The translations under genes and the position numbers were made by a program. From Owenia fusiformis (lineage: Eukaryota; Annelida; Polychaeta; Sabellida; Oweniidae), in contig CAIIXF020000003.1 in the NCBI GenBank assembly GCA_903813345.2, positions 17,312,931 through 17,376,930 of the forward strand: a stretch of 64,000 nucleotides of DNA, given 5' to 3'. The notes beneath the pieces are model-generated. The model was not told the origin of the DNA, made no database searches, and was given only the letters and a program-made list of their open reading frames with translations. Each line of letters starts with the position of its first letter. Positions within the stretch are counted from its first letter, which is position 1. Below are positions 1 to 64,000 of this stretch, piece by piece.

Positions 1-77
1 TTTTGGGCCCAAAAACTAAATAAAATTTCTGGGCCCACTAAAGGGGAGGGCCTCCCCTCCGGATCCGCCGCTGCATT
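1..77. mobile_element. Edge of an unclassified TIR element
   Basis: The stretch around 50-75 reads as a G/C-rich transposon terminus (GGATCCGCCGCTGCA), preceded by GGGCCC-containing sequence and a GGGAGGCC/CCTCCC hairpin. Ends of this style are common in invertebrate MITEs. Only one end is in the window, so the family and target-site duplication cannot be read. Confidence 0.3.
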
Positions 78-454
78 GCTGGAGCAACTGTTAACCTTGA
101 ATACTACATAGACTTTCTGCCTGGGATTGTTTGGGGATAATATATGAGAAGGAGTATCTCGGGGTCAGACTCTTGCTGTAGATGCACACATGTAGTTTGC
201 TTTTATATTTTAGATTAATTAGGATAATTATCACCCCATTAAAGGTAAGTGTTATTATGTTAAATTGCAATGGTATTCAGAGTCATTTTTCTGTATCATT
301 AATTCTTTAATATCAAAGTTGATTTAAACTGGATCTCATTCACTTATAGTGTCTAGTATAATATGGTAGGAAGTGCACATATAACTTGAAGGTTACATGT
401 ACAGTCAATATAAGAAAAAATGATTGCACTACCATACACAATTCTAGGACAAAT
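78..454. other. Upstream of the SnoaL-like gene
   Basis: AT-rich sequence without a recognisable gene. An acceptor-like TTCTAG ends at 447, eight bases before the ATG at 455, so an upstream non-coding exon is possible. No TATA box was convincing. Confidence 0.3.
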
Positions 455-3400
455 ATGGATGTAGAAGAACTTGAAAAACTTGCTACAGCCAACCATAATG
501 AGTTCGACAGACAGTGGAATGACCATAACAGAAACTGGGAGAAACTTGTTGAAAATTTCTACACAACTGATGCTGTAATTTACCCCCCAGGCAGTCCACC
601 AGTGACTGGATTACAAGGTAGACAAGGCATTAACATGACAAAATGTCACCACCTAGTTGCTCACAATATTATGAGTTCAAACTTAAGTCAGATTTGAATT
701 TCTGAGAACTTGTAAAGTCAAATTTGAACTTCTGAAAAGATGTAGATGATTTTGAAAAAAAAAATTTGGTCAATTTGAAGCAAGTTGAAAACAGACCTTT
801 TTGACCTTTTTTGACCTTGAGAAGGTCATTAAAGGTCAAATGTCAAATCTAAAGTCAGATTTGAATTTCTGAGAACATGTAGATGATTTTGAAAAAAAAA
901 TTAGTCAATTTGAAGCAAGTTGAAAAAAGACCTTTTTGACCTTTTTTGACCTTGAGAAGGTCATTGAAGGTCAAATGTCAAATCTAAAGTCATATTTGAA
1001 TTTCTGAGAACATGTAGATGATTTTGAAAAAAAATTTAGTCAATTTGAAGCAAGATGAAAAAATACCTTTTTGACCTTTTTTGACATTGAGAAGGTCATT
1101 GAAGGTCAAATGTCAAATCTAAAGTCAGATTTGAATTTCTGAGAACATGTAGATGATTTTGAAAAAAAAATCTAGTCAATTTGAAGCAAGTTGAAAAAAG
1201 ACCTTTTTGACCTTTTTTTGACTTTGAGAAGGTCATTGAAGGTCAAATGTCAAATCTTAAGTCAAATCTAAAGTCAGATTTGAATTTCTGAGAACACGTA
1301 GATGATTTTGAAATTTTTTTTTAGTCAATTTGAAGCAAGTTGAAAACAGACCTTTTTGACCTTTTTTGACCTTGAGAAGGTCATTAAAGGTCAAATGTCA
1401 AATCTAAAGTCAGATTTGAATTTCTGAGAACATGTAGATGATTTTGAAAAAAATTAGTCAATTTGAAGCAAGTTGAAAAAAGACCTTTTTGACCTTTTTT
1501 GACCTTGAGAAGGTCATTGAAGGTCAAATGTCAAATCTAAAGTCATATTTGAATTTCTGAAAACATGTAGATGATTTTGAAAAAAAATTTAGTCAATTTG
1601 AAGCAAGATGAAAAAATACCTTTTTGACCTTTTTTGACATGAGAAGGTCATTGAAGGTCAAATGTCAAAGCTAAAGTCAGCTTTGAATTTCTGAGAATAT
1701 GTAGATGATTTTGAAAAAAAAAATTAGTCAATTTGAAGCAAGTTGAAAAAAGACCTTTTTGACCTTTTTTGACTTTGAGAAGGTCATTGAAGGTCAAATG
1801 TCAAATCTTAAGTCAAATCTAAAATCAGATTTGAATTTCTGAGAACACGTAGATGATTTTGAAAATTTTTTTTAGTCAATTTGAAGCAAGTTGAAAACAG
1901 ACCTTTTTGACCTTTTTTGACCTTGAGAAGGTCATTGAAGGTCAAATGTCAAATCTTAAGTCAGATTTGAATTTCTGAGAACACGTAGATGATTTTGAAA
2001 AAAAAATTTAGTCAATTTGAAGCAAGTTGAAAACAGACCTTTTTGACCTTTTTTGACCTTGAGAAGGTCATTGAAGGTCAAATGTCAAATCTAAAGTCAG
2101 ATTTGAAGGTCAAATGTCAAATCTAAAGTCAGATTTGAATTTCTGAGAACATGTAGATGATTTTGAAAAAAAATTTAGTCAATGTGAAGCAAGTTGAAAA
2201 AAGACCTTTTTGACCTTGAGAAGGTCATTGAAGGTCAAATGTCAAATCTAAAGTCAGATTTGAACTTCTGAGAACATGTAGATGATTCAGAAAAAAATTG
2301 AAGTCAGTCTAAACAGTATTTGTTAAGTTATAGGAAGTTGTAAGAAATTGTTACAGACGCCGGACGCCAACCGCCGGACGCCGTCGCAAAAAAACGGAGA
2401 CCATAACAATATGTCACCACTTTTGGTGGTGACATAATAAACAGCCAATCAGAACATGCTATATTCTGCAACAGATGAATATACAGTAAAACCTGTCTTA
2501 GTGAACACCTCTCTCTCTCGTGAGCACCTGTTTCTATTAGACAACCTTCCTCCGCACAAACTCTATCGACCTCTTTGTAGTGAACACCTACCAACACTGA
2601 ACGTTTTTCTCAGCAATTTTATGTTCAATATACACAGGTTTAACTGTAGTCAATAAATGTAGATTCAGTAAAATTTATTAACCTCTTGAATATTTGGGTT
2701 TGATGCAGGTTTTACTGTAGTAAATAAATGTAGATTCTGTAAAATTTATTAACCTCATGAATATTTGGGTTTGATGCAGGTTTTACTGTAGTAAATAAAA
2801 GTAGATTCTGTAAAATTTATTAACCTCTTGAATATTTGGGTTTGATTCAAACATGGAAGAGACGTTTAATTGCTCACTTGATATATCAAATACTGAAAAT
2901 TAATTTTTAAACAAACATTATTAAACTTTAACAAACACATATGCCATAAATCAGAACATAAGCATTCTACATTTTACAATGAATGGTTGTTTTTCCCTGG
3001 CCTAGATCTAGATTCAGTAAAATTGATAACCCTCACCAATTTCCAATTTCAACTAGCTATAGGCCATTCTACCTTCCCCCCCCCCCACCGGTTGGAAATA
3101 TTTATCCAGAAACCCAGCATCCCATTTATTATTTTCTTTTTAAAAATAGCTAGACTTAGAGGGAGAATCTGGAAAGTGGCCAGATGTCAAAATGATATGC
3201 CTGCCTGCAGTTGTATTGCATTTTAGAAAAATATTTGGCCATTTATGAAGAGAGATTCATTGCTTTTTTATGTACTATATACAGGGCTGTCAACTTGGGA
3301 CCACCTAATATGAGTGACTTCAAAATGTTGGACACCTAAGTCCAAATCTGAACACTTTTGTCCAAATTTTGAACACCTTTGGCCAACTTTTAAACACCTT

Positions 3401-6400
3401 TGGCCAAAGTTTGAGCACCTTTGCCAAACTTTGAGCACCTCAAATTTTTCGCGTGGCGTGACTTCAAATTCTTCAGCAAATGCGTGACAAATACGCAAAT
3501 TGCGGGACAGTTGACAGGCCTGTATATATCGCTCATAAATTTTATATACTAAAGATGTAAAGGTTCTGTCATGGTAAATGAAGTTAAAAAAATTGTTATA
3601 AAAACTCCATCATGACTGGTATGGTTTTCGAAGTCGTGCAATCTATTTACTAAATATGAACTACAGGCCTCCTAGACTTTCACTCACACGGTAGTCATTT
3701 ACAATCTTACTATCCTCGTTTGATCGATATTTGCATTGTGAGAATGTGGTTCAGGAAGAAGGAACAAGGATAGGGAGGTCGGAACTGACAACTGCATGAG
3801 TAGAAGTCTATGAGGCCTGAACTAAGGGGTCAGACAGATATTACTGAACTATTTAATATTATATATTTGTGAAATTTCAAGACATAGCCTCTAACATGGG
3901 ATTTAATAATGGCAATCATACAGGGTAGTTTTAATTTACATTCTTATGATCATAGCAGAATACAATACAATAATGCGATACAGAATAACCAAAGTAAAAA
4001 ACCGAACCGAGGAATTCAAAAACCGAACCATACCAAACTGAAAATTCTGAAACTGTCTGACGAACACCCCCCCACCCAACACTAGCTGGTACCAAAGGAG
4101 TTCTACTCATACAGATTTTACTGTACCTCTACATTTTGCATTTGCAGATATTGCCAGATTTTTCACATCTATTCCCTCTAAACTTCACCTACATAACAGT
4201 CTAAAGGAAGTCAGGAGGATAGGAGAAGACTCATACTTTTCCATATTCACGCTTCAAGTAACAATTGATGACAAAGAAGTTGACAGATTCTCGTAAGTTA
4301 ACAATTAGTAGCTAACACAGTACTGTCAACCCCTAAAGATTTTCTCGCGGGACAGATTTTTTAGACCCAGTGCCCAAAATTCGCGGGATTTTGCGGGACA
4401 TCTACTAAATTCGCGGGATTTTGCGGGACATTTAAGGGATTTGCGTGATTGCGCTAATAGGAGATTTTTTTTATCAAATTCGCGGGATTTCGCGGGACCA
4501 TTCGAGGGACAAACACCCTAATTGCGGGACAGTTAACAGGTGTACCACCAAAAACTTCATAGAGGGACAGATTTTTTAGACAAAGTGCCCTAAATTTGCT
4601 GGATTTCGCGGGACATCCACCTAAATTTGCAGGATGTCCCGGGACATTCAAGGGATTTGCGTGATTGGGACTAATGTAAAAGCGTGTAGAAGTACTTAAA
4701 TCAAACTTTCAGATACTGATTAATCTAATATAATGCACCGTTACATTGTAACTTAAATAAACGTCAACACAATTTCACAAAATACGCATAGGAATATTAT
4801 TAAACTTTATTGTAATTTATCAAAAACAAAAACCATGCTTCAGGTGTGATTACCGTAATCTAACACGAAATTCAAAAATTCGGAACAATACTTTGCACTT
4901 CTGGCGTCGTGACCAACTATGAAACGCTTACCCCCATAATGTTTTATATTAAAATGTACCTATTCATATACTGTAGGCATGGGCTTTCAATTGAAAGCCC
5001 GTGATATAGGGGTTCGATTAATCTACATCAAATTATAGGGAATGAGGTTAATTTTCTAGATAGGGTTTGTATAAAAAACCGGGTACCGGGTAGTAAATCC
5101 TCCATGCTGGGTTCAAACTTGGTACCCGGTCGAAAAAAAAACAAAAAACGAAATATACGAATACACAACATAATTAGATCATTAGAAAACGTGTAAGATT
5201 TGTTTTGAATTTACAAAAATCTATGTAACTTCCTTCAAAATTGAGCTAGAGGCTTCAAATTAAAAGCATTTTAAGGCTCTTTTCTTCCTCTATCATCTTG
5301 GTCATATTTCCATTGGTAATGAAGGGGGGGGGTGCACCCTCACCTTGCTACGCCAATGACATTGTAAGACGATTTGAAAAACAAGACAAATCAATCTTAC
5401 TCTATTTTCAATAGTTCGTATGTTGGTACGTGAATTGTTTTGATTATGATTTAAATCTGTAAATAGCTATCGTTGCTTTAGCAGAGAGGTGACGTGTGTT
5501 AATTTGCATGATGCAACGTGTAAGATTTTGATTATTAATCATAATTTAAGTTATCCCAATTTATGACAAAATGTCCACTGAATTGTAAATTGTTATGTCT
5601 TACAATGTCATAGGCGTAGCCAGGAGAGGGTGCGATGGTGCGATCGCACCCCCCCCCCCATAACCAATGAAAATATGGCCATAACGATAGAGGAAGAAAA
5701 GTGCCTTAAAATATGCTTTTTATTTGAAGCTTCTAGCTCAATTTTGAATCATGTTACATACATTTTTGCAAATTCAAAACAAATCTTACACGTTTTCTCA
5801 TAATCTAATTATGTTATATATTCGTATTTTTCGTTTTTTGGGTACCCGTTTTTTTGACCGGGTACCGGGTACCAAGTTTGAACCCAGCATGGAGGATTTA
5901 CTACCCGGTACCCGGTTTTTTATACAAACCCTTTCTAGATATCAGCGTACATTTATTGTAACTCGCGTTTGCTAACATTTGCTCAGTTCTGAGATGAAGG
6001 CCACACGGGTAGTAAAAAGGCCAACGTTGGAACTATTTGTGACCTACATCCCTATTTTCGTAATTAAAATGAAAGTTGAACCCTTCCCCTTTATTTTGAT
6101 ACCAAACAACAGCATGCTAGGTACTTAAAATTAGGTAAACTTTACTCCTCAAAAGTGCAAAAACTTAGCTTCTTATATAAGATAAGATAATCAAAATATA
6201 GGGGATTGCAACAATTTCGGAAATTCGCGGAGGTCAAAGCCACATTTTGCGGGACTTCGCGGGACAATGCGGGACACGCGAATTAGCCTAATTTTGATCA
6301 AATTCGCGGGATAATCCCGCCATTCGCGGGACACTTGACAGCTCTGCTCACAAAATGAGCCACATCATTTTTCTGTAAACAATGAAGTTTTAACTGTATA

Positions 6401-6662
6401 CACTTTTTTATTATCACCAGTGTGTAATCTATAGACTAACATGCAAATTCTTGTACTTTCAGAACTTGTCACATATTCTTGTACTTTCAGAACTTGTCAC
6501 ATATTCTTGTACTTTCAGAACTTGCCACATATTCTTGTACTTTCAGAACTTGTCACATATTCTTGTACTTTCAGAACTTGCCACATATGGACCAATGTGA
6601 ATGGAGTGTGGAAAATGTTGCATGATTTCTGGAACAGTGATTATGAGAAAGTGAATTATTAG
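455..6662 (+). CDS. SnoaL/DUF4440-type NTF2-like small protein, three exons
   Basis: Exons 455-617, 4148-4292 and 6575-6662 join with matching phases (1, then 2) into 131 codons plus stop, the usual length of this fold. Exon 1 gives a helical start (MDVEELEKL..) and YTTDAVIYPPGSPPVTG, which fits the family pattern Y-x-x-DAV-x-x-PPG-x-PPV-x-G. Exon 2 begins DIARFF and carries a beta-strand region (FSIFTLQVTID). Exon 3 ends WTNVNGVWKMLHDFWNSD, the typical closing W-x-x-x-G-x-W-x-x-x-x-D-x-x-N-S. Family members are cone-shaped barrels, often of unknown substrate, related to the CaMKII association domain. No catalytic role can be assigned. The start is the first ATG in frame before the domain. 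Introns 1 and 2 are full of transposons. Poly-A signals AATAAA lie near 6784 and 6928. The gene lies inside the inferred BPHL transcription unit, on the opposite strand. Confidence 0.75.
622..2436 (+). mobile_element. Dispersed element with a satellite core (copy 1)
   Basis: The left terminus ACAAGGCATTAACATG is followed by ATGTCACCACC. The right end is a GC-rich tract (GCCGGACGCC repeats), then CGGAGACC and a hairpin ATGTCACCAC..GTGGTGACAT. Between them lie about a dozen tandem units of roughly 125-135 bp containing TTGAAGCAAGTTGAAAA, TTTTTGACC, GAGAAGGTCATTGAAGGTCA and TCTGAGAACATGTAGATGAT. The same element occurs at 11154-13011 (reversed) and 29583-30991. No transposase is present, so it looks non-autonomous. 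It begins at position +5 of intron 1 of the SnoaL-like gene. Confidence 0.75.
2484..2646. mobile_element. MITE, TIR CAGTAAAACCTGT, TA target site
   Basis: Terminal inverted repeats CAGTAAAACCTGT and ACAGGTTTAACTG enclose 163 bp with repeated AGTGAACACCT motifs, flanked by TA on both sides. Relatives lie at 20730-20912 and, as a fragment, near 63584. Confidence 0.6.
2647..2850. repeat. 72-bp tandem repeat, about 3 copies
   Basis: Three near-identical units of about 71-72 bp contain GTAGATTC.GTAAAATTTATT, CTTGAATATTTGGGTTTGAT and GGTTTTACTGTAGT. The unit includes the right end of the adjacent MITE, so the duplication happened after that insertion. Confidence 0.7.
2851..3281. other. Intron sequence, nothing recognised
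   Basis: AT-rich intron 1 sequence with a 10-base C run near 3075. No gene or element boundary was seen. Confidence 0.5.
3282..3522. mobile_element. MITE with 6-bp target duplication TATATA
   Basis: The TIRs are CAGGGCTGTCAAC and GTTGACAGGCCTG, and TATATA is present on both sides (3276-3281 and 3523-3528). The inside has GGACACC/GAACACCTTT repeats. It shares its TIR style and 6-bp duplication with the larger elements at 4318 and 18414. Confidence 0.7.
3529..4147. other. Rest of intron 1, nothing recognised
   Basis: Ordinary AT-rich sequence with a C-rich run near 4066-4076, ending in a good acceptor (TTTGCATTTGCAG) at 4147. Confidence 0.5.
4318..6346 (+). mobile_element. 2.0-kb DNA transposon, non-autonomous, 6-bp TSD
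   Basis: It starts CAGTACTGTCAA and ends TTGACAGCTCTG (revcomp CAGAGCTGTCAA). The flanks are CTAACA and CTCACA, a 6-bp duplication with one mismatch. Both subterminal regions are rich in TTCGCGGGA/GCGGGACA motifs. There is no transposase ORF. It fills most of intron 2 of the SnoaL-like gene and contains a second element at 5062-5932. The closest copy is at 18414-20570. Confidence 0.75.
5062..5932. mobile_element. Nested fold-back MITE with 8-bp TSD TTCTAGAT
   Basis: The ends are AGGGTTTGTATA and TATACAAACCCT, with arms of several hundred bases including a GGTACCGGGTAGTAAATCC block repeated in reverse, and G/C homopolymer runs near 5330 and 5650. The exact 8-bp duplication TTCTAGAT (5054-5061 and 5933-5940) is hAT-like. 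The same nested insertion is inside the element at 18414-20570, so it predates amplification of the host element. Confidence 0.75.
6447..6587 (+). repeat. 28-bp tandem repeat of a 3' splice site plus exon start, 5 copies
   Basis: Each unit is about 14 nt of intron end (CTTGTACTTTCAG) plus about 14 nt of exon 3 start (AACTTGTCACATAT). AG dinucleotides end at 6462, 6490, 6518, 6546 and 6574, exactly 28 bases apart. Only the last acceptor, or the one 84 bases upstream of it, keeps the reading frame of exon 3. The stretch is open in all three frames because a 28-bp repeat cycles the frames. Confidence 0.85.
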
Positions 6663-7410
6663 AATTGAAGATTACAGGATACTCAAGTGTTATGCATTTT
6701 TTAAAACATTTATTCGCCCTGGTGGCCATGGTCACCACAAGTGCACAACATAAATTTTCATATTTATTTAGTTTAATGAAATGAATAAATTGACTTATAT
6801 CACTTATTGAGATATAAATTACAGTTCATAAATTTAACTGAAACATTTCTTGTTGAGACATTGATGTGTATATTTATTGAAACTTTAATAATTATAAGAA
6901 TATAATTAATTAGCTATAAATATTCTAATAAAGGACCAACGGTCCTGTGCTCACACAGTGTTTTGTGCAGCCAATGATGATTGACTTTATACATGAGAAA
7001 GTTCCCTGAAAATGGCGAAGTCCAACTTTTTGTCAAATTTTATAGAGTAAACACCAAAAACTGTAATTTCAAGAGCTTTGAAATCTTCAGAGAACATAAG
7101 TTGCATATACAGCAACTACTACAAGTTCTACTTCAACAAAGTGTCTAGTATTTATAGAAAATTTGACTTTTTGACATCAAAATTAGCAATTTCTCGGAAA
7201 CCAAGCGAAAGTGGGAAATGGCGATAATAGGTCAAATAGGCATTATGGATATGCATAAAATGAATGTGGATATGACTCAATCCGAATAGCAGTTTTAATT
7301 TGTGCGGCTAATGTTGACGGACAAATGGGCGGACCAACGGACGGATGGCTTTCCTATATCTGACTTGAACTTTGTTCGGTGGGATAATAATGAAAATCTT
7401 AGACACATAC
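6663..7410. other. 3' flank of the SnoaL-like gene and BPHL intron 3
   Basis: Contains candidate poly-A signals near 6784 and 6928, then AT-rich sequence. No further BPHL exon is visible on the minus strand here or further left, so the BPHL C-terminal exons must be outside the window or lost. Confidence 0.4.
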
Positions 7411-7564
7411 CTGTAAATATTTCCATGTCCTTTTGGTGCACAAATGCATTAGAACCCCATATCACCATTGTGTTGACATTCTTGGGGTATGTAGCAGCAA
7501 GAATCATGGCTGTAATACCCCCATCACTCCAACCAAGCAGTGAGTATCTCTTATAACCAAGTGT
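7411..7564 (-). CDS. BPHL: BPHL-like hydrolase exon 3 with the nucleophile elbow
   Basis: A 154-nt exon runs from acceptor ATATGTTGCAG to donor GTATGT (just below 7411), in phase 0 at its start and phase 1 at its end. It encodes TLGYKRYSLLGWSDGGITA.. and ..NTMVIWGSNAFVHQKDMEI, matching remembered human BPHL (KVSLLGWSDGGITALIAAAKYP, KMVIWGANAYV). G-W-S-D-G holds the catalytic serine of this alpha/beta-hydrolase, a mitochondrial esterase/thiolactonase that in humans activates valacyclovir. The phase fits exon 2, which ends at 31437. The two repeat units just upstream carry the same acceptor 117 and 234 bases away, so three in-frame acceptors compete. The catalytic Asp and His exons are not in the window. 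Confidence 0.8.
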
Positions 7565-7934
7565 CTGCAACATATAACAACACAATTTATTAACATTGTT
7601 GGGGTATTTAGCAGCAAGAATCATTGCTGTAATACCACCATCACTCCAACCAAGCAGTGAGTATCTCTTATAACCAAGTGTCTGCAACATATAACAACAC
7701 AATTTATTGACATTGTTAGGGTATTTAGCAGCAAGAATCATTGCTGTAATACCCCCATCACTCCAACCGAGCAGTGAGTATCTCTTATTACCAAGTGTCT
7801 GCAACATATAACAACACAATTCATTGACACTGTTGGGGTATTTAGCAGCAAGAATCATTGCTGTAATACCCCCATTTTGGTGCACAAATGCATTAGAACC
7901 ACATATCACCATTGTGTTGACATTCTTGGGGTAT
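7565..7934 (-). repeat. 117-bp exon minisatellite, left part
   Basis: Two complete upstream units (acceptors preceding 7681 and 7798) and a chimeric third precede exon 3. In the chimera a second copy of the exon tail (SNAFVHQ) runs directly into NGGITAMILAAKYP. Reading on the minus strand stays open throughout. The outer edge at 7932-7934 (TAT) is where the CACTA-like element entered. Confidence 0.85.
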
Positions 7935-10684
7935 CACTATGTAAAATCCCATGATTAATACAGTATCATAAACCTATTAAACATACATATCAGTTGTTTT
8001 AATTCGTTTTAACCTGTTATCATAGGTTTATGTATAAGACATAATTATAACAATGAATGATACGGACTTTTTCGGAGTTTCTCCTCTGATACTTGTATAA
8101 TTTGTTTTAATTTGTTATCAGCTGTTATCAGCTGTTATATTCCATCTGGTTCAACTGGGAAAAACATATTATACTGGATGATACATTTCTCTGCTCTTGC
8201 GTATAATTTGTTTACATTAGGTTACATGTTGTTGACACAACATGTTGACACTATCTTGTTGACATAGACATATTGAGTGTTTTAATAAAAGCGGGTATTG
8301 ATAAATTAAGTTTTGACATTTGAAAGTTGTAATGAATTAATATAAATGATTTTTCAAAATAAGTCACCAGAAGTGATTAGTGCAGCAGTTGAAAGACATA
8401 TTTTAGTTTTACATTTATAACGTGCTTGCAAAAACACGGGCGTCCATTTAGATTATTAGCGGTTTTATTATAATATTGGATTGCTTCAATGCGCTCCATG
8501 AAAGAAAAATATGGGCACATTATTAATTGAAATCAATATGTCTTAATATTAAAGCTACATTGTTAACGGAGACAACGTAAGACTGCGACATTTTAAACCA
8601 TTTCAAAATTCGGTGTTTTTATTTCCATAACGGCTACTAGTATTTGTGTGCCATAGTTATCTCAGCTTTCGGGAATCACGGTTATCATGATTTAAGGGCA
8701 GTTATAAAAATATACAAGGCGATGGTTCAAAATGGACAATTTTCAAAACTGCTCAACTTCATGTTTTTAAAGAATGCTTGCCCGGCGAGGGGTTTGCTAT
8801 TGCGAGAGAACAAAAACATTGAATTTGGATTTTTCCTAATACGTAATCATTAATACTTAATACTTAATCATTAATCAGCAACTTTTTAAACCGTCTCTCT
8901 GATTAAATATCATGCCAATTAATACCACGATTGTGTTGACAGGATTAAATGCGATATCTATGGAATAATAATTTAATGAACTCAAAAGTCTAAATGATAA
9001 ATAAGTTTAGTCTTGGCTGACTAGTCTTGTATCATCAGAGTTGGATTGCAAATACCTCCCTAAATCAAATATTTATAATTGTTTTTATGTCTCTGATCCA
9101 ACCACTAAAGTTTAAAAGGAAGACTATAGTGTCCCGTGAATTCATTATCAATAGTGAAGCGGTACAATCGTGGGAGTGTTAATTAATCGGAATGCAAGTT
9201 TGATACAAAATAACTCCTTTGGATCAAATATTTAAATTTTACTAGAGTGCGGGGAGTGGAAACGAGTCTCCATTCAAGCACTAAATATCAAAAGAAAGAT
9301 TTCAGTACCCCTTAACTTCGCTCCCGGACTTCACTATTCACCACCTCCCCTCCCCTTTCCCCAATTATCTTTTATGACCCCAGATTGTTCGTTTCTGTGC
9401 CCCCCCCCTGTCCATGGCAAGTAAGTAATCTATTTGTATATCGGCTCCCTCCCAATGGTGGGCAAAACCAGATACAGGCATAGACATTGACAAGGTGAGG
9501 GGATTAAAAATAAAAATAGTTTTGTTTTAGGATCTGACCAAAATATTTTGGCACTGTTCAACGAAGCGGTTTAAGGAATTAGAGGCAGAAATAATTCCTA
9601 GATGACCTGTCTTTACTGTAATCAAGATGCTACCTAACCGCAGTTTTAAAAGTTATTTATCTTGTGATAATCTAATACTACTTATAGATTGGTTTTCCAA
9701 ATGTAAGACCCCGTATAAGACCCTTGTCTCTGATTGTGAAACATGTGTATGCATCAAATCCGAGGAATATTACATTATGTGAAACAATTCCAAAATGTTT
9801 TGTCTTGAACTCAATCAAATAGCAATATATTTCAACATGTGGAAATTGTTTATTAACGTAATGTCGGGCACTATAGTTGAACGGGTTTTCAGTTTTGCTC
9901 TTTTTTGTCACACTTAAATTGTGTGCTTTATTTATTTGGAATTTGAATTTGAAAGGGTGAATTCACATCCAATAAAGCTTATAGTATCATTTATTAACAG
10001 ATGCATCGAGGTAGAGCCACCGTTCAAAAGACATAAACATAACTCTGTCGAGTGCAATAAATACATGCATATCCATTTGTTGCCATTATACGGCCAGACC
10101 AGGGGAACACAGATACCCTTCGCATTCTTACATTGTCCGCATGTCAACCATACGGCGACCGCACAGTCAGCCTGCCTTTCGCACCTCTCATACACGTGTA
10201 CAAATTCTAAGATCATATTAATTACCATTGATTCCTCGTTTTCAATCCCTGGTTTTCAAAGACCGTTAGATGTTAATGAATGGAGATTTTTAAATGTGCT
10301 TTCATTAAACAGCCAGGAAAAATAAACTATTTTTCATTTCCCAGGAATCACATAATCCGTCAAAATTCATTTAATTTAAAATGTATCTAATATATTACAT
10401 GTATACAATCAGACAGACTGGCTATTCTAATCCGTTATGAAAAGCCATTTGTTTTTTCCTCTACAGGATGTTTCTGCGGAAGTTAATTTGTTTATCTTAG
10501 TGTTTAGAGGCAATGTCCTTTGACGCTTTCGTGAAATAAATGAACTCTGTGATGGACTACAATTGTATATTTTTACAGGAACAGTTACCCGAAGTAGACC
10601 ACTGTTACATTATTTTCATTTTAGGTCTCTCTAATTAGTTGCATTGCAGAAGTCTAATATTATTCTCTCCTGTGCCGAAGGTAC

Positions 10685-11153
10685 TTATACCCGTAGCCAA
10701 GGGGGGGGGGTGTTCAAGGAGTCCAACTCAACAGAATTCGAATTGAATACAAAATAAATTCATAACATATAAATATATAAATACATAATGTCTATCCAAG
10801 TCTTCTTGCATTTTCTGAACTTCAAATGCGCCTTTTGATGTGTGATAACAAAATACTAAATAAATACTTAATGTTACTCCAGCTTGTTTTTATAGTAATT
10901 TGGCAATTAAACATGCATAAAGAGATATCAATGTGTGTATCTGTGTACAACCCGAATCCTCTCCCGATCAGGTCACGTTTTATATGTCTCTGATGTAATA
11001 ACTGCCCTGTCAACCCTCACGCATTAGGCGTGATTGTTACGCATTTGCTGGAAAAATAGAAATCACGCATCAATTTAGCGTGTATGATCAAATATCACGC
11101 AAATCACGGATTTTGTCGAAATTTTTAAAAATCGTTTTTATATATTTTTATAC
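10685..11153. other. MITE end and CACGC-rich fragment inside the CACTA element
   Basis: A MITE terminus CCGTAGCCAAGGGGGG begins near 10692. A partner-like end (CCCCCTGGCTACGGG) is at about 13345-13362 beyond the satellite element. A CTGTCAACCC/ATCACGC-rich fragment at 11005-11115 resembles the 6-bp-TSD family. Confidence 0.35.
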
Positions 11154-13011
11154 ATATTGTTATGGTCTCCGTTTTTTGCGACGGCGGTTGGTGGTTGGCG
11201 TCCGGCGTCTGGCGTCTGGCGTCCGGCGTCTGTAACAATTTCTTACAACTTCCTATAACAAATACTGTTTAGACTGACTTCAATTTTTTTCTAAATCATC
11301 TACATCTTCTCAGAAGTTCAAATCTGACTTAAGATTTGACATTTGACCTTCAATGACCTTCTCAAGGTCAAAAAGGTTTTTTTTCAACTTGCTTCACATT
11401 GACTAAATTTTTTTTCAAAGTCATCTACATGTTCTCAGAAATTCAAATCTGACTTTAGATTTGACATTTGACCTTCAAATCTGACTTTAAATTTGACATT
11501 TGACCTTCAATGACCTTCTCAAGGTCAAAAAGGTCTTTTTTCAACTTGCTTCGCATTGACTAAATTTTTTTTCAAAATCATATACATGTTCTCAGAAATT
11601 GAAATCTGACTTTAGATTTGACATTTGACCTTCAAATCTGACTTTAGATTTGACATTTGACCTTCAATGACCTTCTCAAGGTCAAAAAAAGGTCAAAAAG
11701 GTCTGTTTTCAACTTGCTTCAAATTGACTAAATATTTTTTTCAAAATCATCTACGTGTTCTCAGAAATTCAAATCTGACTTAAGATTTGACATTTGACCT
11801 TCAATGACCTTCTTAAGGTCAAAAAGGTCTATTTTCAACTTGCTTCACATTGACTAAATTTTTTTTCAAAATCATCTACATGTTCTCAGAAATTCAAATC
11901 TGACTTTAGATTTGACATTTGACCTTCAAATCTGACTTTAGATTTGACATTTGACCTTCAATGACCTTCTCAAGGTCAAAAAAGGTCAAAAAGGTCTGTT
12001 TTCAACTTGCTTCAAATTGACTAAATTTTTTTTTCAAAATCATCTACGTGTTCTCAGAAATTCAAATCTGACTTAAGATTTGACATTTGACCTTCAATGA
12101 CCTTCTCAAGGTCAAAAAAGGTCAAAAAGGTCTGTTTTCAACTTGCTTCGAATTGACTAAAAAAATTTTTCAAAATCATCTACGTGTTCTCAGAAATTCA
12201 AATCTGACTTTAGATTTGACTTAAGATTTGACATTTGACCTTCAATGACCTTCTCAAAGTCAAAAAAGGTCAAAAAGGTCTTTTTTCAACTTGCTTCAAA
12301 TTGACTAAATTTTTTTTTCAAAATCATCTACATGTTCTCAGAAATTCAAATCTGACTTTAGATTTAACATTTGACCTTCAATGACCTTCTCAATGTCAAA
12401 AAAGGTCAAAAAGGTCTGTTTTCAACTTGCTTCGAATTGACTAAAAAAAAAATTTCAAAATCATCTATGTGTTCTCAGAAATTCAAATCTGACTTTAGAT
12501 TTGACTTAAGATTTGACATTTGACCTTCAATGACCTTCTCAAAGTCAAAAAAGGTCAAAAAGGTCTTTTTTCAACTTGCTTCAAATTGACTAAATTCTTT
12601 TTTCAAAATCATCTACATGTTCTCAGAAATTTAAATATGACTTTAGATTTGACTTTAGATTTGACATTTGACCTTCTCAAGGTCAAAAAAGGTCAAAAAG
12701 GTCTGTTTTCAACTTGCTTCAAATTGACCAATTTTTTTTTCAAAATCATCTACATCTTTTCAGAAGCTCAAATTTGACTTTACAAGTTCTCAGAAGTTCA
12801 AATCTGACTTTAGATTTGACCTTTGACCTTCAATGACCTTCTCAAGGTCAAAAAGGTCTTTTTTCAACTTGCTTCAAATTGACTAATTTTTTTTTCAAAA
12901 TCATCTACATGTTCTCAGAAGTTCTTCTTAAGGTCAAAAGGTATTTTCCAACTTGCTTTAAATTGACCAAATTGTTTTAGGTGGTGACATTTTGTCATGT
13001 TAATGCCTTGT
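11154..13011 (-). mobile_element. Satellite-core element (copy 2, reversed)
   Basis: Reverse orientation of the element at 622-2436: it starts with GGTCTCCG and the GCGTCCGGCGTCTGGCG tract, passes through about a dozen TGACCTT-rich units, and ends GGTGGTGACAT..CATGTTAATGCCTTGT. The far hairpin end is missing. It is nested in the CACTA-like element. A perfect DR1 (TGACCTTTGACCT) lies near 12817. Confidence 0.75.
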
Positions 13012-13164
13012 TTGTGAAATGCCGACACGGTAAAATACCGAACGGCGAAAAAAGCGAACGCATTCCGTTCGGTCTTTGCACGCGATTGCCGTTTATGTCA
13101 CACATTTGGTACAAAATATGTGTATATATCACGCATTTGTTTCGAAAATATTCACACCTACCTA

Positions 13165-13365
13165 TTTGATTGAAATCATTCAAATCAAAGTTTTCTAAAA
13201 TGTCTAGGGGGTTCACATTTGACAATTTTGGTCCAAATTTGGCTAAAATCACAAGAGAAATGCTCAAAATGGTGAAAAACTGCATGATTTTGAAAGAATC
13301 TTTGGCCAGGGGGGTTGGCCCGAACCATGCGAACCCCCCCCCCCCCCCTGGCTACGGGCCTGCCT
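13165..13365. mobile_element. C-run MITE fragment
   Basis: A block with GGGGGTTCACATTTGACAA, GCATGATTTTGAAAGA and a long C run ends CTGGCTACGGGC. The same family lies at 31205-31395 in the opposite orientation. Confidence 0.45.
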
Positions 13366-13655
13366 ATAATCTATAATACTCATTTATTTAAACAAATATT
13401 AATTTATCCGTCTGTCTGATTAGATTTTGTTCCCTGACTCAAACCAGAGACATATAAAACATATATATTTTATATGTCTCTGCTCAAACAAAGTCAACGC
13501 CGATTTCAGTTCTTAATTCTTCACTTGAAACGATATAGCCAACATGATACAACATGAATTTGGATTAATTATACATATATAAAGCCTATTGTTATCAAAA
13601 CCTATAAATCCTCACCACATAAATATAGTTTTATTGATGACCAAAAACAGATATC

Positions 13656-13857
13656 AGGGGCGTAGCCAGCTTTCAGTCAGGGGGGAGGGGGTGCGATCGC
13701 CAAAAAGATTTCGGTTTTCAGTCAGGAGGGTACGATTGTGGCCTGAGCAGCATTTTAAAGCTCCTTTCTTCTTTCTCAGGGTTTTATTTTTATTGTTAAG
13801 GGGGGGGGGGGGGTGCGATCGCACCCATCACAACCCCCCCCCTGGATACGCCCACGA
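13656..13857. mobile_element. Short MITE, ends GGGCGTAGCC / GGATACGCCC
   Basis: About 200 bp bounded by GGGGCGTAGCCAG and CTGGATACGCCC with internal GGTGCGATCGC blocks and G/C homopolymers. Related ends recur near 5345, 5618, 15621, 19620 and 19887. Confidence 0.45.
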
Positions 13858-14549
13858 ATATTTTGGCAACTTCCACGTTTACCCCCCCCCCCCCCCCTAA
13901 TCATTTTTGCGCCCCCTCTAAATATCAGACCAATCAGGCGATGAGGCATGGATCAGGATACCCTGACTCCCAAGCTCTGCGACTTCTGGCAACCGCTACA
14001 CCTATATTCCCGGGGGAAATGCTTTTTCCTTTGAAATATTATCAAATATGGTCGTGTGTGGGCAAACACGGAGGAGGAGGAGAGGGGTGCGTGCATTGCG
14101 TGCGATCCCTCATCAGTTGTGTACCTTATTTTTGTATGAATTTCTCCCGAACAGTTATGCTAGAGGGGTTATAATATTTATTTCTGTTTTCAAATGAAAT
14201 AATTTCACCCTTGCCCGATTGGCTATAATGCACGAATCAAATATTAGCATGGAGATCAGATAATTAGATTGATTTGTTTTTTCGCAATCAGATGAATTAA
14301 CTTATTGTTTTCTCTGATTAAAAGGCGGTTTGAAGCTACTTTTATAGGATTTGTAAATTCGCAATCAGACTGGCTTATTTAAATATTTAGTCAGTGCAAG
14401 AGGAGGGGACTATAATGTAGAAAATCGTTTTGATTTCGACACTAACTGAAATAATTTATCACAATAAATTGTTTAATACGGAAACAGAGACCGGTTTAAA
14501 AATGAAAAGAGAGGCAAAAAACTCTATTCATACAATGTAATTAAAACCC

Positions 14550-15235
14550 GGGAATTAAAAGCAATTTTAGACTGTTAGATCTTCTGTAATCAAGGTGATG
14601 TTGGTACACTTCCACCGTTAGAAAAACAAAGACTAAGACAAAGACTATATAGCAATTAATCCTTTTGTAATCATTAAATGTTAAATGTAGATTCATTTTA
14701 TTTCGTTGGACAATGTTCAGACTTCTGACCAAGATTTATTCATTTATCTTTGTATTTAAAAAATAGTATTTCAATCAGACAGACGTTCTAATGAGTTAGA
14801 AAAATACATTTGTCCATCACCTCTCAAGAAGTTTTCAAAAGTAATCAAGTCGATTTGTTTATTTTAGTGTTTAGCATTGTTTTTCATAACTTGACGCTTC
14901 CATGAACAGAATGACTTTGAAATGAGTATTTATAATTTTAGCTTTTATACGACATGCTTATTGTATATTTCGATATGAACGTTGTAGTTATGTGGTGTAA
15001 CATCGCCCCTCCCAAATTACAGGTATACAACTTTTGGTCGGAATACTTTAACTTGCGATTAAAAGCAATTTTAGACTGTTAGATGATCTCTTATGTAATC
15101 TAGGTGATGTTGGTAGACTTCCGCAGTTAAGAAAACAAAGACTAAGACAAAGAGAACTATATAGCAATTAATCCTTTTGTTATCACTAAATGTTAGATTC
15201 TTTATTGGACAATATTTTGACTTCTGTCTCCGATT
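14550..15235. repeat. Direct duplication, about 190 bp, offset about 510 bp
   Basis: Blocks starting near 14557 and 15060 share AAAAGCAATTTTAGACTG, CAAAGACTAAGACAAAGA and AGCAATTAATCCTTTTG with moderate divergence. This is internal structure of the CACTA-like element. Confidence 0.6.
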
Positions 15236-15617
15236 GTTATGCAGATATGTGTATATAATCATGTGAACAACATATTACGTGGAAATTCCCATATTTATTC
15301 TCATAATGTCTTACAGCTATGTCGCAAATGACATGCATGTAAGCCTAAATAACATGTGGACGTAATATTGCAGAACTGAGCGAAAAGAAAGGTTGAAAAA
15401 TTAGATTAAGATATTTTATTTTTTAAATGCACAAGGGCAACAGTCGAAGAGCAAAAATTAAAGGCGTTGTGAAATAGATCGTGCTTTTGTATGATCCTCT
15501 TCTATAGTGCCCTACCCTTTGCATTCGTTCGACTTCACTTCTTAAAAGAGAGTTTCGTCTTCTCGTAGTATATAACTAGACTCTGCACATAGCGTAATAG
15601 TGCCCCTATTAGCCATG

Positions 15618-15675
15618 TACAGGGGCGTAGCAAACTCGGGGGGGGGGGAAGGGGGGGGGGGGTGCGATTGCCAAA
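15618..15675. repeat. Poly-G and MITE-end fragment
   Basis: GGGGCGTAGC is followed by two long G runs and GTGCGATTGCC. It looks like one end of the GCGTAGCC MITE family; no partner end was identified. Confidence 0.35.
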
Positions 15676-16159
15676 AAAAAACAATATCGGATTTCAGTCT
15701 GAGACAAATGGTCAAACATGAGTTTCAAAAAACTTCTAGAATTACCTTATGTAAATATTTACGTTAGCTTGTTTAATTAAGGTCTGACGTTATGAAAACA
15801 AAGTGCCATTAATTTCTGAACCGTATAATACAGTATCATCTGTTTGGTCTCGGTATATTCCAGTTTAATTTGTATTATACAAAAAATGATATGTATAATT
15901 TGTATTATACCACTTTGAAAGCTGTTATAATAGAAAATGATATGCGTATAATACTGTTTAATCTGATCCTCACTTAAATTATATCAGGTTAAACTGGAAT
16001 ATATTTTGGTTTAATCGGGTATCATTCTCTAATGATATTTGAGTCCGGATCAGATGTTATAATATTGAATGATACTTTCTGTGATATTGGATTAAACAAC
16101 AAATTAAACATCAATATAAGATGTTATCACAAGTATTAATCATAGGATTTTACATAGTG

Positions 16160-18089
16160 TATGTAGCAGCAAGAATCATTGCTGTAATACCCCCATCACT
16201 CCAACCAAGCAGTGAGTATATATCTCTTACTACCAAGTGTCTGCAACATAAAACAACACAATTTATTGACATTGTTGGGGTATTTAGCTGCAAGAATCAT
16301 TGCAGTAATACCCCCATCACTCCAACCAAGTAGTGAGTATCTATTACAACCAAGTGTCTGCAACATATAACAACACAATTTATTGACATTGTTGGGGTAT
16401 TTAGCAGCAAGAACCATTGCTGTAATAGCCCCATCACTCCAACCAAGCAGTGAGTATCTCTTATATCAAAGTGTCTGCAACATATAACAACACAATTTAT
16501 TGACATTGTTGGGGTATTTAGCAGCAAGAATCATGGCTGTAATACCCCCATCACTCCAACCAAGCAGTGAGTATCTCTTATATCCAAGTGTCTGCAACAT
16601 ATAACAACACAATTTATTTACATTGTTGGGGTATTTAGCAGCAAGAACCATTGCTGTAATAGCCCCATCACTCCAACCAAGCAGTGAGTATCTGTTATAA
16701 CTAAGTGTCTGCAACATATAACAACACAATTTATTGACATTGTTGGGGTATTTAGCAGCAAGAATCATTGGTGTTATACCCCCCACCACTCCAACCAAGC
16801 AGTGAGTATATTTTGTAACCAAGTGTCTGCAACATATAACAACACAATTTATTGACATTGTTGGGGTATTTAGGAGCAAGAATCATTGCTGTAATACCCC
16901 CATCACTCCAACCAAGCAGTGAGTATCTCTTATAACCAAGTGTCTGCAACATATAACAACACAATTTATTGACATTGTTGGGGTATTTAGCAGCAAGAAT
17001 CATTGATGTAATACCCCCATCACTCCAACCAAGCAGTGAGTATCTCTTATATCCAAGTGTCTGCAACATATAACAACACAATTTATTGACATTGTTGGGG
17101 TATTTAGCAGCAAGAATCATTGCTGTAATACCACCATCACTCCAACCAAGCAGTGAGTATCTCTTATAACCAAGTGTCTGCAACATATAACAACACAATT
17201 TATTGACATTGTTGGGGTATTTAGCAGCAAGAATCATTGCTGTAATACCCCCATCACTCCAACCAAGCAGTGAGTATCTCTTATATCCAAGTGTCTGCAA
17301 CATATAACAACACAATTTATTAACATTGTTAGGGTATTTAGCAGCAAGAATCATTGCTGTAATACCCCCATCACTCCAACCAAGTAGTGAGTATCTCTTA
17401 CAACCAAGTGTCTGCAACATATAACAACACAATTTATTGACATTGTTGGGGTATTTAGCAGCAAGAATCATTGATGTAATACCCCCATCACTCCAACCAA
17501 GCAGTGAGTATCTCTTATATCCAAGTGTCTGCAACATATAACAACAAAATTTATTGACACTGTTGGGGTATTTAGCAGCAATAATCATTGCTGTAATACC
17601 CCCATCACTCCAACCAAGCAGTGAGTATATATCCTTACTACCAAGTGTCTGCAACATAAAACAACACAATTTATTGACATTGTTGGGGTATTTAGCTGCA
17701 AGAATCATTGCAGTAATACCCCCATCACTCCAACCAAGTAGTGAGTATCTCTTATATCCAAGTGTCTGCAACATATAACAACACAATTTATTAACATTGT
17801 TGGGGTATTTAGCAGCAAGAATCATTTCTGTAATACCCCCATCACTCCAACCAAGCAGTGAGTATCTCTTACAACCAGTGTCTGCAACATATAACAACAC
17901 AATTTATTGACATTGTTGGGGTATTTAGCAGCAAGAATCATGGCTGTAATACCACCATCACTCCAACCAAGCAGTGAGTATCTCTTATATCCAAGTGTCT
18001 GCAACATATAACAACACAATTTATTGACATTGTTAGGGTATTTAGCAGCAACAATCATGGCTGTTATACCCCCATCACTCCAACCAAAA
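16160..18089 (-). repeat. 117-bp BPHL-exon minisatellite, 17 units
   Basis: Seventeen units, counted by the CTCCAACC block (revcomp of the G-W-S codons), are spaced 117 bases apart with a few 115-121-base exceptions. Each unit is about 25 nt of intron end (TGTTGTTATATGTTGCAG) plus about 92 nt of exon 3, so it carries its own 3' splice site. On the minus strand 117 = 39 codons, giving long open stretches that repeat YSLLGWSDGGITAMIL, AAKYPNNVNK and LCCYMLQT. The unit at the 5' (right) end is cut at about 18087 and lacks an acceptor. The CACTA-like element now separates this array from exon 3, so it is probably intronic. Confidence 0.9.
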
Positions 18090-18413
18090 TTTTTGACTAA
18101 TAGCCTTGTCATTTGTCACATTTAAAATATACTTGTCATATTTTGTAAGTTTCATTCCTTTTTAGTCAGTTAATGCAACAAATGGTTTGTTATGTTTTAT
18201 TACTGGTTTTCCTGGTTTTACTGGATTACTGGTTAGAATAAGTCACATTTACTATTTACATCAGAACAAATTTTCTATTTTAATCATTCTCAAAACACTT
18301 GTCAATCGGATGAATGTTTGTCACATTCGTTCATTTTTAAATACCCCAAAGTCACATTTAGTCACATTTTTAGGGGCCAGGTAGCCTTGTCGCCCTTGTC
18401 ACATACCCCTTGG
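18090..18413. other. BPHL intron, nothing recognised
   Basis: AT-rich sequence with several GTCACATTT motifs. No gene or element ends seen. Confidence 0.5.
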
Positions 18414-20570
18414 CAGTACTGTCAACCCCCAAAGATTTTCTCGCGGGACAGATTTTTTAGACCCAGTGCCCAAAATTCGCGGGATTTTGCGGGACATCTA
18501 CTAAATTCGCGGGATTTCGCGGGACATTTAAGGGATTTGCGTGATTGCGCTAATAGGCCAAATTTTTTATCAAATTCGCGGGATTTCGCGGGACCATTCG
18601 AGGGACAAACACCCTAATTGCGGGACAGTTAACAGGTTTACCACCAAAAACTTCATAGAGGGACAGATTTTTTAGACAAAGTGCCCTAAATTTGCGGGAT
18701 TTCGCGGGACATCCACCTAAATTTGCAGAATGTCTCGGGACATTCAAGGGATTTGCGTGATTGGGACTAATGTAAAAGCGTGTAAAAGTACTTAAATCAA
18801 ACTTTCAGATACTGATTAATCAAATATAATGCACCTTTACATTGTAACTTAAATAAACGTCGACACAATTTTACAAAATACGCATAGGAATATTATTTAG
18901 CTTTATTGTAATTTATCAAAAACAAAAAACATGCTTCAGGTGTGACAGAGGTTTCATTAGAAGCAGGCAACAGGCGATTTTCACCGGTTGTTTTCACAAA
19001 ATCGCCTGTTGTTCTTAGAGACTTTTCAACTTATCCATGTTAAATTTATGATTTCCATTAATTTTGCCTGTTGTTTTCATTTATTTAGCCTGTTGTGAGA
19101 AATTCTAGTAAAACCCCTGTGTGAGTACCGTAATCTAACACGAAATTCAAAAATTCGGAACAATACTTTGCACTTCTGGCGTCGTGACCAACTATGAAAC
19201 GCTTACCCCCATAATGTTATATATTAAAATGTACCCATTCATATACTGTAGGCATGGGCTTTCAATTGAAAGCCCATGATATAGGGGTTCGATTAATCTA
19301 CATCAAATTATAGGGAATGAGGTTACTTTTCTAGATAGGGTTTGTAGAAAAACCGGGTACCGGGTAGTAAATCCTCCATGCTGGGTTCAAACTTGGTACC
19401 CGGTCGAAAAAACCGGATACCCAAAAAACGAAATATACGAATATACAACATAATTAGATCATTAGAAAACGTGTAAGATTTGTTTTGAATTTACAAAAAT
19501 GTATGTAACTTCCTTCAAAATTGAGCTAGAAGCTTCAAATAAAAAGCATTTTAAGGCTCTTTTCTTCCTCTATGGTCATATTTTAATGGTAATGAAGGGG
19601 GGGGGTGCGATCACACCCCCTCCTGGCTACGCCAATGACATTGTAAGACGATTTGAAAAACAAGACAAATCAATCTTACTCTATTTTCAATAGTTCGTAT
19701 GTTGGGACGTAAATTGTTTTGATTATGATTTAAATCTGTAAATATCGTTGCTTTAGCAGAGAGCTGAAGTGTGTTAATTTACATGATGCAACGTGTAAGA
19801 TTTTGATTATTAATCATAATTTAAGTTATCCTAATTTTCGACAAAATGTCCACTGAATTGTAAATTGTTATGTCTTACAATGTCATAGGCGTAGCCAGGA
19901 GAGGGTGCGATGGGTGCACCCCCCCCCATAACCAATGAAAATATGGCCATGACGATAGAGGAAGAAAATAGCCTTAAAATATGCTTTTTATTTAAAGCTT
20001 CTAGCTCAATTTTGAAGGATGTTACATACATTTTTGTAAATTCAAAACAAATCTTACACGTTTTCTCATAATCTAATTATGTTATATATTCGTATTTTTC
20101 GTTTTTTGGATACCCATTTTTTTTGACCCAGCATGGTACCCGGTTTTTTCTACAAACCCTTACTAGATATCAGCGTCCATTTATTGTAACTTGCGTTTGC
20201 TAACATTTGCTCAGTTCTAAGATGAAGGCCACACGGGTAGTAAGGCCAACGTTGGAACTATTTGTGACCTACATCTCTATTTTCGTAATTAAAATGAAAG
20301 TTGAACCCTTCCTCTTTATTTTGATACCAAACAACAGCATGCTAGGTACTTAAAATTAGGTAAACTTTACTCCTCCAAAGTGCAAAAACTTAGCTTCTTA
20401 TATAAGATAAGATAATCACAATATAGGGGATTGCAACAATTTCGGAAATTCGCGGAGGTCAAAGCCACAATTGCAGGACTTCGCGGGACATTGCGGGACA
20501 CGCGAATCGGCCTAATTTTGATCAAATTCGCGGGATAATCCCGCCATTCGCGGGACACTTGACAGCTCTG
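18414..20570 (+). mobile_element. 2.2-kb DNA transposon, exact 6-bp TSD CCTTGG
   Basis: Second large copy of the family at 4318-6346: starts CAGTACTGTCAACCCC, ends GACAGCTCTG, flanked on both sides by CCTTGG (18408-18413 and 20571-20576). It carries the same nested fold-back element (19337-20160) plus a small extra hairpin near 18945-19125 (CAACAGGCGATTTT..AAATCGCCTGTTG). It ends 400 bp upstream of the MTARC start codon. Confidence 0.8.
19337..20160. mobile_element. Nested fold-back MITE, second copy
   Basis: Counterpart of 5062-5932, with left flank TTCTAGAT and right flank TACTAGAT. Its right arm is shortened relative to the first copy. Confidence 0.65.
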
Positions 20571-20729
20571 CCTTGGGGAGCCCCCTGATGAACTATAGGC
20601 AGTTTTCATATATTTATCTCTATACAAATATAATTGGATTTTGTGAACTTAACTTAACTTTGTATAACTCTCATTTACTTGTAGGTTGTTATGATAAAGG
20701 CCATAAATTAAGAGCATGTTTGTAAAATA

Positions 20730-20912
20730 CAGTAGAACCTGTACATAGTGAACACCTATAGAGCCACAAAACACAAAAAAGTGTTCACTGTAGGTAGGTT
20801 TTCACTACAGAGAGGGGTTTTACACAGATGTTCATGTAAAATGTATCTTGAAGTGGAGATCACTAAAACAGATGTTCACAAGAGAGAAGTGTTCACTAAG
20901 ACAGGTTCTCTG
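20730..20912. mobile_element. MITE, TIR CAGTAGAACCTGT, TA target site
   Basis: 183 bp with ends CAGTAGAACCTGT and ACAGGTTCTCTG, TA on both sides, and repeated AGTGAACAC/GTGTTCACT motifs in both arms. It lies 58 bases before the MTARC start codon, so it probably overlaps the MTARC promoter or 5' leader. Confidence 0.65.
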
Positions 20913-20970
20913 TAAATGTATTACGTGCAAAGTTCAGTCTTCCTCAAAACATACTACACAGTAGATTAAC

Positions 20971-23900
20971 ATGGAGGAAAGTTACCTATTTTTAGGGCTA
21001 TGTACCTTTACTATAGTCAAGTTTTGCAGTATTTTGATGGTAAACAAGAACAGAATTAGAAATGCCCCAATCGTTGGGACACTTGCTGGAATTTTTATCT
21101 ACCCAATTAAATCTTGCAAAGGGATCAAGGTAGAGGAAGCAGAATGTACATGGGAAGGCTTGAAATGCTTTGAAGCCAAGGACAGGTAAAACATGTTTTG
21201 TATTCCTCGCCCGTAGCCAAGGGGGTTTTTGAACGAATTGCGTTCATTTTTTCAGCGTTCGTTTTTTTATTTATCGGCATTCGTTTTTTGAACTTCTACA
21301 AAAATATTTTTGCTTGACAATTATCAGGTAAAATGCGTGACATATTCAAAAAAAGTTGCCGTGACTTCAATTACTTCAGCAAATGCGTGACAAATATGCA
21401 AATTGCGGGACACTTGAACTGTATTCAATATGTAAATTTTGCATTTACAGACTAATATGAATGTATTTATTCATATAATATTGCACTCTGGTCTTTAATA
21501 AACTTACACTTTTCCAGACATTGTACAGGGTGGTCAAAAAAATGGGAACCCTGCATTTTCCTCATATCTTTGTCATTTTGAAAAATTTTCCCTGATATTT
21601 CACACATTTGTAAATCATTCAATTTCCTACCACCCTACCATATTTCATGACCATTAGACTGATAGTCACAATTCAACAGCACTTTGAACAACATGCTTCA
21701 GGTTTGGCCAACATCGCGCAGATTTCTCTACACCGCAATAGTGGCCACCGGGAATGTTCTTTAAAGTGCTGTAACACTGTGACTATCAATCTGATGGTCA
21801 TGAAATATAGTAGGCTGGTAGGAAATTGAATGATGTACAAATGTGTAAAGTTATTTCTTAAGATGACAAAGATATTCAGAAAACGGTGTAAGGGTTTCCA
21901 GTTTTTTGACCACCCTGTATTACACTTTTCCAGACACTTGATGATAATCAATTTACACTTTTCCAGACATTGGATAATAAAACCTACACTTTTCCAGACA
22001 CTGGATGATAATAAACAATGATAACAGAATGATAACAGCCAGAGATGAGCCAACCTTGCTACTTATTAATCCCAGTTTCCATGGCAACATGATGCATCTC
22101 GATGCCCCTGGTATGCCTACAGTGAAAGTGCCTACTGAACCTAACATAGAGGGTGCCTTAGTTTACACAGTAAAGTATGTATATCAAAACATAAATGAAA
22201 CACCCCTCTGCAAGACACACCTCTCCACGTACATGCAACAGTTTTCAAAAGACAAGTCCCATTTACATGTAGTTAATTATTCAAGTTACCCTTTGCATTC
22301 GTTTGACTTTGCATCTTAAAAGAGAGCTTCATCTTCGCAGTTTATAACTAGATTCTGCACACAGGGTAATGTTCTGTAAAGTTACAGGAAATCCTCACTT
22401 GAGGAACACCTATTTACAAAGTACAATATTGGATAGTGCAGAGAGTCTATTCTATAGAGAGGGGTTTAACTGTATGCTTGATATAAACATATCATACTAA
22501 GGTTGTGAGGCAAGGAAGGCTGGTGAGGTAAATTGCCTCATCAATCTTGCACAAAGATATTAATTGAGCTCTTACAAGCTTAAAGTTGCCTCACCAATTT
22601 AAGGTTGCCTCACCAATTTAAAGTTACCTCACCAATTTGAATTTGCCTCACCAATTTAAAGTTACCTCACCAATTTAAATTTGCCTCACCAATTTAAAGT
22701 TACCTCACCAATTTAAAGTTGCCTCACCAATTTAAAGTTACCTCACCAATTTAAAGTTGCCTCATCAATTTAAAGTTACCTCACCAATATGAATTTGCCT
22801 CACCAATTTAAAGTTACCTCACCAATTTAAATTTGCCTCATTAATTTAAAGTTGCTTTACAGATTTGATGCCTCACTACTTTCAATTCTAGATTCATTCC
22901 TTGCATGAGCCTTCTAGCTTTACCTACCAATTATGTCTATACCAATAAACTAAATGCGAGTAGAAATAATCTCGATTTGCGTCATTAAAAATTCAAAATT
23001 CAGTCAAAGTGATATCATATTTGAAATCTATGTTTCGAATGTTTACCAACTTTGAAAATTCAATTTTCTTTGGAACTATGAGATTCCCCATAGACACGAT
23101 GTTGTAAAATCACAAATAGTAAAATATCTTTTCTTGTATTGGACAGATAATATTTTCTTTTACTGGACATATTTAAAATTTGTATAAATATCAGATACAT
23201 AAGGGTGTTATGAAAATTGAACAACAAAAACTAATGAAGTTTAGGGGAATTTTCAAATACCCTGAATTAGCCACCTGGAGGCTAAAGTGGTAACTACCTA
23301 CTCACATCTGGGTATTTCCTTCTCTTTTTCCAAGCAAAACATGTCAAACCCTTAACTCATTCGCTACTAAGGACTTGATATGACGTCATAAAGCACATAT
23401 GTTGACTACTAAGGACGTGATATCAAGTCCAAGCACAAACCCAATGTATTTTTGGGAATCTTGTAACCATGACAACTTATAAAATGGGACTTAAAAAACT
23501 ATTCATTCTGAAAGAGTATATCATATGCTTTAAAATGATATATAACACTATATATGTATGCCCATGTATATACAATATATATTATTTCAGAGGTACCATA
23601 TATGGCAATTTTCAAAATATCGTCAGTATTATAGTGCTTTTTGCCCCAGTATTGAATGAGTTAAACCTCACCAATCTAATAAGATTTCTAATCTAGTACA
23701 CAAAATTTGTGCCATAGGGTATTTGGGCATGTGAACAAGGGCATGGACTGTGGACAAGAGGTGTCTGATTGGCTAAGTGAATACCTGAAGAGGCCTGGCA
23801 CAAAACTTATATACCAACATCCTAAATTAGAACTACCCGATGTCGCAGATGAAAATGCAAGAACATCTGATAAGGTTATAATAAATGATGTTTATATTAA

Positions 23901-26900
23901 TCTAATACATGCATTTAAAAACATTTCAAAATTGAAACACTACGTACTAAAGAATACTCTTCTTCGGATTTTGCTAGATCTGATTCTGCCTTAATAGTCT
24001 CAAATTAAGGAATACAGAAATGAGAACAGTTCTTGACTTGCAGGTTGCTTACGGAGATGAAGTGACCTACAGTATGCTCTCGGAAGCCTCTGTCAATGAC
24101 CTAAATAGCAGACTTGATGGAAAACAAGTAACAGTTAATTCCTTTAGACCCAACTTGTATGTGAAAGGTTGCAACGCATTTGATGAGGTATATACTTGAT
24201 GTTTTACTTTATAATAGTTTCGAGAGGACGTAAGAAACCATACTTGAGCTAATACAAATATATAAATAAATGGGGTATGAGCCCGGGGGTTCACTGTATA
24301 TAAACCTTGACGGGGATCCTCGGCGCACACTGGGTACCTTTTAGACATTTATTATGGCAATGTACCCAAAGTTTAGGATCTGGTATGAGAATGCCCCCAC
24401 ATTATGACTTTTGAGGTATGGCAATGGTCGGATTTTTCCACTTTTTGGTATGAGAATGGTCATGGTAAATATGTTACATCACACTTGTGGTATGGCATTG
24501 GTCTAGTAGTTACAGTAGTTGAGGTTGGTTATGGAGAGTTTTCCTCAAAGATCGCCTTCTTCTTGGGGCCTTCTTAAGCAAATATTTGCTTTTTTCCTAG
24601 AAAATATTTTACTTTTGACCAATCATAGCATTGGTATGGCATTGGTCCTATATTCAAACATTCGGTATGGCATTAATCTTATATTTGGACATTTGGTTTG
24701 TATGGGAACACATCGTAATTTTGGCAAATAGGTATGGGTACATATTGATATCTGAGGGTTCAGCCTAGGACCCCCACTGAATTTTGTACAAAAAATGGCA
24801 ACCCCGCCAGCTCAAAACATTTAAGATATGAGGAAAATGGTGTAAGGGTTTCCATTTTTTTACCACCCTGTATTTGTCATAGAAGTTAGTCGCTAATTGC
24901 TTTATTCAGTAGCAAGACTAAATGAGATATAGCAAATTGCTCCTTGCTATTGCTAAAATAAAAGTGTACCCTATAAATACTTTTTAACTTTTTCAACTAC
25001 ACTAAAATTATTCAATTCATTGGTGTAATTTAGTGGTGTCAATTAACCGCTTGAGCATTAACCGGTTAACCGGGGTTTTTTACCGGTTAAGGTCGGTTAA
25101 CCGGCGGGAAATTTGAACTGATAATTTCAAATGAAATCTTCATCTTCGATCTTGAAAGTTGAAAAAACTGGAAAAATGATATATCGGCGTTTATTTTTTA
25201 CGATCGTCAAGCTTTACTCTATTCTAAGTAAGTAAGCGCGGGAAAGCAATGTGGCAGGGATTAAAGTTGCTGATTGGATGTTTTTAAAGAATTATCGGAC
25301 CTATCACATGTATGAGTAGCTCACATGAAACTGACGCTTGAAAAACAAACAGATTAAAATGCAAAGTCAACGCGGGAAAGCAATGTGGCAGGGATTAAAG
25401 GAATATTCCTTGCCAGACCCTTTCTCTCTTGATATGGTAGCTATAATCATATATATATAGTTTCCATATTTAGCAAAACATGGGAAAATGTTTTAATATG
25501 GTCAATATTGATCATTTAAAAATCTAGTGCTTATTTCCAGTGAGCTGCCATCTTTTAAGATTTCTTGCAGGAAGTGATGTCATCAACTCTCAACTTCTAT
25601 AACCTTGCCCATAACAGTATAGGAAAGTAGCACAAAATCACTTCTAGACAAGTGATCATTACTTTCTGTGCAAAAATATTTTCAGGGCTTGTCAACTTAG
25701 AATAAAAGAAGAGATTTTCAGAAGGATTAAATAAGATACAAAGTTGAAAAAGAATATTTAGCTGGTTTTGTAATTCTTAATAGCTCCTCACTTAATGCTA
25801 TATGCAAAGTTGAGAGTCGATGACATCACTTCCTGTGTGCAATTTTAAAAGATGGCAGCTTACTGGAATTGAGCATCACATTTCTAAGTGATCAAATTTG
25901 ACCATATCAAAACATTTTTGCGTGTTTTGCTAAACATGGCAAACATATATATGGTTATAGCTACCATATGAGGAGAGAGATGGTTTGGCAAGGAATATTC
26001 CTTTAAAGTTGCTGATTGGATGTTTGTAAGGAGTTATCGGACTTATGACATGTATGAGTAGCTTATACGTGAAACTGACACCATAAAACCAAACGGATTA
26101 GCATGCAAAATAAGCGCGGGAAATAACAGAATTATACACGGTCAACTAACCGCCCATAAAAACACAGACCGGTCAAGGCATTTTCGGCGGTTAACCGGTT
26201 AACCGGTTAATACTTGACACCTCTAGTGTAATTAGCCTGATCTAAAATTTTTTTTAATAAATGTATCAAAATTGACTTCTCATCTTTCAATAACAATAAA
26301 ATCATAAACTTGAAAGTCAACATTATTGTTATTCATTCTCCAGTATAGAATGTACAGGGTGGACATATATTTAACAAATATCATAACAATTGGAGAGTAT
26401 AATGTACCTGTTTTCCAGGATACTTGGGAATATTCATATATTGAAGATGCTTCACTTTGGAAGATGAAACAAACTGCAAGGTAAACAAGGCATTAACATG
26501 CAAAATGTCACCACCTGCCATTTGTTACAGATGCCGAAGATTGACCTTGAACACCAACTGCCAAATACCAGCCACCGAATGCAACACCATCCACAAGAAA
26601 GTTGAAAACCATAATAATTCCAAACACCAACCACTGAATGCCAAACACCCAACCACAAAACGAGGAATGTGTGGTCCAACAATACTCCCAGTCAAAAATT
26701 GTTTGTACATTTTGTGATCCTTTGATTGTTTTTCCAATCATTCAGTGTTCAAATAAATAACATTCATCCCTTCATTATATACATGTACATACTTTAACAT
26801 GTCTTTCCTGAGCTGAAAATCATATGATATGCTTTCTGAGCAAAAAATAACTGATTCTACCATATTTTATAATAATTTTCAGATGTGTATTAACTACAAT

Positions 26901-28529
26901 AGACACTGAGAAAGGCGAAAGAGATGAGAACCAACAACCACTGAAAACACTGAAAAGGTGAAATATGTGAACATATTTTCAGACATACCTTATTGCTCTA
27001 TAATACAGGGTGACACAAAGTTAACCCCTTTAAAGGAATAAGTGATTCCTTTTACAGGGTGGTCAAAAAAATGGAAACCCTTACACCATTTTCCTCATAT
27101 ATTTGTCATTTTAAGAAATAGCTCCCTGATATTTTGTACATTATTTTGTACATTATTCAATATCCTACCAGCTTACTTCATTTCATAACCATCAGATTGA
27201 TAGTCACAATGTTACAGCACTTTACAGAACATGCCCTAGTGGCCACTATTGCGCTGTCGGGCCACCTGGACTCGTCGTCCAAAATGTCCCTACCTGTGGA
27301 GATGTGGCAAGGAAAAAATGTATGAGAATGACCTCAGGACAATCACAAATCTCAAAAATGAGATCATCCGTATCATTCAGGCCATACCTGCTGAGGAATG
27401 CATTCGGCCCATTGACAACTGTGCAGGTTTGCCTACAGCGCGATGATGGCCAAACTTGAAGCATGTTATTCAAAGTGCTGTAAAATTGTGACTATCAGTC
27501 TGATGGTCATGAAAATTGATAGGGTGGTAGGAAATTGATTGATGTACAACTTAGTGTGTGAAATATCAGGGAGTAATTCTTAAAATGACAAAGATATTAG
27601 GAAAATGCAGGGTTTCCATTTTTTTGACCACCCTGTAGATAAAGTGGAAAAAAATATTTCCCATGTTATTTTTCCATGTGGAAAACTCATGCTATCCATT
27701 GCTTTCAGCTAATTTTGGTCACCCATAATGGATATCTTTAAAAAAACGGAGGAATCACTTATTCCTTTAAAGGGGTCTACTGTGTGTCAAAACGCAACAT
27801 ATTGATGCGACAAAAATTGAAAAAGCAGGGGTGGAAGGGGTTGAAAATCAGAACAAGATTTCAGAAAAAAATGTGGGTGTGTTGTTTGCATTTTCCCTTT
27901 CTCAAAGTCGAAATTATTTTATCATCTCTATGAGTGCACCTGTTTAAATCTTCAGAAAATAGCCAAAATTCAACACATAACTGTCCGAAATCTGTTGTGA
28001 TACTTTCCCTCCTCCTTTACAAGGGAACAGTTCGTAAGTATCTTATGATTATGAAAAGATGTTGCTCAGAATTTAAGTTTATTACAGCTTGTAATTTCCA
28101 TGGCTTAAATTCTTAAAATAATTTAAAGAGCCTTGTAAGGGTTTTGGGGGAAAAAAGAAAAAATCTCTATCATGGATAAATTTTATTTTTATTTTCCAAT
28201 TTCCTATATCAAAAGATATCTTTTATGTAGATAGATAGTAAAATGAGTCACGAATATGAAAAAATATTTTGAAATACTAATATGATAATGTTGATAAGCA
28301 GTTGAGATATGATTCTATCATATACCTAGATGATTTTGGTCAGTATAAGTAGTCTAACAATAATAAAACACCATATCAAAATTTTTCACCATCAGCTGCT
28401 TTTTGACCATTTGAAATACTTTTCAGTTATCGTCCAAAGGCTGGAGAAAGTCCCTGCTTTGGTATATCTCTGTCCCCAGACAACCCTGGTGTAATTAAAG
28501 TTGGAGACAACATAAGGGCCTGGGTCTGA
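20971..28529 (+). CDS. MTARC: Mitochondrial amidoxime-reducing component, MOSC domain, seven exons
   Basis: Exons 20971-21185, 21998-22174, 23718-23874, 24044-24187, 26419-26480, 26883-26957 and 28427-28529 join in phase to 310 codons. Order: a hydrophobic outer-membrane anchor (about residues 5-24), the MOSC beta-barrel start GTLAGIFIYPIKSCKGI, then RHWMIINNDNRMITARDEP, GHVNKGMDCGQ, MLSEASVNDLNSRLDG, NSFRPNLYVKGCNAFDED and ARCVLTTID. Cys253 in that last motif is the molybdenum-binding cysteine of the family. The end is NPGVIKVGDNIRAWV. Human MTARC1/2 sit on the mitochondrial outer membrane and reduce N-hydroxylated substrates with cytochrome b5 and its reductase. The gene is slightly shorter than human, mostly at the N terminus. 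Exon 2 has a tandemly repeated acceptor. Intron 3 uses a weak donor (GTTATA). The gene lies opposite to and between BPHL exons. Confidence 0.93.
21504..22015 (+). repeat. 31-33-bp tandem repeat of the MTARC exon 2 acceptor, 4 copies
   Basis: TTACACTTTTCCAG plus the start of exon 2 (ACACTGGATGATAAT) occurs four times, with AGs ending at 21517, 21933, 21966 and 21997. A mariner-like MITE (21526-21917) splits the first copy from the rest. Only the last acceptor restores codon R72 and the H-W-M-I-I-N run, so the upstream copies are decoys or shift the frame. Confidence 0.85.
21526..21917. mobile_element. Tc1/mariner-like MITE, TA target site
   Basis: The ends CAGGGTGGTCAAAAAAATGG and TTTTTTGACCACCCTG lie between TA dinucleotides. 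The internal arms share TCATGACCAT/CAGACTGATAGTCACA with the larger copy at 27055-27635. No coding capacity remains. Confidence 0.75.
22560..22866. repeat. 19-bp tandem repeat, about 15 copies
   Basis: Units of ACCTCACCAATTTAAAGTT and a GCCTCACC variant alternate through MTARC intron 2. Drift is low, suggesting recent expansion. There are no spacers, so it is a simple minisatellite. Confidence 0.85.
22954..23306 (+). mobile_element. MITE, ends ATGCGAGTAG / CTACTCACAT
   Basis: 353 bp in MTARC intron 2 with short TIRs. A related copy in opposite orientation is at 45236-45645, sharing blocks such as TCTATGGGGAATCTC and the AGCCACCTGGAGGCTAA region. Confidence 0.6.
23307..23717. other. MTARC intron 2 remainder
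   Basis: Contains a short near-duplicate (CTACTAAGGACTTGATATGA and CTACTAAGGACGTGATATCA) around 23363-23430, and otherwise AT-rich sequence ending at the acceptor at 23717. Confidence 0.4.
24365..24745. repeat. Degenerate GGTATGGCATTGGTC repeat
   Basis: Several imperfect copies of GGTATGGCATTGGTC or GGTATGAGAATGGTC, spaced irregularly in MTARC intron 4. Looks like a decayed minisatellite or the edge of an unknown element. Confidence 0.5.
24797..24873. mobile_element. Right-end fragment of the mariner-like MITE
   Basis: Ends GGTTTCCATTTTTTTACCAC followed by CCTGTA, like the right ends at 21917 and 27635. The left end is missing. Confidence 0.55.
25031..26225. mobile_element. hAT-type element, 8-bp TSD GTGTAATT
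   Basis: TIRs TAGTGGTGTCAA and TTGACACCTCTA, followed inward on both sides by repeats of GGTTAACCGG. GTGTAATT is present exactly at 25023-25030 and 26226-26233. It is non-autonomous with no transposase, lies in MTARC intron 4, and contains the MITE 25399-26002. Confidence 0.85.
25399..26002. mobile_element. Palindromic TTAA MITE nested in the hAT element
   Basis: 604 bp with ends AGGAATATTCCTTGCCA and TGGCAAGGAATATTCCT, and TTAA on each side (25395-25398 and 26003-26006), the target of piggyBac and Kolobok types. The arms are long. Flanking hAT sequence continues as GGGATTAAAGTTGCTGATTG, a motif that also occurs uninterrupted nearby at about 25258. Confidence 0.8.
26485..26720 (+). mobile_element. 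Short relative of the satellite-core element at an intron start
   Basis: Begins ACAAGGCATTAACATG at position +5 of MTARC intron 5, then ATGTCACCACCTGCCATTTG and a CCAAAC/ACCAAC-rich body. It lacks the satellite core. A similar short copy lies at 30992-31108. Confidence 0.6.
27034..27766. mobile_element. TTAA MITE containing a mariner-like element
   Basis: The outer ends AGGAATAAGTGATTCC and GGAATCACTTATTCCT lie between TTAA at 27030-27033 and 27767-27770. Weaker outer partners (CAGGGTGACACAAAGTTAAC near 27006, TACTGTGTGTCAAA near 27780) hint at a third shell. It lies in MTARC intron 6. Confidence 0.75.
27055..27635 (+). mobile_element. Tc1/mariner-like element with transposase C-terminal remnant
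   Basis: TIRs CAGGGTGGTCAAAAAAATGG and TTTTTTTGACCACCCTG lie between TA dinucleotides. Around 27290-27445 the plus strand reads KEKMYENDLRTITNLKNEII and RIIQAIPAEECIR, the pattern of the last part of mariner-like transposases (K-x-K-V-Y-x-N-x-x-R-T-x-x-x-L-K-x-x-I). Most of the transposase, including the DDE core, is gone. A shorter copy is at 21526-21917. Confidence 0.75.
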
Positions 28530-28829
28530 ACCTTGTTATTTGGACTGTGATATCATAAAGGAACAAAAAAACTCTATTGAGATGGTCACTTTACAAGAGA
28601 TATGGCTTCACTACATCTATTACACTCCGAACATGCTACATTATATTTAAAAGGAATGCCTTCGGCATATTGTTCCAATTAGGAAGTGCTCCACCTACAG
28701 TCTTTTACATTAAGTAATTAGATTATCAAATTGCTATACCATGTGAATTAATATTTGAATCTGAACTTAAATAATCTTTGAAATCTATCAACAAGTCCAC
28801 AAACACTCTTCACTTTTTCAAGATTTTGA
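28530..28829. other. MTARC 3' flank
   Basis: AT-rich 3' UTR or flank. No AATAAA close to the stop was found; the nearest clear AATAAA is near 29043. Confidence 0.35.
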
Positions 28830-29046
28830 ACTATGCACCATGTTCAACATAGCACCATATTCATCAATGTACCATTTCAATAATGTACCATATTCAACAA
28901 AGCACCATATTCATCAATACACTATGTTCAATACACCAACAATGCATTATGTATAACAATGTATCATGTTCACCCATGTACCATATTCAACAATGCACCA
29001 CATTCAACAATATACCATGTTCAACAATGTACCACATTCAACAATA
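28830..29046. repeat. Degenerate about 20-bp tandem repeat (ACCATATTCAACAATGC)
   Basis: About ten imperfect copies of ACCATRTTCAACAATGT run through this stretch, possibly within the MTARC 3' UTR. Confidence 0.65.
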
Positions 29047-29582
29047 AATTGTTCTGCAGAGATAAGGTTTGGCACTATAAAAGATTAAGTGTCTACATAC
29101 ATAATAAAAGTAATTATGTACTATGCGGCAGAGATTAGTTATAAACTACCCTCTGCCTAGTATAAACCATATTACAATTTAGGAGACCAGCCCTACAACC
29201 AGTACCTTTGACAGCCTGCATCATAAATAATTTCAAACCTATCATGCTGACCTTTTCTCAGCTGGAAGGAATGAAGATTTAATGCATGTTCATTAACTAT
29301 GCGATGACATGAGGGGAATTGACCATTTATAGAAAGTCGCCCGTATTATGACGACAAACTCTGATTGGCTTGGTGAGTTTATTATTGTAAACTGAAAGAG
29401 TGAAGATGAAGCTCTCTTTTAAGAAGCACTTTGCTGTTTCAACAAGACAAGTACCTACCTGTATAGCTTCATGCTAATATTGCTAAGGGCTTTTTGTCTT
29501 ATAATCTCATAATGTAGTATCATGTTTCTTACATTTTCTAAAATCATGAATGTACAGAAATATATGATGTAACATATTTTAT
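29047..29582. other. Intergenic, nothing recognised
   Basis: AT-rich. The segment GAAGCTCTCTTTTAAGAAGC near 29408 resembles sequences near 15540 and 22320 (AAAAGAGAG.TTC.TCTTC), probably a shared old repeat. Confidence 0.35.
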
Positions 29583-30991
29583 ACAAGGCATTAACATGAC
29601 AAAATGTCACCACCTAAAACAATTTGGTCAATTTAAAGCAAGTTGAAAAACACCTTTTGACCTTAAGAAGGTTTGATTTGAACTTAGAACATGTAGATGA
29701 TTTTGAAAAAAAAATTCGTCAATTTGAAGCAAGTTGAAAAAATACCTCTTTGACTTTTTTTGACATTGAGAAGGTCATTGAAGGTCAAATGTCAAATGTA
29801 AAGTCAGAACTTCTGAGAACATGTAGATGATTTTGAAAAAAAAATTAAGTAAATTTGAAGCAAGTTGAAAAAAGACCTTTTTGACCTTGAAAAGGTCATT
29901 GAAGCTCAAATGTCAAATCTAAAGTCAGATTTGAACTTCTGAGAACATGTAGATGATTTTGAAAAAAAAATAAGTCAATTTGAAGCAAGTTGAAAAAAGA
30001 CCTTTTTGACCTTGAGAAGGTCATTGAAGGTCAAAGGTCAAATCTAAAGTCAGATTTGAACTTCTGAAAAGATGTAGATGATTTTGAAAAAAAGAATTGG
30101 TCAATTTGAAGCAAGTTGAAAACAGACCTTTTTGACCTTTTTTTGACCTTGAAAGGGTCATTAAAGGTCATATGTCAAATCTAAAGTCAGATTTGAATTT
30201 CTGAGAACATGTAGATGATTTTGAAAAAAAATTAGTCAATTTGAAGCAAGTTGAAAAAAGACCTTTTTGACCTTTTTTGACCTTGAGAAGGTCATTGAAG
30301 GTCAAATGTCAAATCTAAAGTCAAATCTAAAGTCAGATTTGAATTTCTGAGAACACGTAGATGATTTTGAATTTTTTTTTAGTCAATTTGAAGCAAGTTG
30401 AAAACAGACCTTTTTGACCTTTTTTGACCTTGAGAAGGTCATTGAAGGTCAAATGTCAAATCTTAAGTCAGATTTGAATTTCTGAGAACACGTAGATGAT
30501 TTTGAAAAAAAATTTAGTCAATTTGAAGCAAGTTGAAAACAGACCTTTTTTGACCTTGAGAAGGTCATTGAAGGTCAAATGTCAAATCTAAAGTCAAATC
30601 TAAAGTCAGATTTGAATTTCTGAGAACACGTAGATGATTTTGAATTTTTTTTTTAGTCAATTTGAAGCAAGTTGAAAACAGACCTTTTTGACCTTTTTTG
30701 ACCTTGAGAAGGTCATTGAAGGTCAAATGTCAAATCTAAAGTCAGATTTGAACTTCTGAGAACATGTAGATGATTTAGAAAAAAATTGAAGTCAGTCTAA
30801 ACAGTATTTGTTAAGTTAAAAAATTGAAGTCAGTCTAAACAGTATTTTTTAAGTTATAGGAAGTTGTAAGAAATTGTTACAGACGCCGGACGCCAACCGC
30901 CGGACGCCAACCGCCGGACGCCAACCACCAACCGCCGTCGCAAAAAAAACGGAGACCATAACAATATGTCACCACTTTTGGTGGTGACATA
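29583..30991 (+). mobile_element. Satellite-core element (copy 3)
   Basis: Same ends as 622-2436: ACAAGGCATTAACATG at the left, and GCCGGACGCCAAC repeats, CGGAGACC and the GTGACAT hairpin at the right. It has about nine core units. A perfect DR1 (AGGTCAAAGGTCA) occurs near 30028. A short tail duplication of AAAATTGAAGTCAGTC lies near 30780-30840. Confidence 0.75.
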
Positions 30992-31108
30992 ACAAGGTGC
31001 AATATGTCACCACCTGCCATTTGTTACAGACAACAACCACCAAACACCAACCATCAATCGCCAAACACAAAAAAAAGTTTGAGACTAGAAAAATATGTCA
31101 CCACTTTT
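30992..31108 (+). mobile_element. Short relative directly abutting copy 3
   Basis: ACAAGGTGCAATATGTCACC, a short CCAAACACCAACC body, then ATATGTCACCACTTTT. It is tandem to the preceding element and resembles 26485-26720. Confidence 0.5.
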
Positions 31109-31204
31109 AATAAAAACAAAGTCTCCTTTCATAATTTTTTATGACAAATATTAAACATACATTAAATTTTGTTCATCTTGTGAGTTCACAAAACAGATCT
31201 GGAT

Positions 31205-31395
31205 CAGGCCAATAGCAAGGAGGGATTTTGGTGGTTCAAGCAAACACCCCCCCCCCCCCCTCTGGCCAAAAATCATTTCAAAATCATGCAATTATTCTTC
31301 ATTTTGACCAATTTTGATGCAAATTTGTCAAATGTGAGCCCCCCTGGAATTTTCTAAAAAGTGAACCCCCTTGGCAAAAGCTGGCTATGGGGCTG
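31205..31395. mobile_element. C-run MITE
   Basis: A 14-base C run, GGCCAAAAATCATTTCAAAA, GAGCCCCCCTGG and GCTGGCTATGGGGCTG. Opposite orientation to 13165-13365. It lies about 40 bases from the BPHL exon 2 donor. Confidence 0.5.
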
Positions 31396-31436
31396 TGGAT
31401 AACAGTTATATAATTTTAAAATTAAATGTATCCTAC

Positions 31437-32151
31437 CTCCATCAAGGAAGCTGCATCATCAGCATCCCTCTGTAGAAACATGAGTGGCCAATCACGTGCA
31501 GGAGGTATGCTCTTCCCATAACCCCTCGGGTCCCATGCTACTACAGTATATTTGTCTCTGTTTAGCTTCTCTAGCTGTGGCCCAAAATCTGTTCTTGTAG
31601 ACCCTTGATGATCAAAACAAGCAAAAATATATATTTATACGTACCAGTATTCAGAAAAAAGGTAAAACAGTCAAGTTTTAATATTAGATTAAACAAGAAT
31701 TTTGAAAACCAAATAGGTAAGTAACCTTTTTTATTCAATTGAACCATGGCATCGTTTACATTCCAGATATATACTTTTTAAGGAAGCCACCATAAAATGA
31801 GTATTATAAGACATTTTACACGTTGACTTGCATATTGATTTATAAACAAATATATCCCATTGTGTCTACTCAAACACAATTTAGCAACAACCTTTGCAAG
31901 GATTAATATAGATAAAAGTATTCAGGATTTTGGGATACGGTAGAACCCATTACCCCTATGTCCCTTAAAGAACACTAACCTAATGCACCTGGCAAGAGAA
32001 GAACCACATGTTTTCCTGCACCAGCTGTCTCATAGTGTAGCTTTACACCATTCACATCAACCTTGGCAGAAGTGATCCCCAGATTGTCTGTTACAACATT
32101 GTCTTGATTTGGCTTCATACTGCTGGACATTCTAGTAGTGATGTTCAACAT
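31437..32151 (-). CDS. BPHL: BPHL-like hydrolase, coding exons 1-2
   Basis: Exon 1 (32151-31980) encodes MLNITTRMSSSMK.. then TSAKVDVNGVKLHYETAGAG and HVVLLLPGALG, ending in phase 1. Exon 2 (31603-31437) encodes STRTDFGPQLEKLN, YTVVAWDPRGYGKS and RDADDAASLME, ending in phase 0 at a GTAGGA donor. Both align with remembered human BPHL (VAVNGVQLHYQQTGEG, VVAWDPRGYGHSRPP). H-Y-E-T-A-G-A-G plus L-L-L-P-G-A is the oxyanion-side start of the hydrolase fold. An acceptor TTTGTTTTTTCAG just upstream of the ATG implies a 5' non-coding exon. The basic N terminus is short for a mitochondrial leader. Exon 2 splices in phase to exon 3 at 7564, or to any minisatellite acceptor. If joined once to exon 3, the nucleophile is Ser126. 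Confidence 0.85.
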
Positions 32152-32164
32152 ATATCTGAAAAAA

Positions 32165-33000
32165 CAAACTTTCAAACTGAACGTATTTTTGTTATGACCA
32201 GTATTTTGTCTTAAACAAAATGGCTGTCTTGATGGAAATTCACGTGTACTAAACAGAGTGCTCCTACCAAAATGGATTTGCCTATGGATAGAATGCACAA
32301 ATAGAATGTTGCTATTTATTTTAAGTAAAAAGTTTTCTAAAGTTCAAAGTGATTTTACCTATTAATTCTGTCATTGGTCCGCCATTTTTTGCGTAAGTTA
32401 CGGATTAACCCAACTAATTGTTATAACATGCGTATTGCCATACAAACGATCTGTCTTCCAGAGAAAACTAAGATTTGTGGACATGTTTTGCTATCATTGC
32501 ATCATACCCCAGTATGTCCTCTGTCAGTCAAAAAAGTTTGAATCAAAACTCCCCACGAAAATCAAAAGATCTCACCTGTTGAAGACGCCATCTATAGAAA
32601 ATGTCAAAAAATGTCATTCTGATTTTGACAGATGGAAGCAGGTCAAAAAGGTCAAAATCACATCAAATCATGTCTCAGAGTTGGTCCACATATTCACTTT
32701 TTCATTCATGTACTTACCGAAATCCAACCACTGGTGATGCTAATGTAATTACAATAATTGGACTATATTTTTGTTTTTATAATGCCATCTATTCGTCTTC
32801 CCACTCGGCGGAAGGATCTCCCACTCGGCGGAAGGATCTAATGGTTGTGTGTCTCCTAGTAGTGACCCATCCTTTAAGTTACAATTGTAATTTCCTCCAA
32901 AATGTAACCCCAAGTTGTTTTCTAGTAAAATAATACAAACCGCAAGCAGATTCGACTATTTTTTCCAGATATATGAATGATTAAAGTTACCCATCCCCTT
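32165..33000. other. BPHL 5' flank
   Basis: Should contain the BPHL promoter and first exon, not resolved. A 20-bp block TCCCACTCGGCGGAAGGATC is tandemly duplicated at about 32799-32838. Confidence 0.4.
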
Positions 33001-33034
33001 TCTGCAATTAGATGTTTTCCTGGGATATTGACTA

Positions 33035-34380
33035 AAATTGGAACCTATGGCTAGATGTGTTAGGAGGTGTCTAGTTTGAGATGGGGAGGTAGTACAGAAC
33101 TGAATGAGCTATATCTGGAAAGCACATTTTGCCTAGAATCAATTTTTGTAATTTAAAGAAATAGGCAATAATATCTCTTATTTATGCGCATATTTAAATA
33201 ACATGGGGTAGATTTTTGCGAAAAAATTCTTATTCGACACTTTTGGGAAATAGTACAGACCATCGTGACATTAAACCTTGTCAAATCATAGAACAATTCA
33301 TGTGTTATCAATTACATAAACTAATTGTAATCATTATTATTGCTTCTGAATGTTAACAGAGAAATATTTAGTATGAAGGATACAGAAAAATTGGTCATTT
33401 TCTCCAATTGTTGTTCTACCCTGGGGAATATTCATCAAATAAAACCAAAACAACACATATTTCCAATTATAGGTCTCCCAATTGATAAATGATCTCTCTG
33501 TACACTGTATTTGATTACTTAGGGTTAAGTCAAGGTTAGGATTAGGGGTTAGGGTTAGGCTTAGGGTTAGGCTTTAGTTAGGGCTAAGGGTAGTGTTAGG
33601 GCTAGGGTTAGGCCCTGGCTTAGGGTAAGGCTATAGTTAGGGTTAGGGGTAGTGTTGGGGTAAGGCTTAGGTTCTAGCTTAGGGTTAGGCTATAGTTAGG
33701 GTTAGGGGTAGTGTTGAGGTTAGAGTTAGGGGTTAGGGTTAGGCTCTGGCTTAGGGTTAGGCTATAGTTAGGGTTAGGGGTAGTGTTGGGGTAAGGGGTT
33801 AGGGGTTAGGGTTAGACTCTGGCTTAGGGTTAGGCTGTAGTTAGGGTTAGGGGCTAGGGTTAGGCTCTGGCTTAGGGTTAGGGTCAGCCTATAGTTAGGG
33901 TTAGGGGTAGTGTTGGGGTTAGGGTTAGGGGTTAGAGTTAGGCTCTGGTTTAGGGTTAGGCTATAGTTAGGATTAGAGATAGTATTGGGGTTAGGGTTAG
34001 GTCATGGCCAATGATTTAGCCTTCTAGAGCAAAATTTGTGAAAATTCCAATAAAAATCATGGAAACAGTGGAGAAATATGACCAAAGTAACAAAAAGTTG
34101 ACTCCTGGTTGGAGCCTATGACGGATGTGTTGGGAGATGTCTAGTTTGAGCTGGGGAGGTATTACAGAGCTGATTGAGCTATATCTGGATAGCACATTTT
34201 GCCTGGAATCAATTTTTGTGATTTAGAAAAATAATCAATAAATTTCTCTAATTTATGCACATATTTGAATAACACAGGGTAAATTTTTGCGAAAAAATGC
34301 TTATTCAGCACTTTTTTGGGAAAAGCATGGACCATAGTGACATGAAACTTTGTCAAACACATTGAGAGAGCTGAAATTAA
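33035..34380. repeat. Duplicated about 260-bp block flanking a telomere-like array
   Basis: 33040-33295 and 34110-34365 share GTCTAGTTTGAG.TGGGGA, AGCACATTTTGCCT and ATTTTTGCGAAAAAAT at roughly 85% identity by eye. The telomere-like array lies between them. A second direct repeat, TTAACCCAACTAATTG plus TTATAACA, lies outside them at about 32405 and 34465, suggesting an older larger unit of about 2.06 kb. Confidence 0.75.
33519..34003 (+). repeat. Interstitial telomere-like TTAGGG array
   Basis: About 480 bp of TTAGGG variants (TTAGGGG, TTAGGC, TTAGGA, CTATAGTTAGGG) with a higher-order period of roughly 75-80 bp marked by GGCTATAGTTAGGG and GGCTCTGGCTTAGGG. It is too degenerate to be a functional telomere. 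Confidence 0.85.
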
Positions 34381-34489
34381 GGAAAGTTCCAATAAAAACT
34401 GGAAATAGTTGAGAAATATGACCAAATCAAAAAAAGTGGTACTCCAGAATGGGCGATAATAGGGTTAACCCAACTAATTGTTATAACAC

Positions 34490-35256
34490 CCAAAACTCTT
34501 CATGAAATAATAAAAAATGCTGAAAATGCCAAAGTAACTTTGCTAAATAATGCAAAGTATTAACAAGGAATTTTGATTTGCAAAGATAAAGTTAAGTAAA
34601 GAATTTCTTACGCCATGGTTACCAGACTGAAATCTACATTATAGCCTAATCTTGTTTATAATCCTAAAATGTCCATCCATAATTCTGGTTTTCCAAGTTC
34701 ATTTCCCAACTCAAGCAATTCATTAGGTTTCTCCTTTGTTTGTCCCATATTCACTTATCAGTCTCAAATTCAACTCTAGCAATTCAATTTCTCCTATGTT
34801 TCTCCCATGTTCACTTTCTCAGTCTCAAATCTACATTCTGGTTTCTCCTAAGTTTCTCTCATCTTCACTATCTCAGCCTCAAATCTACATTCTAGCAATC
34901 CAGGACCTTTCTCCCATGTTTCTCACACGCTCACTATTCCAGCCTCAAAACTACATTCTGTCCTTAACACTAAAAATATTACTTACTTCACAAAATATAA
35001 CAATCAGCTACATGTAGAGCTAACAGTAACACCACTGGTCGATGCATTAAATACTTATCCCCTTAACTTGACTCTCATTGGCTAAGCTTCTTTCTCTGCT
35101 TTAAAACACTTTTAGGACTGATGGTCCTTGTAAAATCACATAATAAACAAAATAATATTTGAAACAAGTATCTAAAAGATAATGCACAAACTCCATATAA
35201 AATAAAATGAATATACAAATAAAAGTACAAAGTAATGATGCCAGGATTTACTCCCG
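34490..35256. other. Intergenic, degenerate CTCCCATGTTTCTC repeat
   Basis: 34736-34960 contains repeated TTTCTCCCATGTTCACT and CAGCCTCAAATCTACATTCT motifs, a decayed minisatellite of about 60 bp. The rest shows nothing. Confidence 0.45.
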
Positions 35257-35320
35257 TCGAGAGCTACTTAGATTTTGAAAGTATAGCTATACTTTCAAAA
35301 TCTAACATGGTAGCTCTCGA
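35257..35320. repeat. Near-perfect palindrome
   Basis: GTCGAGAGCTAC and TAGATTTTGAAAGTAT are repeated in reverse about a central AGCT, giving arms of about 28 bases with a small bulge. It would extrude as a hairpin and may be a tiny fold-back element. Confidence 0.75.
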
Positions 35321-36490
35321 CGTGTGTAAGCCAGGATCATTACACCGTTCTGCCATTTTGAAATCTGTCACGAGAAAATAAGGTTACCTGATGTTGCATT
35401 CTGGGAGTCAATCCTCCTTGGATCACAAACATGGCGATTCATGAAAACATTTGGTAGGGATTTATCTTACTTCGGTCCAAAGCCTTCTCTATATTCCGGC
35501 TTTGAGGAGGAAGATTGAGCTGCCTTAGTATTATAAATATTGTAAATCATTGTGTCACACGCACAGTAAATATGGCATAATAATATGAAATATACCTTTA
35601 TGTATAGATTTGAAGAACATCAGCTCACATCCCCGTCTGAATCTATTGTTATATTTGATTTCTTTAAGCGAGAATAATTTCAAATGTTATTCACGTCCAG
35701 AACCGGAAGCTATTTTTAGCTACAGCGAGAAAATTTCACCATGTGTCAAACTCCGAAATGAAATTTTGAAATATCTAAATCCAGACAAGCAACGCTTCAT
35801 CCTAAATATGATTAATATTCTTAAAAATATTTATAAAATTTATTAAAAATGAGTTCTAGGTGCGTGTAGGTGCGTATAGCACAGTACATACGAAATCAAT
35901 GAAGTTTCGTCTAGCTGTAAGCTAGAGACTCGAGTAAGATTTATCCATCGTTTGTATGAAGCTTTGGATTCATTTAATGTGCTACTTAAAGTCAATGGGA
36001 ATTATTTTTCTACCGCTTGGGAGAGTTTGAGACACAAAATTCAATTTAGCTCATTGTGACAACTTTTGGGTTGAGATTTATTTTTGCACCACATTTTATT
36101 CAAGTTTGAGCACTATTTTGAAATCGAGTGACTGCATAAATGGGCAACACCTACACTTAATATGACTCTTAAATAATCTTTACTTACCTCACCTTGTTTA
36201 CATTATCTAGCTCTCTTTGTGCTTGTACTGTTTGTCTTAAAATACCAACAAATCTATGCACAAAATTTTTTCTAAAAATTGCAGACATTTTTACACTGAA
36301 CGAAATTAATACACTGAACGAAGTTGTATGTAGTCAATTTTATTTAATTACCGGGATTTCTTTCCCTGGTAAAAAGCACGGGACCCGAGACCCGAACTCA
36401 GTGTAATCTGTAAATCTCATCTAGATGTATATTATATCATTCCAACAAAAATATGCACTCAAGAAACCATGACAGTGCATTTTCTGTTTA
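35321..36490. other. Intergenic, no supported gene
   Basis: Slightly more CpG around 35330-35500 and an ATG at 35431 followed by a GTAGGG, possibly a promoter and first exon, but no continuation was found. Confidence 0.3.
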
Positions 36491-36737
36491 TAGGCTACCC
36501 CCATAAATGTGGGGTTGATTTTTCAAATCACCCCACAATGACTAGACTAGTAGGCTACTTGTGTATTGAAAACTTGGGGTTGTCAAACGTTGTCAGTACT
36601 TGACACAAGATGCATTTTATCTAAATAATCACTAACCCAGCCTATTTTCAACCCCAAGATTTCAATACATAAGAAGTTGTGATGGCGATATGAAAAAATC
36701 AACAGGGAATCAACCCCACATTTATCTATAGGCCTAC
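36491..36737. mobile_element. Fold-back MITE
   Basis: Arms TAAATGTGGGGTTGATT (near 36503) and AATCAACCCCACATTTA (near 36708) with outer TAGGC/GCCTA ends. Inner CTTGGGGTTG/CAACCCCAAG is also inverted. No clear target duplication. Confidence 0.65.
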
Positions 36738-38300
36738 ATGTACCTGTCACAAATCAAAAAGCAGCTAAAGTTTCATTTGAGATCATAAAGATCTTATACA
36801 CATCAAAACCAACGATAACATGATGTGTTTTCAAACTACTGGATGAAGTTTAAAAGCTGATGTATCACAGTGAGATAAATCTTTATTATTCACAATAATC
36901 AAATTGATTCATTTCAAAATGTGATACAGAGAGGTTCTGTGTTATATATTCATGTTGCATATGATCATATGATACATTAAAGCTGAGGGAAATCGATAAA
37001 TACCACTTCAGTAACTTATAAGCTCTTGTATTGTGTTTTAAGTGAAACAAGACCCTTTAATTTTGATGAGTTTTGCATCAAACAAGGCTGAAATATCACA
37101 ATGACTGGCAGCTGTGTGATTTTGATTTTTATAATTGAAAATGTTTTACACAATTGTACAAAGATGGCACTTGTGAGCCTGTATATGATCTTAGGGGGGA
37201 TGCAGCAGATTCAAAATATCCACATACATGTAGTACTCACATCTTGAATTTTTCTTTCAAGTTTCTTTCAGTGTTTTTTTTCAAACATAGACCCAATTCT
37301 AGGGAGATTTTCATTAACCACAGACATGCACATCTTGAGGTAAAAATTATAGACCCACACCTAGGCTTATTAAAACTGCCCAATTGTAGGGATATTTTGT
37401 CAAAATGGGACCCACATCCTAGCTGCAGCAGTGACAGATCATGAAGATTTTGAAAATATAAGTAGAAATGACATACTTAGCCTTGTCTTGGTCAGTGTCT
37501 TGATTTTTTTATTTTAATTTATTTTCACCATAATAAAAGATAATGCTGACAAGGGCAAGGCTATGAGTCATGATGTATCAACCAGAATCATGAGATAAAG
37601 ATGTTATCACTTCAATGAAGTAAAACAGTAGATAGAATTACAGCAACATTTTAAAAATATCTGCTTATATACCTGTTATAGATTTATAACAATCCAGATG
37701 GATATTTTTCATTTATCTTTCATAACAATGTTGGCTTACTATACATGCTATATCATGTATAATGTTGGACAGGTCCCATTTATCTGTCAAAACCTAGGTC
37801 ATTTACTGTACCCCATTGGCTCTGGTTCAAAGCCAAGTGAATTTTCAGTCATTTTTGGAAACCTTATCGTTTTAGGAGAGGTAAAAACTGCATACCAAGT
37901 TGATATTTATAAATCACTTCCAAGTTGAATAAGGTAAAGATTGAAATCATTTTCAGATATTTTAATCAAGCTCGACAAGTACTATACTTGATTTAAACAT
38001 AAAGGGGCTACTAAGTTTTTGTCAACAATGGTGTCCAAATACCAACAATTATCATGGAAGCAGGGCATTAATTTGATAAGGGAGAAATTGACCATCTCTT
38101 CATAAAGAATATAAATAATTAAAGTGAGAGCAATTAACATTTTTAAGTCTTGCTATTTTGGGAGAGGAGTAATGGTGTGATGAAATCCACAAATGGCACA
38201 AATGTTAACATTTGGAGAGTTTTCCTAGAACATTTCTAGAGAATGACAAACAGCTTTATCTCTTTTCAATGAAAACCAATACAAACAATCATATAAAGTA
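36738..38300. other. Intergenic, nothing recognised
   Basis: AT-rich sequence between the MITE and the beta-tubulin 3' end; no conserved motif seen. Confidence 0.45.
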
Positions 38301-38714
38301 AGATTCATAATTTATTTTTAACCCCCTAATTGTTCATCTTTACATACATTGACAATACAATAATGGAATGATACAATGTACCACTGGGGGTGCAAATTAA
38401 ACAATCTTTCATATCTCAAAGAAAAGTATTGCTTCGCTCAATACAAATAATAAAAATATCCAAAAAGAATATTTTTTGCTTGAACAATGAGTATGTGACA
38501 TGTGTGTTTTTATGCAATATAATAAAGTTAATAAATAAAGATATGTCTATGATCTGTGAAAGATTATGCAATTTGCTCAATATCCTTAAAACGTGTTCAA
38601 TATTCATAGTCCATATGGTGCTTTTATAGATCTGTCTTTTACTATCAAGTTTTTAAGAGAGTCTATAATAGTTGGTTCGTTGTAAGGGTCTGACAAGATG
38701 TGTTGGCGAGGTGT
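38301..38714 (-). other. Beta-tubulin 3' UTR and flank
   Basis: Sequence following the tubulin stop. A possible poly-A signal, AATAAA on the minus strand, is near 38313-38318, giving a 3' UTR of about 400 nt. Confidence 0.4.
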
Positions 38715-42867
<4,153 letters not shown>

Positions 42868-42950
42868 TTTGGATTGTTATATTGTGTAAAACGACAGCGT
42901 CGATTTGGCTTTCTTTTTTATGCTCGTAATGACCGTTGCTAACACACAAC

Positions 42951-42961
42951 AGTATATATAG
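42951..42961 (-). promoter_or_regulatory. Beta-tubulin TATA box
   Basis: TATATATA on the minus strand about 85-95 bases upstream of the tubulin ATG, at a distance that allows a leader of about 60 nt. Confidence 0.55.
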
Positions 42962-43800
42962 TTCCTAGCAGCCCTATCACTACTAAAATAAATAAACTTG
43001 CGCATGACATAATCTTAAAACGTTTTGATTGGTTCATCAAACAAACCTTTGAACTACTTTTAATTCACGAATAATAAATGAATGATACCTTGGGAAATCT
43101 TACAAAAACACCACGACAGGAAATATAAAATATGCTATTTCATTTAATTCCGAAAATAAAATTACTTTACGAAGATAACCAGTTGGAAATTTGACAACTT
43201 TTCCAAAGACCTATTTTATTTGATATTTTATTGCGCGTTGATAGCTGCTCAAAACACAATCACCAAGCTGGATTGTGACGGTGGCAACAGACAAACAAAC
43301 AGATTTTGGGGTCATGAGCACAAGCACTTTTAAACCCAATATACAGCGAATAGAGGGGATATATTATGGATTTTAACCATAAGTTATTGAATAGACATCC
43401 CTTAAACCGACGTTCCCTCTTTCTGTATTTGTTGCATGGACTGATTGCACAATGCCCTTCAATTATATTTACTAAAAGCCTAATCCATATAATAGATATT
43501 AATATAAGGCTTAGGTGTCTATGCTCAGTCACAGGAATCAGTAATTAGGCTATCCAACCGTGACTGTCCAATATTCTGGTCAGTTGACCATCCTCACTTG
43601 GAATACCAAGACACCATAATGTTTTCATGTTTGGTCCGTTTGTTACAAGCATCTGGGAATACAGTTGACATTAACTTTTGTATGGTCATTAATGAGTTAA
43701 AATCTGTTGACTAAAGATCAAGACCGAGATCAAGTCCTATATTTTCAACACTTTTGTTGCTAAAATCAACAAGAAACAAACACAACTGAACTATATTGTT
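42962..43800. other. Tubulin 5' flank, nothing recognised
   Basis: AT-rich upstream sequence with no clear element or gene. Confidence 0.4.
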
Positions 43801-44770
43801 ATATAAACACGACACAGTTGTGCACAATCCAACACCAAAACACCAAAACAAAACTCAGGCGCAACCAATGAAACACAAACATCATTATCAATATCAATAT
43901 ATACAACCAACTTTCTCCAACCAGGGACACCATCAATCACACAACACAATCGGGCACAACCCGACACCTCACCTGATTGGACACAACCTGCCCCATGACC
44001 AGCATAACACAATCACAACACAGTACAACCCATTGTCAAATGAACAGCACAATAAGGCATAACCCAAAATCAAACTAGCATATCACAACCAGCCACAACA
44101 AGACAAAAAACCACCGGAACACAACCGACTATAAAACTAAAAACAACATAATCAACATAATCGAGCACAACCCTACGATAAACAAAGACAACAAATCCGA
44201 CAAATCCAAACCAAACATAACACACTGTTAAATAAATACATTTCAGGCAGAACCAGCAATACACAACAAGACTGTGACACCAATATACCCAAACAACTCT
44301 CTCCAACCAAAGACACATCAAACACACAACACAATCGGGCAAAACCCGGTACGTCACTTGATTGTGCACAACATGCCACCCGGATAGCATAACACAATTA
44401 CAATATTACATTGTACAACCCATTGTCAAATTGGCATAATACAATATGGTACAACCAAATAGCAAACAAACATAACGTAACCATGGACAACCAGACAAAA
44501 ACCACCGAAATCCATCGGACTGCAAAACTAACACAACACAATCAGGCACAACCAATAGAACACAACCAAATTCTCGTACCAACATACCCAACGAGCTAAC
44601 CCCCCCCCCCCCCAACTAGAGACAAACAAATATAAATCACACAACACTAGCATTCGAGCATCACCCATAACCTTACCCTATTGTGCACAATCTGCCACCT
44701 GACCAGCATGACACAATCACAACATTACATAACACAACACATTGTCATTAACTTAGCACAATAAGACATA
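43801..44770. repeat. A+C-rich, G-poor degenerate repeat, about 3 units
   Basis: CACAAC/ACACAATC-based sequence with strong strand asymmetry. Three diverged units (about 43850-44060, 44230-44430 and 44530-44770) share CCAACCA.AGACA, CACACAACACAATCGGGC, CACAACCTGCC and ACCAGCATAACACAATC. A 15-base C run sits near 44600. Confidence 0.75.
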
Positions 44771-45235
44771 GTTCAAAACGGTTTAGATCTGCACTTTTAA
44801 CCAGCGACGATGTTGTGAATGTGATCTGAACAATTTGTTCGCAAACTTGTAGATTATCTAAACATATGATACTGCTAAAGTGTGTCGGACACACGCGTTT
44901 GATAAAAATGTCGTGGTTACAACTCGTGAAATAAGGAAAAAAAGAAAAATCGTACCTTCGAGGTTCCGACATTTTGTTACCCGTTTCGGTAACTACTTTG
45001 GAATGCATTACCAGTGTTATATGGGTTTTTATGTTGTTACTCGGAAGTTGTGACTATTGAAGTATCGTTGATCGCCATCGAAACCATACGTGCATATACG
45101 GCCTTGATATTCCAATCAGAGATTCTTCTGACGTTGCAGCTAGGATGATCATCCTCGGTTGCAGGAAAGAAAATGTGATTGTGATGAGGATCAGAATTAG
45201 GGCATTAAATTAGTCAATTACTCAGGTGCGAGTAG
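44771..45235. other. Possible promoter region
   Basis: CpG-containing sequence. On the minus strand an ATG at 44972 with good context (AACAAAATG) is followed after 17 nt by GTACG. No downstream exon was found, so no gene is called. Confidence 0.25.
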
Positions 45236-45645
45236 GTAATTACCAGTTTCGCCACCAGGTGGCTGATTCGGGGGAATTAACATGGCAGGGTATTACAAAA
45301 TTCCCTTAAACCTGAATATGCATCAGTTTTAGTGGTTCACTTTTCATATTACCCTTATGTATCTGATAGTTATACAAATTAAAATATGTCCAGTAAAAGA
45401 AAATATTATATTCCCAACACAAGAAAAGATATTTCACTTTTTGTGGTTTTACAACATGGAGTCTATGGGGAATCTCCCCGACCTAGAAGTCACATTTTCA
45501 AAGAAAATTAATTTTTCAAAGTTGATAAACTCTTTTCAAAACCACTTTCGTAAGTGTAATTTTACATGTAGATTCCAAATATGACATCAGTTTGACTGAA
45601 TTGTAAGTTTTTGATGACGTAAATCAAGATTATTTCTACTCGCAT
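45236..45645 (-). mobile_element. MITE, ends GTGCGAGTAG / CTACTCGCAT
   Basis: Inverted relative of 22954-23306, sharing TAGTTATACAAATTAAA-type, AGTAAAAGAAAATATTAT and GTCTATGGGGAATC blocks. Confidence 0.6.
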
Positions 45646-46710
45646 ATGGGATATTGTTCGGGATAAACCCAGTCTCACTGAAATAAAAGATGTTCACGAA
45701 CGAATTGGTTACGATTCTGAGTAAGTCAAATGTCGTGATAAGACGTCAATTTCAAATAACTTTATCAAGTTGAAATTGTTGAGCGTTTATTAAAAGATGG
45801 CAGCGCGAGGATGAGAGTACAGTAACACATTGGCTACAGTGAGCTCCTCTCTCATACCGGAATAGCCTGACAACGGAAAACCGTTGTTGTCACTAATGGA
45901 GGGCATAACCGTCGCTTATGTCCGCCATTTGTGACAACGATATCTGACTTAACCATTGTCATGCTTTTCTCAGGCTTTTTCTGTCTCTCCCTCTAGTATC
46001 ACATCATCAAGATGGATAAACATAATATCCAATCCGACCGGGGGATAACTTGCTGTACATGTATATTCCATGATAAAATGAAAAATCAACATTAAAAAAA
46101 TTAACAAATTATATCCCGACAAAAATTGAATAATTTAAAAAAAGAAAAATGTTAGAGTCGCACGTGGGATATAATTGCAGGGTCTATAGCAAGATGATCA
46201 GGCTAATATCATAGCCATGGTTTAATAAAAAAAAACATGTCACGAATTTAATGTTTGTTTCATATCGATACAATCAAATAATATACATACAATTCGTGCA
46301 AAATTGTTCAAAATACAATTGTATGACATAAAATTGTGATTATTATCTTCCTGCTAGGCCAATGACACTTGTTATTCGTAATACGTATATTATATTCGTA
46401 ATGACATATCCCAACTGCTCAGATGAGAACAGTCTAGATTACAGTGGCCCTATAAATTTTTTGAAGTTTAACATGAGTTGTATAATCCTTTTAGTCCTAT
46501 AATACCGGCCATGCTTAATTTGGTTTAAAATTCCAATAATCCCCCTCCCCTTCGTTTTTATAAATTGTGCGACGTTATTTATTAATTTGATTGCACGATC
46601 TCATATCCGACGTTTGATGACTTACCTTATCTTTATTGTTTCAATTTTCATTTGATGTAAAAGTTATGTATTGTTACATCTTGGTAAATGCATACGTTCA
46701 ACGGTATGTT
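45646..46710. other. Upstream of peptide gene A
   Basis: From about 46010 onward the sequence resembles the regions upstream of genes B (51440-52900) and C (58600-59050), for example ATCGATACAATCAAATAATA and GTATATTATATTC. Before that, a small hairpin CAACGGAAAACCGTTG lies near 45872. Confidence 0.5.
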
Positions 46711-46716
46711 TATAAA
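46711..46716 (+). promoter_or_regulatory. TATA box, peptide gene A
   Basis: TATAAA 47 bases before the ATG. The spacing and downstream TTTGATGAT..GATAA..CATTGTTGT resemble B and C, so the leader is very short. Confidence 0.6.
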
Positions 46717-46762
46717 CCTGGCTTTGATGATGTGGATAATCATTGTTGTTAAAACTGAAACA

Positions 46763-49700
46763 ATGATCAGGCCGCGATACATCCTCGCCGTTGTCATGGC
46801 ATTAGCTATGCTTTTGGTAAGTCAAGTTCATTTTTTGAAATTCAAAACTAAATAGCCACTAGAAAAAATACTTTAAAAGAAGGCCTTTCCATAGACAATA
46901 AAATGTAGGATAACGTATATATTTATCAGTCTAAAACTCAGACTAAACTGATAAACTACAAATACACTCTTAAAAAATATTACTTGGATTTCCTTATATT
47001 GAGAACTTGTACTACTCATTTTAAGTAAAAAATTACTTAAATAATCTTGAACTACTGAATAATTTTTAAGTAATTCAAAGTAATTATAAGTAATTTAAAA
47101 CAATGATATATACAGGGTGTCAAATAAGTCCCGTCCCCCCTGCTACAACTAAAACCTTAATAGATGGTACCTAGTGTGATATACCATTGGGAAGATCATC
47201 CAAAGTTATGTTAACTCACCAACTCTCAAGTATTTTGGATGAAATTTACCTATATTTTTATGATGTCCTTTATGGCTAACGTATAGTCCTTAAAAGCAGC
47301 TTTTTGCGTCAAAATGACAAGGATATGACCTCAGAAATACGTCAAAAAGTTAATCTTTTTCGCATTCCACTTGTTAAAAAAAGGTTTTCAGCATTTTCCT
47401 TGCACCTCTATTTTCTACACATCTAACCCTATCCAGAAATTGGTTAAAGTCATTGCCATATACATGTTTAGTCAAGTTTCGGTCCTTTGACCTTTCTTAT
47501 ATCTGATTTCTAGGCCTATGGTCTCCTCAATTGATACAATGTAAAAATTTGTGAGATTGATTGACATGTGTCAGATATATGCCAATCAACATAACTTTGG
47601 AAGACCTTTCCAATGATATATCACACTTGGTACCAAATATCTTGGTTTTGGCTGTAGAGGGGGGACGGGACTTATTTGACACCCTGTATATTAATTCAAA
47701 AAAAATTAAAATGACTTCACAGGCACTCTGAATATATGGTGAATTTACTAATGCAAGGAGAGAAATTGAAATACTTACTGTAGTAATTGTAATACTCATT
47801 TACATAATTAAGCAATTAAAAAACTCAAAATGACAATATAAGTAAAACCTAAGTACTTGTAAAATGAAGTAAAACTAAGTATTTAACTTTAAGTAATTTT
47901 TATACTTGGGAAATACTCAAGTAATCCATTTTTAAGAGTGTAAGATTTGGCATTCAGGCAAGGTTTTAAAATGGGTATTTCAAATTTTCCAACATTGATC
48001 GAGAATGATTCGTAAATTTCGTTATCTTCTCGTAAATCTTCTTTTACGTTTTCTAGCTAAATGGAGAAATTTTTCTTCATCCTAGATTAGATAAGCTATT
48101 CATGATTTAATTCATAATTTCAATAAATAAAAAATGAGAGTTCGCTTTTCGTGTTCGCTTTGCTTCATGACTTTAAAAGGCGCAACTTTATTATGGGGTG
48201 GACTAGGCCGTGGTAGATGGTCAGACTCATTGAAATTCCATGCTTAGACTCATTGAAATCGAGTTATTTCAGCTGAGACCATGGCCACAATATGCATCAT
48301 GATAAACCATGACATCTCATTTCTTCTCAGCCCTTCAGGTAAAACAGAAAGATGCTATGAGTATCAGAATGACAATATGTGTTATTCTGGTATTTTAGTC
48401 TCTTTCTCCACTGCCACGATCATGTGACAGAACATAACTGATAGAAAGCCATTCATTGTATAATTTAGTATACGTCAATATTATACTCTGATTTTACATT
48501 TAGGCATGTGCCAAATCGAAACCATCCTGTGTAATATTGTATGAAGCGATAGTGGAAGACGCCTCCTCGTCGATCAATGCGAGGGACGTCCCCAAGACAG
48601 ATGTGCGCAAGTTCGTCAGACGAGGTAAGATCAAGACCGTTGGTAACTTTATACATTCTGAATTCATGTAATTACATTGCAACTGACTTCTTCAATAAAT
48701 GTTTAATTATTTGATTAAAATGCAAAATACATATTGTGGTCCATGCTCCATTCTACCTATATTTCATCGCATGCTCTTTTCCCATGGGTATCAGAATACC
48801 ACGTTGTCTTTCCTTTTGGCTAGGAAATGTCTTTTAAGAAACACGCTGACTAATGTAAAAAATATGAATATAAATATGGACATCCAAAAGCATGCTTCCT
48901 ATAACAAGAGCTAAGAAAAGTCACTTAAAATGATTCAATTATTACTGTATGTATGTAAATATATTGTGTAACTGTATTAAACTGAAATAAAAAAAACTTT
49001 AGAAAATGTAGAAAATGTTCCAATATCATAGACCACGCCTTTACCGTCGACAAGTTCCAGTGACAAAATATACCGTAGTACACTTTAGATGTACGGTGTC
49101 ACTATTTAACCGATTTGAAGCAAAGTCAATGATGTAGGTTTGATGTAGGTTTTAAAAAATAATCTGAGGAATGCATTAAGGATCTCATGTTTGATTTTTT
49201 GAGTATTCGTTGAGGAAGACATATAGCTTTCTAATAACGGTAAAAGACTTTCGAACAATGCTCGATTTTTTCGTAGTCAATCTACCCATATAATTGGTCT
49301 GTTGGAAAAAATTATGTTTTTACACATTTCCTTTGATCATTTCCTCCCCTGTCGTTAAGAGTATCTTTGCTTCAAATATATTAAATAGTGATATCGTACA
49401 TCTTAAGTGTAATTCGGTATATTTTGTCACTGTACCTTGTCGATGGTTAGGCGTGATAGACGTAACAATTGTTCTTGTGTAGTAAAGGGCACCCCGCCGC
49501 CAACAAGTGATCCTAAGTTTGGACGTGACGTTGATTTTCCAGAGTGTTCTCAGAGACGAGGTGAGATTCACTGTTGAGATTTTTAAGTTGTTAAGTAAAT
49601 ACTAATATATATAGATATTTGTAGACGACACCGAATTACCCAGTTAATCTAATTTCATGTTCCCTTCCAAGAGAAGACTCTTGCATGAGAACTTGCAAAC

Positions 49701-49999
49701 TCTTGAATGTCTAGAAATTCCTTTTGAAATGTCATGGTCCATTCACGGTCGATTGTGTCGTTGAATTTTTAGTTAAAAAATTATTATTGTATATATAAAC
49801 TTTAATTACGTTTTTACATTTTTTTCCAGGGACAATATAACTTTTCTGAGTATATATGATTTTAAGAGGGATAATATGATTTTATTTCCCAGGGAAAACA
49901 GTAGTATTATGGAGCAAAGTGGGATATCCGGGAAGGAAACGAAGGGCGTTGCCGATGATGAGGTCGTCCATGATGAGACGCGCGCTAGAGAATCACTAG
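46763..49999 (+). CDS. Secreted propeptide A, unknown family, four exons
   Basis: Exons 46763-46816, 48504-48624, 49483-49560 and 49893-49999 join in phase (0, 1, 1) to 119 codons. Exon 1 plus the first codons of exon 2 give a signal peptide (MIRPRYILAVVMALAMLL, then ACA as the likely cleavage end). The middle has dibasic sites at the ends of exons 2 and 3 (KFVRRV, CSQRRG) and two extra cysteines. Exon 4 has GRKRR followed by ALPMMRSSMMRRALENH. A furin-type cut after RKRR would release this cationic Met/Arg-rich peptide. I do not recognise the family; a neuropeptide-like, toxin-like or antimicrobial precursor would fit. Exon 3 has no counterpart in B or C; being flanked by phase-1 introns it can be gained or skipped without frame change. 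The C terminus runs four residues further than in B and C. Confidence 0.7.
46965..47940. mobile_element. MITE pair in gene A intron 1 (outer)
   Basis: Outer ends CACTCTTAAAAAATATTACT and TTTTTAAGAGTG between TA dinucleotides, with AAGTAATT-rich arms. It contains 47113-47686. Absent from the matching introns of B and C. Confidence 0.75.
47113..47686. mobile_element. Tc1/mariner-like MITE (inner), TA target
   Basis: TIRs CAGGGTGTCAAATAAGTCCC and GGGACTTATTTGACACCCTG, perfect over 20 bases, between TA dinucleotides, with longer imperfect arms. No ORF. Confidence 0.85.
47941..48503. other. Gene A intron 1 remainder
   Basis: Shares blocks with B and C intron 1, for example TGAGAGTTCG..TTTTCGTGTTCGCTTTGCTT and CATTGAAATCGAGTTATTT. 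No other feature. Confidence 0.5.
48625..49482. other. Gene A intron 2
   Basis: AT-rich intron with no recognised element. Intron 3 (49561-49892) is likewise plain. Confidence 0.45.
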
Positions 50000-50055
50000 A
50001 AGACGCAGCCCAATTTGCGTTACCAGTTGGAAACTTACAGTTAAATTATGAATGT

Positions 50056-50061
50056 AATAAA
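50056..50061 (+). terminator. Poly-A signal, gene A
   Basis: AATAAA in the conserved context GAATGTAATAAAGTACGT, 57 bases after the stop; the same context follows B and C. Confidence 0.7.
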
Positions 50062-50595
50062 GTACGTTACTAGATGATATAGCAATATTTTTATAGTTAT
50101 GTTTGTGCATTGTATGTCACCTGACAAGTGTCTTGTGTAACATCTATGGTAGAAGAAGTGAGTAACTTTGATATTACTTGGTGTTACCGAGCAGGCGTGA
50201 CCCAATACCAACACTGAACTTTGGGAGACCCCCCCCTAATCTATGTCAGGAAATAAGAACGTCATGTTATGTATCCTCATTTGATATTCATCATTGAATT
50301 TTCGGATTAATTCAAAATACATGGTTCGCGGCAAAAGTGGAAAACATGACTGTCAGAATTTACCATATTGCCATTGCCATTGGCAGCCATGCAGCTGATG
50401 CGTTCCCTTTGGCAGCATTGAAGTTAGACAATATACTGTACCTAAAGCTTGGATCACATTTGATCTGTGGCAGCCACTCGACGGCCATAGGTTCTCAAAA
50501 TCGAGAGAAATAGCAATACAATTTCAATATTGATTTCGTGAAGCTACGACCGACGTACGCCCTCCGTAGAGCAATTGTAACTGAGGAATACTTAA
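50062..50595. other. Gene A 3' flank
   Basis: Resembles the sequence after gene B (CACCTGACAAGTGTCTTG, TGGTGTTACC, GGGAGA plus a C run) up to about 50340. The part near 50555-50595 resembles 58118-58160. No gene. Confidence 0.5.
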
Positions 50596-51419
50596 AGTCC
50601 CCATCTAAAGTTTAAACCACTTTGGCTTATATTGTAGTCTTACCCAATGTTATCAAAGTGTGATATGTGAAACTTTTTTTTTAAATTTCAAAAAGTGGTT
50701 TTTGATAGAATTTTTGTTCCAAAATTTGTGAATTTATTTAAAACTAACTTTTAGAGGTCACACATACCTTTAATTAGCCACAACTCATACCAATGCATAG
50801 CATTCATCCTCGCATGTTTTTTTGCCGAAAAAATTAAGAAAATCGGTTCATAAATAAGCGAGAAATGAACGCATTAAAATGGTTCCGAGAAAAATGCATT
50901 TAAAAATTCTAGTTCTCATAGAAACCAATGGTACAATGATATCTAAAACATAATATATTCTTCCTTTTAACCTGGTTAGACAATCAACATTGGTATATTA
51001 TTGAAGTCTAGCATATTTAGAAAAGATTGACATCGAAGAAAAAATTTCAATTTTTTTCAAAAGGTTTTTGCTACCTTAGTGACATCACTAATGGTGCAAA
51101 ATATTTTTGATATGCTAAAACATTGAAGTGGCCCATTAAATATGGCATTTTATTATTGAAATAGTGTGTCCTTTGATCAATCTTTGCATTGGTGTTAAAA
51201 AGATTATCTTTTTCGAAATGCATTAAGAAATATTTGATGATTAAAAAATTTCAACTTTTTTTGAAAAATGGCGGGAAATTTGAATATTTGAGAAATGAAA
51301 TGCTCACAACTTTTTTTTCAAAATTTTTTTTCTTTCAAAAATCTCTAGGATAACTTTTTAAGTCATGACAAATAGTAAATGAATGATAAAAAAATATTTT
51401 CAAACTTTAGACGGGGACT
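50596..51419. mobile_element. TTAA MITE with empty site in a paralogue
   Basis: Ends AGTCCCCATCTAAAGTTT and AAACTTTAGACGGGGACT between TTAA at 50592-50595 and 51420-51423. The paralogous site near 58151 reads GAATACTTAAGAGGGACT without the insert. Long AT-rich arms, no ORF. Confidence 0.9.
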
Positions 51420-52969
51420 TTAAGAGGGACTGATATCATAACATGGGGGATAAACCCAATATACAATCCGACCGTGTTATATCCTGTACAACTTGTATTT
51501 GCCATGATAAAATGAGAAAAAAACAAATAAAGACCCCGTCAAATATTGAATACAGTAATACAGGAATAAAACAAATATAAGAGTTGTATGTGGGTTTTAT
51601 GATGGGTATATAGCAAGTATATTATCAAAGTGCTTTGTACAGCAAATAGTGCTAATATCATAGTGATCGTGGTTTAAAAAGGAGTTATGCCTTGGTCTCA
51701 TTTGCTCCAATTTTCACTACGGCGCCCGACCGATTGAGTATTTTGTGCAAAATTGAATACGATGAATCGGAGCAAATTTGACTCAGGCATTACTCATCAG
51801 GGAACGATATCATCCGAGATACACTCCCCTCCATAAGTTTGGCAACCTTTTTCCCCCATTGAACTACGTGTTAAAGCCTCTTTACCTTTGAATTTTTATT
51901 TACTTAACCTGCGATGGAAATACTTATACTATTAATGGAAACGTAATTTGACTTTAATTCCAATACCTCCAAATTTTCTCAATTTTTTCCTCAATTACAA
52001 TAGGTCGAAAATTGATGATAAATTTGATGAATTTTTTTAGTTATTCAAAGGATTTTTTGGTTGATTTTAAAAAAGTGTTCTAAAAATTAAAACAAAATCC
52101 CCCAAAATAGATAAAAATCAAGATAAACCTTTTATTTCATTAATAAGATACTTTTTTAGAATCAACCAAAATTTCCTTTGTACAATTACAATATTGAGAG
52201 ACTTAAACATGTTGTGTTTATGTCGCTTTGTTCCAATTAGGTTCGGAAAGATGTTTCATTTCACTCTGGAAACATGGTACCAAGATCAAAACAAGTATTT
52301 GATGTGTTTTCTAAAACAATATAGATGAAAGTATATTTTTCAAATCATATTGTTACCATTCAAAAGATGACCATTAAATTGACGATGTGTTAAATTTTTA
52401 GATTTTATTTATGACTTGTTTAAGAGAAACGTGTGTTCAAATGCTCTCCATATCGATACCACTCCTTTGAACATGTACTCGGGTTGATGTCCATATCATC
52501 CCCGACATCCCTATAATCCCAATATCATCTATGATATTATCTCTATATTATATCCCAAATACTATAGTATGTGATTTATCACTTTGACCATGTTTAAACG
52601 TATAAACACAACATGTTACTTTAATATTTGTTTTATATCGATACAATCAAATAATATGTACATCGAATCGCTCTTATTGGGACAAAATTGTAAAAAAATA
52701 TAATTGTAATATAAAATTGTAATTATTAACAGTCCAAGCCAATAACAAAAGTTATTACTAAAACGTATATTATATTCATATTCATATGTCCCTTAATCTA
52801 TCTGTTCTTTGAGCAGTTTACAGTGGACCTCACTCTCTATGTGATGTTACATTTGATTTGATACCCCCCCCCCCCATTCGTTTTTTAATATGCAGCGTTA
52901 TTTATTGATTTAATTGCACGGACTAATATCCGACATTAATGATGTGCCTTATCTTTCACTGTTCCACAG
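51420..52969. other. Upstream region of gene B
   Basis: Shares long blocks with 58160-59090 (AAAATTTCCTTTGTACAATT, GGTTCGGAAAGATGTTTCA, CCGACATCCCTATAATCC). No gene seen. Confidence 0.55.
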
Positions 52970-53352
52970 CTGGATGACTCTAACTGCAGTTAGCGTCATT
53001 CAAGATGGTTACCGAAATTCTTTCGTTTTCGACAAACCTCCGATTTCAGCTAAACTAAGCTGAATCTTGATTCTAAAAGTTTCGTCATGCAAAATAATAA
53101 AACTATGATTGTAAAAAAAACAAATAAATGCCCAAACACCTGCAATATTAGAGAATTTGAATGAAAACGCCTTCACATCGCGGTTGTTAGAGCAGGTATA
53201 TGGTTGTTTACAATCGTAGCTTTTTTAGTTTGCATGGCGAAACTTTTAGAATCCAGATTGAGCTTAGTTGAGCTGAAATCGGAGCTTTGTCGAAAACGAA
53301 AAAATTTCGACAACCATCTTGAATGACGCTATCTGCAGTTGGAGTCATCCAG
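52970..53352. mobile_element. Fold-back MITE upstream of gene B
   Basis: Inverted arms of about 110 bases: CTGGATGACTCTAACTGCAG, TCATTCAAGATGGTTACCGA and the TTTCGTTTTCGACAAACCTC block, mirrored at the right end (GTCGAAAACGAA..GAGTCATCCAG). Orthologous insertion upstream of C at 59093-59522. Confidence 0.8.
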
Positions 53353-53399
53353 TCATCAACGATATTGTCGTCAGCTTGACGGGTGGGCGGCGGGCGGGC

Positions 53400-54350
53400 G
53401 GGCGATGTCTCAATATCTTGTCATCGCGATTCCAAGAAAACCACTGGACGGATTAACTTCAAATATTCACACATGTTACATGGTAAGAAGTTCTCGAGTT
53501 TATAAACTTTTCGGCGGCCATCTTGCATTCTGGTGGCCATTTCGGAAGTTTTTAGATAAATATTGTCATCGCGATTCCAGGAAAAGCACTCAACGGATTT
53601 TCTTCAAATGTTCACACATGTTACCTGGTAAGAAGTTCTAGAGCTGATTAACTTTTCAGCGGCCATCTTGCATTCTGGCAGCCATTTTGGAAGTTCTTGA
53701 ATAAATTTTGTCATCGTGATTCCAGGAAAAGCACTCGGCGGATTTACTTCAAATTTTCACACATGTTACATGCTAAGAAGTTCTAGAAGTGATTAACTGT
53801 TCGGTGGCCTTCTTGCTTTCTGAGTCATCAAGCCCACACTGCTATGTATTAGGTACGATATTGTTCACCCTGTGGAGTTTTTAGAAGTTTTTAGATAGAT
53901 ATTGTCATCGCGATTCCAGGAAAAGCACTTGACGGATTTACTTCAAATGTTCACACATGTTACCTGGTAAGAAGTTCTAGAGCTGATTAACTTCTCAGCG
54001 GCCATCTTGCATTCTGGTGGTCATCTTGGAAGTTTTTAGACAAATCTTGTCATCTCAATTCTTCGGAAACCACTTAACGGATTTACTGAAAATTTTCACG
54101 CATGTTACATGGTAAAAAACTCTAGAGCTACTTAACTTTTCGGCGGCCATCTTGCATCCTGGCGGCCATCTTGGACGTTTTTGGATAAATCTTGTCATTG
54201 CGATTCCAGGAAAAGCACTTGACGGATTTACTTCAAATTTTTACACATGTTACATGCTAAGAAGTTCTAGAAGTGATTAACTGTTTGGTGGCCATCTTGC
54301 TTTCTGAGTCATCAAGCCCACACTGCTATGTTTTAGGTACGATATTGTTC
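53400..54350 (+). repeat. About 145-bp tandem repeat upstream of gene B, about 6 units
   Basis: Units contain TTGTCATCGCGATTCCAGGA, AAGCACT.GACGGATTTACTT, CACACATGTTACATGGTAAG and CGGCGGCCATCTTGCATTCT. The sixth unit runs into GTACGATATTGTTCACCCTG about 80 bases before the TATA box. Also upstream of C, absent from A. Confidence 0.8.
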
Positions 54351-54428
54351 ACCCTGTGACTTGTTCATTTCAAAGTTTAAAGAATTGTATTATTAGATAT
54401 TGATAAATGTATACGTTCGACAGGATGG

Positions 54429-54436
54429 GTATAAAA
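54429..54436 (+). promoter_or_regulatory. TATA box, peptide gene B
   Basis: GTATAAAAT about 60 bases before the ATG, conserved with C. Confidence 0.65.
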
Positions 54437-54489
54437 TTGTATTTGATGATTTTGATAACCATTGTCTTGTGAGAGTTGCTACTGAAACA

Positions 54490-56392
54490 ATGGCCAGTCC
54501 ACGATACCTCTTCGCCGTAGTCACGATATTAGCCGTGCTTTTGGTAAGTCAAATTAAGTTTGTCTATAACTAAGAACTAGCATTAGTGACCACTGGGAAA
54601 AATATTTTAAAAAGAAGGCCTACTTCAATCATGAACATAACATGTAGGATAACGTATATTTATATGAATCTAAAACTCAAACTAAACTATGAGAAGTCTA
54701 CAAATTAGTTTAGGCATACCCAGATACAGGTGTAAAAGGGTAGGAGGTCCTATTAATTTATGGCTTACTCTCTATTGATTTATATGGTGACCTCTTTCCC
54801 TTATCATCTTATACACAATCAGGGCCAGTAAGGGCCTTTAAAAAAGGGGGCCATAATCCCTTGGGGACCATAATTTCTTTCACACCGGCAATGTGTGAAA
54901 ATAGGTATTTTAAGTTTTCAAACACTATTTGAGAATAGTTAGCAAAGGTTATTCTTCATCTTAGATAAATTATTCATGATTACTATCTTTATCTCAATAA
55001 ATATAAATAATGCCGTGGGTACTGGGCTCACGTGTTGTAGCTAAAAAGTGAATTTTCTGTGACAAAATGGTGGCCATTTCGAAATTAGGCAATCTAATCA
55101 ACCAGGAGTTATAAGGTGGTTTCCTTTATTGATGACGAACAAAAGTCATTAAAACGGGAGTCCTATCAACATAGATTTTGAAACTTGCCACTATTATTGA
55201 CAGACGCGTGGACAGATAGACGGACAAGTTAGTCAAATGAGAGTTCGATTTTTGTGTTCGCTTTGCTTCAATGCTTTATAAGACAAACTCCATGGTATGG
55301 ACTAGGCGGTGGCGGTGGTAGGTGGTCAATTTCATTGAAATCGAGTTATTTTCGCAGTTCACAGTGTGTGCCATTCTCATAACTTAAGACTCTTTCCCAG
55401 CAAAGATCATGTGGCAGAACATAACTGACAATTATTCATTGTATATTTTATAAAGCCTCAGTAGCATTTGCCCTACGACGGGCGTACGATGGCCATATTT
55501 TAACAAAATCGATATGAAAAACCTACATCGTACTGCTTATCCCTATTTTTTATGCTACATATTTCAAACTCTCAATTTTGCATCAGGAAGCTACGGTCCC
55601 GGCCCCATGCGGTTACAGTAGATCAAATGTGACTGAGGCATGAGTATGGATTATATAAACTCAGTCTGATTTTACATTTAGGCATGTGCCAAATCACAAG
55701 AATACCATGGAACAGAACACTCTGGGGCAAACGTTGGAGATGATACCTCGTCCGATGTGAGGGATGTTCTCAGGAGAAGCAAGTTTACAGATGTCAGTAC
55801 TCAAAAACCCGTAAGTGAAGGTAAGATTTTTTAATAATTTTATTTAGCGCTTGTTTTGTATGCGCGCTATAGCGTTCACGGTTACGTTTTGAAAAATATG
55901 GCTAGCTTAAACTCTCTATTGTCGGCCACCATTTTTTGGTTCATGTGGAATTCATATTAAGAATTATTTACGATCATTCAAATGTTTACATCACATGAGA
56001 ATTATTTGATTCATGTAAAATGTGAGTAGGTCAAAATAGCACATTTCTATTTTTAAACTGACCGAATTATCAATTCACCTGTCATCATAGAACTTTGTTT
56101 GTACATCCTTCAAGATCGGTCCTTCACCGCTTTCATAGCAGCTCATGTAGTAGCTCAGCTAATGTAATGCAATGAATTACTCTTGGTCAAGGATGTGTTT
56201 GTATAATATTTTGAACAACAATCTATCCATCAATATCATCATCAATATTGAGACAGAGAAATGAATGCTCAAATCCCTGCAGAAGTGTCTCCTTGCTCTT
56301 GATCTTTTTTGCTTTCAGTTGGGGATCCAAGGGGGGGAAGGAGACGAAGAGCGTCGCCGATGATGCGGTCTATGATGAGACGCGCGCGCTAG
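54490..56392 (+). CDS. Secreted propeptide B, unknown family, three exons
   Basis: Exons 54490-54543, 55682-55820 and 56319-56392 (phases 0, 1) encode 88 residues. Signal peptide MASPRYLFAVVTILAVLL then ACA; mature region KSQEYHGTEHSGANVGDD.. with few charges; a dibasic LRRSK; then GRRRR and the C-terminal ASPMMRSMMRRAR. The signal peptide, the ACAKS junction and the last 17 residues are shared with C, while the middle differs. Exon 2 has two good donors ten bases apart (CCC|GTAAGT at 55810 and GAAG|GTAAGA at 55820); only the second keeps the exon 3 frame. A signal peptide, a tetrabasic site and no transmembrane segment point to a secreted, processed peptide. Function unknown. The terminal peptide lacks an amidation glycine. 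Confidence 0.75.
54544..56318. other. Gene B introns 1 and 2
   Basis: Both introns align over most of their length with those of C (for example CGTGGACAGATAGACGGACA, CACCATTTTTTGGTTCATGT, CATCAATATCATCATCAATA). No exon like A exon 3 was found in intron 2. Confidence 0.55.
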
Positions 56393-56485
56393 AGAAGCAC
56401 TAGAAGACACAGCCCCATTTGGAATTTTGATGTCAACGAGTTGATGTTGTTACCAGTTGGAAACTGTAATGTTAATTATGAATGT

Positions 56486-56491
56486 AATAAA
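56486..56491 (+). terminator. Poly-A signal, gene B
   Basis: AATAAA in the conserved GAATGTAATAAAGTACGT context. Confidence 0.7.
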
Positions 56492-56784
56492 GTACGTTAC
56501 CAGACGACATAGCAAAACCTATTCATATTTACATGTATTGTTTGTGCATTGTAATAAGTCACCTGACAAGTGTCTTGTGTAACATCTATGATAGAAGTGA
56601 GTAACTCCCGTAATTCTTTGATATTACTTGGTGTTACCCAGTAGGCGTGACCGAATACCAACACTGAACTTTGGGAGATCCCGCCCCCCCCCCCCACCTA
56701 ATCTATGGCAGGAAATAAGAACGTCACGTTATGTATCCTCATTTGATATTTATCATTGAATTTTCGAATTAATTAAGAAATATA

Positions 56785-56942
56785 GACCAAAGAGCAGGGT
56801 TACTAGTTTCGAATAACACCCCGATGGTCTCAGCACAAACGTTTTCTGTACCCCAAACGACCGAAGGGAGTGAGGGGTTCGAAAGCTTTTGTGCCGAGAC
56901 CAGCTGGGTGTTATTCGAAACTAGTAACCCTGCTCTGAGGTC
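56785..56942. mobile_element. Short fold-back MITE
   Basis: Arms GAGCAGGGTTACTAGTTTCG (near 56792) and CGAAACTAGTAACCCTGCTC (near 56916) with outer GACC/GGTC and TATA on both sides. The loop also has GGTCTC/GAGACC. Confidence 0.8.
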
Positions 56943-58117
56943 TATATTACGATTCGAACATGAAAACTCACCAAATTGTTTCGAATATTCATCATGGTCC
57001 GCCATTACTACGACCCACCGTTATGACGTCACACATTACACGTATTAACTGGGTTATTGATCTCGAATATAACTCAGCTGAAGCATTGACTTTGTTTACA
57101 GTTTATAGAAGGCGTGAATACAGTCATGTTCGAAGCTGTAATATAAACTTACCGACTGAGATGTCCAAGTTCATATTTTTTAGTCCATTCTCGTGATTTC
57201 TCAGTATGTGCCTCAGAGCCACTCAAACTATTAACAGTAAGTAAACTGTGTATAAACAAGCCATAAAATGACAAATCCAGAACAGGAACGTGGTCATATT
57301 GTAAATAATAAGGCTTCAAACGCAATGTCGTTAGACGACTACGTATGAATTCTATGAACGGTAACGTATTGTATTAGATGTACATTAGATATTTAGCGGA
57401 CGGTTACGTGCATGTACATCTTTCAAGTCAAGGTTGCTAGTTCTGATAGCCTCTTTCCATGTTATTGTTATAATGGGTAAGAAATGGAATATTGAATTGC
57501 TTATATTTGTTTTCAGTACTTGCAAGAGACGCTCTTGTTTGAGCCTCTATAGGGCAAGGAAAAATTGTGTCTTGCTTTATTTATGAAACCAATTTAAGTC
57601 AAAAAGATAGCAATGAAGAGGCAAAAGAAGAATTAGTATCAAGTACTGATGAATATGAGAAAATTAATAACAATGAATCTGAGATACATATTTGAACGAG
57701 GTTCGCGTAACCGTCAATCAACTTTTTGCGTAACCGCAAATTAAAAATACAATATTATGGCTTAAGTAGAACATATTAAGTGGTTTCCAATGCTCAATTG
57801 GCTTTTTATGATCGTATGTAGGTTACATCTGTATACCCAGAGGTCGTTAGGCAATGTAGACCATGCCCTAACGACAAAAATAAACAAATTACTAAAGTTT
57901 GTGTAGTTTTGAATTTCAAACTCAACAGTTTTTCGCTTATTTCATGTTATCCCCGGGCATCAATTTGCAAAGAATACGTTCAAAATATACATTACTAAAT
58001 GCATCACCGAATGCAATGCCTACAAAAATCGTCCATCCTTTCATTGATACACAGTAGAAGAAAATAATGCACCAACCTTAGTTTTCTGTTCCATCGCGGC
58101 CATTTTATTTGATAAAT
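56943..58117. other. Between genes B and C, unique sequence
   Basis: Not matched elsewhere in the window. GACGTCACACATTACACG near 57025 resembles a CRE/AP-1-like site; no gene supported. Confidence 0.35.
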
Positions 58118-59092
58118 CAGCCCTCCGTAGAGCAAATGTAACTGAAGAATACTTAAGAGGGACTGTTGTCAATTTGATTTTTGGTTTGGTTTTGAACTTT
58201 TGGTTGATTTTAAAAAAGTGTTCAAAAAATTAAAACAACCCCCCCCCCCCAAAAAAAAATAGATAAACAAGATACTTTTTTAAAATCAACCAAAATTTCC
58301 TTTGTACAATTACAGTATTGAGAGACCTAAACATGTTGTGTTTATGTCGTTTTGTTCCAATGAGGTTCGGAAAGATGTTTCATTTCACTCTGGAAACATA
58401 TACCAAGAAGAAAAGTATTTGATGTGTTTTCTAAAAACAATTTATAGATGAAAGTTTTTTTAAAAATTATATTGTTACCATTAAAAAGATGACCAAAATT
58501 GACGATATGTTTAATTTTTAGATTTAATTTATGACTGGTTTAAGAGAAACGTGTGTTCAAAAAGTTCTCCATATCGATACCACTCCTTTGAACATGTACC
58601 CGGGTTGATGTCCATATCATCCCCGACATCCCTATAATCCCAATATCATCTATGATTTCATCCCTATATTATATCCCAAATACTAGATATAGTATGTGAT
58701 TTATCACTCTGACCATGATTAAACGTATAAACACAACATGTCACTTTAATATTTGTTTCATATCGATACAATCAAATAATATGTACAGTACATCAAGTCG
58801 CTCTTATTGGGACAAAATTGTAAAAAAAAAATTGTAATATAAAATTGTAATTATTAACAGTCCAAGCCAGTAACAAAAGTTATTATTAAAAACGTATATT
58901 ATATTCATAATTGCTAAGTACACCATGATATGTCCCTTAACCTATCTGTTCAAACGGGAACAGTTTACTGTGGACCTCTCTCTATGTGATGTCACACTTG
59001 ATTTGATACCCCCCCCATTCGTTTTTTAATATGCGGCGTTATTTATTGACTTATATCCGACATTAATGACTTGATCTTTCTCTGTTCCACAG
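58118..59092. other. Upstream region of gene C
   Basis: Paralogous to 50555-50595 plus 51420-52969. It carries the empty site of the TTAA MITE near 58151. Confidence 0.6.
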
Positions 59093-59522
59093 CTGGATGA
59101 CTATAACTGGAGTTAGCGTCATTCAAGATGGTTACCGAAATTCTTTTGTTTTCGACAAACCTCCGATTTTAGCTAAATTAGGCTGAATCTTGATTCCGAA
59201 AGTTTCGCCGTGCAAAATAAAACACAAATAAATGCCCAAACACCAGCAATATTAGAGCATTTGAATGAAAAGGGCATCACTTAGCTGAAGTTGATGATGA
59301 CAACTTCAGTTAGAGTCATTTTAAGTGAAGCTATTTTCTTTAAAATTCACCCATATCGCGGTTGTTAGAGCAGTTATGGGTGGTTGTTTACAATCGTAGC
59401 TTTATTAGTTTGAATGGCGAAACTTTTGGAATCCAGATTCAGCTTAGTTTAGCTAAAATCGGACGTTTGTCGAAAACGAAAGAATTTCGGTAACCATCTT
59501 GAATGCAGTTAAAGTCATCCAG
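59093..59522. mobile_element. Fold-back MITE upstream of gene C
   Basis: Same family and site as 52970-53352. Here the inverted arms extend further out (TATCCGACATTAATGAC left, GTCATTAATGTCGGATATA right at about 59548-59566), making a palindrome of about 510 bp overall. Confidence 0.75.
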
Positions 59523-59654
59523 CTGTGGAACAGTGAAAGATGGCAAGTCATTAATGTCGGATATACGAGTAGGTCAATAAATAACGCAGTGGAACAGTGA
59601 TCTTTAATGTTTCAATTTTTATCGTACCTAAAAAGGTACAATATTGTCGTCAGC

Positions 59655-59725
59655 TTGACGGCTGGGCGGCGGGCGGGCGGGCGGCGGGCGGGCGGGCGGG
59701 CGGGCGGGCGGGCGGGCGGGCGACG
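59655..59725 (+). repeat. GGGC microsatellite, G-quadruplex prone
   Basis: About 15 GGGC units with two GGC breaks. The matching site upstream of B (53384-53404) has only a handful, so the tract is length-variable between paralogues. Confidence 0.9.
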
Positions 59726-59729
59726 TCTC

Positions 59730-61060
59730 ACTATCTTGTCATTGCGATTTCAAGAAGACCAATGGACGGATTTACTTCAAATTTTCACACATGTTACATG
59801 GTAAGAAGTTCTCGAGCTTATTGACTTTTCGGAAGCCATCTTGTATTCTGGTGGCCATTTCGGAAGTTTTTAGATAAATATTGTCACCGCGATTCCAGGA
59901 AAAGCACTTGACGGATTTATTTCAAATGTTCACACATGTTACATGGTAAAAAGTTCTAGAGCTTATGAACTTTCGGCAGCCATCTTGGATTCTGGCAGCC
60001 ATTTTGGAAGTTCTTGAATAAATCTTGTCATCATGATTCCAGGAAAAGCACTCGACGGATTTATTTCAAATTTTCACACATGTTAACGAGCTGATTAACT
60101 TTTCGGCGGCCATCTTGCATCCTGGCGGCCTTCTTGGACGTTTTAGATCAATTTTGTCATCGCGATTCCAGGAAAAGCACTTGACTTATTTACTTCAAAA
60201 GACCACGTGCAGTATCTGTATGGCAAGTGATTTTAGACAGTCATGTCTTTCACCATGAGTACTTTCTGGCCATAAATACAGTGGCTTTTATTTTATTTTT
60301 ATTAAAACAATATGTTTTCTTTCAAGTGAAGTCCCCATGATAGTAAAATATCAATCCAACTCTCTGAAAAATTATGGATTAGGACCCCACCTTGGCACCT
60401 TTTTGAAAAATGTTAGGCTTATGATTTTCTAGAAAAGAGGATCTTGTCTTTCTCAATTTAAACATATCGAAAGTCTCCCCTACACTATATTAACAATTTC
60501 TGAAAAGGGGATGGATATTGAAATGAGTTAAAGTTAAAGACCACATATCCCATGTTATTTTCTTATGGGAAAACTCGTGCTATCCATTGTTTTCAGCATA
60601 ATTAGGGTCATCGAAAATTGATATCTTCAAAACTAGACTTTCAATACCATTCTATTTTTGAACATGTCTTAGACCCCTTGTTGAATAATGTTTTCATACA
60701 ATAAAAATCAGAAAAAGAAGATCCTCTTTTGAGTAAATAGGTTCAATATTTTGAAATGTTGACATGGGGTCCCTATTCATAATTTTTCGAATTGTTTAAT
60801 TTGTATTTTTATCATCATGGGTACTTCACTTGAAAAGAAACATATTGTTTTAATAAAAACCACTGTATTAATGCCCAGAAAGTAGTCATGGTGAAAGATA
60901 TGACCGTCTAAAATCACTTGCCATGCTGCACGTGGTCTTCTTAACACATGCGTTACATGCTAAGAAGTTCTAGAAGTGATTAACTGTTCGGTGGCCATCT
61001 TGCTTTCTGAGTCATCAAGCCGACACTGCTATGTTTTTAGGTACGACATTGTTCACCCTG
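59730..61060 (+). repeat. About 145-bp tandem repeat upstream of gene C
   Basis: Same units as 53400-54350, about five copies, interrupted by the fold-back element 60201-60937, ending in GTACGACATTGTTCACCCTG near 61060. Confidence 0.75.
60201..60937. mobile_element. 737-bp fold-back element, only in copy C
   Basis: Ends GACCACGTGCAG and CTGCACGTGGTC with arms of about 170 bases (CAAGTGATTTTAGACAGTCA, AAAACAATATGTTTCTTT-type, AAGTGAAGT.CCCATGAT and their reverse). The centre holds AAGAGGATCTTGTCTTT..GAAGATCCTCTTTT. Absent from the matching repeat upstream of B. Confidence 0.8.
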
Positions 61061-61131
61061 TGCCTTGTTTTTTTAAGTTTATAGAATTGTATTATTAGAT
61101 ATTGATAAATGTATACGTCCGGCAGGATGGG

Positions 61132-61138
61132 TATAAAA
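61132..61138 (+). promoter_or_regulatory. TATA box, peptide gene C
   Basis: TATAAAA 54 bases before the ATG, in the same context as gene B. Confidence 0.65.
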
Positions 61139-61191
61139 TTGTATTTGATGATTTTGATAACCATTGTCTTGTGAGAGTTGCTACTGAAACA

Positions 61192-63104
61192 ATGGCCAGT
61201 CCACGATACCTCTTCGCCGTAGTCACGATATTAGCCGTGCTTTTGGTAAGTCAAATTAAGTTTGTCTATATAACTAAGAACTATAGCATTAATGGCCACT
61301 GGGAAAAAAGAAGGCCTATTTCATGGACATAACATGTAGGATAACGTATTTTTATATCAATCTAAAACTCAAACTATACAATGAGAAGACTATAAATTAG
61401 ATTAGACATACCCTGATACTGGCAATGTTTGAAAATGGGTACAAGTATTTTAAGTTTTCAAACATTGATTGAGAATAGTTAGTAAAGGTTATTCTTCATC
61501 TTAGATAGATTACATATTCATGATTACTATCTTTATCTTATTTATATAAATAATGCCACGGGTACTGGGTTGACGTGTTGTAGCTAAAGAGTGAATTTTC
61601 TGTGACAAAATGGCGGTCATTTCGAAATTAGGCAATCTTTTCAACCAGGAGTTACAAGGTGTACTTGGAGGTTTCCTTTATTGATGACGAACAAAAGTCA
61701 TTAAAACGGGAGTCCTATCAACATAGATTTTGAAACTTGCCACTATTATTGACAGACGCGTGGACAGATAGACGGACAAGTTAGTCAAATGAGAGTTCGA
61801 TTTTTGTGCTCTTTGCTTCATTGCCTTATAAGACAAACTCCATGGTATGGACTAGGCGATGGCGGTGGTTAGTGTTCAATTACATTGAAATCGAGTTATT
61901 TTCGCAGTTCACAGTGTGTACAATTCTCATAACTTAACACTCTTCCCTAGCAAAGATCATGTGGCAGAACATAACTGACAATTATTCATTGTATACTAAA
62001 GCCTTAGTACACAGTCAGCACTATCAATGGTATAGTGAATAGATCTCTAATAAGTAGAGAAAAAGTATTTTATCTATAAAGGTAGAGTATACCATTGATA
62101 GTGCTGACTTTGCCTCAGTATTATTTGCCCTACGACGGGCGTATGGTGGCCATATAAATACAAAATCGATATGACAAATCTACATCGTACTGCTTATCCC
62201 TATTTTAATGCTACATATTTCAAACTCTCGATTTTGCATCAGGAAGCTACGGTCCCGGCCCCATGCGGTTACAGTATATCAAATGTCACTGAGGCATGAG
62301 TATGGATTATATAAACTCAGTCTGATTTTACATTTCTAAGGCATGTGCCAAATCACAAGAATACCATGGAGCAGAATACCCTGGAGCAAACGTAAGAGAT
62401 GATACCTCGTCCGATGTGAGGGACACGAGAAGCAAGTTAACAGATGCCAATCCTGAAACATTCGTATGCCGAGGTAAGATTTTTTAAATTATTTTTTTAT
62501 TTAGCGCTTGTTTTGTATGCGCGCCATATACATTACTGTATTAGCGTTCAGGGTTACGTTGTGAAAAATATGGCTAGCTTAAACTCTGTATTGTCGGCCA
62601 CCATTTTTTGTTCATGTGGAATTCATATTAAGAATTATTTACGATCATTCGAATGTTAACATCATTATGTGATTCATGTAAAACGTGAAGAGTATGTCAA
62701 AATAGCACATTTTTATTTTTAGATTATTTTAACTTTATTGTTTTTTGTATAGTTTGTTGACCGAATTATAAATTTACCTGTCATCATGGGACTTTGTTTG
62801 TACATCCTTCAAGATCGGTCCTTCACTGCTTTCATAGCAGCTCATGTAGTAGCTCAGCTAATGTAATGCAATGAATTACTCTTGGTCAAGGATGTGTTTG
62901 TATAATATTTTGAACAACAATCTATCCATCAATATCATCATCAATATTGAGACAGAGAAAAAAATGCTCAAATCCCTACAGATGTGTCTCCTTGCTCTTG
63001 ATCTTGATCTCTTGAATTTGTTTTCAGTTGAGGATACAAAGGAATGGGGAAGGAGACGAAGAGCGTCGCCGATGATGCGGTCTTTGATGAGACGCGCGCG
63101 CTAG
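61192..63104 (+). CDS. Secreted propeptide C, unknown family, three exons
   Basis: Exons 61192-61245, 62341-62473 and 63028-63104 (phases 0, 1) encode 87 residues. The signal peptide is identical to B. The middle KSQEYHGAEYPGANVRDD.. has lost the LRRSK dibasic of B and gained one cysteine (FVCR). The C terminus is GRRRR then ASPMMRSLMRRAR, one substitution (M to L) from B. Exon 2 is six bases shorter and exon 3 three bases longer than in B, all in multiples of three, as expected if the frame is kept by selection. Same promoter and poly-A layout. Function unknown. Confidence 0.75.
61246..62340. other. Gene C intron 1
   Basis: Aligned with B intron 1 except for the small insert at 62010-62111. 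Intron 2 (62474-63027) aligns with B intron 2. Confidence 0.55.
62010..62111. mobile_element. 102-bp MITE with 9-bp TSD, absent from copy B
   Basis: Arms GTCAGCACTATCAATGGTAT and ATACCATTGATAGTGCTGAC flank a short loop. GCCTTAGTA (62001-62009) and GCCTCAGTA (62112-62120) form a 9-bp duplication with one change; copy B has a single GCCTCAGTA there. A 9-bp duplication suggests a Mutator-like source. Confidence 0.8.
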
Positions 63105-63197
63105 AGAAGCACTATAAGACACAGACCCATGTGGAATTTCGATGTCATCGAGTTGATGCTGTTACCAGTTGGAAAATGTACTTTTATATATGGATGT

Positions 63198-63203
63198 AAT
63201 AAA
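63198..63203 (+). terminator. Poly-A signal, gene C
   Basis: AATAAA in the conserved GATGTAATAAAGTACGT context, 93 bases after the stop. Confidence 0.7.
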
Positions 63204-64000
63204 GTACGTCACCATACGACATAACAAAACCTATTTATATTATGTCATTCATGACCCTCCCAAGGGGGGGGGGGGGCATGGACCCCACTGGATCCACCAA
63301 CTGTAACCTCTTTAACTAATTAGTTCACTATGTAGCTGGAGCTCTTTAACGGGATAAAACAAACTATTAGAAATGGTAGGCCTGGTAGCCTATAGTAAAT
63401 TCTAGAACAGTATCAAAAATCCCAATTTTTGATTAACACATCCTCGATAAACAACGCAAATATTTTTGTTCACGATATTTTTACAAAGGTGGTTATCTAT
63501 TGTTTGTTGACGCATAAGAACGAGTAGATAAATCTTTCAACTTATCTTTAGCGTACTAGAGGGGGTCGATTTGACTTACAAGTACAGTAAAACCTGAGTT
63601 AGTGAACACATCTCTCTTCTAGTGAACACCTATCAACAGTGAATTTTTTTTAGGCAAAACATATTTCTCCCATTGACTCCCATGTTAAACTATAATCCTA
63701 CTGTGAACACCTACCTACTGTGAACAGTGAACACTAGATCTTGGCAAAATCAATTGAATTATCTTGTCTCTAGTGAACAATAAATCAGATATAAGATTTC
63801 TCGCTGATTTTCTGCAACTGCCTTATCAGAGGTAAGCAGTTTATTTTTATATTACCTGCCAAAAAATAATCAAAAGATCAATTTCAGATGTTGATTTCCT
63901 TTTCTGTTGAAACAGGTGTGCCTAATTATAATTCTTAATAAGCTTTGTTTTTATAAGACAGGATATTCGTCTAGTATCGATTGTTATTGAGATAATCTGG
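63204..64000. other. Right edge, transposon fragment
   Basis: A G run near 63265, then from about 63584 an AGTGAACACC-rich stretch beginning CAGTAAAACCTGAGTTAG, a member of the family at 2484 and 20730. No gene seen up to the window end. Confidence 0.45.

Follow-up and report, generated by a model that had tools for sequence, protein, structure and literature searches.

Minisatellites across splice acceptors in three genes of the annelid Owenia fusiformis resemble the 'mirages' of amphioxus

Minisatellites that lie across exon-intron boundaries have been described in amphioxus as 'mirages', e.g., in Adh3, globins, TnC and PGBD5 (PMC3087553, PMC3902484). In the sections of these papers available to us, the coding transcripts are said to be normally spliced, and both length polymorphism and somatic instability are reported for these arrays. 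The available text of the former paper also holds the proposal, made for the mirages, that introns are gained through tandem duplication of segments containing AG/GT. A further minisatellite with a splice site in its units dates from 1995 and is cited in PMC4526556 (its title also appears in PMC2572611); as cited there, its units contain donors and its repeats serve alternative isoforms.

The window analyzed here is a chromosomal stretch of 64,000 nt from Owenia fusiformis. In three unrelated genes of this window (NTF2-like, BPHL-like hydrolase and MARC/MOSC), we found tandem arrays whose unit consists of an intron tail, an AG and an exon start. An earlier note on this DNA had described such arrays, and they are confirmed by TRF and, for NTF2 and MARC, by exact protein matches. 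The note had also pointed to an amphioxus parallel, which does exist in the form of the mirages, and had taken it as a hint to the organism; this hint was wrong, as the host is an annelid, whereas that of the mirages is a cephalochordate. So far as the available text describes the mirages, they and the Owenia arrays both have tandem units comprising a splice junction, a short intron part and an exon part, and acceptors and donors are affected in both. The tandem unit includes an exon-intron boundary, as is characteristic of a mirage, in our arrays A1-A3 and in four arrays outside the window (L045, L061, L064 and L068). Unlike the mirages in the sections available, one Owenia array comprises about 20 units, interrupted by transposon-like inserts. 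The 1995 case, as cited, shares with Owenia the splice site within the unit and differs in its donors and its isoforms. The proposed route of intron gain likewise copies splice signals by local tandem duplication, but it yields a new intron, and the Owenia arrays show none.

The features of the NTF2-like gene are as follows.

455..617, plus strand: exon 1 (coding part); exons 1-3 together give the exact sequence of Owenia protein P0016
4148..4292, plus strand: exon 2, exact translation; AG before 4148, GT donor after 4292
6436..6440, plus strand: CTAAC, resembling a branch point, immediately before the first A1 unit; sole yUnAy match in 6420-6600
6447..6588, plus strand: array A1 (TRF: 28 nt x 5.1, 97% matches, score 270; units listed)
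6575..6662, plus strand: last exon (coding part), exact translation; begins at the fifth AG of A1

Joining these three exons reproduces exactly the 131 aa of P0016, for which Pfam PF02136 is precomputed; a Pfam search with an incomplete NTF2 composite returned no family. The A1 unit is ATTCTTGTACTTTCAG (16 nt of intron end with its AG) followed by AACTTGYCACAT (12 nt of exon start). There is no consensus branch point, yUnAy, within the unit. The CTAAC, a putative branch point, lies 23 nt upstream of the first AG of A1, and because of this position a plain first-AG rule predicts the use of unit 1, not of the fifth.

The BPHL-like gene has the following features.

31437..31604, minus strand: exon 2; ends ATGGAG before GT; its junction with ACACTTGG of exon 3 is in frame
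16159..18087, minus strand: far part of array A2 (TRF: 117 nt x 16.4, score 3373; units listed)
7935..16159, no strand assigned: apparent 8.2-kb insert in A2, flanked by TAT; its inverted ends are CACTATGTAAAATCC
7876..7934, minus strand: what appears to be a degenerate duplicate of the later exon 3 sequence, fused to a truncated A2 unit
7473..7875, minus strand: near part of array A2 (TRF: 117 nt x 3.4, score 736; units listed)
7411..7564, minus strand: real exon 3, whose start is the last A2 unit; ends in a GT donor

Exons 2 and 3, when joined, match Abhydrolase_1 (E 5.5e-16), and exon 3 matches valacyclovir hydrolase 2ocg (E 4.3e-15); an annotated Owenia BPHL protein was not found among the 120 of 937 matches listed. 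Each 117-nt unit has 25 nt of intron and 92 nt of exon. From the sequence, we read the near and far parts as a single complex, divided by the degenerate exon copy and the 8.2-kb insert. TTGCAG is kept in 19 of the 19 complete units, although one of the search patterns used presupposes TTGCAG. Rare variants recur 12 units apart (17790/17673 and 16382/16265), which is the trace expected of multi-unit block copying.

The features of the MARC gene are given next.

20971..21185, plus strand: exon 1; the seven exons of the gene translate exactly to Owenia protein P0001
21504..21525, plus strand: outlying A3 unit, with an acceptor before 21518, severed from A3 by the insert
21526..21917, no strand assigned: putative MITE-like insert within A3, with inverted ends CAGGGTGGTCAAAAA and TA on either side
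21920..22014, plus strand: array A3 (TRF: 31 nt x 3.0, score 139)
21998..22174, plus strand: exon 2, exact translation; matches Pfam MOSC_N (E 1.5e-24) and begins at the final A3 AG

P0001, of 310 aa, is reproduced exactly by translating the seven exons. The A3 unit has about 14 nt of intron end with the AG, followed by the exon start. In two of the three genes (NTF2 and MARC), the annotated proteins use the last acceptor. The claim that branch points are absent from the units is true of A1 and A2 in their intron parts; it does not hold for the exon part of the A2 unit, where there is one consensus match (CTCAC), or for A3, in which some yUnAy matches are present.

To place these arrays in context, we considered how common tandem arrays are. 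Among 21 random 10-kb stretches (210 kb), their coverage has a mean of 14.0% and a median of 9.0%, compared with 16.0% for the window. Because the Owenia genome is so rich in tandem repeats, a process aimed at boundaries is unnecessary. A Pfam search with two translated units of random arrays found no family, and a codon-based exon search of the random stretches gave 103 candidate segments, which were discarded as too mixed.

Splice sites outside the window were sampled from 85 exons found by Pfam match in the same genome, comprising 65 SNF transporter exons (fetched from 107 rows) and 20 myosin exons (from 92). The SNF rows left out mostly had stops inside the match, but include several stop-free rows. 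We counted an acceptor if it scored at least 3 and the match was not at the domain start (67 passed of 85 exons), and a donor if it scored at least 2 and the match was not at the domain end (61 of 85). PF00501 was also considered as a source of exons; its 14 matches were each near-complete in a single frame, implying few introns, and it was therefore unused. In this sample, TRF arrays span acceptors in 2 of 67 cases (L064, L068) and donors in 2 of 61 (L045, L061), so that both 5' and 3' boundaries are affected in Owenia. SNF exons alone give 2/47 donors and 2/49 acceptors, many of them from one paralogue cluster on C2 and thus not independent, and myosin exons give 0/14 and 0/18. Array coverage is 2-6% on the exon side and 5-12% across the 160-180 nt of intron next to it, and the profiles around splice sites have no peak at the boundary. 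Separately, a diverged donor-spanning array (L037) was found by eye and is not among the scored counts, and a weak array (L050, score 51) crosses the end of a match where no donor was scored.

The earlier note had proposed that 3' splice sites, never 5' ones, are recurrently duplicated along with exon starts, by a mechanism perhaps linked to transcription or splicing. Within the window this pattern stands: arrays span 3 of 13 acceptors and 0 of 12 donors, so that all three boundary arrays are at acceptors. Ten of the 12 scored donors were checked by coordinate; the other two, those of tubulin, fall within 34960-44530, a region for which TRF lists no array. However, since Fisher's test gives p = 0.22, these counts are compatible with chance, and outside the window the pattern fails, as acceptor arrays do not clearly exceed donor arrays (2/67 versus 2/61, with L037 in addition). 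Equal frequency at donors is what the note itself had named as contrary to its claim. The units of 46 random arrays include 5 with an acceptor-like signal and 3 with a donor-like one (p < 0.05; 2.3 expected of each), which also fails to favor acceptors, although this test is too weak to be used as evidence. Nothing points to a process directed at exon starts in Owenia, because arrays span exon ends equally often in the sample from outside the window, and we regard such a process as very unlikely. Arrays might instead be preferentially born or kept at boundaries of both kinds, e.g., through fragility at R-loops or paused polymerase, or because they are cheaper there than within exons. The SNF loci have 4 spanned sites of 96, where 1.8 are expected if founding units are placed at random (P of at least 4 = 0.11) and 1.03 from the rate of their own 12 arrays (P about 0.02, by hand). 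The window has 3 of 25 against 0.80 expected (P = 0.047), but was chosen for the finding. On the other side, whole-array coverage alone predicts 13.4 (mean) or 8.6 (median) of the 96, the 32 additional myosin sites gave zero, the resulting 4 of 128 does not differ significantly from the approximately 2.4 extrapolated from the SNF rate, and the coverage profile lacks a boundary peak. A modest general excess at both kinds of boundary may exist, but a preference of this kind is unlikely. It is similarly unlikely that fragility linked to transcription or splicing enriches arrays at both kinds of boundary while the spliceosome reliably skips identical upstream acceptors (five in NTF2) for the last one.

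Selection could also maintain the extra acceptors, as alternative acceptors or decoys. In translation, two acceptors in the near part of A2 (7798 and 7681) are open into exon 3, with an in-frame gain of 39 or 78 residues; acceptor 2 of A1 adds 28 residues to give a 159-aa protein with a normal C-terminus. However, acceptors 1, 3 and 4 of A1 alter the C-terminus, reading from any of the 16 far A2 acceptors meets a stop, and each of the three MARC acceptors before the last leads to early termination. Moreover, no isoform of other length is among the three Owenia proteins listed for the NTF2 query, which are the gene product and two paralogues (P0017, P0018), each of 131 aa. The intron part of the A2 unit is less variable than the exon part (3/25 versus 27/92 variable columns), which could reflect selection on acceptors, but the difference is not significant (p = 0.12) and we dropped this idea. 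Overall, selection of this kind is improbable. Mis-assembly is easy in tandem arrays, but artefact is the least credible explanation: variants differ between units, unrelated inserts interrupt A2 and A3, and the published assembly, in its available description, was built starting with PacBio reads (PMC9977687). The annotation is described there as drawing on RNA-seq in general.

We therefore consider it probable that A1-A3 are ordinary minisatellites that were born across splice sites and tolerated, like the amphioxus mirages. Against a background of frequent array birth in the Owenia genome, local tandem duplication of short segments would by accident have straddled an intron-exon junction. 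Unequal exchange or slippage would later have made the arrays grow and shrink. The arrays would have survived because splicing of the gene to the copy adjoining the complete exon stays possible, with the acceptor copies upstream presumably ignored. Some observations weigh against this reading: the two counts of boundary arrays that hint at an excess over chance (in the window, and in the SNF loci by the rate of their own arrays), the lower variability of the A2 intron part and the first-AG prediction for A1.

What is new here is an annelid case of boundary-spanning minisatellites, together with a first rough frequency: beyond the window, 4 of the 128 splice sites scored are spanned. Such minisatellites are thereby extended from cephalochordates to an annelid. 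Genes with serial near-identical acceptors (NTF2 has five) offer natural experiments in the choice of 3' splice site, and arrays that span splice sites are a proposed source of new introns.

The window maps to positions 17312931-17376930 of contig C3 in an Owenia fusiformis assembly of 498 Mb; the genome is described in PMC9977687 as spanning 505.8 Mb, with 43.02% repeats and an annotation guided by RNA-seq. Three genes of the window carry tandem arrays across an acceptor, as the earlier note had observed. The composite of MOSC exons (MARC gene) is identical over its full length to a 310-aa Owenia protein, and the NTF2-like query matches a 131-aa Owenia protein at 100% identity. Exon 3 of the BPHL-like hydrolase gene matches valacyclovir hydrolase (2ocg; E 4.3e-15), and exon 2 ends in ATGGAG followed by GT, with an in-frame junction to ACACTTGG at the last AG; no annotated Owenia BPHL protein was among the matches listed. 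The MARC gene (20971-28526) lies nested, on the opposite strand, within the long intron 2 (31437-7564) of the BPHL-like gene.

Arrays identified with TRF (unit lengths are intron tail + exon start) and the insert in A2
6447-6588: A1, NTF2-like gene, unit 16+12 nt
7473-7875 and 16159-18087, minus strand: A2, BPHL-like gene, unit 25+92 nt
7935-16159: 8.2-kb insert in A2, inverted ends, TAT at both flanks
21920-22014: A3, MARC gene, unit about 14+17 nt

Each unit of A1-A3 consists of an intron tail with its terminal AG and the start of the next exon. For NTF2 and MARC, use of the last AG gives exactly the annotated protein. Of the 19 complete units of A2, 16 lie in the far part and 3 in the near part; between the two parts are the insert and a degenerate copy of the later portion of exon 3. 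Column 104 carries the same variant in the real exon and in the unit lying directly upstream of the insert, as would be expected if this unit once continued into an exon copy. Rare variants are common to units 17790/17673 and 16382/16265, twelve apart, and mean unit distance is lowest (6.25) at lag 12, a value based on four pairs only; other lags up to 13 give 7.0-11.0. The insert looks non-autonomous because no stop-to-stop frame >135 aa was found inside it. It also holds a long satellite-like array (11317-12924), present too at 713-2107 and 29675-30785. In A3, one unit is cut away behind a MITE-like insert with TA at both flanks.

The consequences of using other acceptors were predicted by translation. 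In A1, acceptor 5 yields the annotated NTF2 protein, acceptors 1, 3 and 4 would alter the C-terminus, and acceptor 2 would add 28 residues in frame. The sole yUnAy match, CTAAC at 6436, is 23 nt upstream of the first AG and 135 nt upstream of the used exon. No isoforms were seen among the three NTF2 proteins listed (the gene product and two paralogues, of equal length). The three earlier MARC acceptors would lead to early stops. In A2, all 16 far acceptors would lead to stops, and the two near acceptors are predicted to remain open into exon 3, adding 39 or 78 residues.

The earlier note had further proposed that such duplication affects 3' and never 5' splice sites. In the window, arrays span 3/13 acceptors (MARC 6, NTF2 2, BPHL 2, tubulin 3) and 0/12 donors (6, 2, 2 and 2, respectively; p = 0.22); the tubulin gene was identified by reading its translation, without a family search, and its sites lie in a region without TRF arrays. 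An independent sample was drawn from exons matching PF00209 (SNF transporters; 65 of 107 rows) and PF00063 (myosin; 20 of 92 rows), with flanks of 150-300 nt per side, and an array was counted as spanning with a TRF score of at least 50, a period of at least 6 and at least 6 nt on either side of the site. Arrays cross 2/49 acceptors and 2/47 donors in the SNF set, and 0/18 and 0/14 in the myosin set. The two acceptor-spanning arrays are 107 nt x 2.0 (L064) and 61 nt x 3.6 (L068), and the two donor-spanning arrays 35 nt x 4.5 (L045) and 119 nt x 2.1 (L061); in L037, TRF left diverged copies of the donor unjoined. The pooled counts, 2/67 acceptors and 2/61 donors, thus do not favour acceptors, and the proposed specificity finds no support.

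Arrays probably fall on boundaries by random placement. In 21 random 10-kb stretches we found 73 arrays (coverage mean 14.0%, median 9.0%), and random placement of founding units with the periods of these arrays would span 0.019 of sites. This rate predicts that 1.8 of the 96 SNF sites are spanned (P = 0.11 for at least 4) and, by arithmetic, about 2.4 of all 128; array coverage around the scored sites has no boundary peak. Counting against plain random placement are the rate within the SNF loci themselves, which predicts 1.03, and the window, with 3 spanned sites where 0.80 are expected (P = 0.047). A modest overall excess of arrays at boundaries is possible.

Other repeats were also observed. 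On contig C9 (G000:C9:37986009-37994334, minus strand), twelve tandem matches to one myosin head stretch, about residues 18-84, suggest a tandemly duplicated exon of one myosin gene, perhaps mutually exclusive. L015 holds a pair of arrays (L015:6116-6314 and L015:9374-9572, each 96 nt x 2.1) with a strong donor score for the unit and, in one of the pair, a strong acceptor score as well; on the minus strand the unit resembles an entire 30-nt micro-exon including its two splice sites. A 92-nt unit in about 102 copies (L006:1-9362) includes an acceptor-like stretch (shuffle p = 0.035), and its translation matched no Pfam family. Within the window, 33519-34001 is a degenerate TTAGGG tract inside the chromosome (80.8 copies, 64% matches), and 6941-7341 is a dispersed element with at least 47 matches on many chromosomes at 86-92% identity (40 candidates scored).

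The original paper on amphioxus Adh is reportedly that of Canestro et al. 2002. No report of boundary-spanning minisatellites in annelids was found among the papers listed, a scope that does not establish absence. Mirages, the amphioxus minisatellites that span exon-intron boundaries, are described in PMC3087553 and PMC3902484. The boundary arrays of Owenia are a true observation of a known kind of structure in a new host group.
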